DNA of 53,649 bases from a virus. This document shows positions 1 through 53,649 of the stretch, piece by piece (position 1 is the stretch's first letter; each line of letters opens with the position of its first letter). The position numbers and the translations under genes were made by a program. The notes beneath the pieces were generated by a model. The model was not told the DNA's origin, made no database searches, and saw only the letters and a list, made by a program, of their open reading frames with translations. The stretch spans positions 1-53,649 of the IMG/VR virus record IMGVR_UViG_3300013094_000065; one strand, written 5' to 3'.

Positions 1-515
1 TCAAAATTATCATTGTCAATGATTAATGGAGTTATTACACTAAAACTCTGTGTTGAACTACTCCATTGGTTAATACCAAATGAGCTAGTTACTGGATTCA
101 CCCAGTAAGTGCCTGCTACTGGCTTACCTTCTGGTATAGTAGTAGTTGGAACAAGTTGTCCTAAATCAATATCAGCCCGCACAACATATACCTGTGAACT
201 AATTCCCAATAAACTATATGCTGATTGTAAACCATATTCGTTTAATTCGTCGCCGTTAATAGGATTACTAGAAGCATCGGTATAAAATAAAGGTGTACCA
301 AACGTGTCTGTTAAATCGCGCTGGCTTGTGATTACGTAAACAGATCCTGCGTTAGACTGAAGAGTTCCAGTTGCTGTACCTGTTTTACTAGCGTTTTGTT
401 TATTTGCTGCACTAGCAACAAAAATAATTGGAGTGCTTCCAGGGGCAGCCGGAGTGTAGAAACTCTCGTCAATTACTTGTACGGATATACCTGGTGAACC
501 TAATACTGTAGCCAT
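1..515 (-). CDS. 18: Tail sheath protein gp18, N-terminal part (cut by left window edge)
   Basis: The reverse strand opens with an ATG at 513-515 and stays open to the left edge, giving 171 codons. The N-terminus reads MATVLGSPGISVQVIDES and later contains SQRDLTDTFGTPLFYTDAS and ELNEYGLQSAYSLLG, all characteristic of the N-terminal domain of T4-like contractile tail sheath proteins in marine phages. The sheath polymerises around the tail tube and contracts to drive infection. A strong Shine-Dalgarno (AAGGAG) lies about 8 bases upstream and a CTAAATA late-type promoter at 548-554. In T4, gene 18 is close to gene 20, but here the portal gene lies more than 45 kb away. The identification is firm although the protein is incomplete here. 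Confidence 0.93.
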   Translation of the reverse strand, partial: MATVLGSPGISVQVIDESFYTPAAPGSTPIIFVASAANKQNASKTGTATGTLQSNAGSVYVITSQRDLTDTFGTPLFYTDASSNPINGDELNEYGLQSAYSLLGISSQVYVVRADIDLGQLVPTTTIPEGKPVAGTYWVNPVTSSFGINQWSSSTQSFSVITPLIIDNDNF

Positions 516-547
516 ATGTTAAATCTCCTTAGTGGATTACTTTGTTT

Positions 548-554
548 TATTTAG
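548..554 (-). promoter_or_regulatory. Late-type promoter (CTAAATA) for gp18
   Basis: On the reverse strand the sequence is CTAAATAAAA, a variant of the T4 late promoter TATAAATA. It lies 33 bases upstream of the gp18 ATG, leaving room for the visible Shine-Dalgarno. The same heptamer recurs at several other gene starts in this window. Confidence 0.55.
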
Positions 555-616
555 CTAGTAATTTGAAAAACTGTAAGGTTAAATACAAATGAAAAAGGGC
601 ACTAAAAGGGCGGGAT

Positions 617-952
617 ATGAGACGACTATGCAAAACCTGTAATCAAAGACCAGTAGCTGTAAATTATTATAAAGATGGAATGCCTTATTATAGATCTAAA
701 TGCGATCACTGTAGTCGCGGAAGTAAAGATGGAACACCGTTATGGGCCTTGGCAGGATACAAAAAGAAAAATGCCTGCGATAAGTGTGGCTACATCAGCA
801 AGCATCCTGATCAATTTAATGTATTTTACATTGACGGAAATTTAACAAACACTAGACCTGTTAATTTAAAAACAGTTTGCGCCAATTGTCAGAGAATTCT
901 TCAGAAAGAAGGAGTTAAGTGGAAACAGGGAGATTTAGTTCCGGATTTTTAA
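617..952 (+). CDS. HNH-like zinc-binding protein, probably without nuclease activity
   Basis: This 111-aa protein has two paired-cysteine modules: CKTC (residues 6-9) with CDHC (29-32), and CDKC (54-57) with CANC (88-91). The second half follows the HNH layout C-x2-C, then xx-IDGN-x2-N, then NL-x3-C-x2-C. The positions that normally carry the HNH histidines read FYIDGN and CANCQ instead, so the catalytic His and the final His are absent. Related small zinc proteins are common in marine T4-like phages. A purine-rich GGGCGGGA lies just before the ATG. It is divergent from gp18 and convergent with the dNMP kinase gene. A nucleic-acid-binding role is inferred; the exact function is unknown. Confidence 0.75.
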   Translation: MRRLCKTCNQRPVAVNYYKDGMPYYRSKCDHCSRGSKDGTPLWALAGYKKKNACDKCGYISKHPDQFNVFYIDGNLTNTRPVNLKTVCANCQRILQKEGVKWKQGDLVPDF

Positions 953-1000
953 TCTGATCAAATAATTCATTATTATAAACGATGTGATCAATTTTGCCAC

Positions 1001-1651
1001 TTAGGATATGTCAAGGGGATCTAAAACTAGATCCCTAATATGTTTATACAAGTTGTCTATACTACTATTGTTATCTAATATAGCATCAAAGTTGGTACCA
1101 ATCCAGGAAGTTTCGCTAGCGTGAATTCCTAATTTTTCTAACTTGGTTCTACTGGTAGCCCAAGAAAAATTCCCGTATTCACCGGCATTTGCGTTAATTG
1201 CATCTTCATACCATTCGGGCTCAGGTCCACGAATTACACGTATAACTTGCCCGCCATTAGATTTAATTGATTTAATTTCATTAGGAAATCTACAGTCGCT
1301 AATGACTACGTTATCCTTTGAGTTGCGTAGTTTATTTTCTAATGACGAAATCCAAATTTCATTATGAAAATTATTACGAATAACATCTGTACCCCAATAT
1401 TGCAAGATCCAGCGTGGTGTTAAATTTGGCATATTTAATCGTTGTGCCCACCAAGGATCTACCTGCTCTCGCCATTCACGGGCTTCCTTTGTTCGACCTT
1501 CCAGCATGGTACGATCCCACCCAAATACGTGTGCTACGGCATCTTTTAATGAATTTGCAAAACTTTCTCTTCGATATCCGTGAAAATTAACCAAATAATC
1601 TGCCACTGTATCCTTCCCAGACCCAATCAAACCACATACACCAATAATCAT
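1001..1651 (-). CDS. 1: Deoxynucleoside monophosphate kinase (T4 gp1-like)
   Basis: The 216-aa product begins MIIGVCGLIGSGKDTVADYL, a textbook P-loop of the deoxynucleotide monophosphate kinase family. It continues with FANSLKDAVAHVFGW, WWAQRLNMPNLTPRWILQYW and VVISDCRFPNEI, a set typical of T4 gp1. The family phosphorylates dNMPs to dNDPs, supplying precursors for phage DNA synthesis in the cytoplasm. The start is supported by GAGGAG about 6 bases upstream. It is the last gene of the minus-strand unit gp13 - glycosyltransferase-like - kinase, an unusual place for a nucleotide metabolism gene, since most of its neighbours are virion genes. In T4, gene 1 lies near gene 3 and tail genes. Confidence 0.9.
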   Translation of the reverse strand: MIIGVCGLIGSGKDTVADYLVNFHGYRRESFANSLKDAVAHVFGWDRTMLEGRTKEAREWREQVDPWWAQRLNMPNLTPRWILQYWGTDVIRNNFHNEIWISSLENKLRNSKDNVVISDCRFPNEIKSIKSNGGQVIRVIRGPEPEWYEDAINANAGEYGNFSWATSRTKLEKLGIHASETSWIGTNFDAILDNNSSIDNLYKHIRDLVLDPLDIS

Positions 1652-1696
1652 ATTATCTCCTCTGTATTACATTTTATTACAAATTTATTAAAATAG

Positions 1697-2437
1697 TCAA
1701 ATATTTTGTTTCAATAAATTTTCCAAAAAGCAATAATCGTCATGATGATCAGTTTGTGTATCTATAATAAATTTAGTGTCAGGAGCTGATAATTTAATCC
1801 AATGCTCGTACGAATATCTGTTATATGTGTCACACAACAGTGGATCTGGTAAAGATTTAACATAGTTGGAATGAGTCCACCAAAAATTTCCACTTATGGT
1901 ATTGTTTTTATCACTATGTAAATCTTTAACGCCCACAACATCGCAGTCGTTAAGCATTTTAACACATTTTGCCCATTCTGTGACGCAGTAATGATTTAAA
2001 ATTTCACGCCAACACGCCACTTGCGGGCTGGCACTAACAACACCCTTGGTATGCAAGTATAATAAATCAAAATCATCATTTTGACATTTATTCCATAATA
2101 AATTTAGCATCTGCCCTTCAAAAATATTAGGTTGCCCGCTATCTCTGATATCGATGATTTGTACAAAGGGATATCGAGTATGTATGTATTCTTGAATCTT
2201 GTGTTCAAAATGAATTGCCGACTCTTTATTACGATTAATTCTAAATGGGATTCGAGTCCCTGGGGAAATTTCCCCATAATGCCTAGGCATAGATATTGAC
2301 ATATTAACTGTTCTGGCTATGTCGCTTAATCTAGATTGAGCAATTAATTGTAGTTGCTGATCAATCCACCAGGTCCAGAGTGTATATCTGTTGTCGGCTG
2401 GAATAAAAACGTGATAAAATACTTCAATTGGGCGCAT
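1697..2437 (-). CDS. Glycosyltransferase-like protein (rhamnan-synthesis-F-like type)
   Basis: This is a protein of about 246 aa. Motifs include DLLYLHTKGV (near residue 127), CWREILNHYCVTEW, DCDVVGVKDL, SGNFWWTHSNYVKSLP (near 185) and YSYEHW near the C-terminus. The LHTKG and GNFWW pair is typical of a family of phage and bacterial glycosyltransferase-like proteins related to rhamnan synthesis F and capsular enzymes. A TTG at 2440 also opens the frame, but the adjacent ATG at 2437 is the more likely start. No strong Shine-Dalgarno is visible, and the gene starts 15 bases after the gp13 stop, so coupling to gp13 is plausible. The donor and acceptor are not readable from the sequence. A surface or virion glycan role is inferred. 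Confidence 0.65.
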   Translation of the reverse strand: MRPIEVFYHVFIPADNRYTLWTWWIDQQLQLIAQSRLSDIARTVNMSISMPRHYGEISPGTRIPFRINRNKESAIHFEHKIQEYIHTRYPFVQIIDIRDSGQPNIFEGQMLNLLWNKCQNDDFDLLYLHTKGVVSASPQVACWREILNHYCVTEWAKCVKMLNDCDVVGVKDLHSDKNNTISGNFWWTHSNYVKSLPDPLLCDTYNRYSYEHWIKLSAPDTKFIIDTQTDHHDDYCFLENLLKQNI

Positions 2438-2452
2438 CAAAACATTGTAACA

Positions 2453-3211
2453 TTAACCAGTTACCCATGTCAACGGAGTTCCGCCTTCTTTATAATTAAT
2501 TAGATCTTGCTCTAATACTTCTAATTCTGCTTTACCTTCATTTTTCAATGCCGTGCCATTTAATTGTATTCCGCCCTGCGGACTGGCAATTGTGGCAAAT
2601 TTCTCACGAGCTTCACCTAGAATAATTTTAGCATTGGCCAAAGCAAAATCCTTGACCCATTGCCCGGCAAAAGTATCTATTAAAATATTAAAGTCTGGAC
2701 GATAATTGTACATCCACACCAGCACTTCTTCATTTGATTGGGGACGTTGCATTATGGTAAGTATTTTATTGGTCTTGTTATAAGTAAAATTTATATCGCT
2801 ACCAAACATTTTACCAACCTGCTTTTGATATGAAGCAAAGGCATAATAAGTGGCCAAGCCACCCATGTTTGTACTGGCTAACAAATAAGTATTACTATAT
2901 GCCAAATTAAATGGCTCAAATAAACTGCCTCCATCGCCGCCACCTGTTCTAGATCCAATACTACGTCTAAAAAGTTGACGGATTTCCATAACTTCACTGG
3001 GCATGGTATAGTCGTTTTGATTGAGATTTAAAGTTAAAAATCCAAAACTTTCTTCGGTTGAATTACTACTGCGCTGTCGATATTTTGCCAAAGCACGATC
3101 AATGGCAACATTATAGTGTTTGGGGTCAAGCTCTACATCAATCATACCGTCACCTAGAAAGGTTTTGATATAATCAATTACTTTTTGGCGGGCGTTTTCG
3201 TTTTCAGTCAT
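2453..3211 (-). CDS. 13: Neck (head completion) protein gp13
   Basis: The 252-aa protein opens with RQKVIDYIKTFLGDGMIDVEL followed by DPKHYNVAIDRALAKYRQRSS. This is the helical N-terminal pattern of T4-like gp13, in which a short helix, a 'v..vEL' turn and an 'aid.AL.kyr' helix follow one another. The C-terminal third (WVKDFALANAKIILGEAREKF, then IQLNGTALKNEGKAELEVLEQDL) is also typical. With gp14, gp13 seals the packaged head and joins it to the tail. It is usually beside and co-directional with gp14, but here it points away from it. Only an AT-rich leader precedes the ATG and no clear Shine-Dalgarno is seen. Confidence 0.82.
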   Translation of the reverse strand: MTENENARQKVIDYIKTFLGDGMIDVELDPKHYNVAIDRALAKYRQRSSNSTEESFGFLTLNLNQNDYTMPSEVMEIRQLFRRSIGSRTGGGDGGSLFEPFNLAYSNTYLLASTNMGGLATYYAFASYQKQVGKMFGSDINFTYNKTNKILTIMQRPQSNEEVLVWMYNYRPDFNILIDTFAGQWVKDFALANAKIILGEAREKFATIASPQGGIQLNGTALKNEGKAELEVLEQDLINYKEGGTPLTWVTG

Positions 3212-3216
3212 ACAAA

Positions 3217-3233
3217 TATTTATCTAATAAATA
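3217..3233. promoter_or_regulatory. AT-rich divergent promoter region between gp13 and gp14
   Basis: The reverse strand carries GATAAATA (3217-3224) and the forward strand AATAAATA (3226-3233), each one base away from the late consensus TATAAATA. They point to gp13 and to the gp14 unit respectively. The reverse element is only about 6 bases from the gp13 ATG, which would leave almost no leader, so that assignment is weak. Confidence 0.35.
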
Positions 3234-3240
3234 TATCACT

Positions 3241-3318
3241 ATGCCGGACTTCATTCAAAACAAATATACCAAATACTATTTTAACATTATCCTGGGAGAA
3301 CTAAAATTCCTCGATTGA
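3241..3318 (+). pseudogene. Possible N-terminal remnant of an HNH homing endonuclease, overlapping the gp14 start
   Basis: A 25-codon ORF encodes MPDFIQNKYTKYYFNIILGE followed by LKFLD. The stretch NKYTKYYFNII matches the usual start of T4-like phage HNH endonucleases (KYTKWY..II pattern), which normally continues to a KHHIIP zinc/HNH core. That core is absent. The stop TGA overlaps the gp14 start in TTGA, so the peptide could act as a coupled leader for gp14. The reading is from motif memory and the piece is very short, so this is tentative. Confidence 0.4.
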
Positions 3319-4520
3319 GTTTATATAAACCCGAAAAGGGCAACGATTTTAGATTCCTTGATAAAATTATCAATGAAGAATTTCAAGTTGGCGGAACTGA
3401 TGTATTTGTTCACAAATATTTAGGCCCTGTTAATCCCACTGATGGAAATGCTACGCCCACTGTGCCAAATACCAATGCAAATCCCATTCCTGAATTGGGA
3501 ATACAAGATGTATTATTAATGGAAAACAGAGATCGCAATTATGATCCAAATGTATACGTAATACGTGGAATTTACACCATGCAGGATTTGGATTTTAATC
3601 TAAGTCAGTTTGGTATGTTCTTGAGTAATGATAATATCTTTATTATGTTTCACTTGGGAACCAGCGTTGCAGCATTGAGTCGTAAACTAATGCCCGGGGA
3701 TGTCATTGAATTACCACATTTAAAAGACGAGTATGGGATGGATGATAGCTTGATAGCATTAAAAAGATTTTATGTTATACAAGATATTAGCCGACCATCG
3801 GCAGGATATAGCCCCACTTGGTATCCACATTTACTTCGTGCTAAATGTGTACCATTGATAGATAGTCAAGAATACAAACAGATTTTTGATGCTGATAGCG
3901 GAAATGGCGACGGAAGCACACTGGGGGATCTATTGAGTAGCTACAATCAAAGTATAGAAATTAACAATCAAATACTTGCCCAAGCAGAGTTAGATGCTCC
4001 GCAGAGTGGATACGATACCACACCGTATTATATATTACCATTAAAAGATAATGGCGATTTGGACGTTGCTGATGTATCTACTACTGACATAGATGTTAGC
4101 ACCGATCAACCTGCGTATGACGCTAGTATCACGTTACACAGTCCGTCGGGAACAATGTATGTGGGGTATCTAACAGGTGATGGATTACCACCAAATGGTG
4201 CCCCGTTTAGCTCTGGTATAACTTTCCCCGGTAGCGCAATTATTGGACAATTTTATCTAAGAACAGATTACTTGCCAAATGTGTTGTACAGATTTGACGG
4301 TACCCATTGGTTAATGTATGAGCAAGATGTTCGAATGACCATGGACAACTTCGGTAATACTGATGTTGCCGCGGGACAGAAATTTTCTGGAAAAGCTGTC
4401 AGAGAAACAGAAAAAACAAGTTTTATTAACAATACTGCCACTGTTACATTAAGTGATGGGCAAGTGTATAACCAACGACAGGCATTGAGTAAGGCACTAA
4501 AACCTAAAGCGGACAATTAA
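3315..4520 (+). CDS. 14: Neck protein gp14, with C-terminal extension
   Basis: The 401-aa product has the gp14-like order: INEEFQVGGTDVFVHKYLGPV near the N-terminus, then an IQDVLLMENRDRNYDPN region, LSQFGMFLSNDNIFIMFHLG, MPGDVIELPHLKDEYG, and PHLLRAKCVPLIDSQEY at about residue 190. The promoter-side codon is a TTG at 3315. An in-frame ATT at 3306 sits closer to GGGAG (3294-3298), so the exact start is uncertain. T4 gp14 is about 256 aa. The extra C-terminal part, after about residue 260, ends with FYLRTDYLPNVLYRFDGTHW and KALKPKADN and may be an added surface domain. It probably joins the head-tail connector with gp13. Gene order before gp15 supports the call. Confidence 0.72.
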   Translation: MSLYKPEKGNDFRFLDKIINEEFQVGGTDVFVHKYLGPVNPTDGNATPTVPNTNANPIPELGIQDVLLMENRDRNYDPNVYVIRGIYTMQDLDFNLSQFGMFLSNDNIFIMFHLGTSVAALSRKLMPGDVIELPHLKDEYGMDDSLIALKRFYVIQDISRPSAGYSPTWYPHLLRAKCVPLIDSQEYKQIFDADSGNGDGSTLGDLLSSYNQSIEINNQILAQAELDAPQSGYDTTPYYILPLKDNGDLDVADVSTTDIDVSTDQPAYDASITLHSPSGTMYVGYLTGDGLPPNGAPFSSGITFPGSAIIGQFYLRTDYLPNVLYRFDGTHWLMYEQDVRMTMDNFGNTDVAAGQKFSGKAVRETEKTSFINNTATVTLSDGQVYNQRQALSKALKPKADN

Positions 4521-4521
4521 A

Positions 4522-4611
4522 ATGCATATCTATACGTTTACACATATAGAAACAGGAAATTATCAATTGAGAAGAGAAGCTCGTAAAAATAAGGTGCTAA
4601 CAAATGTCTAA
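4522..4611 (+). CDS. Possible 29-aa small ORF between gp14 and gp15
   Basis: An ATG one base after the gp14 stop opens a 29-codon frame, MHIYTFTHIETGNYQLRREA and so on. It ends in TAA inside the first codons of gp15, an 8-base overlap. The position exactly fills the gap between two virion genes and would suit translational coupling. The Shine-Dalgarno is weak and I recognise no family, so it may be non-coding leader for gp15. Confidence 0.3.
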   Translation: MHIYTFTHIETGNYQLRREARKNKVLTNV

Positions 4612-5968
4612 TTTTTTCTATGATGGCCAAATACGCCGATACATTACACAATTTATAAGGATGCTGAGTAATTTCAGTTATCAAGATGCCAACGGTAACC
4701 TTACACAGGTACCTGTTCGGTATGGGGATTTAAGTAGACAGGTTGGAAATATTCTTAGAAAGAACTCTGAGAATACTGTGCCTAGTGCTCCGTTTATTTC
4801 TTGTTATATTAAAGATTTAAAATACGATCGTAGTAGATTGCAAGATCCCACGTTTGTCAGTACTGTTAACATTAGAGAACGAGCGCAAGATTCTGAAGGT
4901 AATTTATTGTTTACTCAGGGAAACAACTATACTGTAGAACGCATAATGCCTAGCCCATACAAAATAACATTTTCAGCAGATATTTGGACTAGTAATACTG
5001 ATCAAAAATTACAATTGATTGAGCAAATTGCTGCAATCTTTAATCCTAGTTTAGATTTACAAACCACAGACAATTACATCGACTGGACCAGTTTAACAAC
5101 TGTAACACTAACTGATCAAGGTACTTGGACCAGCAGACAAATTCCACAAGGTGTAGAGCAGGATATAGACATTTCATCAATGATATTTGAAACTCCCATC
5201 TGGATCACTGCTCCGGCAAAGGTCAAACAATTAAATATTATTACAAAAATTATTGCCAACGTGTTTGATGACACGCAAGGATTAATTAATGGGCTAGAGG
5301 CAGGATATAGTGCTCAGATATTTGGCAATAATGATGCTACTGTTGTGGTTACTCCGGGTAATTATAATTTATTGGTGCTTGACGGGGTTGCTATGCTGCA
5401 GTCGGAGTTGTTTATGAATCAAGATATTAATATACAACCCCTTATTACGTGGAATGCTCTGTTGGGATTATATCCCGGGGAATTTACAGCGGGATTGAGC
5501 CAATTGCGTCTAACCAAACCAAATGGATTGGAAATTGTTGCGTTCATGACATTGAGTCCCACAGACGAAACACAGATGTTATTAAGATTTGACCCCAGTA
5601 CAATTCCAAGTAACAATACTATTGGCGGAAGAACGACCGTGGATGCTATTATTAATCCAGAAACGTTTGATCCCGTAACCAAGGTAGCAGGAACCACATA
5701 TTTGATTTTAGAAAATATTTCGTCTGTTATCAATTTTGGGCCCAAGGCATGGTTAAATCATGATGGGTCAGGATTTACTGCTAAGGCCAATGATATTATT
5801 CAATGGTCGGGCACCACTTGGTTGATCATATTTGATTCTTCTACCGTAACAGAAACAACTTATATAACTAATGCTTATACAGGTATACAATATGTATGGA
5901 ACGGCTCGGAGTGGAACAAAAGTTTTGAAGGTGTATACAACAATGCATCATGGCGTTTAATTCTTTAA
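4604..5968 (+). CDS. 15: Tail sheath stabiliser and completion protein gp15
   Basis: The 454-aa protein starts MSNFFYDGQIRRYITQFIRM and continues with VPVRYGDLSRQVGNILRKNSENTVPSAPFI, YDRSRLQDPTFVS, INIRERAQ-type segments, and MPSPYKITFSADIWTSNTDQKLQLIEQI up to about residue 145. This run is diagnostic of the gp15 family in marine T4-like phages. gp15 caps the tail tube and sheath and connects to the neck. The conserved core ends near residue 225. T4 gp15 is about 272 aa, so the remaining ~230 residues, ending in YVWNGSEWNKSFEG, are an extension. AAGGTG lies 7 bases before the ATG. The stop overlaps the next gene by 19 bases. Confidence 0.92.
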   Translation: MSNFFYDGQIRRYITQFIRMLSNFSYQDANGNLTQVPVRYGDLSRQVGNILRKNSENTVPSAPFISCYIKDLKYDRSRLQDPTFVSTVNIRERAQDSEGNLLFTQGNNYTVERIMPSPYKITFSADIWTSNTDQKLQLIEQIAAIFNPSLDLQTTDNYIDWTSLTTVTLTDQGTWTSRQIPQGVEQDIDISSMIFETPIWITAPAKVKQLNIITKIIANVFDDTQGLINGLEAGYSAQIFGNNDATVVVTPGNYNLLVLDGVAMLQSELFMNQDINIQPLITWNALLGLYPGEFTAGLSQLRLTKPNGLEIVAFMTLSPTDETQMLLRFDPSTIPSNNTIGGRTTVDAIINPETFDPVTKVAGTTYLILENISSVINFGPKAWLNHDGSGFTAKANDIIQWSGTTWLIIFDSSTVTETTYITNAYTGIQYVWNGSEWNKSFEGVYNNASWRLIL

Positions 5969-6390
5969 ATCAAATTATATGCAGCGGTGGGATTTTTTTA
6001 TCTGAGGACACCAAACGATTTCTTTTTTTGTTAAGAAGTCAAGGAAAAACTGCCGGCACATGGGGATTGGTTGGGGGTAAAAAAGAGCCAACTGACCTAA
6101 CTGTAGTCGATGCTCTTCAAAGAGAAATCTCAGAAGAAGTAGGCAAAACTCCTAAAATAAAAAAAATAATTCCATTAGAACTGTTTGTTTCTAGCGATGA
6201 TAATTTTCAGTATAATACATATGTATTAATTGTTGAGAAGGAATTTATACCGGTATTGAACCATGAGCATAGCGGATATGCCTGGTGTAGTTACGGGTCG
6301 TGGGTAAAGCCACTACATTCAGGCGTGAAAAATAGCCTTAATAACAGAGTAGTTAAGGCCAAATTAGATATCTTGCTAGAATTAATTTAA
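5950..6390 (+). CDS. Nudix (MutT-like) hydrolase
   Basis: The 146-aa product has a full Nudix box from about residue 43: GGKKEPTDLTVVDALQREIS followed by EEVG, matching GX5EX7REUXEEXGU. The conserved REISEE core supplies the Mg2+ ligands. Such enzymes hydrolyse nucleoside diphosphates linked to another group, such as oxidised dNTPs, NAD derivatives or nucleotide sugars. The sequence does not say which. The ATG lies inside the end of gp15 in another frame (19-base overlap), which suggests coupled translation in the late gp14-gp15 unit. It is convergent with the small gene at 6395. Confidence 0.88.
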   Translation: MAFNSLNQIICSGGIFLSEDTKRFLFLLRSQGKTAGTWGLVGGKKEPTDLTVVDALQREISEEVGKTPKIKKIIPLELFVSSDDNFQYNTYVLIVEKEFIPVLNHEHSGYAWCSYGSWVKPLHSGVKNSLNNRVVKAKLDILLELI

Positions 6391-6394
6391 ATGG

Positions 6395-6580
6395 TTATTC
6401 AGGCTGTTGTAATGCCTGAAGTTGTTTATTGGTTTGATTAACAATATTTTCAACTATTGGATTACTAAACTTACGTGGGATTTCATCTAATGCTGCCACA
6501 ACAGTTTTAATTTCGGCAAGATTTAATGTTAATGTAATATCTGGCTCTTGTGGTTGAGTAGGTTGCGATTGGTCTGACAT
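6395..6580 (-). CDS. Small hypothetical protein, last gene of the carbamoyltransferase operon
   Basis: The 61-aa product starts MSDQSQPTQPQEPDITLTLN and continues as an amphipathic helix-like segment rich in I, V and N, without recognised motifs. AGGAAA lies 7 bases before the ATG, supporting translation. It is 16 bases downstream of the 89-aa gene and reads in the same direction as the carbamoyltransferases. Its final codons contain a 7-bp inverted repeat (6398-6420). Function unknown. Confidence 0.6.
   Translation of the reverse strand: MSDQSQPTQPQEPDITLTLNLAEIKTVVAALDEIPRKFSNPIVENIVNQTNKQLQALQQPE
6398..6420. terminator. Possible weak bidirectional hairpin between convergent genes
   Basis: TTCAGGC (6398-6404) and GCCTGAA (6414-6420) form a perfect 7-bp stem with a 9-base loop, 8 bases after the Nudix stop and inside the end of the 61-aa gene. 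No long T-run follows in either direction, so termination is only a suggestion from position. Confidence 0.25.
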
Positions 6581-6596
6581 TCGTTAATTTCCTATA

Positions 6597-6866
6597 TTAA
6601 ATTTCAGTAAGAGTTGGAAGATCTGTTCTAGCGTTTAAAGCATTATCTAAAGTAGTTCTTGGATCCTGGCCAGCTACTGACTGAGCAGTTACTGTAAAAT
6701 TTCCCAATGTTGAAGGCATTGGTCCTAATGGAGCCCCTGCGGGTGTTACAGTGTCCGCTTGCTTTGTATAAATTCCATAATTTCCTTGAAGATTTCCCGA
6801 AGCATCTCCGTTGAAATTTTGTAGTTTAATAAAAACTGTTGCTTGATATGTTGATGTTGATGACAT
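6597..6866 (-). CDS. Small hypothetical protein (89 aa)
   Basis: The product starts MSSTSTYQATVFIKLQNFNG and is rich in T, Q, N and G, with predicted beta character and no membrane segment or signal peptide. A clear AAGGAG lies 7 bases before the ATG. It follows the third carbamoyltransferase by 4 bases and so belongs to that operon. The composition resembles small virion-associated proteins, but I recognise no family and assign no function. Confidence 0.65.
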   Translation of the reverse strand: MSSTSTYQATVFIKLQNFNGDASGNLQGNYGIYTKQADTVTPAGAPLGPMPSTLGNFTVTAQSVAGQDPRTTLDNALNARTDLPTLTEI

Positions 6867-6870
6867 TTAA

Positions 6871-8718
6871 TTACTCCTTGTTATTAATATTTTTATAATC
6901 GCCTAACCTATCGCACTTGATTATCAATTTATTTAGTTCAGGCAGGTAAAGATATTCTATATGACTATTTAGTACCGTATTAACTGCATCAGTCAGTGTT
7001 TCTGATAATACATCTCCGGCTAAATTTAAACTTGTATTAAAAAGTACAGGAACACCGGTTTTTTTATAAAAAGCTTCAATTAGATCGTAATAATTTGGGT
7101 TATCTTCTCTAGATACAGTTTGAATTCGGCATGTGTTATCCACATGTGTAACTGCTGGAATTTGCTGTATTTTTTCTTTTTTAACATCCACGGCATACAT
7201 CATGAACGGGCTGGATTTTAATGTTTCCATTTCAAACCAGTTGTGTGCATGTTCTTCTAATACACTCCCGGCGAATGGCCTGAACCACTCTCTTCGTTTT
7301 ACTTTATTAACGATATCTTTGCCATCAATTCTTCGTGGATCAAACAGAATACTGCGATTTCCTAGCGCCCTTGGCCCGCCTTCGGACCGACCTTGAAATA
7401 AAGCAACAATATTTCCTTGATCAATCAAGTTAGCAACTGCGTGAGTAGTGGTATCTATTACACTAACAATCTCTTTTAATTCTTTTTTAACAGCATCTAA
7501 TTCTAAATAGGTTGGAGTAGTACCTAAGTATAATGATTTTACTGGCCTAATTGTCATATCTTTTGATTTTTTATGCCATATAAATTTAGCCAGGCCAATA
7601 GCAGTACCGCCATCATGCGAAATAGGATCAACGTAAAAGTTAATATTTGGAAAATGCTTTATAATTTTATAGTTTGCAACACAATTTAATCCATAACCTC
7701 CAGATATGACAACATTTGTTTCACCAGATAAATCAATGGCTTTTTGAATTAAGTTAATAACCTGTTTTTCAGTTTCTTGTTGTACTGCCCATGCTAAGTT
7801 TTTATCAACCCGACGGCATAACGAAGAATCGTGATGCCATTTTCTAACTTTTTCTTCAGTATCTGTTAACTCTAAGTACGGATATTGAGTAGAATCAATA
7901 TTTGCCGCTAGCGGATAGAATGGTATTAATAAATTTTTATTACCTTTGCCATTGATAAAAAATTCTGGAATATTCTCATCATATTTGCCATAAGGTGCCA
8001 ATCCCATTGTTTTGCCTGCGTCTATACCAGCAAATCCAAGATAGATAGTCACTGCTTCATAAGCCTTGACAATAGTAATAGATGGATCACATTCGTATAT
8101 TCCATTTACGTATCGTCTGTTTATTCCATCGCAATATCTTTTATGTAAAGGAATAAACTCACAAGGATACGAACATTTATAAATTGATTCTGTTTCAAAC
8201 CCACCTCCAATTCCACGACCTTGCTCATCGTACCATTCTTTATGTGACCCAGACCCGTCAACAACCACAGCAACAGCAGTTTTAAATCCAGATCCATAAA
8301 ATGCCGAAGAAGCATGACCCAAATGGTGCCCGTGCATCATTGGTGTAACTTTAACATTTTTATTAAATTTACGAACAATTGAAGAATAAGGATCCTCCCC
8401 TGTCCAAGATAGAGTTGGCAATTCTGTTTGTGCGCCACCAATTATAAATTCATCAATTGACCCAAGTTGAATTGCGTTCAACATGGCTCGAACTGGATTG
8501 CCGTCGTACTTCAAATGTGTATAGCGATCTTCTTCGCCATAGTAAATCAATTCACCATCAACCACCAATGCAGCTGACGCATTATGTCCGGGATTTATGG
8601 CCAAAATAGTATATGGTTTATTTTGATTTTTTTTAATTCCAGATGGTATTTTTTGGACGTGTGGCGTTTTTTGTTTTGTAATATCGATAATAGTGGGAGA
8701 TTTTAGAATTGGTAGCAT
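6871..8718 (-). CDS. Carbamoyltransferase, NodU/CmcH/TobZ family (copy A)
   Basis: The 615-aa length fits TobZ-like O-carbamoyltransferases. An N-terminal Kae1-like domain begins TILAINPGHNASAALV (His near residue 45), with the metal motif HHLGHASSAF near 131 and a VDGSGS loop. ISGGYGLNCVANYK follows near 330, then GRSEGGPRALGNRSILFDPR near 443, and the C-terminal part holds FRPFAGS and FNTSLN near 560. Family members use carbamoyl phosphate and ATP to carbamoylate hydroxyls on sugars or, in some phages, hydroxymethylated bases. All signature motifs are present, so activity is expected; the acceptor is unknown. It lies 10 bases after copy B with a weak Shine-Dalgarno. The first ~30 residues are divergent and Lys/Pro-rich. 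Confidence 0.9.
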   Translation of the reverse strand: MLPILKSPTIIDITKQKTPHVQKIPSGIKKNQNKPYTILAINPGHNASAALVVDGELIYYGEEDRYTHLKYDGNPVRAMLNAIQLGSIDEFIIGGAQTELPTLSWTGEDPYSSIVRKFNKNVKVTPMMHGHHLGHASSAFYGSGFKTAVAVVVDGSGSHKEWYDEQGRGIGGGFETESIYKCSYPCEFIPLHKRYCDGINRRYVNGIYECDPSITIVKAYEAVTIYLGFAGIDAGKTMGLAPYGKYDENIPEFFINGKGNKNLLIPFYPLAANIDSTQYPYLELTDTEEKVRKWHHDSSLCRRVDKNLAWAVQQETEKQVINLIQKAIDLSGETNVVISGGYGLNCVANYKIIKHFPNINFYVDPISHDGGTAIGLAKFIWHKKSKDMTIRPVKSLYLGTTPTYLELDAVKKELKEIVSVIDTTTHAVANLIDQGNIVALFQGRSEGGPRALGNRSILFDPRRIDGKDIVNKVKRREWFRPFAGSVLEEHAHNWFEMETLKSSPFMMYAVDVKKEKIQQIPAVTHVDNTCRIQTVSREDNPNYYDLIEAFYKKTGVPVLFNTSLNLAGDVLSETLTDAVNTVLNSHIEYLYLPELNKLIIKCDRLGDYKNINNKE

Positions 8719-8728
8719 AATTCAGCAA

Positions 8729-10528
8729 TTATATTGATATGGTCTTTACCAATTTTTTTATTTCGGGCAAGTACAGATATTTTATATGACTGTCTAGTAA
8801 AATGTTGATAGCATCACCTAATGTTTCAGCCAGTGGCTGTCCTGCCAAGTTCAAACTGGTATTGAATAATAATGGAACACCAGTTTTTTTATAAAAAACA
8901 TCAATAAGTTCATAATAATTTGGGTTATCTTCTCTAGATACAGTTTGAATTCGGCATGTGTTATCCACATGTGTAACTGCTGGAATTTGATCTATCTTGG
9001 AAGACTTAACATCCACAGCATACATCATGAACGGGCTGGATTTTAATGTTTCCATTTCGAACCAATCCCGGGCATGTTCTTCCATGACTGAACCAGCAAA
9101 TGGCCTGAACCACTCTCTTCGTTTTACTTTGTTAACAATATCTTTGCCATCGATTCTTCGTGGATCAAAAAGAATACTACGATTTCCAAGTGCTCTTGGT
9201 CCGGCTTCTGCGCGACCTTGAAATAAAGCAACAATATTTCCTTCACTAATCAACTCAGCAATTTCTTTTGAAGTAGCGTCTTTAAATTCTACAATACCTA
9301 ATAAATCTTTTTCAACAGATTTTATTAACGAATAGTCAGGAGGAACACTCAGGTATAATGATGTTACTGGTCTAATTGTGTGGTCTTGCGAACGTGTATA
9401 CCATGCTCTTTTTGCCAGTCCAATTGAAGTTCCCCCGTCATTTGATATTGGGTCAATGTAGAATTTAATATGCGGAAATTTTTTAATAAATTTGTAATTG
9501 GCTACACAATTTAATCCATACCCGCCAGATATGACAACATTTGTTTCACCAGAAAGATCAATAGCTGTTTGAATTAAATTAATCATTTGCTCTTCGGTTT
9601 CTTTTTGTACAGCCCAAGCTAAATTCTTTTCAACTGTACGGCATAGTGAAAAATCATTATGCCAATCTTTAATTGCCAACCTTTTATCCTTTAAATGTAG
9701 ATACGGGTATCTACTATCATCAATATATGCTCCCATTGGATATCTTGGTAAAATTAAATTTTTATTACCTTTGCCATTGATAAAAAATTCTGGAATATTC
9801 TCATCATATTTGCCATAAGGTGCTAACCCCATGGTTTTTCCTGCTTCGATGGCAGTAAAACCAAGATACTGGGTAACAGCTTCGTAAGATTTTACTATTG
9901 TGGTTGACGGATCCCATTCGTGTATTCCATCTACGTGTCTTGCGTTTACCCCATCAGAATATCGTTTATATAAAGGAGTAAATTTACAAGGATATGAACA
10001 TTTATAAATTGATTCTGTTTCAAATCCACCGGTAATTGATTCTTGTCGATCTGATCTAAATCCCTCTTTATACGAACCAGCTCCATCAACAATCACAGCA
10101 ACAGCAGTTTTAAATCCAGATCCATAAAATGCCGAAGAAGCATGCCCCAAATGGTGTGATCCAGCCATTTTTGTAACATGTACAAGTGGATTGAATTTAC
10201 GAACAATTGAAAAATAAGGGTCTTCTCCTGTCCAAGATAAAGTTGGCAATTTTGTTTCTGTACCGCCAATTATAAATTCATCAATTGGCCCAAGTTGAAT
10301 TGCATTCAACATGACTCGAACTGGATTTCCGTCATACTTGTAACGGGAGTATCGTTCTTCTTCGCCATAGTAAATCAATTCACCATCAACCACCAATGCA
10401 GCCGACGCATTATGTCCGGGATTTATGGCCAAAACAGCATATGGTTTATTCTGATTTTTTTTAATCTCAGATGTTTTCACTGGTTTCTTAATATCAATAA
10501 TACTAGAAGATTGAGAAACTGGTAACAT
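8729..10528 (-). CDS. Carbamoyltransferase, NodU/CmcH/TobZ family (copy B)
   Basis: The 599-aa paralogue of copies A and C has the same motif order: LAINPGHNASAALV near residue 35, HHLGHASSAFYGSG near 130, VDGAGSY, ISGGYGLNCVANYKF, GRAEAGPRALGNRSILFDPR, FRPFAGSVMEEHARDWFE and FNTSLNLAGQPL. The first three quarters are closest to copy A, including the same DNA over about 70 bases around 9760-9830. The C-terminal quarter shares long identical DNA with both A and C. It starts 3 bases after the copy C stop with no strong Shine-Dalgarno, so translational coupling is likely. One change in a conserved motif (EAGPRALG where A and C have EGGPRALG) could alter specificity. Confidence 0.9.
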   Translation of the reverse strand: MLPVSQSSSIIDIKKPVKTSEIKKNQNKPYAVLAINPGHNASAALVVDGELIYYGEEERYSRYKYDGNPVRVMLNAIQLGPIDEFIIGGTETKLPTLSWTGEDPYFSIVRKFNPLVHVTKMAGSHHLGHASSAFYGSGFKTAVAVIVDGAGSYKEGFRSDRQESITGGFETESIYKCSYPCKFTPLYKRYSDGVNARHVDGIHEWDPSTTIVKSYEAVTQYLGFTAIEAGKTMGLAPYGKYDENIPEFFINGKGNKNLILPRYPMGAYIDDSRYPYLHLKDKRLAIKDWHNDFSLCRTVEKNLAWAVQKETEEQMINLIQTAIDLSGETNVVISGGYGLNCVANYKFIKKFPHIKFYIDPISNDGGTSIGLAKRAWYTRSQDHTIRPVTSLYLSVPPDYSLIKSVEKDLLGIVEFKDATSKEIAELISEGNIVALFQGRAEAGPRALGNRSILFDPRRIDGKDIVNKVKRREWFRPFAGSVMEEHARDWFEMETLKSSPFMMYAVDVKSSKIDQIPAVTHVDNTCRIQTVSREDNPNYYELIDVFYKKTGVPLLFNTSLNLAGQPLAETLGDAINILLDSHIKYLYLPEIKKLVKTISI

Positions 10529-10531
10529 TTT

Positions 10532-12334
10532 TTAATTGGTATGAGTTGATACTTTCTTTACTAGTTGTTGTACTTCGGGCAAGTAAAGATATTCTATCTG
10601 ACTGTTTAATAAAATACCAACTGCATCAGCCAAGGTCTCAACTAATGGTTGTCCTGCCAAGTTCAAACTGGTATTGAATAATAATGGAACACCAGTTTTT
10701 TTATAAAAAGCTTCAATTAGATCGTAATAATTTGGGTTATCTTCTCTAGATACAGTTTGAATTCGGCATGTGTTATCCACATGTGTAACTGCTGGAATTT
10801 GTTCTGCTTTATCCGAGTTTACATCAACAGCATACATCATGAACGGGCTGGATTTTAATGTTTCCATTTCGAACCAATCCCGGGCATGTTCTTCCATGAC
10901 TGATCCAGCAAATGGTCTGAACCACTCTCTATGTTTAACCGCATTTACAATGTCTTTTCCGTCTTGTCTCCGCGGATCAAACAATATACTTCTATTACCC
11001 AATGCTCTCGGACCTCCTTCTGGACGTCCCTGAAATAAAGCAACAATATTTCCTTGATCAATCAAGTCTGCAATATCGTCAGAAGTTGTAGCATCGATAC
11101 TTAAAATACCATCCACTGTTTTCATTAAATGTTCTATTATTCCATAGTCGGGAGATAGTCCCAGATACATTGATTTTAATGGTTTGGGTTGAGTATCGCC
11201 AGAATAGATATGCCATGCGTGTTTTGCCAATCCAATAGCAGTACCGCCATCATGCGCAATAGGATCCACATAGATGTTGAGATTTGGAAATTGTTTAATA
11301 AATTTATAATTCGCAACACAATTTAACGCAAATCCGCCAGACAACACAATATTTGTTTCGCCGGTTTCAGTGGCAGCTTTTTCTATTAATCGCATGACCT
11401 GTTCTTCAGCTTCTTTCTGAATGTTGTATGCTATATTTTTGTCTTGATCTCTTGCCAAAGAGAAATCACGATGCCATTCCATTGGGTCAGTTATTCTAGC
11501 CAGATATGGGAAACGATTTTCATCAATAAAGGCACCCATGGGATACTGGGGAATTAGTAAATTTTTATTGCCTTTATTCTGTACAAAAAACATAGGAACA
11601 TCATTGTCATCAGTTCCGTATGGAGCTAACCCCATTGTTTTTCCGGCCTCAATAAATCCAAAACCCAAATAGTACGATACCGCTTCGTATGCTTTTGTAA
11701 TTGTTACAGCACTGTCAAATTCATCGACCTCATCTTTAAAATATGGGCTTGCCCCATCAGAATATCTTTTATAAACTGGAACAAATTCGTTGGGATATGC
11801 ACATGTATAAATTGATTCCGTTTCAAACCCACCGGTTTTGCGATCTCCGTCAAGAGTTTTGGTATAATAAGATCCGCTACCATCAACAATTACTGCGGCT
11901 GCAGTTTCAAACCCCGAACCGTAAAAAGCTGATGAGGCATGGCCAACATGATGTGTATCCATCATGAACGTTACTTTAACATTGGGATTAAATTTTCGAA
12001 CCAATGCAGTATACGGATCTTCACCAGTCCATTGCATTTGTGGTAGTTGCGGAACAGTTCCTCCAATTACTAATTCATTAATTGGACAATTCATGAGTGC
12101 GTGTAACATAGCACGGAACGGATTTCCGTCATATTTCATACGAGAAAATCGTTCTTCCTCGCCGTAAAACACAAGCTCTCCGTTGACAACCAGTGCCGCG
12201 GATCCATTGTGCCCGGGATTTATCGCCAGCACAGCATATTGGTCACTGCTGTTTTGTTCTACTGCCGCCGGTATTGGGCTGGAAGGCTGGTTTATTTGAG
12301 ATTCTTGGGATGCTGATGTTTTTCTTTTCGCCAC
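10532..12334 (-). CDS. Carbamoyltransferase, NodU/CmcH/TobZ family (copy C)
   Basis: The 600-aa enzyme is the most upstream and most divergent of the three. It has YAVLAINPGHNGSAALVVNG near residue 33, THHVGHASSAFYGSG near 130, VDGSGSYY, LSGGFALNCVANYKF, GRPEGGPRALGNRSILFDPR and FNTSLNLAGQPLVETLAD. The catalytic His, the HH-x2-H metal motif and the C-terminal carbamoyl-transfer motifs are intact. Its low-complexity first ~30 residues are encoded in a 92-base overlap with the end of the GT9 gene in another frame, which implies coupled expression. If the true start were an internal codon, the overlap would vanish but the conserved core would be kept. Confidence 0.9.
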   Translation of the reverse strand: MAKRKTSASQESQINQPSSPIPAAVEQNSSDQYAVLAINPGHNGSAALVVNGELVFYGEEERFSRMKYDGNPFRAMLHALMNCPINELVIGGTVPQLPQMQWTGEDPYTALVRKFNPNVKVTFMMDTHHVGHASSAFYGSGFETAAAVIVDGSGSYYTKTLDGDRKTGGFETESIYTCAYPNEFVPVYKRYSDGASPYFKDEVDEFDSAVTITKAYEAVSYYLGFGFIEAGKTMGLAPYGTDDNDVPMFFVQNKGNKNLLIPQYPMGAFIDENRFPYLARITDPMEWHRDFSLARDQDKNIAYNIQKEAEEQVMRLIEKAATETGETNIVLSGGFALNCVANYKFIKQFPNLNIYVDPIAHDGGTAIGLAKHAWHIYSGDTQPKPLKSMYLGLSPDYGIIEHLMKTVDGILSIDATTSDDIADLIDQGNIVALFQGRPEGGPRALGNRSILFDPRRQDGKDIVNAVKHREWFRPFAGSVMEEHARDWFEMETLKSSPFMMYAVDVNSDKAEQIPAVTHVDNTCRIQTVSREDNPNYYDLIEAFYKKTGVPLLFNTSLNLAGQPLVETLADAVGILLNSQIEYLYLPEVQQLVKKVSTHTN

Positions 12335-13268
12335 TTGAAGATGTCCTCTCTATATCTATTATAATTGAATCGTGAATTTTTGTCAACTCTTTATCAGTAA
12401 ATTTCATAGAACTTTCGTTCAACCGATTTGCTAACATTGAATCTAAACCTGTTAATCGAATTGGGCTATATTTTTTGTGTGATTTGTTTTCTATAATATG
12501 AAAAAAGTCTGGGTATGATGTATTAACTGGAAAAGTTGATCCAAAAATAACAGTTCCTGGAATATTGAATGCTCTTGCCAAGTGTTGCCCGAGACTGTCA
12601 CATCCAATGAAATAATCACACTCGCTTACCAGTGCAGCCCATTGTCTAATATCGCATACAAATTTGGCGGAATACTTATCACTCTTTAAATGATAATCTT
12701 GCTCTCCAAAGAATATAACATTGTAACGTGTTGCCAGTCTCATCATTAACGAAACATAGTCTGAACTACTCAGGCTACGAGCTTCGTCGTCAGAAACAGT
12801 GCCCTTGTCTTTATCAATTTTTGCGCCTCGACCAAAAGGTTGAAAAATAATTGTTTTTTGTTTTTTTTGTATTGCTTTAATATCAGCAATACTTTGTTTG
12901 GCAAAAGTTGTTTCGGCAATACTTAGCACCATTTTGGGAGGCAGTAAATCAGAATGATCCGTGGTGTTATTAATTTGTTGATCTATTGCTTGTCCCAGTG
13001 ATATTTTTTGATTAAAATATCCGGGAATTCGATAGGGCTCAACGGTAATTATTTCATCCATCTGAGTAATTAACGTATCAAAAATACCCTTTGTATCAAT
13101 TCCAAAGGTTCTATCTTGTAATTCAGGAATACCCCAATACAAATAATCCCATGCCGGTATTAGAATATACCACTCTTCATCTGGGTGTAATTTGGCATAC
13201 TTGAGAAATGCTGGTATTGCAGCAATAATCCTCCCGGCACCGCCGTCGAGATAAAACATCTTCTTCAT
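12243..13268 (-). CDS. Glycosyltransferase family 9 (heptosyltransferase-like)
   Basis: The 341-aa protein begins MKKMFYLDGGAGRIIAAIPA and has the GT-B layout of ADP-heptose:LPS heptosyltransferases. The C-terminal nucleotide-binding half has IIFQPFGRGAK near residue 140, VIFFGEQDYH near 185, and CDYFIGCDSLGQHLARAF then PGTVIFGSTFPVN near 213-242. The DS-x2-QHLA segment corresponds to the family's DSg..HlA motif. Members add sugars to lipopolysaccharide or similar glycans. AAGGAAG precedes the ATG and a CTAAATA element lies 40 bases upstream, making this the first gene of the carbamoyltransferase operon. The Ser/Lys-rich last ~33 residues are encoded in the overlap with copy C. The acceptor is unknown. 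Confidence 0.82.
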   Translation of the reverse strand: MKKMFYLDGGAGRIIAAIPAFLKYAKLHPDEEWYILIPAWDYLYWGIPELQDRTFGIDTKGIFDTLITQMDEIITVEPYRIPGYFNQKISLGQAIDQQINNTTDHSDLLPPKMVLSIAETTFAKQSIADIKAIQKKQKTIIFQPFGRGAKIDKDKGTVSDDEARSLSSSDYVSLMMRLATRYNVIFFGEQDYHLKSDKYSAKFVCDIRQWAALVSECDYFIGCDSLGQHLARAFNIPGTVIFGSTFPVNTSYPDFFHIIENKSHKKYSPIRLTGLDSMLANRLNESSMKFTDKELTKIHDSIIIDIERTSSSGEKKNISIPRISNKPAFQPNTGGSRTKQQ

Positions 13269-13307
13269 AATCTTCCTTAATTTAAGTCTAGTACACTAAC
13301 TATTTTT

Positions 13308-13314
13308 TATTTAG
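13308..13314 (-). promoter_or_regulatory. Late-type promoter (CTAAATA) for the GT9-carbamoyltransferase operon
   Basis: The reverse strand reads CTAAATAAAAAA here, about 40 bases upstream of the GT9 ATG and after the end of the cysteine-rich gene. It matches the element before gp18 and implies late expression of the operon. Confidence 0.55.
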
Positions 13315-13347
13315 TGCGTACTTAACGACCTTGGGAAATATTTGAAT

Positions 13348-16300
13348 TTATGTCGGAATACCTTGGGTTTGTTCATAATGACACTGATAATCTGCGCGAG
13401 GTTGGAGAATCTCTTTTTTAGGTTCTTTAACTCGCTCCACAATAACTCTACCAGTATGATCGGTAGCATCATTATCCACCATGAACTGATCGTGTCGTTC
13501 AGCAATCACCATCCAGGACACAGTGGCAACAGAATCAGGATTTTTACATAATATTGTCAACTGATTTCCGTCTAGTGTTCCTTTAACTTCGTCCCAATCT
13601 GATTCATTTGATGTAAAAATTCTTGCGTTTACACACAGCTCCTCGAAGGTTCCGCTGGTCATTCCCGATTCTTGATCTACATCAATTACTGCAATTCCTT
13701 GTGACAACACCGCAGACCCAGAATATATTATATCTGCAAACGGTGATTCAACCGACATATGAATAAGTTCATGTGTATCGTTAAGATCCGGGTGTGGATG
13801 ATCGATACGGAAGGACTTTGCGTTAGCGTAAAATACTCCACTTAAACAAGCGTTACCGCCATTGCACAGCACAAAACTGTATCTTATACCAGTTTGAACC
13901 CAGTTTAACCCGTTACCGTCAAGTTCAGTGTGCCACGAGCAATAGCCGTTACTATCAAATTCAAGCTTTGGACTACACCCAGATACACGAAGCTCACCAG
14001 CACCACCATTTCCATATACCATGAAAGCACGACCCCCGCCAAAGAACCCACCAGGACTACTTGTTCCAATTCCTCCACCAGCACACCCAATTGTACAACC
14101 AGGTGTGCAAACTCCTCCACCAGCACATAACCATCCACCAGCATACATATAACCGCCGGCTATGATACAGCTACTAGCGCACATATAACCAGGCGTACAA
14201 ACTCCAGAACCAGCACACAGCCAATTACTGGTATACGAATAACCATCAGCTATAAGGCAGCCATTGGTGTGTATCATGTTAAGCCCGCAGATACATTGGT
14301 ATGAACAGATATATCCAGCCGCAATGAATCCGTTGTTGGTACAGATACAATTTGGAGCATACAGACACTGAGCCTGGACAAAACATCCTACACACATATA
14401 ACCAGGCGTGCAAACTCCAGAACCAGCACACAGCCAATTACTGGTATACGAATAACCATCAGCTATAAGGCAGCCATTGGTGTGTATCATGTTAAGCCCG
14501 CAGATACATTGGTATGAACAGAAATAACCCGCTGATATCATTCCACCGTTGGTACAGATACATGTGGTAAAATATCCACAACATGACATTACATAATAGC
14601 AAGCACAAATGTATGGAGCAATCACACAAATACCGGCACAACTATATGCACCCGCGTAAACGCAACATCCGGCACATAGATACAACGCACTGATTGATTG
14701 AGCAGAACATATACAGTTATAATAATAGTGTCCTGCGACTGTGTTCGTGTTATTGTATACCCAAGAACTGTTCAGTGGGCCAAAACAATACCAGTAACTG
14801 CAGCTACACATATAAAGATTACCGCCACTGTTTTGCAAAGAAACCCCACCTTGTATACATATCAATCCACAACTACATAACCCACTACCACCATATATCC
14901 AGCCATAGGCCTGTACGTAGTTACCAGTACACATGTAATTGCTAGAGAGTACGCATCCCGATGAATTTAGGCCACAGGATGTTTGTATACATCCAGTGGC
15001 ACATATATAACCGCCTGTGCAAACTCCAGAACCAGCACACAGCCAATTACCGGTATACGAATAACCAGCGGCAACCACACAACCCTGTGAACATACCATG
15101 CTACCAGCAAGCACATAAGTAAAACCGGTTACTTGTGGCGCACCCACACAAATACTTGAACAAATACATCCGGAAGACAACACACAACAACAAGAACAAA
15201 CATTGACGCCGTTGAAAAATGCCCCAGCTCCTGAAACTACACACAATGTTGATGTACATACACACTGGTTTGCTATTACACACCCGCATGTGACAAAGCA
15301 ACAGTTACTACAAGATCCGCCACCTATGGCATAGCTATATGGAGAATAGTGGCATGAACTAGTACAAATCATACCAGCTGAACATACTCCGCCACAAGCA
15401 TACATCAACCCACCAGAGGTAATTGCCCCTTGACCGCACATGTTACCGGCGTAATCAAAGCACCAAAACACAGTTGGGTAACTGTCATTTCCGCCCACTG
15501 CAATAAATGCTGCACCCCAGCCACCGTTGCTAGGGCGATATTGTCCAATAGTCAAATGCTGCCTATATCCATATCCGGACAGTGTAGATATTTGATGGTA
15601 TCCGGGAATGAACCAACAGCCTGAGTTTGATGGTGACGGATCGGCTATTTCAATAGAACCAAAGGTGGCACAGCATAAACAATTGACTGCGGTGGGAGCA
15701 GTGATACGCAAATTATTACAAGAACATAAAAATGCTCCGTAAATACCTCCGGCAGCCTGTATAGTACTGCCTGCACACATCACACTGCTTGTACAAATAC
15801 CACCTGTAGCTAATATACAACAGTTTACATAAAAATTTGATCCGGGCACACTACAACAAGCATATAAAGCGCAACACGCACAGTACGTACATGTTGAACA
15901 ACCATTCAAACAACCCCAAAATGACGCAGAACATACCGCAGTAGTACCGCATATGACCGGACTAATCATACATGTGCCAGCACAACTGTATGCGCCTGCG
16001 TAGATACAGCAGTTGGCACATATATATCCTGCTGAACATAGATAGCAGGTAGCATAGATACAGGGAGAATATAAACAGGTAGCAGAGCATATCATGGCAC
16101 CGGCATTCACGCCGCCCGAGACAACAACTGAACAGTTTACATTAAAATTTGATCCGGGTACGCTACAATAAGCATATAAAGCGCAACACGCACAACAAGC
16201 AGTTGTGGCGCATCCAATTAGTGATCCGCACAGGGTTGGGGCAGATATAACACAACTTGCGCAAAAACTAGCACCGCATCCGGTGGCGCCTGACCCACAG

Positions 16301-17313
16301 ATACATATTGTGTTACTGTTTGCGACAAACATATTGAGATATCCGGATTGCGTCCAGCTTAAACACAACCCAGTACCGCAACAGGTGCCCATGACAATTA
16401 ATGAAGTTTGGGCTTGTACGCATGATGAACCGCATACAACGGGAGAAATAACACAAGTGCCGGCACTCACATAGTTTGCCGCGCAGATACAACAAGCAGA
16501 ACATATTCCAATTACACCGCACACAACATTGCCCATTACACAATTGCCGGCACAAATAATTCCGCCTGTACACCACCCACCTACCGAGCATCCCCAACAT
16601 TGTGGATACACATATGTGCCTATTACACAAGAACCAGAACAAATCATGCCAGCCGATGCAACGCAACAGGCACTACAGATATTTCCAGTTTCGGAACATA
16701 CATATGTACAGGAAATTATACCGCCAGATTGTGTACAAATACATCCAAGATACGCTTGAGGAGATACTATACATCCGCCGGCACATACACAACACGGTGT
16801 TGTTATGTTGCCTGCACACGCACATATCGATGTACCAGCAATGATACAGGTACCGGCAGTAACACAAGTACCAGCGGTAACACAAGTACCAGCGGTAACT
16901 GCGCCACTGCTACAAATAACGGCGCTACACAAACATGTAGATGCTTTGACAATTGTGGTACAAACAGATCCGTTGATCTGAAGTTTATCAGTGACATTAT
17001 CAGTACCGGTTCCTAGTAATACGTTGCCAGAATATTGAGCAATTTTTACCAACCCAGTGTTTATAACTTCAATGCTCGGGATACCAGATATATCGTTTGC
17101 TGAGAATATTGTTCCCGACATTGAATTGGCAATAGAAAACAATTGCGCTGTAGAACCTTCAAACGAGAGAGTACCTGAATTTTGCGGGTATGTTCTTAAT
17201 GTTATATTTTGCGGAGCAGTAGTAGCATTTGCCCCAGAAAATACAATTTTGGGTACGTCGGAAGAACTTCCTATATTAGGAGTAATTACGAGGTTCTGGT
17301 CGGTCAATGCCAT
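13348..17313 (-). CDS. Cysteine-rich repeat fibre protein (1321 aa, about 160 Cys)
   Basis: Residues 1-117 form a cysteine-free beta-rich head (MALTDQNLVITPNIGSSSDV). Residues ~118-1065 are imperfect repeats of the type VCTPGYMCASSCIIAGGYMY, with Cys at about one residue in six and almost no charged residues. A C-terminal region from ~1066 resumes normal composition and holds KSFRIDHPHPDLNDTHEL and VESPFADIIYSG, a domain found at the ends of phage fibres and shared with the 1632-aa neighbour. In related fibres the repeat positions hold Ala, Ser or Thr. Normal sequence at both ends in the same frame argues against a frame error. A CTAAATA promoter lies 24 bases upstream. Likely a virion appendage; the role of the cysteines is unknown. 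Confidence 0.8.
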   Translation of the reverse strand: MALTDQNLVITPNIGSSSDVPKIVFSGANATTAPQNITLRTYPQNSGTLSFEGSTAQLFSIANSMSGTIFSANDISGIPSIEVINTGLVKIAQYSGNVLLGTGTDNVTDKLQINGSVCTTIVKASTCLCSAVICSSGAVTAGTCVTAGTCVTAGTCIIAGTSICACAGNITTPCCVCAGGCIVSPQAYLGCICTQSGGIISCTYVCSETGNICSACCVASAGMICSGSCVIGTYVYPQCWGCSVGGWCTGGIICAGNCVMGNVVCGVIGICSACCICAANYVSAGTCVISPVVCGSSCVQAQTSLIVMGTCCGTGLCLSWTQSGYLNMFVANSNTICICGSGATGCGASFCASCVISAPTLCGSLIGCATTACCACCALYAYCSVPGSNFNVNCSVVVSGGVNAGAMICSATCLYSPCIYATCYLCSAGYICANCCIYAGAYSCAGTCMISPVICGTTAVCSASFWGCLNGCSTCTYCACCALYACCSVPGSNFYVNCCILATGGICTSSVMCAGSTIQAAGGIYGAFLCSCNNLRITAPTAVNCLCCATFGSIEIADPSPSNSGCWFIPGYHQISTLSGYGYRQHLTIGQYRPSNGGWGAAFIAVGGNDSYPTVFWCFDYAGNMCGQGAITSGGLMYACGGVCSAGMICTSSCHYSPYSYAIGGGSCSNCCFVTCGCVIANQCVCTSTLCVVSGAGAFFNGVNVCSCCCVLSSGCICSSICVGAPQVTGFTYVLAGSMVCSQGCVVAAGYSYTGNWLCAGSGVCTGGYICATGCIQTSCGLNSSGCVLSSNYMCTGNYVQAYGWIYGGSGLCSCGLICIQGGVSLQNSGGNLYMCSCSYWYCFGPLNSSWVYNNTNTVAGHYYYNCICSAQSISALYLCAGCCVYAGAYSCAGICVIAPYICACYYVMSCCGYFTTCICTNGGMISAGYFCSYQCICGLNMIHTNGCLIADGYSYTSNWLCAGSGVCTPGYMCVGCFVQAQCLYAPNCICTNNGFIAAGYICSYQCICGLNMIHTNGCLIADGYSYTSNWLCAGSGVCTPGYMCASSCIIAGGYMYAGGWLCAGGGVCTPGCTIGCAGGGIGTSSPGGFFGGGRAFMVYGNGGAGELRVSGCSPKLEFDSNGYCSWHTELDGNGLNWVQTGIRYSFVLCNGGNACLSGVFYANAKSFRIDHPHPDLNDTHELIHMSVESPFADIIYSGSAVLSQGIAVIDVDQESGMTSGTFEELCVNARIFTSNESDWDEVKGTLDGNQLTILCKNPDSVATVSWMVIAERHDQFMVDNDATDHTGRVIVERVKEPKKEILQPRADYQCHYEQTQGIPT
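14181..14523. repeat. Near-identical 130-base direct repeats, 213 bases apart
   Basis: Bases 14181-14310 and 14394-14523 are nearly identical; the difference I noticed is GTA versus GTG in an otherwise shared run. The spacing equals 71 codons, so the repeat unit is duplicated in frame inside the cysteine-rich fibre gene. A shorter, more diverged copy of part of the unit lies near 15005-15070. Confidence 0.8.
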
Positions 17314-17336
17314 TAATAATCCTTAAACTTATCAAG

Positions 17337-17343
17337 TATTTAG
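17337..17343 (-). promoter_or_regulatory. Late-type promoter (CTAAATA) for the cysteine-rich fibre
   Basis: The reverse strand reads CTAAATACTTG, 24 bases upstream of the ATG at 17313. An AAGGAT Shine-Dalgarno lies between them. The element falls directly after the LamG-like gene's stop. Confidence 0.5.
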
Positions 17344-17350
17344 TTGATCT

Positions 17351-18022
17351 CTAGATACCGTATCGACCTCTGAGGGCATAGTAATTTTGATATGCTTCTG
17401 TTGCGGATAAAGCACGATTATACATTTTTGCCACCGGCATAAGCCCGGCCATGTATCCTGTGTATACCCCCACATTTAATGCTGAAGAAAAAGACGAACT
17501 ATAATTTACTAGGGTATAGGTGGAAGTAGCAACTTGTGCTCCGTTTATATACAAAACAGAAACACCGTTATAAAAAGTTCCAATAGCATGATACCATGTA
17601 AAATTTGTTAGACCCGATGGACTGGTAAGATCTCCGCCAGTCCCGCTGATAATGTTTTCCCAACGTAGTGTACCATTGCCCGCGGAGTAAAAATTTATAT
17701 ACGTGGGGGAGGTTGAAAAGCTCATAAATCCCTGTGCTCTGCTTTGTATGTCATTAGAGTTAAATATCATCTCCATAGACACCCCACCAGATAGATTTAG
17801 AGTAACCGTTGGGGTAACAACATATCCAGAGGTTCCATTAAGTGCCATAGATCCTCCATTTGTGGCATTGTATGATATACCACCTGTTAATGTTCCAACA
17901 ACACCACTACCTGTTAAATCAGTCCAAACGCTACCGCTTCCGGGATAGGATTTGGTATTAGCGGCATCATATGCCAATATCAATCCACTTGTTGCTATAC
18001 TTGGCCCTATTGCTATACTCAT
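17351..18022 (-). CDS. LamG / concanavalin-like lectin fold protein
   Basis: The 223-aa protein begins with SIATSGLILAYDAANTKSYP and contains WTDLTGSG, GGSMALNGTSGYV, SMEMIFNSND, WYHAIGTFYNGVSVLYINGA and MAGLMPVAKMYNRALSATEA. This is the ordered motif set of LamG-like jelly-roll domains common in phage and environmental adhesion proteins (L-ily-AnN.sYpg, W.DlsG, W.hva.t..g....YvNG, yNRaLs..Ei). Such domains bind carbohydrate or protein surfaces, so a receptor-binding or fibre tip role is inferred. GGAG precedes the ATG and the gene starts 2 bases after the stop of the 1632-aa fibre gene, so the two are probably translated as a pair. Confidence 0.82.
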   Translation of the reverse strand: MSIAIGPSIATSGLILAYDAANTKSYPGSGSVWTDLTGSGVVGTLTGGISYNATNGGSMALNGTSGYVVTPTVTLNLSGGVSMEMIFNSNDIQSRAQGFMSFSTSPTYINFYSAGNGTLRWENIISGTGGDLTSPSGLTNFTWYHAIGTFYNGVSVLYINGAQVATSTYTLVNYSSSFSSALNVGVYTGYMAGLMPVAKMYNRALSATEAYQNYYALRGRYGI

Positions 18023-18024
18023 AC

Positions 18025-21000
18025 TTAAAACTCCACTTTCAAATCGTCTATATCTTTACGTATACCGGTAAATGACCAGTAGAATTTATATTCTTTTCTA
18101 TCAAAAAATCCCTGTTTACATCTGACGGTAAACTCGTCCTTGTCTACATTTATATTTTCAACCCAAAGTACTTTACTGTGTTGTATATTAGTTATCTGAA
18201 CTTGCACACCTTGTTGTTTACATAATCCATGAATATAATCTGGTAATTTTACAACACACTTGCCATTGGTTAAGATGTCTTCACCAGTTAATCTTATTCC
18301 ATGATATGGTGATTCTAAACTGCCATAGCATAATTGCATTCCTTCTTTAGTTGGATGATCAATTACAAAAGATTTAGTTGTGGCTGCAAAACTACCATTG
18401 ACTTGAAGTGTATATGTTGTATTAGTGGATGTGCCGATACCAACCTGACCGGTCGAATTAATATCCAATGCTCTTGTAGCTCCACCGGTTCCAACGAACC
18501 AGGTATGAGACAATGCGTAGTTTGACCAAGAAATATATTGAGCTGTACTTCTATTATACGAATTAAAGTATGGACCACTACCAACTGCTGAACCTGACGT
18601 AAAGAATTCAATACCGGCTGCTCCACCAGCACTAACCACTAACGGTCCTTGAGGATTTGTAGAGCCAATACCAACATACCCGGCGGATGTAATGCGCACT
18701 GATTCTGAACGAGTTGCTATATTTCTAAATTGAATATTTCCACCAGAACCGCCAATGTTGTCTATGAATAAATTACCGCTACCGCCATAAAAGATTTCGT
18801 ATCCATCAGACCCCGTAAAAGACAACCCTAAATTTGCCCGGGTGGTGTTGACAATTTGAATTCCGCTGCCAGTCCCAAAAGTAGGTGTAGTTGTACCAAT
18901 ACCAACATTACCGTTAGTTAGGATAACTACGGAATTATTACTTGAATTAGTAACAAATCCTATAGGAGCATAAAGTGATGTGGCTCTGTTATAAGATAAA
19001 AAATCTACGCCATTAATTCCTGTATAATTGCCAGCTGGAGCAATTTCCAATCCCACAGCTCCGCTGTTTGAAACTACTAATTTATTCTGTGGATTTGTAG
19101 TACCAATGCCAACAACATCTGTACTTGGGTTAATAATAAAACTACTTGTGGTATACAAAGATTGTGCGGTTGGGATTGCGTTGTTTGCGCTGACAAATGT
19201 TGGATAATAACTTGCGTTGGTGGCAGTAGACTGTGTCTTGACTTGAGAAACCCCACCAGAAAATGCCCCAACAAATGTTGTAGCGGTAACAATAGTACTG
19301 AAATATCCCCCACCTTCTACACTTAGCTTTGCGCCCTGCTGTGGGGAGGTCCAGTTGGCACTGATCTGTAGGTTCCCATTAATATCCAGATTTATTACAG
19401 TCCCACCACTTATTTGTGTCTGTAATCCGCCTAATGTATTAGTTACGTCGATATAACTGGTACCGCCAGATGTACCAAAACTCATACGATTTGCACTACC
19501 GGATTGTCTTGAATAAATCGGGCCATTCACATCTAATATGTTACCGCCGCCATATACATCAGTATCAGCAGGAGCACTTGTACCTATACCAAATTTGTTA
19601 CCGGTTGGAATATAAACTAATCCGCTGGGACCGTTGGCTTCTAATGTAGCCAATCCAGTTGAAGTATTGGCAAATACCATGTACTGCGGCACTGAACTAC
19701 TTGATAATTGTGTTAAATTAACTGCCGAAACTGTAACAGTAGACCATGTTGGTGGTGAGCTGGATCCTTGACTTTGTAAATATTGCCCGGAGATTCCATA
19801 ACTTGAAGTTGACCCAACTCCCAAAGAACCCGAAAAGTTGAGAGTATTAGTTATTGTTGTAATACCGCCAACATACAATCCACCTCCAATCCCAACCCCA
19901 CCTACTACTTGTAAAGCACCTGTAGTTGTACTTGTGCTTGATAGCGCACTGTTAACAAATAATTGCCCACTTGCAGTAGTAATATTAGTTATTATTAAAT
20001 TAGGAGTACTTAGTTGGCTAACTGACAGCGTGTAAGTTAGCGAGCTTGTGGCGGTAGTTATACCGCTATTATATTGGAATAACAGTTGGCCTGCTGAAAA
20101 TCCGCTAATATTTGATGCAGTAGTTGCAGTTCCTGTTAAATTACCAATAAAAGTTGTAGCAGTAACATCTCCGTTGATATAAGCACCACCATTAATACTC
20201 AACAATGCGCCTTGCTGTTGATTATAGCTGGTAGACGTTGGCGACATTGTTATGCCACCTATGGCATTTATATTAAATGCCGCACCACTATATTCAACCA
20301 ACCCGCCGCTGTTGTTGTCTTTAATATATTGACCGTTAGCAAAGTTAATAGGAGTTGTTTGGGCAAGGCTAACGGTTCCAACAACACTTAATGTTCCTGT
20401 TACAGTGAATATAGACCCATTCCATGTTAAATTATTACTGCCGCTTAACAATCCACCTGTGCCAGCATAAGTAACTTGATTAGTAGTTAATCCTGTGTCA
20501 GTAATATTGGCTGCTTTTAATCCAGTTGCCGCACTGCCGCCAACTACCCAGTTTGTTGTACCATCAAACAAGAAACTTGCATATGGCGTAGAAGTTGTGC
20601 CAATTTCAATACCGCTACTTGCAGCCAGTAATGCAGTAGTACTTGCTGTTGCTAATGCTAAAACTTTATCGCCAGTTAAAATAGCAGTACTGTTGACATA
20701 TGTTTGTGTTCCGTCAACATATAAATCACCAGTTAAGTATAAACTATTTGTAGCCGCATCGAAGGTAAATCCTGTACTAGCAAATGCAGTTTGGTTAGAC
20801 CCTTCTGCCGCAACCATAACAGGATATAATGTGTTTGATGTAGTATTAGTAGCATTAATAATGTTGCTTGGACCAGCACTGCCTGAATATCCAATACTTC
20901 CAGTATACCCCATAGACCCAGCATAGCCTTGAGATCCCGAATAGCCCTGTGATCCGGCATATCCAATACTACCAGCATAACCAATGCTTCCGGTATATCC

Positions 21001-22923
21001 TGACGATCCAGCATATCCAATACTACCAGTGTAGCCTATCGTGCCTTGCGATCCGGTATATCCTGACGATCCGGCATATCCGATACTACCTGCATATCCG
21101 ATACTACCTGCATATCCAATACTACCAGCATATCCAATGCTACCGGTATATCCCTGTATGCCCTGTGAGCCGGTATAACCCACACTTCCCCAGTAACCAG
21201 CACTGCCACTATATCCCTGTATGCCTTGCGATCCAGTATAACCCACACTTCCCCAGTAACCAGCACTGCCACTATATCCCTGTATGCCTTGTGAGCCGGT
21301 ATAACCCACACTTCCCCAGTAACCAGCACTGCCATTATACCCGGCTGATCCACTATATCCCTGTATGCCTTGTGAGCCGGTATAACCCACACTTCCCCAG
21401 TAACCAGCACTGCCGGAATATCCAATACTACCGGTATAACCCACACTTCCCCAGTAACCAGCACTGCCATTATACCCAGCTGATCCGGTGTAGCCTTGTA
21501 TGCCCTGTGATCCAGTATAACCCACACTTCCCCAATAACCAGCACTGCCATTATACCCAGCTGATCCACTATATCCCTGTATGCCTTGCGATCCAGTATA
21601 ACCCACACTTCCCCAGTAACCAGCACTGCCGGTATATCCTACACTGCCATCATATCCGGCAGTACCTCGACTACCAGTATATCCTTGACTACCGGTATAT
21701 CCTACACTACCACTATATCCATATCCAACAGTAATTCCATTGATAGTAATCGGTCCAGATACATTTAATGCTCCGCCAATACCAACACCGCCGCTAACAA
21801 CCAACGCACCAGTAGTGGTCGAAATTGATGTTGTTGTATTAGTAATTGTAAAGATATCTGGTGTGGTTATTAGTGTTGTTGTAATTGTGGTATACTGTAT
21901 GTCTAATTCTTGAGCAATAATTTTACCACCGACATATAAACTTCCACCAATACCAACCCCACCAGTTACTTGTAACGCACCTGTATTTGTGGCAGAGGCA
22001 TTTGTATTATTGGTAATTGTTACTACGTTATTGGTTGTAGAACCTCGACTGGTAATACTTTGTAATGTGCTTGTATTCCATATTGTAACAGCGCCAGTTG
22101 AAGTATTAATTGCAGTATCTGTGCCAGCGGTAATACTAGTAACATATCCAGTACCAGTGCCAGTTCCGGTTAGTACAGTGTTGCCATTGCTATAAATTGT
22201 ACCAGCGTAAATTGCTCCTTGTATGCCAACTCCACCAGTTACAGTTAATGCCCCAGATGTTGTACTAGTGCTTGCTGTACTATTAGTAATATTAATAGAA
22301 TTTGTAGTTGTAAATCCTCGATCAGTTACCAGTTGCAATGTATCAGTATTGCTAATTGAAATAGTACCTGTACTTGTACTTACGCTTATACCGGTACTAC
22401 CTGTAGTTAGTGTCCGTACACCCAAATTGTTAATAGTAAATGATGTAGCAGTACCTGTGCTTATTACGCTAGATACACCAATATATGTACTTCCAGCGGG
22501 AGTGACACTGGTAACAACTCTGTTGTTATTATCATATAATGAATTGGCATAGATGGGATTTGTAGTACTATTGCCTCTATTTGTAATAGTTTGTAGTGTG
22601 CTTGTATTCCAAACTACAACAGGTCCAGTAGATGTGCTAACCGCAGTATCAGTGCCAGCAGTTAAACTTGTGACACCATAGGCGCCAATTGTTGCAGTTG
22701 TAAGGGCCCGAGCATTATTATCATATACTGCGGATGCGTATAAATTTCCACCAACACCAACTCCTCCAGAAATTATTGCCGCGCCTGTTGTGGTAGATGT
22801 ACTTGTTGCCGTTGATGTGGCATTAAATGTTGTGACCGTGGTAGCTTGTGCTACTACGTTTCGATTGCCATCCACGAATAGTGTGCCAGCAATCGATACC
22901 CCGTCTTTGACCTTAAACGTCAT
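18025..22923 (-). CDS. Long tail fibre-like protein with collagen-like repeat (1632 aa)
   Basis: The N-terminal ~390 residues carry repeats of the type TGAL-x-V-x-GGVGIGG, shared with the neighbouring genes. Residues ~396-681 are an uninterrupted Gly-X-Y tract built on GYTGS, with no proline until its last triplet. After a beta-repeat region come VGIGTTNPQNKLVV-type repeats (~1270-1510), a common fibre motif, and the C-terminal domain with KSFVIDHPTKEG, ESPYHGIRL and FYWSFTGIRKDI, related to the end of the cysteine-rich fibre. No enzymatic motif is visible. It is most likely a trimeric virion appendage. GAGG lies before the ATG. Long antisense frames over the repeat tract are composition artefacts. 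Confidence 0.82.
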   Translation of the reverse strand: MTFKVKDGVSIAGTLFVDGNRNVVAQATTVTTFNATSTATSTSTTTGAAIISGGVGVGGNLYASAVYDNNARALTTATIGAYGVTSLTAGTDTAVSTSTGPVVVWNTSTLQTITNRGNSTTNPIYANSLYDNNNRVVTSVTPAGSTYIGVSSVISTGTATSFTINNLGVRTLTTGSTGISVSTSTGTISISNTDTLQLVTDRGFTTTNSINITNSTASTSTTSGALTVTGGVGIQGAIYAGTIYSNGNTVLTGTGTGTGYVTSITAGTDTAINTSTGAVTIWNTSTLQSITSRGSTTNNVVTITNNTNASATNTGALQVTGGVGIGGSLYVGGKIIAQELDIQYTTITTTLITTPDIFTITNTTTSISTTTGALVVSGGVGIGGALNVSGPITINGITVGYGYSGSVGYTGSQGYTGSRGTAGYDGSVGYTGSAGYWGSVGYTGSQGIQGYSGSAGYNGSAGYWGSVGYTGSQGIQGYTGSAGYNGSAGYWGSVGYTGSIGYSGSAGYWGSVGYTGSQGIQGYSGSAGYNGSAGYWGSVGYTGSQGIQGYSGSAGYWGSVGYTGSQGIQGYSGSAGYWGSVGYTGSQGIQGYTGSIGYAGSIGYAGSIGYAGSIGYAGSSGYTGSQGTIGYTGSIGYAGSSGYTGSIGYAGSIGYAGSQGYSGSQGYAGSMGYTGSIGYSGSAGPSNIINATNTTSNTLYPVMVAAEGSNQTAFASTGFTFDAATNSLYLTGDLYVDGTQTYVNSTAILTGDKVLALATASTTALLAASSGIEIGTTSTPYASFLFDGTTNWVVGGSAATGLKAANITDTGLTTNQVTYAGTGGLLSGSNNLTWNGSIFTVTGTLSVVGTVSLAQTTPINFANGQYIKDNNSGGLVEYSGAAFNINAIGGITMSPTSTSYNQQQGALLSINGGAYINGDVTATTFIGNLTGTATTASNISGFSAGQLLFQYNSGITTATSSLTYTLSVSQLSTPNLIITNITTASGQLFVNSALSSTSTTTGALQVVGGVGIGGGLYVGGITTITNTLNFSGSLGVGSTSSYGISGQYLQSQGSSSPPTWSTVTVSAVNLTQLSSSSVPQYMVFANTSTGLATLEANGPSGLVYIPTGNKFGIGTSAPADTDVYGGGNILDVNGPIYSRQSGSANRMSFGTSGGTSYIDVTNTLGGLQTQISGGTVINLDINGNLQISANWTSPQQGAKLSVEGGGYFSTIVTATTFVGAFSGGVSQVKTQSTATNASYYPTFVSANNAIPTAQSLYTTSSFIINPSTDVVGIGTTNPQNKLVVSNSGAVGLEIAPAGNYTGINGVDFLSYNRATSLYAPIGFVTNSSNNSVVILTNGNVGIGTTTPTFGTGSGIQIVNTTRANLGLSFTGSDGYEIFYGGSGNLFIDNIGGSGGNIQFRNIATRSESVRITSAGYVGIGSTNPQGPLVVSAGGAAGIEFFTSGSAVGSGPYFNSYNRSTAQYISWSNYALSHTWFVGTGGATRALDINSTGQVGIGTSTNTTYTLQVNGSFAATTKSFVIDHPTKEGMQLCYGSLESPYHGIRLTGEDILTNGKCVVKLPDYIHGLCKQQGVQVQITNIQHSKVLWVENINVDKDEFTVRCKQGFFDRKEYKFYWSFTGIRKDIDDLKVEF
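20880..21735 (-). repeat. Collagen-like Gly-X-Y tract, about 94 triplets
   Basis: The tract encodes alternating Gly-Tyr-(T/S/A/W/N) and Gly-Ser-(V/A/Q/I) triplets. A longer cassette of the form AGYWGSVGYTGS, usually followed by QGIQGY, recurs seven times, and this is visible in DNA as tandem repeats with interchangeable spacers. Gly is kept at every third residue throughout. Pro appears only at the final AGPSN. Confidence 0.9.
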
Positions 22924-22973
22924 GTCCTCGTCCCTTTATTAATCAGAGGAAATGATTAACTAGTAATCAATTC

Positions 22974-25160
22974 TTAAATCATTCTTCTAAAACTGAATGT
23001 GTACGTACTTGATCCAGTATTTGTAGTATCGCCCGCGATTTGTAAAGCCATATATCCACCATTTGTCCGTAAAACTTGTAAGAAAATTGCTCCAGCACCA
23101 CTGGCTGCTCCAGCTCTATGTAACGTAATTTCATCATAAGATGATTCGCTATCCACAGCACTATACCAACTCATCACTCCAGTATAGTAAGTATTTACCT
23201 CCCCGCCCCCTTGTGCGCTGTCGTTGGCCAAGCATTGAACCATATAGCTTCCTGTGGGCAAATTACCGTCATAAACACCGGTATTTTGCCAGGATGTGTT
23301 TAGAGTTAAACTTGTGCTTGTGGTATAGATCTGGTCAATATTTGTACCAGAAGTCATTACTAGCCCAGTATGTTGTACTGTACCAGTTGAAACAAAATTT
23401 CCGCCAATGTTTAGATTCTGTCCAATACCAACGCCACCAGTCACAGTCAATGCGCCTGTGGTTGTATTTGTCGAAGTAGTGGCATTTGTTATGGATATAG
23501 CATTGTTTGTTGTGGCACCACGGCTGCTTACACTCTGTAACGTACTTGTACTGTAAACAATAACGCTTCCAGTACTTGTGGTTACTACAGTGTCAGTACC
23601 AGCGGTTAGCGTTTGTACCCCTAAATTGTTAATAGTAAATGATGTAGCAGTACCTGTGCTTATTACACTAGATACCCCAATATATGTACTTCCGGCGGGA
23701 GTGACACTGGTGACAACTCTGTTGTTATTGTCGTACAATCCGCCGGCATAGATAGGATATGTTGTAATATTATTTCTTCCAACAATACTTTGTAGTGTAG
23801 CAGTACTGTATACTATTACGTTACCGGTACTTGTAGTTACAGCAGTATCTGTTCCAGCAGTAATACTACTTACATAACCAGATCCAGCACCACCGCTTGT
23901 CAGTACTTGATTGCCGTTACTATATATTGTACCAGCATATACAGTACCACCAATGCCCACACCACCGGTAACAATTAACGCACCAGACTGGGTGCTAAAA
24001 CTTGTTGAGGTGTTTATAATATCAATTATATTGGTTGTGGTACTTCCTCGATTCGTTACACTTTGAAATGTACTAATATCACTAACCGTCACAGCACCAG
24101 TATTTGTATTAACACTAATATCTGTGCCAGCTGTGATACTTGTAACATACCCTGTACTGGTGCCGCTACCAGTTAATACTGCGTTTCCATTACTATAAAT
24201 CATGCCGGCATAAATTGACCCTGTAACACCTACTCCGCCTGTGACCTGCAAGGCACCGGTTACTTGACTGGTCGCAGAAGACCCACTTTGAACAGCAATA
24301 TTTTGTGTAACCAGTAAAGATCCTGTGCTACCCGAGAATGAATATCTAAAATATAAATCATCGTAGGCAGTCTGTCCACTTGATTGTTGGAATGGAATAG
24401 CGCCCGGGCCCCCACCACTAAAGTTAGTGGCCGTACTAACAGTGACTCCGGCCAATGATGCCCAATACACTGTACCGGTGCCAACCGCTAAAACTTGCCC
24501 TTCTACACCAAGTGGTAGCATTCCGGTTTGGTTGATGTTGGTTTGATACGGTAAACTGGCAACTGCGCCGCCTAATAAATTGCCCGAGTAAGTTGCAGTT
24601 GTAGCAGTGGTAATGGACCCCTGAATCTGTCCTGTACTGGCATTCCAGGTAGCAGTAGTTGCCTGAAGGGTATTGGAAGCATCAACAAAAACTAATCCAT
24701 TCGTTGTTGTGGTCATGCCTTTGACAACAACAGTTTTGGTGTAAATGCTAGACCAAGCGTTATTACTAGAACCTAGTCCATAAAAATTATTTGCGGTGGG
24801 ATAGATGCCACCGTTAGAGATCCAGTTTGAATACCCATCAAAGGTTAAACTTATCCAGGTTTGTGTATTTGTAGTATTATTTGGATCAGTGCCAACTACG
24901 ATTCCTGATCCTATAGCTTGTAAAGCCGATAAATTTGAAAGAGTACTTAGATATATTACTTTAGTACCAATATCAACACTGGTACTTTCTATAGACGTCA
25001 CCGTGCCGTTGACCTGTAGGGCCCCGCCAACAGTCAAATTTCCACCTATATTTGTGCCGCCTAATACCGTTAAAGCATTGGAACTAGTGCTCAATATTGA
25101 CGCGGTATTACTGACTATAAGGCCATTTTTGACCTTGAAATTATTTTCGATAGTTGCCAT
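22974..25160 (-). CDS. Modular tail fibre-like structural protein (728 aa)
   Basis: The N-terminus reads ENNFKVKNGLIVSNTASILS and is followed by several GAL-x-V-x-GGVG(I/V) cassettes (residues ~24, 305, 385 and 565) separated by VTSITAGTD-type beta repeats. The C-terminal ~110 residues form a distinct domain containing GNLPTGSYMVQCLAND and TYTFSFRRMI, unlike the ends of the adjacent fibres. This suggests a different tip. A CTAAATA element lies 36 bases before the ATG. Several internal blocks (for example VTPAGSTYIGVSSVIS) are nearly the same as in the 1632-aa protein, evidence of module exchange. Virion appendage role inferred. Confidence 0.75.
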   Translation of the reverse strand: MATIENNFKVKNGLIVSNTASILSTSSNALTVLGGTNIGGNLTVGGALQVNGTVTSIESTSVDIGTKVIYLSTLSNLSALQAIGSGIVVGTDPNNTTNTQTWISLTFDGYSNWISNGGIYPTANNFYGLGSSNNAWSSIYTKTVVVKGMTTTTNGLVFVDASNTLQATTATWNASTGQIQGSITTATTATYSGNLLGGAVASLPYQTNINQTGMLPLGVEGQVLAVGTGTVYWASLAGVTVSTATNFSGGGPGAIPFQQSSGQTAYDDLYFRYSFSGSTGSLLVTQNIAVQSGSSATSQVTGALQVTGGVGVTGSIYAGMIYSNGNAVLTGSGTSTGYVTSITAGTDISVNTNTGAVTVSDISTFQSVTNRGSTTTNIIDIINTSTSFSTQSGALIVTGGVGIGGTVYAGTIYSNGNQVLTSGGAGSGYVSSITAGTDTAVTTSTGNVIVYSTATLQSIVGRNNITTYPIYAGGLYDNNNRVVTSVTPAGSTYIGVSSVISTGTATSFTINNLGVQTLTAGTDTVVTTSTGSVIVYSTSTLQSVSSRGATTNNAISITNATTSTNTTTGALTVTGGVGIGQNLNIGGNFVSTGTVQHTGLVMTSGTNIDQIYTTSTSLTLNTSWQNTGVYDGNLPTGSYMVQCLANDSAQGGGEVNTYYTGVMSWYSAVDSESSYDEITLHRAGAASGAGAIFLQVLRTNGGYMALQIAGDTTNTGSSTYTFSFRRMI

Positions 25161-25175
25161 TAGTTTCCCTTTCCA

Positions 25176-25192
25176 CGTAACGGCTGGTTACG
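25176..25192. repeat. Short inverted repeat next to a late-type promoter
   Basis: CGTAAC (25176-25181) and GTTACG (25187-25192) form a 6-bp stem with a 5-base loop, between the promoter at 25196-25202 and the ATG at 25160. It would lie in the 5' leader of the 728-aa gene mRNA. No T-run follows. Confidence 0.3.
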
Positions 25193-25195
25193 CTA

Positions 25196-25202
25196 TATTT
25201 AG
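25196..25202 (-). promoter_or_regulatory. Late-type promoter (CTAAATA) for the 728-aa fibre gene
   Basis: The reverse strand reads CTAAATATAGCG in the 61-base gap between two fibre genes, 36 bases before the ATG at 25160. Confidence 0.5.
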
Positions 25203-25221
25203 TGTAAAAAGAAAAATGTGA

Positions 25222-28035
25222 TCATGCTGTTATGCCAAATCTCACAACTTTAATAGTCATTGAAGTTGCGCCAGTGGGAGTGAAGTTTAATATAACTTGT
25301 CCGCTGGCTAAATTAGCGCCGAACCCGCCGAGCTCTCCTAGATTTGTGCTGGTACCGTATTCATTTATATAAACACTGACCCCATCGTGGAAAACCGTCA
25401 TTTCTGTTATATGACAACTGGTGGTTGATACATTGACCTGGTCTACAATCTGTACTGTGTACCGTGCTGTTCTATATGTGGTAGCATTATAGCTGTCTAA
25501 GGTAACCGGGCTTGATCCAGTTATGAGATTACTGGTGTAACTTGCCACAACGGTATTATTGCTATATAAAGCAGGGACTACATTTCCAGCACTGGACAAA
25601 GTTGTACCAACAGTAATTGGACCACCAGAATAAATGCTTTTTGCTGCCGCAATACCTCCTCTACTTATAATACTACCAGTATCTGTAGACGTAGCATCTT
25701 GTGTACTAGTGGTGAATATATTACCTAGTGTGGCCGTATTTGTTACAGATAGAGCATCATTAGATTGTATGTAATTACCAACTACATAATTACTGGTAAC
25801 AGTATTTGTAACAGTTAAATTCGCAATAGTTACTGTTCCAGTAAAATTACCATTTAGAGCATATATCAAAGATCCAACGGTTAATAGGTTGGTGACAGTT
25901 AGATTATTTGCGGTCGCATTAGTAAATCCAATAGACCCAATTGAAGATAGACCAGTAACTGTTAAATTTGTAACCGTTACGTTGGTGGCAGTGACATTAC
26001 CTAATGTGGTCTCCCCTGTAACTTCTAATGTACTAGATTGTATATCATTGGATGTTAACGTATTTTGAACTGTTAGATTTGTAAATGTGCCTATAACAGA
26101 AAATATATCTGTGGCTGTGACATTATTGGCATAAATTGTGCCTGTGGAAATTACATCTCTAAATGAACCAGTAGTACTAGTAATTGTGTCAACACCAACA
26201 CCCTGTATATAAATTGTTCCATCAACATACAAGTTCCCGTTAATTGTGGCCGACGATGCTATGTTTAAATTTGGAGAAAATAATGTACTGGATGTATAGT
26301 ATAAGTTTCCTACATCAAATGTTGTGGATGATGAGGCACTTTGGAACGGAATTGTACCAGTTGCTCCACCATTTAAGTTATTGGCCTGCGAAATTGTTCC
26401 AACAATAATATTAGTTATTGTGCTATAATATGGTTGTGTATTTTGTAAAAATCCAGAAATATCAGAGTAAACTAAATTATTACCACCCAGATTTCTATCC
26501 TGTACATTTGCCCCGGTAACTGTACCGCCAGAATATACATCTTGATTTACATACACGCCGCCACCGGTTAATACCAGTGTGCCTAGTCCAGTAGATACTG
26601 CGTTAATCGAGCCATTTAATGTGACTACCCCACCAAAACTTGATGCCCCGACTACGGTTAATCCCCCAGTGTCTGTTCCGTTAATGTAAACTTGTTTACC
26701 AAAATATGCTCCACCCGCTACAGATAGTGCTCCAGATCCGTTAAAGGTACCATACGTTGATCCGAATATAGATAAGTTTTCAACATTTAATGTAGCAGTA
26801 GTGGTCCCAGAATTTGTGTAATAAAAATTAGAACCATCAAACGCAGTTACACCTGGCGATGACTGGAACGGAACCGCTCCAGTGGTGCCTGACAATAAGT
26901 TTGTAGAAGTTAGTGCGAATCCAACAGTGGAACCACTGGCACTTGCCCAGGTCAAGGTATTGGCCGAAATTGTTAATATTGTGCCATTGGTCCCAATTGG
27001 TAGAAATACTGTAGTTCCTGTACTATTTTGATAAGGTATACTGCCATACGCACCGTTGGCTAAATTAGTTGATGTGTTTGCGATATTGGAAAAAGTAGCT
27101 GTGGTAACAGTTCCATAAATTGTACCATACACAGTTAAATTATTCGTTATAGTGGTAGAACTATTCACAGTCAACGGGCCGTAGATAGTGGCAGTAGTTC
27201 CAACGGTTAGATCATGACCAATACCAATACCACCAAGGACTGTTAAATCTCCAGTATTTGTATTACCTAAACTGGTAGTGCCTGTTACTAATTGCAGCGA
27301 ACCAAATCGAGCACCACCATAAACAGTACCAGAGGATAGCAAACTATTAGTGCCAGTTGCGCCAGTAATATACCACTCGAGTAATTTACTGTTATCAGAT
27401 AGCACCAATGCCGCACTGGTATCTGTTCCATTATAATAATGAAATCGTAATCCAATATCCTTTCCATCATCTAAAGTCCACCCAACGCCAGGACCGCTAG
27501 GCGGTTCGTGTAATTCTAAAAGATTTTCTGTATAAAATGTATTGGTACTATAAACATAAGTAGCCGTTCCGCTAAATGTTACAGTATCTTTAAATAATGC
27601 AGGACCGCGTACTAATAAATTATTTTGTATTCCGACTCCGCCTGCTACATATAGTGCATTATTGGTTATTGTGGTAAGACTGGATAATGTGCTGTTAATA
27701 ATAACATTTTTAGCAAACGTACTAGTACCGCTAAAGTTTAAATCTCCTGTAAGACTGATGCCACCTGCTACAGATAACGCACCCTGTACAACTAAATCTT
27801 GCAATGTTGTGGTATTGGCAACATTAACAGTATTGTCAAATTGAGCAGGACCGATAACCAGTAAATTTCCAAGTATAGACGCGGTTGTTCCTACTATTAA
27901 GTTTTGCGCAATCGCTGCACCACCAACAACCTGTAAGGCTCCAGATTGATTAATAGAATCAGTAACAGGGTTTTGTCCTAAGACAACAACTCCATTTTTA
28001 ATGATAAAGTCTTGACTAGCTGATGTTATAGACAC
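25222..28035 (-). CDS. Modular tail fibre-like structural protein (937 aa)
   Basis: The frame starts with GTG at 28035 (SITSASQDFIIKNGVVVLG), with GGAA nearby upstream. Repeats of SGALQVVGGAAIAQNLIVG type dominate residues 25-500, and short NLTVTN-type strands follow (~590-770). The C-terminal ~110 residues (LDSYNATTYRTARYTVQIVD, HITEMTVFHDG, INEYGTSTNLGELGGF) form a jelly-roll-like tip also found at the end of the 281-aa protein at 28048. Such tips occur in marine T4-like fibre proteins. The gene follows the 281-aa gene by 12 bases. Structural, extracellular virion role inferred. Confidence 0.75.
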   Translation of the reverse strand: MSITSASQDFIIKNGVVVLGQNPVTDSINQSGALQVVGGAAIAQNLIVGTTASILGNLLVIGPAQFDNTVNVANTTTLQDLVVQGALSVAGGISLTGDLNFSGTSTFAKNVIINSTLSSLTTITNNALYVAGGVGIQNNLLVRGPALFKDTVTFSGTATYVYSTNTFYTENLLELHEPPSGPGVGWTLDDGKDIGLRFHYYNGTDTSAALVLSDNSKLLEWYITGATGTNSLLSSGTVYGGARFGSLQLVTGTTSLGNTNTGDLTVLGGIGIGHDLTVGTTATIYGPLTVNSSTTITNNLTVYGTIYGTVTTATFSNIANTSTNLANGAYGSIPYQNSTGTTVFLPIGTNGTILTISANTLTWASASGSTVGFALTSTNLLSGTTGAVPFQSSPGVTAFDGSNFYYTNSGTTTATLNVENLSIFGSTYGTFNGSGALSVAGGAYFGKQVYINGTDTGGLTVVGASSFGGVVTLNGSINAVSTGLGTLVLTGGGVYVNQDVYSGGTVTGANVQDRNLGGNNLVYSDISGFLQNTQPYYSTITNIIVGTISQANNLNGGATGTIPFQSASSSTTFDVGNLYYTSSTLFSPNLNIASSATINGNLYVDGTIYIQGVGVDTITSTTGSFRDVISTGTIYANNVTATDIFSVIGTFTNLTVQNTLTSNDIQSSTLEVTGETTLGNVTATNVTVTNLTVTGLSSIGSIGFTNATANNLTVTNLLTVGSLIYALNGNFTGTVTIANLTVTNTVTSNYVVGNYIQSNDALSVTNTATLGNIFTTSTQDATSTDTGSIISRGGIAAAKSIYSGGPITVGTTLSSAGNVVPALYSNNTVVASYTSNLITGSSPVTLDSYNATTYRTARYTVQIVDQVNVSTTSCHITEMTVFHDGVSVYINEYGTSTNLGELGGFGANLASGQVILNFTPTGATSMTIKVVRFGITA

Positions 28036-28047
28036 AATATTTTTCCA

Positions 28048-28893
28048 TTAAGGTGTTAAACCAGTTCTAAGAACTACAACTGTTTTATAAGAAGTTTCAT
28101 ACATAGTTACATACAATTCCACAGTTGGTGGATTTGTTCCGGTATTGACCTGACTGCTAAAAACTCCCATTTCCCCCGCATTTGTAGTAATACCGTATTC
28201 ACTCACAGAAGTACCGTACCAGGTTGACCCAGTATTGGCAACAAGCATCAATAATTCGCTTACTTGGTATGAGCTGTTAGAATTATCATCTATTTGTATT
28301 AGATATTTTGAACTTCTGAATTGCGTTACAGGATAAGAATCAATTAATGTAGCAAGAGCAGTTGTGACTATCGTAGACGATGTATCAAATATCGCATGAG
28401 CAATCTGAATATGCTCAGAATATATGGTACCGCCAACATAAACGTCTTCGGCAATACCAACCCCGCCAGACACCACTATAGCTCCGGATACTGTGCTGAT
28501 TGAATTAGTGGTGTTGGCAAATGTTATTACATTGGTTGTAGTTGATCCGCGATCGCTTACTGTTTGAAAAGTCGACGTATCACTAATAACAATTTTTTGA
28601 GTTAAAGTGCTGTAAAGAATTGAAATATCGGTACCGGATGTCAATACTGTTGCCAGGGAAGAAGTAGTTAATACCCCACTACCATTAATAGTAATATTTC
28701 CGCCATTAATAATTACAGTTTGTGTACCTGTACCGATAATGAGCGTACCCCCGGTTATGGTTGTACTATTAATCGGTCCTTGATTGGTTCTATACCAAGC
28801 ATATCCGCTCCATGTATATGTTACCCCATTTAGAGTATAAGTTGCCCCTATATTTGTTCCGGGGGCATAGACTGGAAATCCTAATGATGACAT
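28048..28893 (-). CDS. Short fibre-like structural protein (281 aa)
   Basis: The N-terminus (MSSLGFPVYAPGTNIGATYT, then TLNGVTYTWSGYAWYR) is a small beta domain seen in marine phage structural proteins. One SGAIVVSGGVGIAEDVYVGG cassette follows near residue 140. The last ~110 residues (LIDSYPVTQFRSSKYLIQID, VSEYGITTNAGEMGVF) match in layout the tip of the 937-aa protein. It thus looks like a shortened version of its larger neighbours with a single repeat cassette. AAGGAT precedes the ATG. Confidence 0.7.
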   Translation of the reverse strand: MSSLGFPVYAPGTNIGATYTLNGVTYTWSGYAWYRTNQGPINSTTITGGTLIIGTGTQTVIINGGNITINGSGVLTTSSLATVLTSGTDISILYSTLTQKIVISDTSTFQTVSDRGSTTTNVITFANTTNSISTVSGAIVVSGGVGIAEDVYVGGTIYSEHIQIAHAIFDTSSTIVTTALATLIDSYPVTQFRSSKYLIQIDDNSNSSYQVSELLMLVANTGSTWYGTSVSEYGITTNAGEMGVFSSQVNTGTNPPTVELYVTMYETSYKTVVVLRTGLTP

Positions 28894-28902
28894 TTTATAT
28901 CC

Positions 28903-31269
28903 TTAAATTGTGTTTATCTGGATCCAGAAAGAAATGGCTCCGTCTTGAATAAATTGCAATTGCCCGCCAGCAACTGTATCAATCCAAAAATCACCTACAT
29001 TTGGATTATCTGGGGGAATACCTGTAGCAGATACTGTAACTTTTGGTGTGTACAGTAGATAATTTTGTAATGGATTACCATTAGCACTATAAATGTTACC
29101 TTGTACGCCAACCCCGCCGACCACTGTGACCGCACCAGTGGTTGTACTGGTTGATGTAGCAGTTCCCGTAACATTTAAAGTTGTTATGGTAAGTGTGTTG
29201 GTCCATTCTGGTCCACTACCATTTGATACTAGTACAGAATTATTAGGACCGATTGTCAAGAATGTAGTCGAACTTGTGGCTGCTTGATAAACCAAGGCAC
29301 CGGCGCTACCGCCAGCAATATTACCGGCTTGATTTGCTCCACCGCTGATACTTGCATGTAGCAAACCTCCTAACCATAAATCTCCACTAATACTTGCCCC
29401 ACCAGTAACAGTTAAAGCTCCTATTCCCAGACTAGTAGCAGAAGTGTTGGAAGTAATATGTACATTAGTAAATGTTCCCCAGGCGGGAACAATACTGCCA
29501 ATATTCATATTATTAATATTTCCTGTCGTAACAGTTGGGGCAATTTCAACAGTACCTCCCAATATAGGTTGAATATAAACAGTAGAAGCAGATGGAGAAA
29601 TGTTAGTATCTCCATGCCCCTCAACAATTAGACCTCTGCCAACATTTAAATTACCAGCAATACCAACTCCACCATTGACTACCAACGAGCCCGTGTCTGA
29701 TGATTCAGCTTCTACATAATTTAAAATATTAACCGGTCCACCAATAATTGCGTTATCTGTTATTGCCAATCCACCCAATACTGATAATGCCCCAGTAAGA
29801 TTGTTCAATGTTACAGTACCGCCATTTAAATATGGCGAATATCCGGTACTGCTGTCTAATGGAATTTTCAAATCTATATCTGTATATAGTAATAATGAAT
29901 TAGTAGCAGTTACACGAACATAAAAAGATTGATTATTTAATTGTGTAGTTCCGGATATTCCACTAAGTGTAACATACTGATCACTGACAATTCCGTGCGG
30001 GTCTATTGTTGTAATAGTGGTTTGTGTACCAGTAGAAATTAATCCTATTGTTGCTGTTACCGGAATGTTTGTGGCCGATTCTCCCAAACCAACCCCGGTA
30101 TTTGCGTTAAGCTGTAAATAGCCAGCGCCGTTGTAATAGAATACAGAACCGATATTAACTTGGTTGTTCAACCCATCAACTAAATTATCACCACCGATAG
30201 AAATATTACTGTTACCGCTCTTCATATTTTGAGCAATATCGTGTCCCAAGAAGAAATTGTAACTACCTGTAGTAAAGTTAGTAGCAATTTCGTGCCCTAA
30301 GAAAAAGTTTTCTGTTCCATTAATTAAACTTATACCGGCATCTGTGCCAATAGCAAAGTTATTATTCCAGACTATATCAATAGCCACAGTTCCGCCGCTG
30401 GTATATGTATTAAATCCACGACCGTCGAGTGGATTTCCTAAAATATTGTTACCATACAGAGCAATAGTTGACGAACTAATAACGCCAACATAATAGTTGT
30501 TACCGTTGAGTTCCGTCATTCCGCTAACATGGTCAATATTTACTAGTGTGCCCGACACAAGTTCGTGATCGGGCACTGTTAATATCACTGGTATTTCTTG
30601 TGTAGCAGAAGTAATAAATCCAGCAAACTGAGTCTGTGTGGTACCAATATTCATCAAAGCACTATCACCAATGGCTATAGTGTTTTGTAATAAGGTGCCT
30701 GAGCTGGCAGCATATCGACCTATAGCAATGCTCTTATATGCCGTACTAATGCCCTGTAAACTGCTGTAACCAATATTGATATTTTCTTGACCGTTAGGAT
30801 AAGAATTAGATGAAGTTGTGGCTATACCTGAAATAGATATATTGTTAATACCGCCGCCACTTTGTGTGTTGCTGTAACCTTGGCCAACAGTTAATCCGTT
30901 GATGTTGACATCAGCTCCAGTATAAAATCCTTGCGATATGCCAATGCCACCTTGTACAACAAGTACACCACTGTTTGTTCCAATATTGGCCACCGTGCCT
31001 GAAACAATCACAGTGCCAGTGCCTGTACCGATAATCTGTATGTTCATATCTGGCATATTTGCATACATTGTGCCAGTATTAAACTCAATATTACCTAAAC
31101 TACTGGCATATACGGTGTCTAATTCATTTGGTGGTTTTACATAAGTTATAAGTGTATAACCTGTGCTGGTTGTCGGAGTGGCAGGTAGTTGAGGCTGTGC
31201 GCCTTTAAGGGTAATAAATGTATTTGTACTACCCGATCTTAATGTACCACCGCTTAATAATGCTGGCAT
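28903..31269 (-). CDS. Modular structural/fibre protein (788 aa)
   Basis: The protein starts MPALLSGGTLRSGSTNTFIT and has TGAL-x-V-x-GG(V/L) cassettes near residues 115, 485, 540, 625 and 720. Between residues ~190 and 390 are repeats such as NIGYSSLQGIS, IAIGDSALMNIG and NFFLGHEIATNF, which resemble the G-x-N-AL-x hexapeptide-like repeats of phage and adhesin beta-rolls. The C-terminal end (VGDFWIDTVAGGQLQFIQDG) resembles a domain of phage structural proteins that stand on the baseplate or fibres. AGGAAT lies before the ATG. Role inferred as virion appendage. Confidence 0.72.
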   Translation of the reverse strand: MPALLSGGTLRSGSTNTFITLKGAQPQLPATPTTSTGYTLITYVKPPNELDTVYASSLGNIEFNTGTMYANMPDMNIQIIGTGTGTVIVSGTVANIGTNSGVLVVQGGIGISQGFYTGADVNINGLTVGQGYSNTQSGGGINNISISGIATTSSNSYPNGQENINIGYSSLQGISTAYKSIAIGRYAASSGTLLQNTIAIGDSALMNIGTTQTQFAGFITSATQEIPVILTVPDHELVSGTLVNIDHVSGMTELNGNNYYVGVISSSTIALYGNNILGNPLDGRGFNTYTSGGTVAIDIVWNNNFAIGTDAGISLINGTENFFLGHEIATNFTTGSYNFFLGHDIAQNMKSGNSNISIGGDNLVDGLNNQVNIGSVFYYNGAGYLQLNANTGVGLGESATNIPVTATIGLISTGTQTTITTIDPHGIVSDQYVTLSGISGTTQLNNQSFYVRVTATNSLLLYTDIDLKIPLDSSTGYSPYLNGGTVTLNNLTGALSVLGGLAITDNAIIGGPVNILNYVEAESSDTGSLVVNGGVGIAGNLNVGRGLIVEGHGDTNISPSASTVYIQPILGGTVEIAPTVTTGNINNMNIGSIVPAWGTFTNVHITSNTSATSLGIGALTVTGGASISGDLWLGGLLHASISGGANQAGNIAGGSAGALVYQAATSSTTFLTIGPNNSVLVSNGSGPEWTNTLTITTLNVTGTATSTSTTTGAVTVVGGVGVQGNIYSANGNPLQNYLLYTPKVTVSATGIPPDNPNVGDFWIDTVAGGQLQFIQDGAISFWIQINTI

Positions 31270-31284
31270 AATTGTATTCCTATG

Positions 31285-31665
31285 TTAAGCGTTAGAGCTT
31301 TCTAAAATACTCATTACCAATTGAGCAGAATCAGGTACCGAGCTGTACGCTTTGATGCTATCTAATGCTTCAATAATTAATTTACCGCTTAAACAATTTA
31401 CAGCATCGTTGTTTGGTAAAGCAAAATTATCAACTAAAAAACTATCAACATTGCCCGGTTGAGCATTATTGCCTTGCGCATTTTGCTGAATAGGGATATT
31501 TCTATGATGTATAAGTGTAACCCCGGTTGTAACTGTGGTTAGATTTGCTATCTGAGCCATTAATACAATACTGGTTACTCCAACCGGAGCAACATATATA
31601 GTAGAGGTAGCTGTAGAAAGTACGGCTGTCATTGATCTGAACGAATTTAATGGTAACTGTGCCAT
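31285..31665 (-). CDS. Small virion structural protein (126 aa)
   Basis: The sequence FRSMTAVLSTATSTIYVAPV, then GVTSIVLMAQIANLTT, and near the end LSGKLIIEALDSIKAYSS and LVMSILESSNA, has the layout of a small structural protein common in marine T4-like phages next to large fibre genes. It appears to be all-beta. AAAGGA lies 6 bases before the ATG. It sits between the 2826-aa and 788-aa genes and is probably co-translated with them. The precise virion position is not known to me. Confidence 0.65.
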   Translation of the reverse strand: MAQLPLNSFRSMTAVLSTATSTIYVAPVGVTSIVLMAQIANLTTVTTGVTLIHHRNIPIQQNAQGNNAQPGNVDSFLVDNFALPNNDAVNCLSGKLIIEALDSIKAYSSVPDSAQLVMSILESSNA

Positions 31666-31679
31666 GATTTATCCTTTTA

Positions 31680-34600
31680 TTAGAATGTTCCGCCGCCTTC
31701 AATTGCTAATATGAATGGCGTCAAATTAGCGAATAGCGACTTAGTAAATGTTCTACCGCTTAGAACACCCGTTGCTTGACTGATAACCAATCCTGGACCA
31801 ATACGGAAGTCACCGTTTTGGTCTGTAGAAGTAAAAAATACTTTACCGGTATCCAGCTGTACTGTTTCTTTACTTTGTACTGGGTCTGCGATACCAAACT
31901 GCGGCAAAGCTCCATAGTTTGTTCCGGCACCAACATATTCAAATACGTATCCACTAGCACTGATGTAACTGCGTTGATAGAAGTTAACTGTGGCTCCGTC
32001 TGGGAATAAAGTAGCATCTGTTACATTTTCACCTAAACTTACAAGATGGTGAGTACCGTCTTGAGCCCAATAACTCAATCCCACTTGTACGCTATTATAG
32101 TTACCACCTGTTTCGAGATCGTAAATTAATTGTTGTAAAGTAATACCAATATCTCGTTTGCATTTTAATGCCTGAGCAGGAGTTAATTGAATTTGTACAC
32201 TTCCGGGGCCAGTATTAAATGCCGTATTAATATAATTAATTGTTTCGCTAATAATCGTGTCTTGTTGACTAATTAAATAATTGTCTGCTGTCAATAGATT
32301 AGCGTCTGCCCATGATACATCGGGGTAAACTGTAGTATCAGTTGGCGGGGTTGCATTTTGTATGGCATTATAAATTATAGTAAAGTTTGCAGAAATTTGA
32401 TCAGTTTGTACTGTAGATCCGTAATTACCGCTCTGACTCTGCGTTTGTGTATTGCCATCACTAGGGGTTACAAGTTGCCCTAATACAACATATTGAGCAA
32501 TTTGCGATAGATACGAATAAGCCGCGCTTGTAGGTATAACTTCATCCCCGGTAAGAACCGAACCCCCACTAGAATCAAAATATGCGTTGGCACAGATTAA
32601 ACTTGCGCTGTTACCTCCGTACATGACATCGTAACACATTGCGTCAATTAAATACCCAACGTCCCTGGCACACAATGCCGAATTGTATGATAGTGATGGA
32701 AAATTAACAGCGATCCAGGCAATAGTTTCAGCTTGCAAGAATAGTTTATTTGAGGTCAGCTGACTAACAGCATTAATTGTTGCCGTTGTAGCAACGGTTG
32801 GGGCAGGAAATCTAATAATATTAGCAACACTGGCTCCATTGGCTAAAATATTTTTAATCTCGTTAAATGCTTCGGTGTTCCTGGAAACTGCTGTAGCATT
32901 GCTGGCCAGTGCTTGATTACTTTGTTGTTGAGCGAAGTCATAAGCATTAAGTGTTGCTACTAGTTCTGTACTGGTAACTGCTGCCGCGGTGCCTCTTGTA
33001 TACGCTAATCCCGAAACTACCGCATTATAATTTGTACCTAACGCAACATCATAATAATTACCTTGTAACACATATCCTAAATCACGAGCGCATGTAGTTT
33101 GATTATATACAAATGTACTGGTATTTGTTAACTGTGATACAAATGCTGCAATTTCTTCTTCCATGAAATTTATATTTGCTGAAATTAGTGATATTGCGCT
33201 ACCTGCTCCGCTCGGAATGGTTCCAGATGTTTTAACTAAACTTGGTGGCACTGCATTAGCATATGTGCTCGACGTGGCACCAATTATCTTAGTCATTTCG
33301 CCAAATCTTTGATCAATAAATGTAGTTGCTGCCGCACCACCTGTAACTGTTAGCAGGAATGTTTGAGTTGTTGCGTGTGTTCCTGTTTGTAATGTATTAA
33401 CAGGAATATTTCCTACAATATTATCAACTAATTCGTTCAAGAAAAGCAAAGAATTAATGTGAGCTTCAACTTGATCAACTGTGATATTTCTGTTAAACGT
33501 AGACAATATATTAGTGCCGGTTATATATGGATTTGTGGCCACATTACTGCTCAACACCGTGTAGTATGCTTTACCGCAGAAATAAAATGTAAAATAATTG
33601 GGGTTATCAGCGTATCCTCCGCCAGTTGGAAGAGCATAGTTGAACGTTACACTTTGATAATTTACATCAGTAACATACGTGCCGGTAGTAAAATATTGTA
33701 TGCCATAATTGGCATTTGTAATGTAATTAGATGCTGTTGTAGTTATTTTTCCATCGATATCTAAGTAACGACCGAATTCATCATGAACATACGGGAAACT
33801 ATCGTATGTGTAACCAAATTGATCTGTAATATATACAAAATTACCCACAGCAATGCCGGTTATATCAATGTTATTGATTGTGATACTACCAGTTGTTATA
33901 GTGCTGGTACTTGGTTGAGCATTTAGGAATCCTGGGAAGCCTTGACTGTTTGTGTAAGGAACAACATTGCCAGCATAGTTAATATACTCAGTTGGAGGTA
34001 CAACTTCCATAACCAATGATATATGCGGACGATCTATGGGATCAGATATGAATATTTCAACATTACCGTTATTGGGCCAAAATCCTTGTGGATAATATTG
34101 ATTCAATCCGTTTGGTCCTGGGCTATATGGATACGCGGTATACGCAGGATTAAAAACAGTTCCGCTAAATTTACGCAGTCCATACCCCTTGGCTACTAGA
34201 CACAAATCACCAAAGTTAGCATTACTGTTAACGATAGAAGCAATCCCCCCGTTATCGACCTGTACACCCACACTTGAGAAAATAGTGAACACAGAAACTA
34301 ACTGTGCGTATCCATCGTTGGTAATATGAACACCGCGACCACCTTGTGTTAACTGTGTAAAGGCATCATACACAAAAGACTGTATTGGACTACGATCACT
34401 AATAACCGCCCCATCAACCAATGATCCTCCCATGCCTCCAATTGGATCAAATTTACGGAGATCCCATGTACTGGTACTTCCGGTGTATTGTAAAGCAATA
34501 TCCTCAACTTGATTATCCTGTAGCGGCCATATATAGGTGTCACCAAAATATAATGTTGCGTAATCTCCAAACCCCACTGTGGCAGTATTCATACCTATCA

Positions 34601-37600
34601 AATAAGTGTTTGTACTCAACTGTTGTAGGCTAGTTATCCTAGGAGCAATTTGTACATCTAACGCATTTAACCCAGTTGTGTTGACTAGCCCGCTGCCTGG
34701 ATATTCTATAGGAGCGTATAACGGTCCTCGATTAATAATGTCTGTTATAATATTAAAGTTCCTGGCCACAGCCTGACTTGGCATATAAGCACCACCATAT
34801 GAATAGAAACTGTTAATAATCTGTTTAGTCTCAGTTTGTGGCTGAGGAACTACAGGCTGGTTGGCGATAATCTGTAGTGCTAAATCTCTAGCATGACTAA
34901 TTGCTAATGTAGTAGTGGTTTCTTGGCCAGTTACATAATTATATCCCTGATTCCAATATGACAACCCGGCTTCAATGGATTTAGCATTACCGCCTAGCAG
35001 TACATCTTGTGAAACAGCATCAACAATTAATCCCGTATCTCTATAGCAGAGATCTTCGTTGTAACTGAATGATGGGCCCGGTCTTACAAATGTACCATTA
35101 ATAAACGCAATGGTTTCTTCTTGTATGAATGATCTATTGGCTTCTAACAAGTTAAAGGCATTTAAAACATTGGGATTTGGATCCATTGTTTGATTAATTG
35201 GAACTTTTGGTCCTGCTACCTCGGGTCCGTTGTTAATGATATTTGTAATAACAGTCAAGTTACCTTGCAATATTACTACCTCATCATTAGTGGCTGCTGG
35301 TAATGTAATTACTTGTACAGTACCAGTTTGGAATACTCTTGGAGCTGATTCTGCTAGTACAACATAGCGCACTAGATCAGAAACAAAATCATAGGCCGCA
35401 GTAACTTCGGGCAGTTCTGTAGATACCTGACTACTGGTTGAAATATAAGAATAATAGTAAGCCCCAGACTTAATACTTTGTTTATTGCCGCCGTGTAATA
35501 AATCAAAGCTGACACTGTTTATGATATATCCAAGATCTCGATAACAGGTTGATGTGTTATAGTCAAATGTTGGATAGGTATAATTAATCCAATCAATAGT
35601 TTGACTTTGTATTGATGCAATATTGCTTTGTATTATATTATAAGAGGTAACAATAGTACTGGTTGTACTTGGCAAACCATTACTCACTATTTGATCAGTA
35701 ATACCAGTAATCCCGTTGTTAAGAATGGTTGTTATATTAGAGAACAAGCCAGTCACTGTTGATTGCGCATCAGCATCTGATAATAGTGCCACTGTTAATG
35801 AGCTGGCAAAATTTATAGCCGCAGTAGTTGTTGTTAGTTCAACAGCAATTAATCCAGTTAAACCGCCTTGATTCCAGTATTGTAATCCTGCGAATGTGCT
35901 TTCGCTCAAGCTATCATACAACATATCTATAGCAATACTATCAATAATCAAACCAGTATCACGGTAGCAGGTTGATGTGTTATATGTATAAGACATCGAT
36001 TGATAAGTGTTATCAATATATTGTAGTACTTCAGCTTGTATAAAACTTAAGTTTGCTTGTAAAATTGTCAAAGCATTTGCAGCATCTGTTGAAGTTGTTT
36101 CAACTAAACTGATAGGACTTAGATCTGCTGCAACACTTGGACCATTAGTAATAATATTTGTTATAGTACTAAATGCTTGAGTAAACAAACTAATAGTAGC
36201 AGATGTTGTCACAGCCGGTGCCGCAGTTAAATTCTGTGTACTGGTAGATAAGGACAGTACAGGAATATTTTGTATTACCTCGCCGACTAGAGTTGACATG
36301 AATGTAAATGCCGCCACAGTTTGGGTAGTTTCATTTACAATATTAGATACCGTACTTATAAATCCATAATAGCATAAGCCTGCTTGAATACTTTGTTTAT
36401 TACCACCATATAATAAATCAAACGATACGCAGTCAGTCATATAACCAATATCTCGCATACATGTTGCTTGATTGTACGTTGAACTGAATCCTGGATTAGT
36501 TGCGTTGATGTAGGCAATAACTTCAGCTTCTAAATAAGCCTTGTTAGCCTGTAACAAGGCATAGGCATTTTTGACACTTAAAAATCTGCTGGCTGTAAAT
36601 CCAAATTCTAACTGATCAGTCCAACCAGTGGTTTGACCATTTAATATAGTTAAAATATTATTGTAGTTTGCCTGTACAATGGCTGCTTCAGCGGCATTGG
36701 CGGGGGTTAAATTAGTTACCTGTGGTACGGCTGTTTGATAACGTGCCACCAAATCGTCTGCTGGTGTAATATTTTGTACAATTTTAGCACACAAATCGCT
36801 TAGATACGAAACAGCTTCTATTGTTTGATTAATCTCATCAGGTATAATTCCTTGTGTACTTTTGCTTTGACTATAATACTGTAATCCGGCAAATGTACTT
36901 TGGCTAAAAGAACTAGTTGGGAATAAAACATCTTCTATTACAGAATTTAGAACAACTCCAATATCTCTTTCACATTTTACTTTGTTATATGGGAAGGCTT
37001 GGAATGTGTTGTTGATCCAGTTAATTGTATCTTCTTGAATAAATGTTCTATTCAACTGCATCAATACTTCAGCACTTAGATATGCGGCATCGGCAGCACT
37101 ACTACTGAATGATTCAGGTGCGGCAGATGGTCCATTTTGTATAATATTAGTAATGATATTAAAACATGAAGCAATACTAGAACTAGCTACTGAACCGTTG
37201 TTCAATACTGTATTGATAACTTGTGTTCCAGATGAAATTCCATAGACCGGAGCAAGTAAATCACAAGGGGTATTGGTAATAACTTTCTGACATAGTGAAT
37301 TTAAATAATTAATAGCTGCCGCAGTCTGTGGCTGTTGACCAGCAATTATGCTGACTACCCCGTTCCAATATGCTAGCCCAGATTCTATAGATTTAGCATT
37401 ACCGCCAAATGTAGCATCATACGATACATTTTCAATTAAAATTCCAGTATCTCGGTAACACAATTCTCGATTATATGAGAATGTGTTAAATTGACTATTA
37501 ACATAAGCAACTACCTCTGCTTGTATAAAACTTCTATTTGCTTCTAATAAGTTCCAAGCATTTAATACTTCTATATTTCTTGATTCGTTGTATGCTATTG

Positions 37601-40160
37601 GGGTTTTTGGAGCGGCAACACTTGGTCCGTTAACAATAATATTTGTAATTATATCAATATTATTTTGCAAGGTTGAAACTTCGTAAGAAGTTGCAAAATT
37701 GTAACCATTGATAATTTGCCCCGATGTACTATACTGGGTACTTAATTTTACACCGGTTACAATGTTAGGAATAATAGATTTGATATAATCATAAGCTACT
37801 GCGGTTTGAGGTATCTCATTTGGAATTGCTGTACTATTTGAATCATATCCCCAATAGTAAACTCCAGATTTAATACTTTGCCAGTTACTATTTGTTAATA
37901 GATCAAATGCTACACTTTGAATTATATAACCAACATCTCTATAGCAAGTAGATGTATTAAAATTACTTGCGCTGTAATTCAATCCATTACTTGATATAAT
38001 ATATGCCAATGTTTGTTCTTGAATACTTGGTATAGCGTCAATTAACGCATTGTATACTGCTATAGTTGTAGCACTGGTTGATGGTAAACTTGGAGTAATT
38101 AATGCGTTGGTTACACCTGTACCAAACGCATTTGCAGGTCCAGTACTTAAAATTTCTAAAATATCGTTAAACAAATTACTGATGTAATCCGTAGAATTTC
38201 CACTAACATCAAATATAGTTGCTGTATTCTGAACCAAAGTTTGTAGATATACAATAGCATTAGTAGTTGTTGTAATTTCTTCAGCTATTAATCCTGTATA
38301 TCCAATATCTTGATTCCAGTATTGTAATCCAGCAAAATTACTTTCTGTCGTGCCTTGATATAACATATCAAGACCGATAGCATCAATAATCAATCCCACA
38401 TCTCGATAACAGGTAGCCTGATTGTAAGTAAAGTTGCCACTATTAAAAGTTTGATCAACAAAGCTGACCACTTGAGATTGCATAAATGGTATATTGGCCA
38501 GTAATAATGTTCGTGCGTCAAAGAATCCTTTGTGTTGCGGCCCTTGATTGAGTGACATACCTTGACGAATAGTGCCAGTAGATATAGCATCGTTTAGTGT
38601 AACCACCATGCTGGTGGCGTTTGCTACCCATGTAGCAGTACCTATTGCTATAGGTACTTGTACAGTGCCGTCAGGCTGGAATAAACTGGCATCTCTTAAC
38701 CATGGTCCGGAAAGATTTGTACAGTTTTGAATATATGGTGAATGGAATAAATCAATTCTATTATTGCCAGTTTGTGGTGGGAAAGCAGTAGCATAGGCAC
38801 CGCGATTATATCCATTAGCATAATAATTACCTGGTAGTAATCCGCTACGTCCTTGACAGAATTGCATAAATGCCAAATAGCAACCAGAGTTAACATGAAA
38901 TAAATCTTGTGTTTTGTTAATTGGTTCTAATTCTGTTGTACGAATATCACTACCCATAACCGAAGTATACGGTTTCATTGGCAGTGGATTATTTTCAAAA
39001 TAGTGACCGGCGCTAACACGAATCTGTGTACCTGGTTGATAATATGGGCTCTTCATAGCGCCGCCAACTGTTCGGCAAGCACGGCTTGCATCCATGGCAC
39101 GGCCGTCATTGGTATCATCTCCATCCATTGTTACGTACAATGTGTTAGTAACAACCGGACCGGTACCTAGAGGATTAACACCGCGAACACGTATATCGCC
39201 AAAAATATCAGTTAATTGCCCTTCTGGTTTAACAGCAATATTACCTTTTGTACTAGTTAGTAAATTTGTATAAACTGCTTCGGCATAGGCTTTACCGCCA
39301 ATGTACACATCTTGTCCAATACCAGCACCGCCAGCAACTTGTAAAGCACCAGTGGTTGTACTTGTTGAATTGTAGTTAGCGGATACGTGTACTTGATCAG
39401 ACGTTAATTGACCCAAGAATGGATTATAAGTTAATCCACCTGTACTGGTAGTTGTTCCGCTAGAAATATCATCAATATAATTTGGACTATAGACAGCCCC
39501 AGTTGTTATAGTACTAAATTGTGCAAACGTTGGATAGAATATTTGATCAGCATTAGTAGCGGTAACTATAAAACTTTGCGAAGTTGTTGCTTGTTGGATA
39601 CGTCCGTAAATATATCCACCAACGTTTAAATCTTTTTCAACTCCTAATCCACCATTAATATAAACAGCGCCAGTTTCCCTGTGTGCTGCAGTATCATAAA
39701 TGTTTGTATTTGTGTAAACAATATTGAAAGGATTGCCGACATTGTCAGAATTTGGTTTGATAACAATACCAGTTGTAGCAGTTGTAGCAGTACTTGTTAA
39801 TCCCATAACCTCTAAAGTTCCGGTTATAGTTGTATAACTTTGAACAACCAAACTAGATTCTATAGTTGTATTGCTACCAATGAATACGGTACCAGCAATA
39901 CCCACTCCGCCATCAACAACTAATCCGCCAGTTTGCGTACTAGATGAAAGTATCTTGGATAGAATAGTAACCTGACCAGTTAACGTACTTTGCATTGCTA
40001 CCGTTAACGTATTAGCGATATAGGTATTACTGCCAATATTAACAGATCCGGTAATATTTGTACTAGTTGAACTGATAACAACTCCGCCGTTGGGAGCAGA
40101 TAAATTAGTTATCCCTTGTGGAGTTTGTACTCGGGTTCCTGATACCGTTACTGTGGTCAT
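31680..40160 (-). CDS. Giant structural protein with beta-helix and eleven C-x-RD repeats (2826 aa)
   Basis: Residues 1-330 carry the shared TGAL-x-V-x-GG(V/A)GI cassettes. Residues ~338-480 (NTLYVTMDGDDTNDG, GTQIRVSAGHYFENN, NSGCYLAFMQFC) form a pectate-lyase-like beta-helix start that resumes near 1925 (TQLTQGGRGVHITNDGYAQL, SNANFGDLCLVAKG). Eight copies of a helical repeat with consensus Y-N-x3-C-x-RD-x-G-x(8)-D, then 'G-x2-Y', fill ~580-1900, and three more lie at ~2355, 2497 and 2668. Similar repeats occur in very large structural proteins of marine T4-like phages. The C-terminus (FRIGPGLVISQATGVLSGRT, then FTKSLFANLTPFILAIEGGG) is well conserved in that family. An AATAAATA element and AAGGAA precede the ATG. 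Confidence 0.82.
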   Translation of the reverse strand: MTTVTVSGTRVQTPQGITNLSAPNGGVVISSTSTNITGSVNIGSNTYIANTLTVAMQSTLTGQVTILSKILSSSTQTGGLVVDGGVGIAGTVFIGSNTTIESSLVVQSYTTITGTLEVMGLTSTATTATTGIVIKPNSDNVGNPFNIVYTNTNIYDTAAHRETGAVYINGGLGVEKDLNVGGYIYGRIQQATTSQSFIVTATNADQIFYPTFAQFSTITTGAVYSPNYIDDISSGTTTSTGGLTYNPFLGQLTSDQVHVSANYNSTSTTTGALQVAGGAGIGQDVYIGGKAYAEAVYTNLLTSTKGNIAVKPEGQLTDIFGDIRVRGVNPLGTGPVVTNTLYVTMDGDDTNDGRAMDASRACRTVGGAMKSPYYQPGTQIRVSAGHYFENNPLPMKPYTSVMGSDIRTTELEPINKTQDLFHVNSGCYLAFMQFCQGRSGLLPGNYYANGYNRGAYATAFPPQTGNNRIDLFHSPYIQNCTNLSGPWLRDASLFQPDGTVQVPIAIGTATWVANATSMVVTLNDAISTGTIRQGMSLNQGPQHKGFFDARTLLLANIPFMQSQVVSFVDQTFNSGNFTYNQATCYRDVGLIIDAIGLDMLYQGTTESNFAGLQYWNQDIGYTGLIAEEITTTTNAIVYLQTLVQNTATIFDVSGNSTDYISNLFNDILEILSTGPANAFGTGVTNALITPSLPSTSATTIAVYNALIDAIPSIQEQTLAYIISSNGLNYSASNFNTSTCYRDVGYIIQSVAFDLLTNSNWQSIKSGVYYWGYDSNSTAIPNEIPQTAVAYDYIKSIIPNIVTGVKLSTQYSTSGQIINGYNFATSYEVSTLQNNIDIITNIIVNGPSVAAPKTPIAYNESRNIEVLNAWNLLEANRSFIQAEVVAYVNSQFNTFSYNRELCYRDTGILIENVSYDATFGGNAKSIESGLAYWNGVVSIIAGQQPQTAAAINYLNSLCQKVITNTPCDLLAPVYGISSGTQVINTVLNNGSVASSSIASCFNIITNIIQNGPSAAPESFSSSAADAAYLSAEVLMQLNRTFIQEDTINWINNTFQAFPYNKVKCERDIGVVLNSVIEDVLFPTSSFSQSTFAGLQYYSQSKSTQGIIPDEINQTIEAVSYLSDLCAKIVQNITPADDLVARYQTAVPQVTNLTPANAAEAAIVQANYNNILTILNGQTTGWTDQLEFGFTASRFLSVKNAYALLQANKAYLEAEVIAYINATNPGFSSTYNQATCMRDIGYMTDCVSFDLLYGGNKQSIQAGLCYYGFISTVSNIVNETTQTVAAFTFMSTLVGEVIQNIPVLSLSTSTQNLTAAPAVTTSATISLFTQAFSTITNIITNGPSVAADLSPISLVETTSTDAANALTILQANLSFIQAEVLQYIDNTYQSMSYTYNTSTCYRDTGLIIDSIAIDMLYDSLSESTFAGLQYWNQGGLTGLIAVELTTTTAAINFASSLTVALLSDADAQSTVTGLFSNITTILNNGITGITDQIVSNGLPSTTSTIVTSYNIIQSNIASIQSQTIDWINYTYPTFDYNTSTCYRDLGYIINSVSFDLLHGGNKQSIKSGAYYYSYISTSSQVSTELPEVTAAYDFVSDLVRYVVLAESAPRVFQTGTVQVITLPAATNDEVVILQGNLTVITNIINNGPEVAGPKVPINQTMDPNPNVLNAFNLLEANRSFIQEETIAFINGTFVRPGPSFSYNEDLCYRDTGLIVDAVSQDVLLGGNAKSIEAGLSYWNQGYNYVTGQETTTTLAISHARDLALQIIANQPVVPQPQTETKQIINSFYSYGGAYMPSQAVARNFNIITDIINRGPLYAPIEYPGSGLVNTTGLNALDVQIAPRITSLQQLSTNTYLIGMNTATVGFGDYATLYFGDTYIWPLQDNQVEDIALQYTGSTSTWDLRKFDPIGGMGGSLVDGAVISDRSPIQSFVYDAFTQLTQGGRGVHITNDGYAQLVSVFTIFSSVGVQVDNGGIASIVNSNANFGDLCLVAKGYGLRKFSGTVFNPAYTAYPYSPGPNGLNQYYPQGFWPNNGNVEIFISDPIDRPHISLVMEVVPPTEYINYAGNVVPYTNSQGFPGFLNAQPSTSTITTGSITINNIDITGIAVGNFVYITDQFGYTYDSFPYVHDEFGRYLDIDGKITTTASNYITNANYGIQYFTTGTYVTDVNYQSVTFNYALPTGGGYADNPNYFTFYFCGKAYYTVLSSNVATNPYITGTNILSTFNRNITVDQVEAHINSLLFLNELVDNIVGNIPVNTLQTGTHATTQTFLLTVTGGAAATTFIDQRFGEMTKIIGATSSTYANAVPPSLVKTSGTIPSGAGSAISLISANINFMEEEIAAFVSQLTNTSTFVYNQTTCARDLGYVLQGNYYDVALGTNYNAVVSGLAYTRGTAAAVTSTELVATLNAYDFAQQQSNQALASNATAVSRNTEAFNEIKNILANGASVANIIRFPAPTVATTATINAVSQLTSNKLFLQAETIAWIAVNFPSLSYNSALCARDVGYLIDAMCYDVMYGGNSASLICANAYFDSSGGSVLTGDEVIPTSAAYSYLSQIAQYVVLGQLVTPSDGNTQTQSQSGNYGSTVQTDQISANFTIIYNAIQNATPPTDTTVYPDVSWADANLLTADNYLISQQDTIISETINYINTAFNTGPGSVQIQLTPAQALKCKRDIGITLQQLIYDLETGGNYNSVQVGLSYWAQDGTHHLVSLGENVTDATLFPDGATVNFYQRSYISASGYVFEYVGAGTNYGALPQFGIADPVQSKETVQLDTGKVFFTSTDQNGDFRIGPGLVISQATGVLSGRTFTKSLFANLTPFILAIEGGGTF

Positions 40161-40177
40161 TTCTTATTCCTTTAGAG

Positions 40178-40185
40178 TATTTATT
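40178..40185 (-). promoter_or_regulatory. Late promoter (AATAAATA) for the 2826-aa gene
   Basis: The reverse strand reads CAATAAATACTC, 18 bases upstream of the ATG at 40160, with the Shine-Dalgarno between. One base differs from TATAAATA. Confidence 0.45.
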
Positions 40186-40188
40186 GTT

Positions 40189-40722
40189 TTAGGATATCTG
40201 TAATTCAACATGGTTGATATAAACACCGTCTCGGTGGGGATATCTTGGGTGTGCTTGGAATCTTAAAATTATTCCAAATGTTGGATCTACTATATCCTGT
40301 ATACTCAATTCTGTTTTCCATAAATCTGTCGGACCCCCATAATATTTTATTGGGTCCAAATTAAGTGTGCCGTAATTACTACCTATTTCAACATCGTTTA
40401 AACACAGTTGAACTGTTTCGTCTGTCACTCTGCCTCTTCTATTGGTTGTTAACCTTAGTTGTATTCCAGAAAATATTGTTGGCAAATTAACAAAATTAAA
40501 TCCGCAAAGTTTTAGATAAAAAGTTTTTGTTGTTAAATCAACTTTAGGAGCACGAGCTATATGCTGTAGGTGCCCTTTAGTGGATAGTGACCCGTAATTG
40601 GTAACTAATTGACTAAAATTTTGAGAATCGTCCCATGGAACATTTGATAATTCTAAACCTTGTTCAGCGCCAGGTTCATCATACTGCGTGATAATTGTTG
40701 GCGATGTCCAAAGTGTACTCAT
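40189..40722 (-). CDS. Virion structural protein of marine T4-like type (177 aa)
   Basis: The product starts MSTLWTSPTIITQYDEPGAE and contains LQHIARAPKVDLTTKTFYLK, GIQLRLTTNRRGRVTDETVQ, LNDVEIGSNYG and the acidic/aromatic end HRDGVYINHVELQI. The pattern looks like a single beta-sandwich domain found beside large fibre genes in related phages. A short AGG and a TAAATATT stretch precede the ATG at 40722. It is separated from the upstream decoration-like gene by a strong terminator, so its transcript probably begins here. No enzymatic motif is seen. Confidence 0.6.
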   Translation of the reverse strand: MSTLWTSPTIITQYDEPGAEQGLELSNVPWDDSQNFSQLVTNYGSLSTKGHLQHIARAPKVDLTTKTFYLKLCGFNFVNLPTIFSGIQLRLTTNRRGRVTDETVQLCLNDVEIGSNYGTLNLDPIKYYGGPTDLWKTELSIQDIVDPTFGIILRFQAHPRYPHRDGVYINHVELQIS

Positions 40723-40762
40723 ACCAATATTTACCTAATCTGTTAGTATGCGTATAGAATAA

Positions 40763-40785
40763 AAAAAGGGCTATTAGCCCTTTTT
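40763..40785 (-). terminator. Rho-independent terminator after the 306-aa gene
   Basis: AAAAAGGGCT (40763-40772), loop ATT and AGCCCTTTTT (40776-40785) form a perfect 10-bp stem with T-tracts on both sides. On the reverse strand it is followed by a run of seven T. It ends the decoration-like gene and could also work in the forward direction. Confidence 0.92.
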
Positions 40786-40804
40786 ATTAAGTTACATATT
40801 CAAA

Positions 40805-41725
40805 TTAATTAGTTTGAATGCCAACCTTTGTACTTGTAGCATTAGCCCAACCAAATGCATAACCTACAACGCTGTCGTTAGCGAATTGCCAGCTAGATCC
40901 AGTGCCAGTCTTTCTCCACAAAGATACTTTGTGAGCTGTTAATTTTTGAACAGTATAGCTGTTACCTGCCAAGTCGTTGGCAACAATTTGCATAGTACCC
41001 ACAGTAACTGATGTTGCAGTTGTCAACTTGCATACTCCGCGAGCACTGCCAGTTCCCAAACCGTTTTGATCGTTTTCTACAACATAAGTTCTAGCGCCTT
41101 TTTGTTTTAGTATTGCTGACTTAACTGCGCTTGTTCCACCATTGGCTGCTGGAATCCATGCTGTTGTATAAATTGTACCTGTGTCAGTTTCTGCATGTGT
41201 CAACCCAGTTGTATATGTAAATCCAGAACCTATATCACTAAATGAAACATTTGTTGTAGTGTTTGAAGTGAAATTATATGTACCAGTTACACTTGTAGGG
41301 CCAACAACTGTAACATAGTTGCTACCAGGCATGCCAGGAGACCCATCCATTCTCATACCAACATAAATTCCAGTTGTAGTAATTCCTGAAATTACAGAAG
41401 TTGTTGTGCTTAATGTTGACAATACATTTACAGTTGCCGGTTTGTTAATAGTAACTGTTGGATTAGCATTGTACCCAGCGCCAGTATTACCAATTGCAGC
41501 AGATGAAATAACTCCAGTAGTTGTATTAATTACTAGTGTAACAGTTGCATTAACACCGTCATTTATGTTTGGTGTATTTGGTGCCGAAACTACGGCTGTA
41601 GCACCCTGTGAATAATGTGTACCACCATTGCTTAGTGTGAAAGTAACACCTTCATAGTTGACTGTATCAACAATTGTTTGTGATCCAGTTCTTACAAAAT
41701 ATTTTTTATTAATCGGACGTCCCAT
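40805..41725 (-). CDS. Head decoration / structural protein (MGRPINKKYF type, 306 aa)
   Basis: The protein starts MGRPINKKYFVRTGSQTIVD, a start I associate with structural proteins of marine T4-like phages. Residues 20-100 hold Ig-like strands (VTFTLSNGGTHYSQGATAVV; NTGAGYNANPTVTINKPATV). Residues ~170-306 (KGARTYVVENDQNGLGTGSA, GVCKLTTA, SVVGYAFGWANATSTKVGIQ) form the conserved part. It has its own perfect late promoter (41811-41818), a strong AAGGAG and its own terminator, so it is made as a single-gene transcript, as expected for an abundant virion protein. A surface decoration role is inferred from its position directly after gp23. Confidence 0.65.
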   Translation of the reverse strand: MGRPINKKYFVRTGSQTIVDTVNYEGVTFTLSNGGTHYSQGATAVVSAPNTPNINDGVNATVTLVINTTTGVISSAAIGNTGAGYNANPTVTINKPATVNVLSTLSTTTSVISGITTTGIYVGMRMDGSPGMPGSNYVTVVGPTSVTGTYNFTSNTTTNVSFSDIGSGFTYTTGLTHAETDTGTIYTTAWIPAANGGTSAVKSAILKQKGARTYVVENDQNGLGTGSARGVCKLTTATSVTVGTMQIVANDLAGNSYTVQKLTAHKVSLWRKTGTGSSWQFANDSVVGYAFGWANATSTKVGIQTN

Positions 41726-41810
41726 TTTATTTCTCCTTAATTATTAGAACCGTTCTATGGCCTACGCGGATGGATTACCGCATAAACTCTCATTTAAGAG
41801 TGAACATTTA

Positions 41811-41818
41811 TATTTATA
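41811..41818 (-). promoter_or_regulatory. Consensus T4-type late promoter (TATAAATA)
   Basis: The reverse complement of 41811-41818 is an exact TATAAATA, preceded by TC. It lies between the gp23 terminator and the 306-aa gene, 86 bases before that ATG. Confidence 0.7.
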
Positions 41819-41834
41819 GATTAGTCAACAAAAA

Positions 41835-41850
41835 GCCCACCTAAGTGGGC
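41835..41850 (-). terminator. Rho-independent terminator after gp23
   Basis: GCCCAC (41835-41840), loop CTAA and GTGGGC (41845-41850) form a GC-rich stem. On the reverse strand it is followed by TTTTTGTTG. It lies 34 bases past the gp23 stop and separates the capsid operon from the decoration-like gene. Confidence 0.9.
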
Positions 41851-41883
41851 CTTTGTTTTGAAGTTTAATAATCTGTTTAAGGA

Positions 41884-43062
41884 TTATTGGAAACTTACGT
41901 TTGCGCTAGTGATAGCAACTTTACCTAAGTAGTCAGCTGCATTACCTAGAGAAGAAGCAGTGTTGCTTAATTCTACGTAACCGTAACGTGTTAGGAAGCC
42001 AACTACTGGCTCAAATGTTGCTGGATCTAGAACAACACCAGAACTCATTAAAGGAATATATGGGCAATAGAACGCTGCAGCATCTGCTTCGCTAGAACCT
42101 TTATATCCAACCAATACTTGGTTGATGTCTTGTCCTGTGTCGCTCATGTAAGCGTCAACATAAACACGCATAGCGCCATTCAATGTACCAACAAACTTGG
42201 TGTTTGTAGGAGCTTCAAATGTACCTTCTGTTGTACGAGCAAAAGCGCTTGTAGTAGCAGATTGCAGAATTGTCAATGCTTGATTAGAAACAACAGCCCA
42301 GTTACCTGCGCCACGACGTGTACGTTGAGCAATCAAGTTAGCTGTGCGGTTGATTTGAATAGCTAATGCAGCATGTTCGTCACCAACGAAAGTAGCTGTA
42401 CCAGAAACTAAACTTTGATCGTATGTTTGTTCAACACTTGCCAAGCTACGTAGGCTAGCTAGGATTTCTTGATCAATTTCAGTTGTGATTTCTTGTGCTA
42501 AAGCAGCCATGATTTCTGCTTCGATGTCAATGCCTTGTTGGCTTTGTGCATCTTGTGCAGCTTCAAAAGTCCAGCGAGCGCTTAGTTTACGTGACTTAGC
42601 TTCTACTGGGCTCTTTAAGATTTGGATACTCATACGCTTGCCTGGTTGACCCTCAAGCAAACTTGTTGTTGAAGCACCAGGTGTAGTATCAGTATTGTTA
42701 CCGCTATAAGCACTAGCAATCTTGAACGGACTCAATGCTTCCTCACCTGCTGTAACGTTATCGCCAGAATCAGCATAACGAACACGCAATGTGTGGATTT
42801 GGCCAACTGGACCAGTCATTGGTTGTACACCAATGATTTCGTTGGCAATAACTGTAGGCATTACACGACGGATAACAGGTAGAATAACACGGTTAAGTGT
42901 TGCTACGTTACCAGCACTTGTTGCACCAGCAGTTGCGCTCTCAGCCAAATACTTGCGAGTGTTTTCTAAGCAAACTTGCATAGAAGCACGACGAGTACCA
43001 GATAGGCCTTCAAGCAGAGCTTCTTTGGTCTCTGACCATCTTTCATTTAATAGTTGTGACAT
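41884..43062 (-). CDS. 23: Major capsid protein gp23
   Basis: The 392-aa protein has gp23 hallmarks: LNRVILPVIRRVMPTVIANE, IIGVQPMTGPVGQIHTLRVR, KSPVEAKSRKLSARWTFEAA, LAQEITTEIDQEIL, and the C-terminal VVLDPATFEPVVGFLTRYGY. It forms the hexamers of the prolate head. The N-terminal prohead peptide probably ends at YLAE (Glu41) before SATAG, matching the L-x-E cleavage rule of the gp21 protease. It is shorter than T4 gp23 (521 aa), as is usual for marine relatives. AAGGAG lies 7 bases upstream and a strong terminator follows. Confidence 0.96.
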   Translation of the reverse strand: MSQLLNERWSETKEALLEGLSGTRRASMQVCLENTRKYLAESATAGATSAGNVATLNRVILPVIRRVMPTVIANEIIGVQPMTGPVGQIHTLRVRYADSGDNVTAGEEALSPFKIASAYSGNNTDTTPGASTTSLLEGQPGKRMSIQILKSPVEAKSRKLSARWTFEAAQDAQSQQGIDIEAEIMAALAQEITTEIDQEILASLRSLASVEQTYDQSLVSGTATFVGDEHAALAIQINRTANLIAQRTRRGAGNWAVVSNQALTILQSATTSAFARTTEGTFEAPTNTKFVGTLNGAMRVYVDAYMSDTGQDINQVLVGYKGSSEADAAAFYCPYIPLMSSGVVLDPATFEPVVGFLTRYGYVELSNTASSLGNAADYLGKVAITSANVSFQ

Positions 43063-43084
43063 TTATTGTCTCCTTGAATATAAA

Positions 43085-44176
43085 TTATTTTAAACCCGCT
43101 AATTTGCGGATATCTAAAATATTGTCTAAGCCTACCTCGGCTTTTATTTCACGATTTCCAGTTACTTCGGTACCCTCACTTAATACAACCTTTTTAGGAG
43201 CTGTGTTACGTGATCGTCCTTCCATTACTGCTGGTAGGTATTTGTCGAATGATTCTGTAAGTTTCTGAGTCTTGGTAGACTCGAGAAGATCTTTCATAAT
43301 CTCTCTTTTATCAGCACTTAATGGTGCCAACAGCTCGGCCATAACAGTTTTACGTTCCATTAAATCTTTTGTTACGCGGATTTCTCTTTGTGTAGATTCA
43401 ATTAGTTGCGTTTTTTCTGCTACGACTTGTTTTGATTCAACTAATTCACGATCCTTCTTTTCAATAATCTTCAACAATTTACTTGTTTCGGATTTTTCAT
43501 TCAAGAATGAACTAGCGAATTCCTGGGCAAATGATTCATAGATCTTACGACCAAAGTCATTGTTACGTGCGCTATCGATATCTTCTTTCAATTGCTTGAT
43601 TTCATTTGTCAATTTCTTAGTAACAGTTCCCTCAACTACCTTGGCGGCACGTTGAATGAAGCTTTGCTTAATTTCCTCAAATTTGTTTTTGGCTTCACTA
43701 ACTAGCTTGACTTTTGTTTCGGCTAGGTCTTTCTTGTCAATTACAAATTCATTGATTTCTTTGGCTAGAGCATGTACTACAAAATTCTCTAGCTTGGCAA
43801 AATTCTCGGATACTTTTTTACGGTCTCCTTGAAATTCAACCAACTCTTTCCCCAATTGCTTGATTACAAATCCTTCTAACTTTTTAGCATCTTCTGTCAT
43901 CTTTTTATGATACTCAGTTTTTGCTTCTGATAGAGCTTGTTTGTCTTCATGCAATTCACTCATCTCTGCGCTCAATCTCTCACTTAACATCTTGTCAACT
44001 GCTTCAATAATAAGACCTTTATCTTGGTTATATTTTTGAGCAAATTCTTCACGAAGTTCAGCGGTCACTTGTTCGCGATTCTCTTGAATCTTTTGTGCAA
44101 AAGCAGATTCGACAACTGATTTTGTCTCCTCTGTCATTACACCTGACTCAACTAATTGTTTGAATGCGTCCAACAT
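43085..44176 (-). CDS. 22: Prohead scaffolding core protein gp22
   Basis: The 363-aa product is rich in Glu, Lys, Gln and Ala and is almost entirely predicted coiled coil (EQVTAELREEFAQKYNQDKG; KLENFVVHALAKEINEFVID). The LFL-free C-terminus ends RNTAPKKVVLSEGTEVTG, then VGLDNILDIRKLAG. Length, composition and position between gp21 and gp23 match the T4 scaffold protein, which fills the prohead and is degraded by gp21 during maturation. GAGGAG lies before the ATG. It ends 22 bases before gp23, in the same operon. Confidence 0.9.
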   Translation of the reverse strand: MLDAFKQLVESGVMTEETKSVVESAFAQKIQENREQVTAELREEFAQKYNQDKGLIIEAVDKMLSERLSAEMSELHEDKQALSEAKTEYHKKMTEDAKKLEGFVIKQLGKELVEFQGDRKKVSENFAKLENFVVHALAKEINEFVIDKKDLAETKVKLVSEAKNKFEEIKQSFIQRAAKVVEGTVTKKLTNEIKQLKEDIDSARNNDFGRKIYESFAQEFASSFLNEKSETSKLLKIIEKKDRELVESKQVVAEKTQLIESTQREIRVTKDLMERKTVMAELLAPLSADKREIMKDLLESTKTQKLTESFDKYLPAVMEGRSRNTAPKKVVLSEGTEVTGNREIKAEVGLDNILDIRKLAGLK

Positions 44177-44192
44177 CTATTTCTCCTCGGGC

Positions 44193-44822
44193 TTATTTTA
44201 GACCTTTAATAATATTCAAGAGTGATTCCTGAAGATATTTCTGGGCCTTTGGATCTTCTTTTACTTCTTGTGCTACACGAAACGCTCTATTCCCGCCACG
44301 AGCATTCATTAAATGTTCGTAAACCGGAGTAGGATATGCTCCCGGAGCACTGGGCTGGGCAACTACATCTACTGTGATAATCTCAAAATCGGATACATGG
44401 CCAGTACTGTCATTGACATTGCCACTACCACGAGAACTCACGCCAAGTTTTACACCTGATTCGAGCATAGTACGAATTAGTTGTCCCATTGGCGTAGGTA
44501 AAATTTTCATTTTACCATAGCCATTTGGACCTTCCATCCACATCTGAGTAATCATATGGGATACACGGTCTAAATTTACTTTTAAATCATCAGGATGATC
44601 TACTTCACCTAAAACACTATAACCATTTTTAATTTGATCATTAAGTGTAGCAACTGCACGATCAATTTCGTCCACTGGGTAGACACGTTGATTTGCATTA
44701 CGTATTCCACCTTGAATAGCAATACCTTTTAAGTAAAGGCTTTTGCCGTCGTTGTCATCTGACTCCATCACGATACCAGATTGATCAAAACTCAGGTGTT
44801 CACGTAAGTAAGAATATTGCAT
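44193..44822 (-). CDS. 21: Prohead core protease gp21
   Basis: The 209-aa product shows the U9-type prohead protease pattern: YLKGIAIQGGIRNANQRVYP, LGEVDHPDDLKVNLDRVSHM (likely catalytic His near residue 76), LGVSSRGSGNV (likely catalytic Ser near 130) and DFEIITVDVVAQPSAPGAYP (the final conserved strand). It cleaves gp23, gp22 and core proteins after L/I-x-E in the assembled prohead. It lies between gp68-like and gp22, the same order as in T4. The upstream Shine-Dalgarno is weak (GAGAAA). Function is secure by family. Confidence 0.93.
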   Translation of the reverse strand: MQYSYLREHLSFDQSGIVMESDDNDGKSLYLKGIAIQGGIRNANQRVYPVDEIDRAVATLNDQIKNGYSVLGEVDHPDDLKVNLDRVSHMITQMWMEGPNGYGKMKILPTPMGQLIRTMLESGVKLGVSSRGSGNVNDSTGHVSDFEIITVDVVAQPSAPGAYPTPVYEHLMNARGGNRAFRVAQEVKEDPKAQKYLQESLLNIIKGLK

Positions 44823-44836
44823 CCTGTTTTCTCTAA

Positions 44837-45805
44837 TTAATTAATTTTACGATCAACTACAGATTTAGTGTTTCTTTCGCCTTGGTTTTCATTGTCACCT
44901 GTACGGGCTCCAACATTTAAACCTTTAGGACTAGTTTGTTCACCTTTACCGTAGTCAGCAACTTTTTTCAAGTTTTTAACACCAGCTTTTCCGCCTGGCA
45001 TGCTATTGGTTTCCCAATCTTTACCAGTAAACTGTTCACTCTTTTCTGGAGTAATACCACGGTTTACTTTGCCTGGGCTTGTTCCAACGTTGCTTTGACC
45101 TTCGTCTCCGCCTTGACCAATATTTTTAGCATCAGCACCAGTTGTTGGCTTACCTTTACCAGAACTTACCGGGCTACGACCTTCTACAGGAGCACTGTCT
45201 TTATCACCTGTACCAGCACCTAAGTATTGACCTTGTGATTTTTGTGTACCAGACTTGTCCCAGTCGTTTCCAACTTTCTCAACGTATTCACGTGTCATAC
45301 GGCGGCCTTCCATTGGCATTCCCATCATGTCTTCGTCGGCATCTTCATCATCTTCTTCATCATCTTCGGAATCATCAAAACCCATTTCAGCTTTTTCACC
45401 TTCTTGAGCCGCTTCTAATTCTGCAAATGCAGCTTCTAATTCTTGAATAGCATGTTTAATGTCCATGATTGCAGTATCTTCATCTTTTTCATGATCTGGC
45501 ATTTCTTGTTCATCATCAGCATTCATACCAATTGATTTTCCAAATTCATCAGTGTCGTCACCTTCTGCCCCGCCTTCAAATCCGTCATCGGCTTCCATGC
45601 TGTACGCATCTTCTAATTCCGTAGACTCATCAACTTCTGTATCTTCGTCTTCGGCTTCATCCATTTCCTCATCTTCTTCTTCAGCGATAAGATTTTCATA
45701 AATTGTGCGTGACTTTTCTACAACGATCTCATGAAAAAGTTCATTGGCCTTTTCGTGATTTTCGTTAACAAGATAGTCTAATAATTGTTCAAATTTTGTT
45801 GACAT
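44837..45805 (-). CDS. Acidic prohead core protein (gp68 position)
   Basis: The 322-aa protein starts MSTKFEQLLDYLVNENHEKA and ELFHEIVVEKSRTIYENLIA, a helical segment I associate with the gp68-position protein of marine T4-likes. Residues ~40-155 are extremely acidic, with long runs of Asp and Glu. The C-terminal half is Gly/Lys/Ser-rich and looks disordered. In T4, genes 67 and 68 between 20 and 21 encode scaffold core components, and acidity is typical of such cores. The protein is longer than T4 gp68 (141 aa), so the name rests on position and N-terminus. AGGAG precedes the ATG, and a CTAAATA lies further up. Confidence 0.68.
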   Translation of the reverse strand: MSTKFEQLLDYLVNENHEKANELFHEIVVEKSRTIYENLIAEEEDEEMDEAEDEDTEVDESTELEDAYSMEADDGFEGGAEGDDTDEFGKSIGMNADDEQEMPDHEKDEDTAIMDIKHAIQELEAAFAELEAAQEGEKAEMGFDDSEDDEEDDEDADEDMMGMPMEGRRMTREYVEKVGNDWDKSGTQKSQGQYLGAGTGDKDSAPVEGRSPVSSGKGKPTTGADAKNIGQGGDEGQSNVGTSPGKVNRGITPEKSEQFTGKDWETNSMPGGKAGVKNLKKVADYGKGEQTSPKGLNVGARTGDNENQGERNTKSVVDRKIN

Positions 45806-45940
45806 TTTTGTGTTTCTCCTATTAGGTTAGCGGCAATGCTATACCTATATTTACAAGGACAGTTAAATAGATGCGTGAAATGTGCCAAAAAACGCCGGTT
45901 TTGACTTATTTGTGACAGAGTTTAGTCTGTTTTATTAAAT

Positions 45941-45947
45941 TATTTAG
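45941..45947 (-). promoter_or_regulatory. Late-type promoter (CTAAATA) for the gp68-gp21-gp22-gp23 operon
   Basis: The reverse strand reads CTAAATAATTT in the 155-base gap before the acidic core gene, 136 bases upstream of its ATG. The rest of the gap shows no ORF. Confidence 0.45.
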
Positions 45948-45961
45948 TGTTTGATATAAAA

Positions 45962-46207
45962 TTACATAGGCCCAGCTTCTGGAGGAGGCGTGGCATACAT
46001 TTTTCTAGTCAACCCTAATTCTTGTTTCTTTTCTTTTTCCCGAGCATCTCCGGCTTTACGCAGATCGTTGAGCATACCTAAAGTTAGCCGAGTTTTTCTC
46101 AGGTCTGTATTTTTTAAAATGCCGGTGTCGTTTTGACTTAGATAACGATCGTCCTCTTGAGGTGCTTCGTTTTCTTTATCAAAATACATAAATTCTCGTA
46201 GTATCAT
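45962..46207 (-). CDS. Small prohead core-type protein (gp67 position, 81 aa)
   Basis: The likely start is the ATG at 46205-46207 (MILREFMYFDKENEAPQEDD). A TTG at 46213 opens the same frame two codons earlier. The body DTGILKNTDLRKTRLTLGML, then NDLRKAGDAREKEKKQE, is charged and helical. A protein of this size and pattern follows the portal gene in many T4-like phages. T4 gp67 (80 aa) is a prohead core component, so that role is proposed by position. GATAAATA lies just upstream of the start, inside the end of the portal gene region, but would leave a very short leader. Confidence 0.65.
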   Translation of the reverse strand: MILREFMYFDKENEAPQEDDRYLSQNDTGILKNTDLRKTRLTLGMLNDLRKAGDAREKEKKQELGLTRKMYATPPPEAGPM

Positions 46208-46224
46208 GGTCAAGTATTTATCGA

Positions 46225-47970
46225 TTATTGTGTAGATTGTCCGCCAGCTTCGCCGGTATCGGCACCAGTAGCAGGACTCATGGAACCATCTGTTTGCTCG
46301 GTCTGATCCATTTCAGGCGGTGCCGTATTGTTACCCAAACTACTGATATCGCCGGACATACCATTTGCAGTAATGCCAGCATTGCGTAATTCAGTATTGG
46401 CACCTAATTTGGTATCAGTGTCGATATTTTCTTCTTTCCATAAAGATTCATTCTCTGTGACCTCCTCTGCTGTCAATCCCAGGAAGCGTTTTAACGCAAA
46501 TCTCTTTGAAATCAGAGGGATAGCTACCATTGTATTAAAAGTGTTAACGCGAGCAGTGTCCATTTCTGCTTGACGATATGTCGCAAAGTTTTGCGGAGGA
46601 TTAAATTTAAGGTCAAAAATATTACTATCTATATTGATACCTTTGTTATGTAGGTACAGCTTAAACTCAAGATCAAACGGCTCATTCATCAATGATTGCA
46701 ATCGTTCGCAGTATTTGTTAAATCTCAATTCCTGGATGTATGCTGTTCCAACTCTACCATCATTAAAATTGCTTCCTCCGTCGTCTGACCCGGTAGGAAG
46801 ATAACTTGAAGGTATACGTAAAGCACGAAACAATTTATTAGTAAAATACTTGAGATCATCTATTTCCCCTAAATTTGTACCCCCGGGAAGAATTTCAACT
46901 TTGCTACCTCTTCCCTCTGATGTTTGTGGAAAGAAGTAATCCTCATTCACAGAGAGGGGATTATAACTTGCGTCAATCACGCTTTGACTTCCACCAGTGG
47001 TACTGGGAATTCTACGTTGATTTACTTCATTTTTAACACGTTCAACAAAGCTCATGGCCAAGTGACTGGGCATGTTGCCCACATCAATATAAAATACTCT
47101 ACGCTCAGGAGCACGTTGTATACGATAGATTAAAATGGCATCTTCTAACAATTCTTTTTGTTTGAATACTTTAAAAATACTTTCCATCAAACTATTACCA
47201 AATGGATAGTTACTGTCCAATCCTTCACTCATACTGATATGAATCACGTGTTTAGCATTAATTGCGTATTGGTTTTGATTATGACTAAATCTACTACTGT
47301 TGGCTCCGGTAGGATAACTGCCAACCATGCCTCTTGAGCCTCCGGCGCCACCCTGCCCCGATCCATAACTACCGCCAAATTGACTACCACCGCCGGTTAC
47401 ATTACTGGGTTGAATTGCAGTAGTTGCCAGTGTTTCAAAGTTGGGATTGAAGTCTCGAATAAAATACTGCTCGGGTTTTTTACCATCGCTTTCATTAACA
47501 ATAATCCTATCCAACTTGGCGGGATCTACGTACATCCATGCTTGTGTTTCTGGATCTCGAACAAAAATGCTATCGCCATATTTAAATGCGTTACGCACAA
47601 TTTTAAATATGCGTACAGGAAATTTGTTTAGTTTGCTCCACTGTTGCAGATATTTTTTAATGATTTTGATTTCAGTGTTGGTGGCTTGTTCTTTGAAATA
47701 AATTTGGAAAGGGGTTCCATTTTCTTCATTTGTTTGACTGCAAAATTCAGCCAAAATATCAAATGCCGCGTTAACTTCACTATCGCTATCCATGGTGTCA
47801 TATTGACCGTATCGCTCTAAACGATTGGGATGACCGGCATAAACATCTGGCAAATAGCTGGAGTAGTTGGTGCGGCTAGGATTACTACTTCCCGCGGTAC
47901 TCATGCTACCGCTTACAGGACTTAGTTTTCCTGAAAGATTAACCGGGGTAAAATAACGTTTCCATGACAT
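46225..47970 (-). CDS. 20: Portal vertex protein gp20
   Basis: The 581-aa protein has gp20 signatures: NRLERYGQYDTMDSDSEVNA then AFDILAEFCSQTNEENG near residue 65, IFKIVRNAFKYGDSIFVRDP, LLEDAILIYRIQRAPERRVF then YIDVGNMPSHLAMSFVERVK (~290-330), and IPSSYLPTGSDDGG. The portal dodecamer starts head assembly and is the DNA packaging channel. A Gly-rich insert (GGGSQFGGSYGSGQGGAGGS, ~205-225) is an unusual low-complexity loop compared with the rest. AGAG precedes the ATG. The gene heads the head operon, following the tape-measure candidate by 13 bases. Confidence 0.96.
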   Translation of the reverse strand: MSWKRYFTPVNLSGKLSPVSGSMSTAGSSNPSRTNYSSYLPDVYAGHPNRLERYGQYDTMDSDSEVNAAFDILAEFCSQTNEENGTPFQIYFKEQATNTEIKIIKKYLQQWSKLNKFPVRIFKIVRNAFKYGDSIFVRDPETQAWMYVDPAKLDRIIVNESDGKKPEQYFIRDFNPNFETLATTAIQPSNVTGGGSQFGGSYGSGQGGAGGSRGMVGSYPTGANSSRFSHNQNQYAINAKHVIHISMSEGLDSNYPFGNSLMESIFKVFKQKELLEDAILIYRIQRAPERRVFYIDVGNMPSHLAMSFVERVKNEVNQRRIPSTTGGSQSVIDASYNPLSVNEDYFFPQTSEGRGSKVEILPGGTNLGEIDDLKYFTNKLFRALRIPSSYLPTGSDDGGSNFNDGRVGTAYIQELRFNKYCERLQSLMNEPFDLEFKLYLHNKGINIDSNIFDLKFNPPQNFATYRQAEMDTARVNTFNTMVAIPLISKRFALKRFLGLTAEEVTENESLWKEENIDTDTKLGANTELRNAGITANGMSGDISSLGNNTAPPEMDQTEQTDGSMSPATGADTGEAGGQSTQ

Positions 47971-47983
47971 AATTTATATTCTC

Positions 47984-50377
47984 TTAGTTAGTTAGATAAT
48001 TACCATTTAATTTTTTTATTGCCGAAACAGTGTTACTGGTATTTTCTGACGTAGCAGACATGTATCGAACCAATGCTGCCATGTTAGTATTTAACTGAGC
48101 TACCAATTGTCGAAACTCTTTTTGATCAGTGCTGGTATTGCTGTTTGCTGATAAAGTTTGGCTTGCCAATTTGGATACTTCTGCAGATACCTGTGGCTTT
48201 TTCATCAGTTCTGTTACTCGATCTGCTTTGGCCACATCAATAGAAGCAACGGCTGCGCCAAATGCCATATAGCCTTGACCAAATGCTTGCAGTGCTGGCC
48301 CAAGAACCGTTAAATCTGCTATACTGCCTTTTAATCTAGAAACACTGTCTATAATAACACTTATGGTATCTTTCTTTCCAACACTACTCATAACTCCGTT
48401 AAGTATGCTACCTAGAATGTTGCCTGCCGCAGCCAACGGACTGCCTACGCCAAATGCGGCCAATGCTAAACCTAATGCGCCAATTCCTTTGGCCGCATCT
48501 ACTAATTTGCCGCCCTCAATTTTAGCAAACGATCCAAATCCTTCAGCAAGAGTCGGTAGTGTTTTTCCTACCAGCCATGTTGCACCTGCAATGGCTGCTC
48601 CTACCTGAATAATAACTGCGGCAATAGCTGTTCCGCCTAAAGCAATTTCTGGAGCCAATGCCCCAAGTCCAGCGATGGCTAACCCAACTTCTTCAATAGT
48701 AGCGGCAACTCCCAGCCCTTTTGCAGCAGTACCAGCCGCTCCGGCAGCTCCAGTAACTCCTTGAGCCACTGAGCCGGCAGCCGATGCCCCGCCTAAAGCA
48801 GTCCGTACTGTATTATAGCCATTAAGCACGCCTATCACTGTTTTCATAGTACCCAGCGCAATAACAACGCCAATAATAGTTTCCACTAATCCTTCCATGT
48901 GATTTTTAAAAGTGTTACTAAACCAATCAATAACGCCAGTAAACACTTTTACAAAAGTTGTAACTAATGGTAGTGATGCATTTACCAAGTTGTTAATTGC
49001 TTCTGTAAAATTTTTTCTAGCTTCTTGTATCTCTTTCTGTCTTTTAATTTCGTCTGCGGCTTCACCAGTTTGTCGTTTGGCGTTGGCTTCTTCTCTTTCT
49101 ATTTCCTTTTCTCTTATACCTGCAAGAGTATTTTGTCCAGTCATCTGATCATCGGCTGCTCGAATAGCCGCGTCGCCAATTTTATCATAAACACCACCAA
49201 CAGTGCCCAATGCTCCGGCAAATTGTTTTAATTCCTGAGTGTTGTGAACTCTACTTTGATTTTCTAAATTTTGTATTTCGGCACTTTTATTACCGGTTCT
49301 TTGAATAGTGCTATAAAATTGACCTATGTCTCTAGCTGCCTGTGGGGCCAAAGCTGACAATTGTTTACCAGCTTCACCGGTTACTGCTCGACCCTGAGCA
49401 GCCGCAATAACAAGGTCCTCGCCGGCTTTTCCATATAATGCTTTACCCCTAGCCATAGCTGCATCAAATGATGTGCGATCCTTTTCGCTTAATGATGCTC
49501 TGAACATTTCAATGTCGGCTTTACGCATAGTTTCTTTTAAATCTTTAGCTTGTTGTTCTCGTGTTTTACCAGTTATGTCAGCTAATCGATCTAATTCTTC
49601 CATATAGGACGCGGCTGAATTTATTAGTTGCGAAGAATTTTCCAACTCACGTGTTGTTCGACCACCAGATATTGAAATATAATCAATAAGACCTTGGCTA
49701 AGTTGCTCAGACGTAAAGCCCAAATTCATCAATCGTGTACCAACATCGCTATTAATTAATTCTGCTCCAAGTCGCTTAAATGCCGCGGCACCGGCATTAG
49801 CACCACCGCCCAATAAAGTAAACTCTTGACTGTTCCTAGTCATTAGATCAGTAAATTGGTCCATAGTTAGGTACAAATCCGAAGCGGATTGCCTTAATTC
49901 AGTCAGCGAACCACCAAGATTAATGCCAGCATTGGTTAATTTTTGATAACTTGCTAAATTGTCTTCTTGGTATTTGGCAACTCTTGACAACCCCGATGCC
50001 ACCAAACCTATACCAAATGGCAAGGTACTAAATGCCATCATCACGTCGCTGGATTTTGCTGTGCCTGCTATTAGTTTAGATAGGGCAGTGTCTAGTGAGT
50101 TAAATATAGGGGCTACTTTAGAAATACCCCGTTCAAATAAATTTAATGCTACATTGGTTTTTTCTAATTTGGTAAGTTGTTCGGCAACTTGATTGTTGAG
50201 ATTATCCCAAGCGTCTTTATCAAACAATCCGCCCTCGATGCCTAATTTTTTTAGTTGATCTAGAGTTTGTTTATTAGCAACCATAGAGCTGGCTAATAAT
50301 AATTTTAACGTGGCTTCGGTTGCCGCGTTGTTTAATTCAACATCTTCATTACCGATTCGACCGTATACATCTGTCAT
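47984..50377 (-). CDS. Probable tail tape measure protein (797 aa)
   Basis: Residues 1-490 are helical and coiled-coil-like (VAEQLTKLEKTNVALNLFER; QTGEAADEIKRQKEIQEARK). Then come hydrophobic, Gly/Ala-rich segments typical of tape measure proteins: ETIIGVVIALGTMKTVIGVL (~500-520), IEEVGLAIAGLGALAPEIAL and AAVIIQVGAAIAGATWLVGK (~570-620). Tape measures set tail length and are ejected with DNA. It adjoins gp26, as the hub-tape measure genes do in T4. T4 gp29 is 590 aa, so the longer product would imply a longer tail if this is right. A divergent late promoter pair precedes it. A head-internal ejected protein is the main alternative. Confidence 0.65.
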   Translation of the reverse strand: MTDVYGRIGNEDVELNNAATEATLKLLLASSMVANKQTLDQLKKLGIEGGLFDKDAWDNLNNQVAEQLTKLEKTNVALNLFERGISKVAPIFNSLDTALSKLIAGTAKSSDVMMAFSTLPFGIGLVASGLSRVAKYQEDNLASYQKLTNAGINLGGSLTELRQSASDLYLTMDQFTDLMTRNSQEFTLLGGGANAGAAAFKRLGAELINSDVGTRLMNLGFTSEQLSQGLIDYISISGGRTTRELENSSQLINSAASYMEELDRLADITGKTREQQAKDLKETMRKADIEMFRASLSEKDRTSFDAAMARGKALYGKAGEDLVIAAAQGRAVTGEAGKQLSALAPQAARDIGQFYSTIQRTGNKSAEIQNLENQSRVHNTQELKQFAGALGTVGGVYDKIGDAAIRAADDQMTGQNTLAGIREKEIEREEANAKRQTGEAADEIKRQKEIQEARKNFTEAINNLVNASLPLVTTFVKVFTGVIDWFSNTFKNHMEGLVETIIGVVIALGTMKTVIGVLNGYNTVRTALGGASAAGSVAQGVTGAAGAAGTAAKGLGVAATIEEVGLAIAGLGALAPEIALGGTAIAAVIIQVGAAIAGATWLVGKTLPTLAEGFGSFAKIEGGKLVDAAKGIGALGLALAAFGVGSPLAAAGNILGSILNGVMSSVGKKDTISVIIDSVSRLKGSIADLTVLGPALQAFGQGYMAFGAAVASIDVAKADRVTELMKKPQVSAEVSKLASQTLSANSNTSTDQKEFRQLVAQLNTNMAALVRYMSATSENTSNTVSAIKKLNGNYLTN

Positions 50378-50401
50378 TGTTAATCCCGAGTTTTCTGCGT
50401 A

Positions 50402-50409
50402 TATAAATA
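50402..50409 (+). promoter_or_regulatory. Consensus late promoter (TATAAATA) for gp26
   Basis: Exact TATAAATA on the forward strand, 53 bases before the gp26 ATG, in the 85-base divergent gap. Confidence 0.7.
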
Positions 50410-50441
50410 CTACAAATAAGATAACCGTACTATCTTAAACT

Positions 50442-50449
50442 TATTTATT
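50442..50449 (-). promoter_or_regulatory. Late promoter (AATAAATA) for the tape measure gene
   Basis: The reverse strand reads GAATAAATAAG, 64 bases upstream of the ATG at 50377. The two promoters in this gap overlap in space: each lies on the far side of the other relative to its own gene. Confidence 0.5.
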
Positions 50450-50462
50450 CGGAGAAAGAACC

Positions 50463-51329
50463 ATGGAAAATAGTGTAGCCCAACCAGTTAACCCACTGGC
50501 AATGTTTATGCGTCAACCCAAAATTTATATCAAATTGCCAAGCGGGGGGGAGTATTGGGCTAGCGGAAGTTTGGAAATTTCGGAAAATGGGCAATATCCA
50601 GTTTATTCAATGACAGCCAGGGATGAACTGTTGATCAAAGTTCCAGATGCGTTGATGAGCGGTCAGGCCATAGTTGATGTGATACAAAATTGTATACCCA
50701 ACATTAAAAATGCCTGGATGATCCCCAGTATAGATTTGGATATAATTTTAATTGCCATTAGATTGGCCACCTACGGTGAAATGATGGATACTCCAATCAA
50801 ATTTGGGGATCTAGAGTTAACATATGTGGTAGATCTTCGAATCGTAATAGATAGTTTAATGAATCAAATTTCTTGGGATCCAGTAGTGTCAATAAACGAT
50901 GAAATCACAGTGTTTGTAAAACCAGTCAACTATAAAGATATCACCAAAGTGTCCATTCAGTCATTTGAAACACAACGAATCATGAAAGTTGTCAACGATG
51001 ACACAATCTCAGATGAAGAAAAATTAAGACTGTTTCAAGAAAGTTTTAAGAAACTCACCAATAGTACTGTGGCCATGATTGGCGACAGCATTAGCAGGAT
51101 TGAAACAAGCAAGGGTAGCACAGATAATACAGAATTTATTCAAGATTTTTTGTCCAATACAGATAAAAGTGTATTCAATACTATTCAGTCTCATTTAGAA
51201 AAATTACGCGAACAGAACAATGTCAAACCAATGAAAGTTGCTGTCACCGATGAAATGCGTGAACAAGGTATCACCGGTGATATTATTGATGTTCCGTTAA
51301 CATTTGACGCATCAACTTTTTTCGTATAA
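50463..51329 (+). CDS. 26: Baseplate hub subunit gp26-like
   Basis: The 288-aa protein contains PKIYIKLPSGGEYWASGSLE, YPVYSMTARDELLIKVPDAL, IVDVIQNCIPNIKNAWMIPS and DIILIAIRLATYGEMMDTPI (residues ~18-125), the signature of the T4 baseplate hub family (gp26-like) in marine phages. It belongs to the central hub of the baseplate. The C-terminal half is charged and helical. GGAG lies 8 bases before the ATG and a consensus late promoter further up. It runs straight into the gp51-position gene after 5 bases. T4 gp26 is about 208 aa, so this one is longer. Confidence 0.82.
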   Translation: MENSVAQPVNPLAMFMRQPKIYIKLPSGGEYWASGSLEISENGQYPVYSMTARDELLIKVPDALMSGQAIVDVIQNCIPNIKNAWMIPSIDLDIILIAIRLATYGEMMDTPIKFGDLELTYVVDLRIVIDSLMNQISWDPVVSINDEITVFVKPVNYKDITKVSIQSFETQRIMKVVNDDTISDEEKLRLFQESFKKLTNSTVAMIGDSISRIETSKGSTDNTEFIQDFLSNTDKSVFNTIQSHLEKLREQNNVKPMKVAVTDEMREQGITGDIIDVPLTFDASTFFV

Positions 51330-51334
51330 GGCTT

Positions 51335-51553
51335 TTGTCCTTGGACCGCGACGGTATCGAATCATTAATTAAAGAATATGATGCCAGTACAAAAGCCCTT
51401 AAAGAAGAACTTGTTAGAATTTGTTGGTTTATGAGAGGTGGGGTAAGTTATAACGAAAGTCACTGCCTGACCTATGATGAACGTTTGATCATATCTAAAG
51501 TTATTGAAAGCAATTTAGCAACCACTAAAGAGACACAACTTCCATTTTTTTAA
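51335..51553 (+). CDS. Small gp51-position protein (tape measure/hub assembly helper type, 72 aa)
   Basis: The frame begins with TTG at 51335, with AAGG 4 bases upstream (a second in-frame TTG is at 51341). The product, rich in IESLIKEYDASTKALKEELV and then RICWFMRGGVSYNESHCLTY and TKETQLPFF, matches the short 'W-F-RGG..y....ls..er' proteins encoded after the gp26-like gene in T4-like phages. In T4, gene 51 follows gene 26 and encodes a baseplate hub assembly catalyst, but that protein is larger, so only the position is equated. A terminator follows 3 bases after its stop. Confidence 0.6.
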   Translation: MSLDRDGIESLIKEYDASTKALKEELVRICWFMRGGVSYNESHCLTYDERLIISKVIESNLATTKETQLPFF

Positions 51554-51556
51554 AAG

Positions 51557-51583
51557 AATAACAAATGTATTTGTTATTTTTAT
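51557..51583 (+). terminator. Rho-independent terminator after the gp26-gp51 unit
   Basis: AATAACAAA (51557-51565), loop TGTA and TTTGTTATT (51570-51578) form a perfect 9-bp stem followed by TTTAT. It separates the plus-strand hub genes from the convergent 308-aa gene. Confidence 0.85.
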
Positions 51584-51601
51584 CAACTACCAATAGAGAA
51601 A

Positions 51602-52528
51602 TTAAAGTTTTATTTTCAAGAAACGGCTAAATCCTATATCGTTTTCATCAATTGATGCTGATTCAACTGTTGGGATTTTTGCGTCAATTACGGCCAACCC
51701 ATCTTTTATTTGTTTACGCCCAGTGGCATTCAATTTACTATAAAAGTTAATGACCGATTGTACAGTTAATTGAGTAGACACTCCGGCACCGGATCTACTA
51801 CCACCTTGATTACCCGATGATGCTGTATTCCTGTTTGTTGCACCGCCGTTAGCATTATTACCCGATGATGCTGTATTCCTGTTTGTTGCACCGCCGTTAG
51901 CATTATCCAGTTCAGCAACCGAAGCTGAAATAATTTGCCCAACCATCTTGTTATCTAAAGGAATATCCTGTTCCGCATCTTCTCTAACTGTTTGAAAAGT
52001 TGGATTACCCTGTGCGTCAGCGCCTGTCATTTTTTGTACAGGAATGCCAACTTTTGAATTTTTATACCCGTTGGGGTTATTTTTTAGTCTAGCAGTACCA
52101 CTCAGAGTTTTTTGTTTAGCGGCTGCAATTTGTGCCGGGGTTAGTTTTCCACCAGGGGCAGGAGTTGCCGGTGTTTGAACCGCTGATGATTTTATTTGAT
52201 TGATTAATTTCTCTACTCCGCCAGTCAATGGCAAGTTCTGAGACTGCATCCAAGCGGTTAATATACCTAGAGTAGCATCCTTTCCTCCCTGGCTACTACC
52301 TAAATAAGTTTGAAATTTTTTCATTAACTCATTTGCTTGTTTACCTGTTTGTGAAATCCCTTGGGCTCTTGCACGAGTATTAACGTTAGTAAATGGATTA
52401 ATTCGAGTTATCCCAGTTTTCACCCGTTGACCTAAGCTGTGTGGTACATCTCCCGTGGTACTAGCATTTGCCGCATTAAGATCTAATTCATTTAAATTAA
52501 AATCTTCCATAATATCAGATAATTTCAT
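51602..52528 (-). CDS. Hypothetical protein with duplicated Asn/Gly/Thr-rich segment (308 aa)
   Basis: The protein starts MKLSDIMEDFNLNELDLNAA and has a helical N-terminal half (QTGKQANELMKKFQTYLGSS), a Pro/Ala linker, a basic patch (KQKTLSGTARLKNNPNGYKN), a central tandem duplication of a 16-residue Asn/Gly/Thr/Ser-rich unit (~208-240), and a helical end (VQSVINFYSKLNATGRKQIK). No transmembrane segment or enzyme motif is visible. AAAGGA precedes the ATG at a slightly long distance and a consensus late promoter lies 26 bases upstream. Late expression and low-complexity linkers would suit an internal or structural protein. I recognise no family. Confidence 0.7.
   Translation of the reverse strand: MKLSDIMEDFNLNELDLNAANASTTGDVPHSLGQRVKTGITRINPFTNVNTRARAQGISQTGKQANELMKKFQTYLGSSQGGKDATLGILTAWMQSQNLPLTGGVEKLINQIKSSAVQTPATPAPGGKLTPAQIAAAKQKTLSGTARLKNNPNGYKNSKVGIPVQKMTGADAQGNPTFQTVREDAEQDIPLDNKMVGQIISASVAELDNANGGATNRNTASSGNNANGGATNRNTASSGNQGGSRSGAGVSTQLTVQSVINFYSKLNATGRKQIKDGLAVIDAKIPTVESASIDENDIGFSRFLKIKL
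51809..51904. repeat. Tandem duplication of 48 bases (two copies)
   Basis: A 48-base unit containing ACCCGATGATGCTGTATTCC occurs twice in direct succession with no difference seen. It is in frame and gives two identical 16-residue units in the 308-aa protein. The exact identity suggests a recent slippage or recombination event. Confidence 0.9.
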
Positions 52529-52553
52529 CGAGCAATCCTTTTTTACTATAAGT

Positions 52554-52561
52554 TATTTATA
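52554..52561 (-). promoter_or_regulatory. Consensus late promoter (TATAAATA) for the 308-aa gene
   Basis: The reverse complement of 52554-52561 is TATAAATA, 26 bases before the ATG at 52528. Confidence 0.65.
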
Positions 52562-53082
52562 TATTGAATTGAGCTAAAGCTCAATTGCTTCTACGCTATC
52601 GCTTGAAGCAACTTTTTATTTTGAAATTAATGATCAATTACGAAGTAAGTAATTCATGTAGATTGTTACAGTCAGACGGAACCATTTTACAGGTTCCATC
52701 TTTATGTCTTCATGTGAGTTGCACACAGCCAAGACTTTGGAAGTAGGTATTTTTTATTCACCGTATGCTAATGGGCTCTGACCTTTCCCATCCTACGTCG
52801 ACATCGCAGAATTATTCTGCTATCTTAAACTTCGTTCCTAGTGTTTAAGTTTTTATAGCCGGTGATTTCGTATGTTAACATTCATACTATAACAATGCGT
52901 CGAGCTTATGGTTCTACTCTCAAACTCACTTCCAATTTTTCAGGATACTGGATTCCTCCAGGGGAGTGCATTATTACGTTACGTGTCCGGTTATTCCCCG
53001 GTTTTTCCACAGCGGTATTACAAACTGGCCCGCCAACCTTGGGTGTTAATTGATTTTTTAATTATATGTGAGTCGTGATTTA
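52562..53082 (-). ncRNA. Candidate structured non-coding RNA (unidentified)
   Basis: No convincing gene occupies this ~520-base gap, but it is dense in perfect inverted repeats: 52567-52586 (8-bp stem, 4-base loop), 52585-52611 (7 bp), 52636-52654 (6 bp), 52678-52697 (6 bp), 52806-52820 (6-7 bp), 52824-52849 (7 bp), 52870-52887 (5 bp) and CCGG pairs near 52987-53001. It is more GC-rich in parts than its neighbours. It directly follows the GIY-YIG gene on the same strand. Possible identities are a group I intron-type ribozyme linked to the endonuclease, or the right end of a decayed IS605-type element with an omega-like RNA. Neither was proved, and strand is inferred from neighbours. Confidence 0.45.
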
Positions 53083-53511
53083 TTAAATTTTGCCTTTTAT
53101 ATGTGATTGGTGTATTCTGCAACTTATCTGCCCGTTGTAATACTCATCTGATTCTAATACTTTTCTTTCAAATTGGGTTCTAGCTTCTATATAGGTACAT
53201 TCACTTTTACTTTTGCAATAAAATAATATTTCGCGTTTAAAATTTTCTGTGCCTAAAAGCGCAATGTCCTTACTAAGTTCATCGCTCGAACCATAATATG
53301 TTTGCCAATCGCTGTCTATTTTGCTTCTAATCTTTTTCTTTTTCTTTGTGCCGTTCTTTAACTTTACAGTCTTGTAGGTCGTTTTACTAAATTTTGCTAA
53401 TTTTTTGCCTATATATTTTCTATCATTGGTTGTGTTTACTATACAGTAAACATAACCAACACAATCTTCTGGGAGTTCGGTTACTATTTCACCTTTGTAG
53501 TACCAACTCAT
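53083..53511 (-). CDS. GIY-YIG homing endonuclease (Seg-like, 142 aa)
   Basis: The N-terminal GIY-YIG domain reads GYVYCIVNTTNDRKYIGKKL (residues ~18-37), with VYCI and KYIGKK corresponding to the GIY and YIG elements. A Lys-rich insert follows, then WQTYYGSSDELSKDIALLG near residue 70, and LFYCKSKSECTYIEARTQF, in which the Glu is the expected metal ligand. Related proteins are widespread free-standing endonucleases in T4-like phages. The ATG overlaps the stop of the upstream partial ORF as ATGA, so the two are probably co-translated. No separate Shine-Dalgarno is clear beyond AAAAAGGG upstream. Confidence 0.8.
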   Translation of the reverse strand: MSWYYKGEIVTELPEDCVGYVYCIVNTTNDRKYIGKKLAKFSKTTYKTVKLKNGTKKKKKIRSKIDSDWQTYYGSSDELSKDIALLGTENFKREILFYCKSKSECTYIEARTQFERKVLESDEYYNGQISCRIHQSHIKGKI

Positions 53512-53649
53512 TGTACACCCTTTTTAATAGAAGATCTACCGAGTTTCCATCCTTCGCCTGGGCATTCTCTACTTTTTATAGAGATGCTATCCTTACTCCA
53601 CCATTTATTTCCTATAGTAGCACCTGTTCTTTTTGCAATAACTTCGGCA
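53508..53649 (-). CDS. C-terminal end of a homing-endonuclease-associated protein (cut by right window edge)
   Basis: An open reverse-strand frame enters from the right edge and ends with TGA at 53508-53510. Its last 46 residues include RTGATIGNKWWSKDSISIKS and then CPGEGWKLGRSSIKKG. The 'G-x-KWW ... R-x-CPGEGW-x-LGR' pattern is a small module that I associate with phage HNH/NUMOD-type endonucleases and related proteins. The rest of the protein lies outside the window, so the function cannot be settled here. Confidence 0.5.
   Translation of the reverse strand, partial: AEVIAKRTGATIGNKWWSKDSISIKSRECPGEGWKLGRSSIKKGVQ

Follow-up and report, generated by a model that had tools for sequence, protein, structure and literature searches.

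Linkage of cysteine-rich phage tail fibres to a GT9-like glycosyltransferase suggests possible S-glycosylation of viral adhesins

Results

A tail fibre with a cysteine-rich, nearly charge-free core

The window analysed here, all 53,649 nucleotides of the IMG/VR virus record IMGVR_UViG_3300013094_000065, encodes a Cys-rich tail-fibre-like protein, followed by a GT9-like glycosyltransferase and three NodU/TobZ-type carbamoyltransferases (Table 1). Cysteine makes up 12.1% of the fibre (160/1321 residues). Across the rest of the fibre block, ORFs contain 0–0.9% Cys, and thus the Cys content of the fibre lies far beyond chance. The original prediction placed ~160 Cys in the protein and ~150 of them within residues ~118–1065; our counts are 160 and 150. 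The near-absence of Lys, Arg, Asp and Glu that it described for this core was also borne out (11/948 residues), and the spacings C-x-C, CC and C-x(3-5)-C are all present. Cys pairs at a lag of 6 residues are enriched 1.5-fold in the fibre, while lags 1, 3 and 5 are depleted.

Table 1 Features of the window and fibre homologues
Feature	Position	Strand	Remarks
Cys-rich tail-fibre-like protein	13348..17313	(-)	1321 aa, 160 Cys, one open frame
Fibre N-terminal domain, residues 1-117	16963..17313	(-)	Ordinary composition, common to Cys-free phage fibres
Fibre Cys-rich repeat core, residues 118-1065	14119..16962	(-)	150 Cys, 11 charged residues
Fibre C-terminal cap, residues 1156-1321 + stop	13348..13848	(-)	Homologous to cyanophage fibre C-terminal domain (S-TIM5, P-SSM2)
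GT9-like (heptosyltransferase-fold) glycosyltransferase	12243..13268	(-)	PHROG 8954; proposed modifier of fibre cysteines
NodU/TobZ-type carbamoyltransferase 1	10532..12334	(-)	Pfam Carbam_trans_N/C; TobZ in PDB E ~1e-48
NodU/TobZ-type carbamoyltransferase 2	8729..10528	(-)	Pfam Carbam_trans_N/C
NodU/TobZ-type carbamoyltransferase 3	6871..8718	(-)	Pfam Carbam_trans_N/C
Fibre homologue L002	3859-10062		
Fibre homologue L027	6339-8330	(-)	
Fibre homologue L040	3-3302		

The two ends, predicted to be ordinary fibre-type domains, are indeed shared with phage fibres. Residues 1–118 match other phage fibre proteins, including ~57% identical counterparts in L006–L008 and L011, where the matching ORF contains no Cys, and residues 1156–1317 match a C-terminal domain present in fibres of the cyanophages S-TIM5 and P-SSM2. 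These domains, shared with annotated fibres, and the position of the gene within a tail gene block are those expected of a phage tail fibre. The protein resembles Peptidase_S74- and cyanophage-capped tail fibres in its N-terminal domain, its C-terminal cap and its place in the fibre cluster, but differs from them in its Cys-rich, nearly charge-free core. A PDB sequence search with the fibre gave no match, and an AlphaFold2 model of residues 118–560 reached a pLDDT of 30 and a pTM of 0.17. The suggestion that Ala, Ser or Thr replace Cys in a shared repeat rhythm of the neighbouring fibres gained no support from alignment, in which similarity to the core was not significant (best E 0.007). A Pfam Phycobilisome match was also seen in a 2826-aa fibre.

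Cysteine positions are conserved in the closest homologue

Three homologues of the fibre, L002, L027 and L040, with 86–232 Cys each, were located via the fibre or its Cys pattern and not via the GT9-like enzyme. The tighter Cys DNA pattern recovered L027 and L002, plus chance matches within the DNA of other genes; a looser pattern returned chance matches only. In all three homologues a Peptidase_S74 chaperone stands in place of the window's C-terminal cap. L002, the closest homologue, is 72% identical to the window fibre core across 805 aligned columns. Cys and Trp are the best-conserved residues in this alignment, and 111/139 Cys columns (80%) are kept. By contrast, conservation is poor where the column is Ser or Thr (38% and 37%, respectively).

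Changes at Cys between the window and L002 comprise 38 synonymous and 28 non-synonymous ones, and 53% of 4-fold sites differ. The protein is real, and the retention of Cys columns together with the synonymous changes at Cys excludes a frameshift or assembly artefact. Homologues, positional conservation and fibre-type ends support the view that this is an unusual and undescribed type of phage fibre whose cysteines appear to matter.

The adjoining enzyme is predicted to have a heptosyltransferase fold

The original prediction did not mention a link of the fibre to the adjoining glycosyltransferase gene. The product of this gene falls short of the curated Pfam GT9 (PF01075) cut-off (20.5 bits versus 22), and a PDB sequence search with its profile found no match. 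However, its AlphaFold2 model is confident (pLDDT 91), and Foldseek matched the model to WaaF (9e-11), TibC (6e-10) and WaaC (3e-9) with TM scores of 0.5–0.6. The model thus points to a GT-B fold nearest to ADP-heptose transferases. The GT9 catalytic-base Asp (G-D in WaaF, D110 in TibC) aligns with the invariant Arg13, an Arg in 62/62 enzyme members, in an hhalign comparison of the enzyme profile with E. coli WaaF that was itself of low probability. A thiol acceptor may make a catalytic base dispensable, in line with Arg at this position.

The enzyme could alternatively glycosylate the same fibre on Ser/Thr, as the BAHT enzymes do on autotransporters, with a separate role for Cys. Among the close fold matches, TibC is an O-heptosyltransferase that modifies Ser, and the fibre core offers 102 Ser and 67 Thr. 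We regard this alternative as unlikely, given that the proteins next to the enzyme stand out by their Cys, that Cys columns are retained about twice as often as Ser or Thr columns, and that the catalytic Asp is replaced by Arg.

Cys-rich proteins of many kinds accompany the enzyme

In 4/4 Cys-repeat loci (window, L002, L027 and L040), the fibre gene is followed by a GT9-like gene and a NodU/TobZ carbamoyltransferase gene. An ORF counted as Cys-rich if it had ≥12 Cys per 120 aa. Scanning with the enzyme yielded 80 phage loci, with a Cys-rich ORF upstream in 48 and downstream in 1. Where at least 4 kb of upstream sequence was present, a Cys-rich ORF was found in 41/59 loci, nearly always directly upstream, and in 34/43 of those that also carry a carbamoyltransferase. 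By contrast, control loci from related phages without the enzyme contained none (0/78, and 0/45 at ≥9 kb; Fisher p ~5e-15), some of these controls stopping short of the fibre region. In a genome-contig scan with the enzyme, 7/7 matches (6 distinct) had Cys-rich ORFs. The remaining 18/59 loci have no upstream Cys-rich ORF, though L060, at least, has a downstream one; a second enzyme copy, in contig G001, has no Cys-rich ORF nearby. L010, a 114-kb contig with no detectable enzyme, encodes fibres with 2.5–3.2% Cys; it was rejected as an intermediate form, as its Cys sit in another repeat.

Whole genomes show the same association. In P-SSM2, S-SSM7 and S-CAM3 the sole Cys-rich ORFs (2, 3 and 3, respectively) lie within ~4 kb upstream of the enzyme, and the enzyme-less S-TIM54, P-SSM4 and S-SM2 have none. 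When two proteins were used as tblastn queries, every cyanophage record in which Cys-rich proteins turned up also carried the enzyme. S-SKS1 lacks the enzyme, yet encodes a phosphoheptose isomerase as well as a single 133-aa ORF containing 12 Cys. The pairing recurs in the cultured cyanophages P-SSM2, S-SSM7 and S-CAM1/3, in Vibrio and Aeromonas phages, and in unrelated podoviruses. A phosphoheptose isomerase is present in 4/4 complete GT9+ cyanophages tested; none was found in the phages of Vibrio or Aeromonas.

The carbamoyltransferases carry both Carbam_trans_N and Carbam_trans_C domains above cut-off. Carbamoyltransferase alone was rejected as the source of the Cys link: it matches 140 phage records, far beyond the enzyme carriers, and 7 Cys-rich loci are without one within the stretch covered.

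The enzyme and carbamoyltransferases might instead serve to remodel a glycan of the host, LPS or some other, the Cys-rich adhesins being neighbours in a general host-interaction cluster. The cluster has been interpreted as LPS genes in cyanophages (PMC3037559), and a location next to fibres is common. This explanation seems very unlikely to us, because S-SM2 has the nucleotide-sugar epimerase of the cluster while enzyme and Cys-rich ORF are both absent, the LPS of marine Synechococcus contains no heptose (PMC4515613), and the pairing extends to the unrelated podoviruses.

The 93 Cys-rich proteins fall into ~40 sequence clusters without detectable similarity. Gly-rich domains are among them, as is a Vibrio tail protein that combines a Phage_Tail_Tip domain with a Cys-rich stretch of helical appearance. 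Thus, what these proteins have in common is Cys and not a single fold. In beta-roll-like repeats of the enzyme loci, Cys occurs at variable positions only (0/44 at each conserved A/I/G position). Among 29 representative proteins no fixed Cys spacing was enriched; spacing was near random except for lag 6 in some families, with pooled observed/expected ratios of 1.07 for CxC and 1.01 for CxxC (lag 3). The Cys count is odd in 37/93 proteins, some of these ORFs being truncated.

These properties bear on the disulfide, metal-binding and thiol-adhesion roles first suggested for the repeat, which found no support: CxxC is not enriched, odd counts are frequent, and the trait follows the glycosyltransferase. 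Disulfides formed after lysis could give an oxidised, cross-linked fibre of great stability, comparable to the beta-helices of beetle antifreeze proteins, the adjacent glycosyltransferase being unrelated. High Cys content, conserved Cys positions and the oxidising nature of seawater speak for this. The regular spacing and even pairing of a disulfide-bonded beta-solenoid were, however, not observed, single Cys are gained and lost between the window and L002 (16 and 12 columns), and it is left without account why Cys-rich proteins with no relation to each other should be tied to a single glycosyltransferase family, making disulfides quite improbable as the explanation. Binding of Fe, Zn or Cu, to yield a metal-stabilised or metal-carrying fibre, has in its favour a Cys density like that of metallothioneins and earlier proposals of iron in phage tails. 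The CxC/CxxC enrichment of metallothionein-like proteins is nevertheless missing and the glycosyltransferase linkage unexplained; we consider metal binding highly improbable.

Discussion

Together, these data lead us to favour, as the probable explanation, that the protein acts as a tail-fibre adhesin and that its cysteines serve as sugar acceptors for the GT9-like enzyme, the sugar then being carbamoylated. The enzyme would glycosylate many Cys thiols of the fibre, with heptose as the most likely sugar and ADP-heptose as its donor, and the adjoining carbamoyltransferases would carbamoylate hydroxyls of the Cys-linked sugar. The outcome would be a charge-poor fibre coated with S-linked sugars, tens to hundreds in number, which would keep it soluble, shield it and influence how it binds receptors, and this fibre would be carried on the virion and act in adsorption. 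More broadly, there is perhaps an even chance that in many tailed phages infecting aquatic bacteria and cyanobacteria dedicated GT9-like enzymes place (carbamoylated) heptose on tens to hundreds of tail-adhesin Cys as a fold-independent S-hyperglycosylation. On this view, cyanophages would supply their own ADP-heptose pathway for want of heptose in their hosts.

Attachment of fibre sugars via cysteine sulphur in these phages would be a protein decoration not described before; we found no literature on Cys-rich cyanophage tail proteins, or on Cys S-glycosyltransferase and heptosyltransferase together. If correct, this would be a new viral protein modification, one present in cultured cyanophages with long-published genomes. 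It would account for phage heptose genes that hosts do not need, which have been discussed as LPS genes or “stuffer DNA” (PMC3037559). It would also provide new S-glycosyltransferases for protein engineering and mark receptor-facing fibre proteins. S-glycosides are resistant to most glycosidases, a property that would benefit virions that must wait in open water. Whether or not Cys is the acceptor, the regularity with which Cys-rich tail proteins accompany a single enzyme family is strong and calls for an explanation.

Known systems share parts of this proposal. In the BAHT systems (TibC/TibA, AAH/AIDA-I), TibC heptosylates repeat adhesins, and the family definition includes an iron finger with four conserved Cys (PMC4358343). 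The proposed addition of many sugars to a repetitive adhesin by a GT9-fold enzyme is alike, and TibC ranks near the top of the PDB fold matches. However, the setting is a phage instead of an autotransporter and the target is Cys-rich. The phage enzyme has Arg for the catalytic Asp, lacks an N-terminal beta-barrel (its model starts in the GT domain), and has no invariant Cys in its alignment, from which the four-Cys iron finger is therefore absent. The glycocins sublancin and pallidocin are modified by S-glycosyltransferases such as SunS (PMC6405829). The likeness lies in a sugar on Cys sulphur, added by a dedicated co-encoded enzyme, as proposed for the phage fibre. A glycocin is a small peptide modified at one or two sites by an enzyme from another family, whereas the phage fibres carry up to 232 Cys per chain. 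Finally, the neighbouring enzymes give a full two-domain match to NodU/TobZ O-carbamoyltransferases (PF02543/PF16861), but differ in adjoining a GT9-like enzyme and a Cys-rich fibre.

A fibre with dense, conserved cysteines

The Cys-rich fibre of the window contains 160 Cys in 1321 residues, 150 of them in a core spanning residues 118–1065, and the Cys count and core borders of the original prediction are thereby confirmed. Only 11 of the 948 core residues are charged, and the adjoining fibre proteins contain 0–0.9% Cys. Homologues are encoded at three further phage loci, L002 (2067 aa, 232 Cys), L027 (664 aa, 86 Cys) and L040 (at least 1100 aa, 88 Cys). The window and L002 cores share 72% identity over 805 aligned columns. 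Cys is retained in 80% of the columns that hold it in either protein, which equals the retention of Trp and compares with 67% for Gly, 57% for Ala, 38% for Ser and 37% for Thr. The Cys columns show 38 synonymous versus 28 non-synonymous changes, and 53% of 4-fold sites differ. Residues 1–118 match Cys-free fibres; at the C-terminus the window protein has a cyanophage fibre cap, in place of which L002, L027 and L040 carry a Peptidase_S74 chaperone. Judged from sequence, the ORF is a real protein, and its homologues, Cys retention and fibre-type ends therefore indicate a fibre-type protein under selection for keeping Cys.

Features of the window and of other phage contigs (G and L numbers)
Feature	Location	Strand	Description
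Carbamoyltransferases	window 6871–12334	-	three tandem NodU/TobZ-type paralogues, ~600 aa each; one in most other loci seen
Enzyme	window 12243–13268	-	GT9-like glycosyltransferase
Cys-rich fibre	window 13348–17313	-	
Lectin-like protein	window 17351–18022		223 aa, Laminin_G_3/ConA-like, directly upstream of Cys-rich fibre; similar-looking proteins precede the L002 fibre
Fibre	window 18025–22923		1632 aa, collagen-like repeats and numerous short tandem repeats
Major capsid protein	window 41884–43062		
Cys-rich ORF	G003:131596–132393		266 aa, 33 Cys
Two fibres	L010:7899–14841		G-x-x-AG repeats, 2.5–3.2% Cys
Cupin-like gene	L034:18225–18581		heptose cluster, annotated cysteine dioxygenase
Cupin-like gene	L035:23015–23416		heptose cluster, annotated cysteine dioxygenase

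Cys-rich proteins are linked to a GT9-like enzyme

In all four loci with this fibre (window, L002, L027 and L040), the fibre gene is followed by genes for a 330–350-residue weak GT9 match (the enzyme) and one to three NodU/TobZ-like carbamoyltransferases. The enzyme–carbamoyltransferase pair is also present in cyanophages P-SSM2, S-CAM1, S-CAM3, S-SSM7 and Sf-FS3 and in marine single-cell viruses, where it lies downstream of Cys-rich proteins with 24–36 Cys in 260–360 aa; one Cys-rich protein upstream of such a pair has 73 Cys in 758 aa. None of the upstream proteins of these viruses is detectably similar to the window fibre. Some have a match to the Gly_rich_2 domain, and most match nothing. 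Sullivan et al. (2010) listed this cluster under LPS genes, with their use unknown, and made no mention of cysteine (PMC3037559), and our literature search found no report linking Cys-rich phage adhesins to a glycosyltransferase.

To quantify the linkage, an ORF was counted as Cys-rich under a fixed rule (at least 12 Cys within 120 aa, no overlap by a longer ORF). Searching with the enzyme alignment identified 80 loci, 49 of which contain a Cys-rich ORF, upstream in 48 (median distance ~0.5 kb). Where the upstream sequence extends for at least 4 kb, the fraction was 41/59, or 34/43 for loci that also have a carbamoyltransferase. As a control, a scan anchored on a tail-sheath-stabiliser-like gene from the same group of phages yielded 78 enzyme-free loci and no Cys-rich ORF (0/78); the Fisher p of ~5e-15 for the long loci is only indicative because the scans differ in anchor and many contigs are related. 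A scan of genome contigs, run after the rule was fixed, found seven loci (six distinct), each of which has Cys-rich ORFs. A cleaner comparison comes from whole genomes. P-SSM2, S-SSM7 and S-CAM3 have Cys-rich ORFs beside the enzyme only, and the enzyme-free genomes of S-TIM54, P-SSM4 and S-SM2 have none; S-SKS1, also enzyme-free, has one short ORF exactly at threshold. S-SM2 does carry a heptose-cluster nucleotide-sugar epimerase, and thus this gene by itself does not predict Cys-rich proteins. Distant enzyme relatives (26–30% identity) in Aeromonas phage HJ05 and Vibrio phages SBP1 and D505 each adjoin a Cys-rich gene. Every major branch of a 101-enzyme tree, the deepest included, contains members labelled Cys-rich, a few rows being labelled "none" solely through a 9-kb distance filter (for example L046, with a 134-Cys fibre).

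The G003 ORF is distant from the GT9-like gene of its contig. No GT9-like gene was detectable in the 114-kb contig L010.

Enzyme fold and possible heptose supply

The AlphaFold2 model of the enzyme (62 sequences, pLDDT 91) best matches E. coli WaaF, followed by TibC, a Veillonella GT9 protein and WaaC, with TM scores of 0.5–0.6 at 8–15% identity. The phage family retains the nucleotide-site motif's D-S and H. Opposite the G-D aspartate of WaaF, the alignment places an Arg that is invariant in this family (62/62), a reading that is tentative because the hhalign probability of this alignment is low.

Phosphoheptose isomerase is encoded in 4/4 complete enzyme-carrying cyanophages tested, the annotated clusters of which also hold heptose-kinase, nucleotidyltransferase and epimerase genes; LPS of marine Synechococcus lacks heptose (PMC4515613). 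No such isomerase was detected in large contigs G001–G005 or in the phages of Vibrio and Aeromonas; the hosts of the latter are expected to produce ADP-heptose. The window capsid protein is closest (68–70%) to the large T4-like proteobacterial phages Phosso, CBB and GAP32; hence the window phage's host may supply ADP-heptose, and the 53.6-kb contig probably represents part of a far larger genome.

Proposed modification of the cysteines

The 93 Cys-rich proteins fall into ~40 BLASTP clusters. Their pooled Cys spacing is near random (observed/expected 0.87–1.08 at lags 1–12), with no CxxC enrichment, and 37 have odd Cys counts, some of these ORFs being truncated. In beta-roll-like repeats (44 repeats from four proteins, two of them duplicates), Cys occupies variable positions only and never the conserved A/I/G. 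This pattern fits modified surface residues better than a common structural role. We propose that the enzyme S-glycosylates the fibre cysteines, probably with heptose, and that the carbamoyltransferases would carbamoylate the bound sugar. The protein itself, its Cys retention, the linkage and the enzyme fold are established here, and the acceptor, the sugar, its carbamoylation, the location in virions and the function are inferred. The strongest rival explanation is O-glycosylation by the enzyme, the cysteines having a separate role; TibC transfers heptose onto serines of a beta-helical adhesin, with Asp110 as candidate catalytic base (PMC4358343). S-glycosylation would create a bond similar to that in glycocins, peptides modified by S-glycosyltransferases such as SunS. 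Its logic resembles that of the bacterial autotransporter heptosyltransferases (TibC/TibA, AAH/AIDA-I), although the phage enzyme falls outside that family by its defining four-Cys iron finger, no invariant Cys being present in the alignment. A dense sugar coat, presumably carried on the virion, would also account for the solubility of a core in which 1.2% of the residues are charged and 16% are Cys.

At six loci (L041, L047, L048, L051, L095 and L117), genes resembling sulfotransferases (SGLPRSGSTLL motif) and genes resembling other transferases, assigned by eye, adjoin the enzyme and perhaps provide further glycan decoration. The cysteine dioxygenase annotation of the cupin-like genes in L034 and L035 is curious next to Cys-rich proteins; both probably encode sugar cupins.
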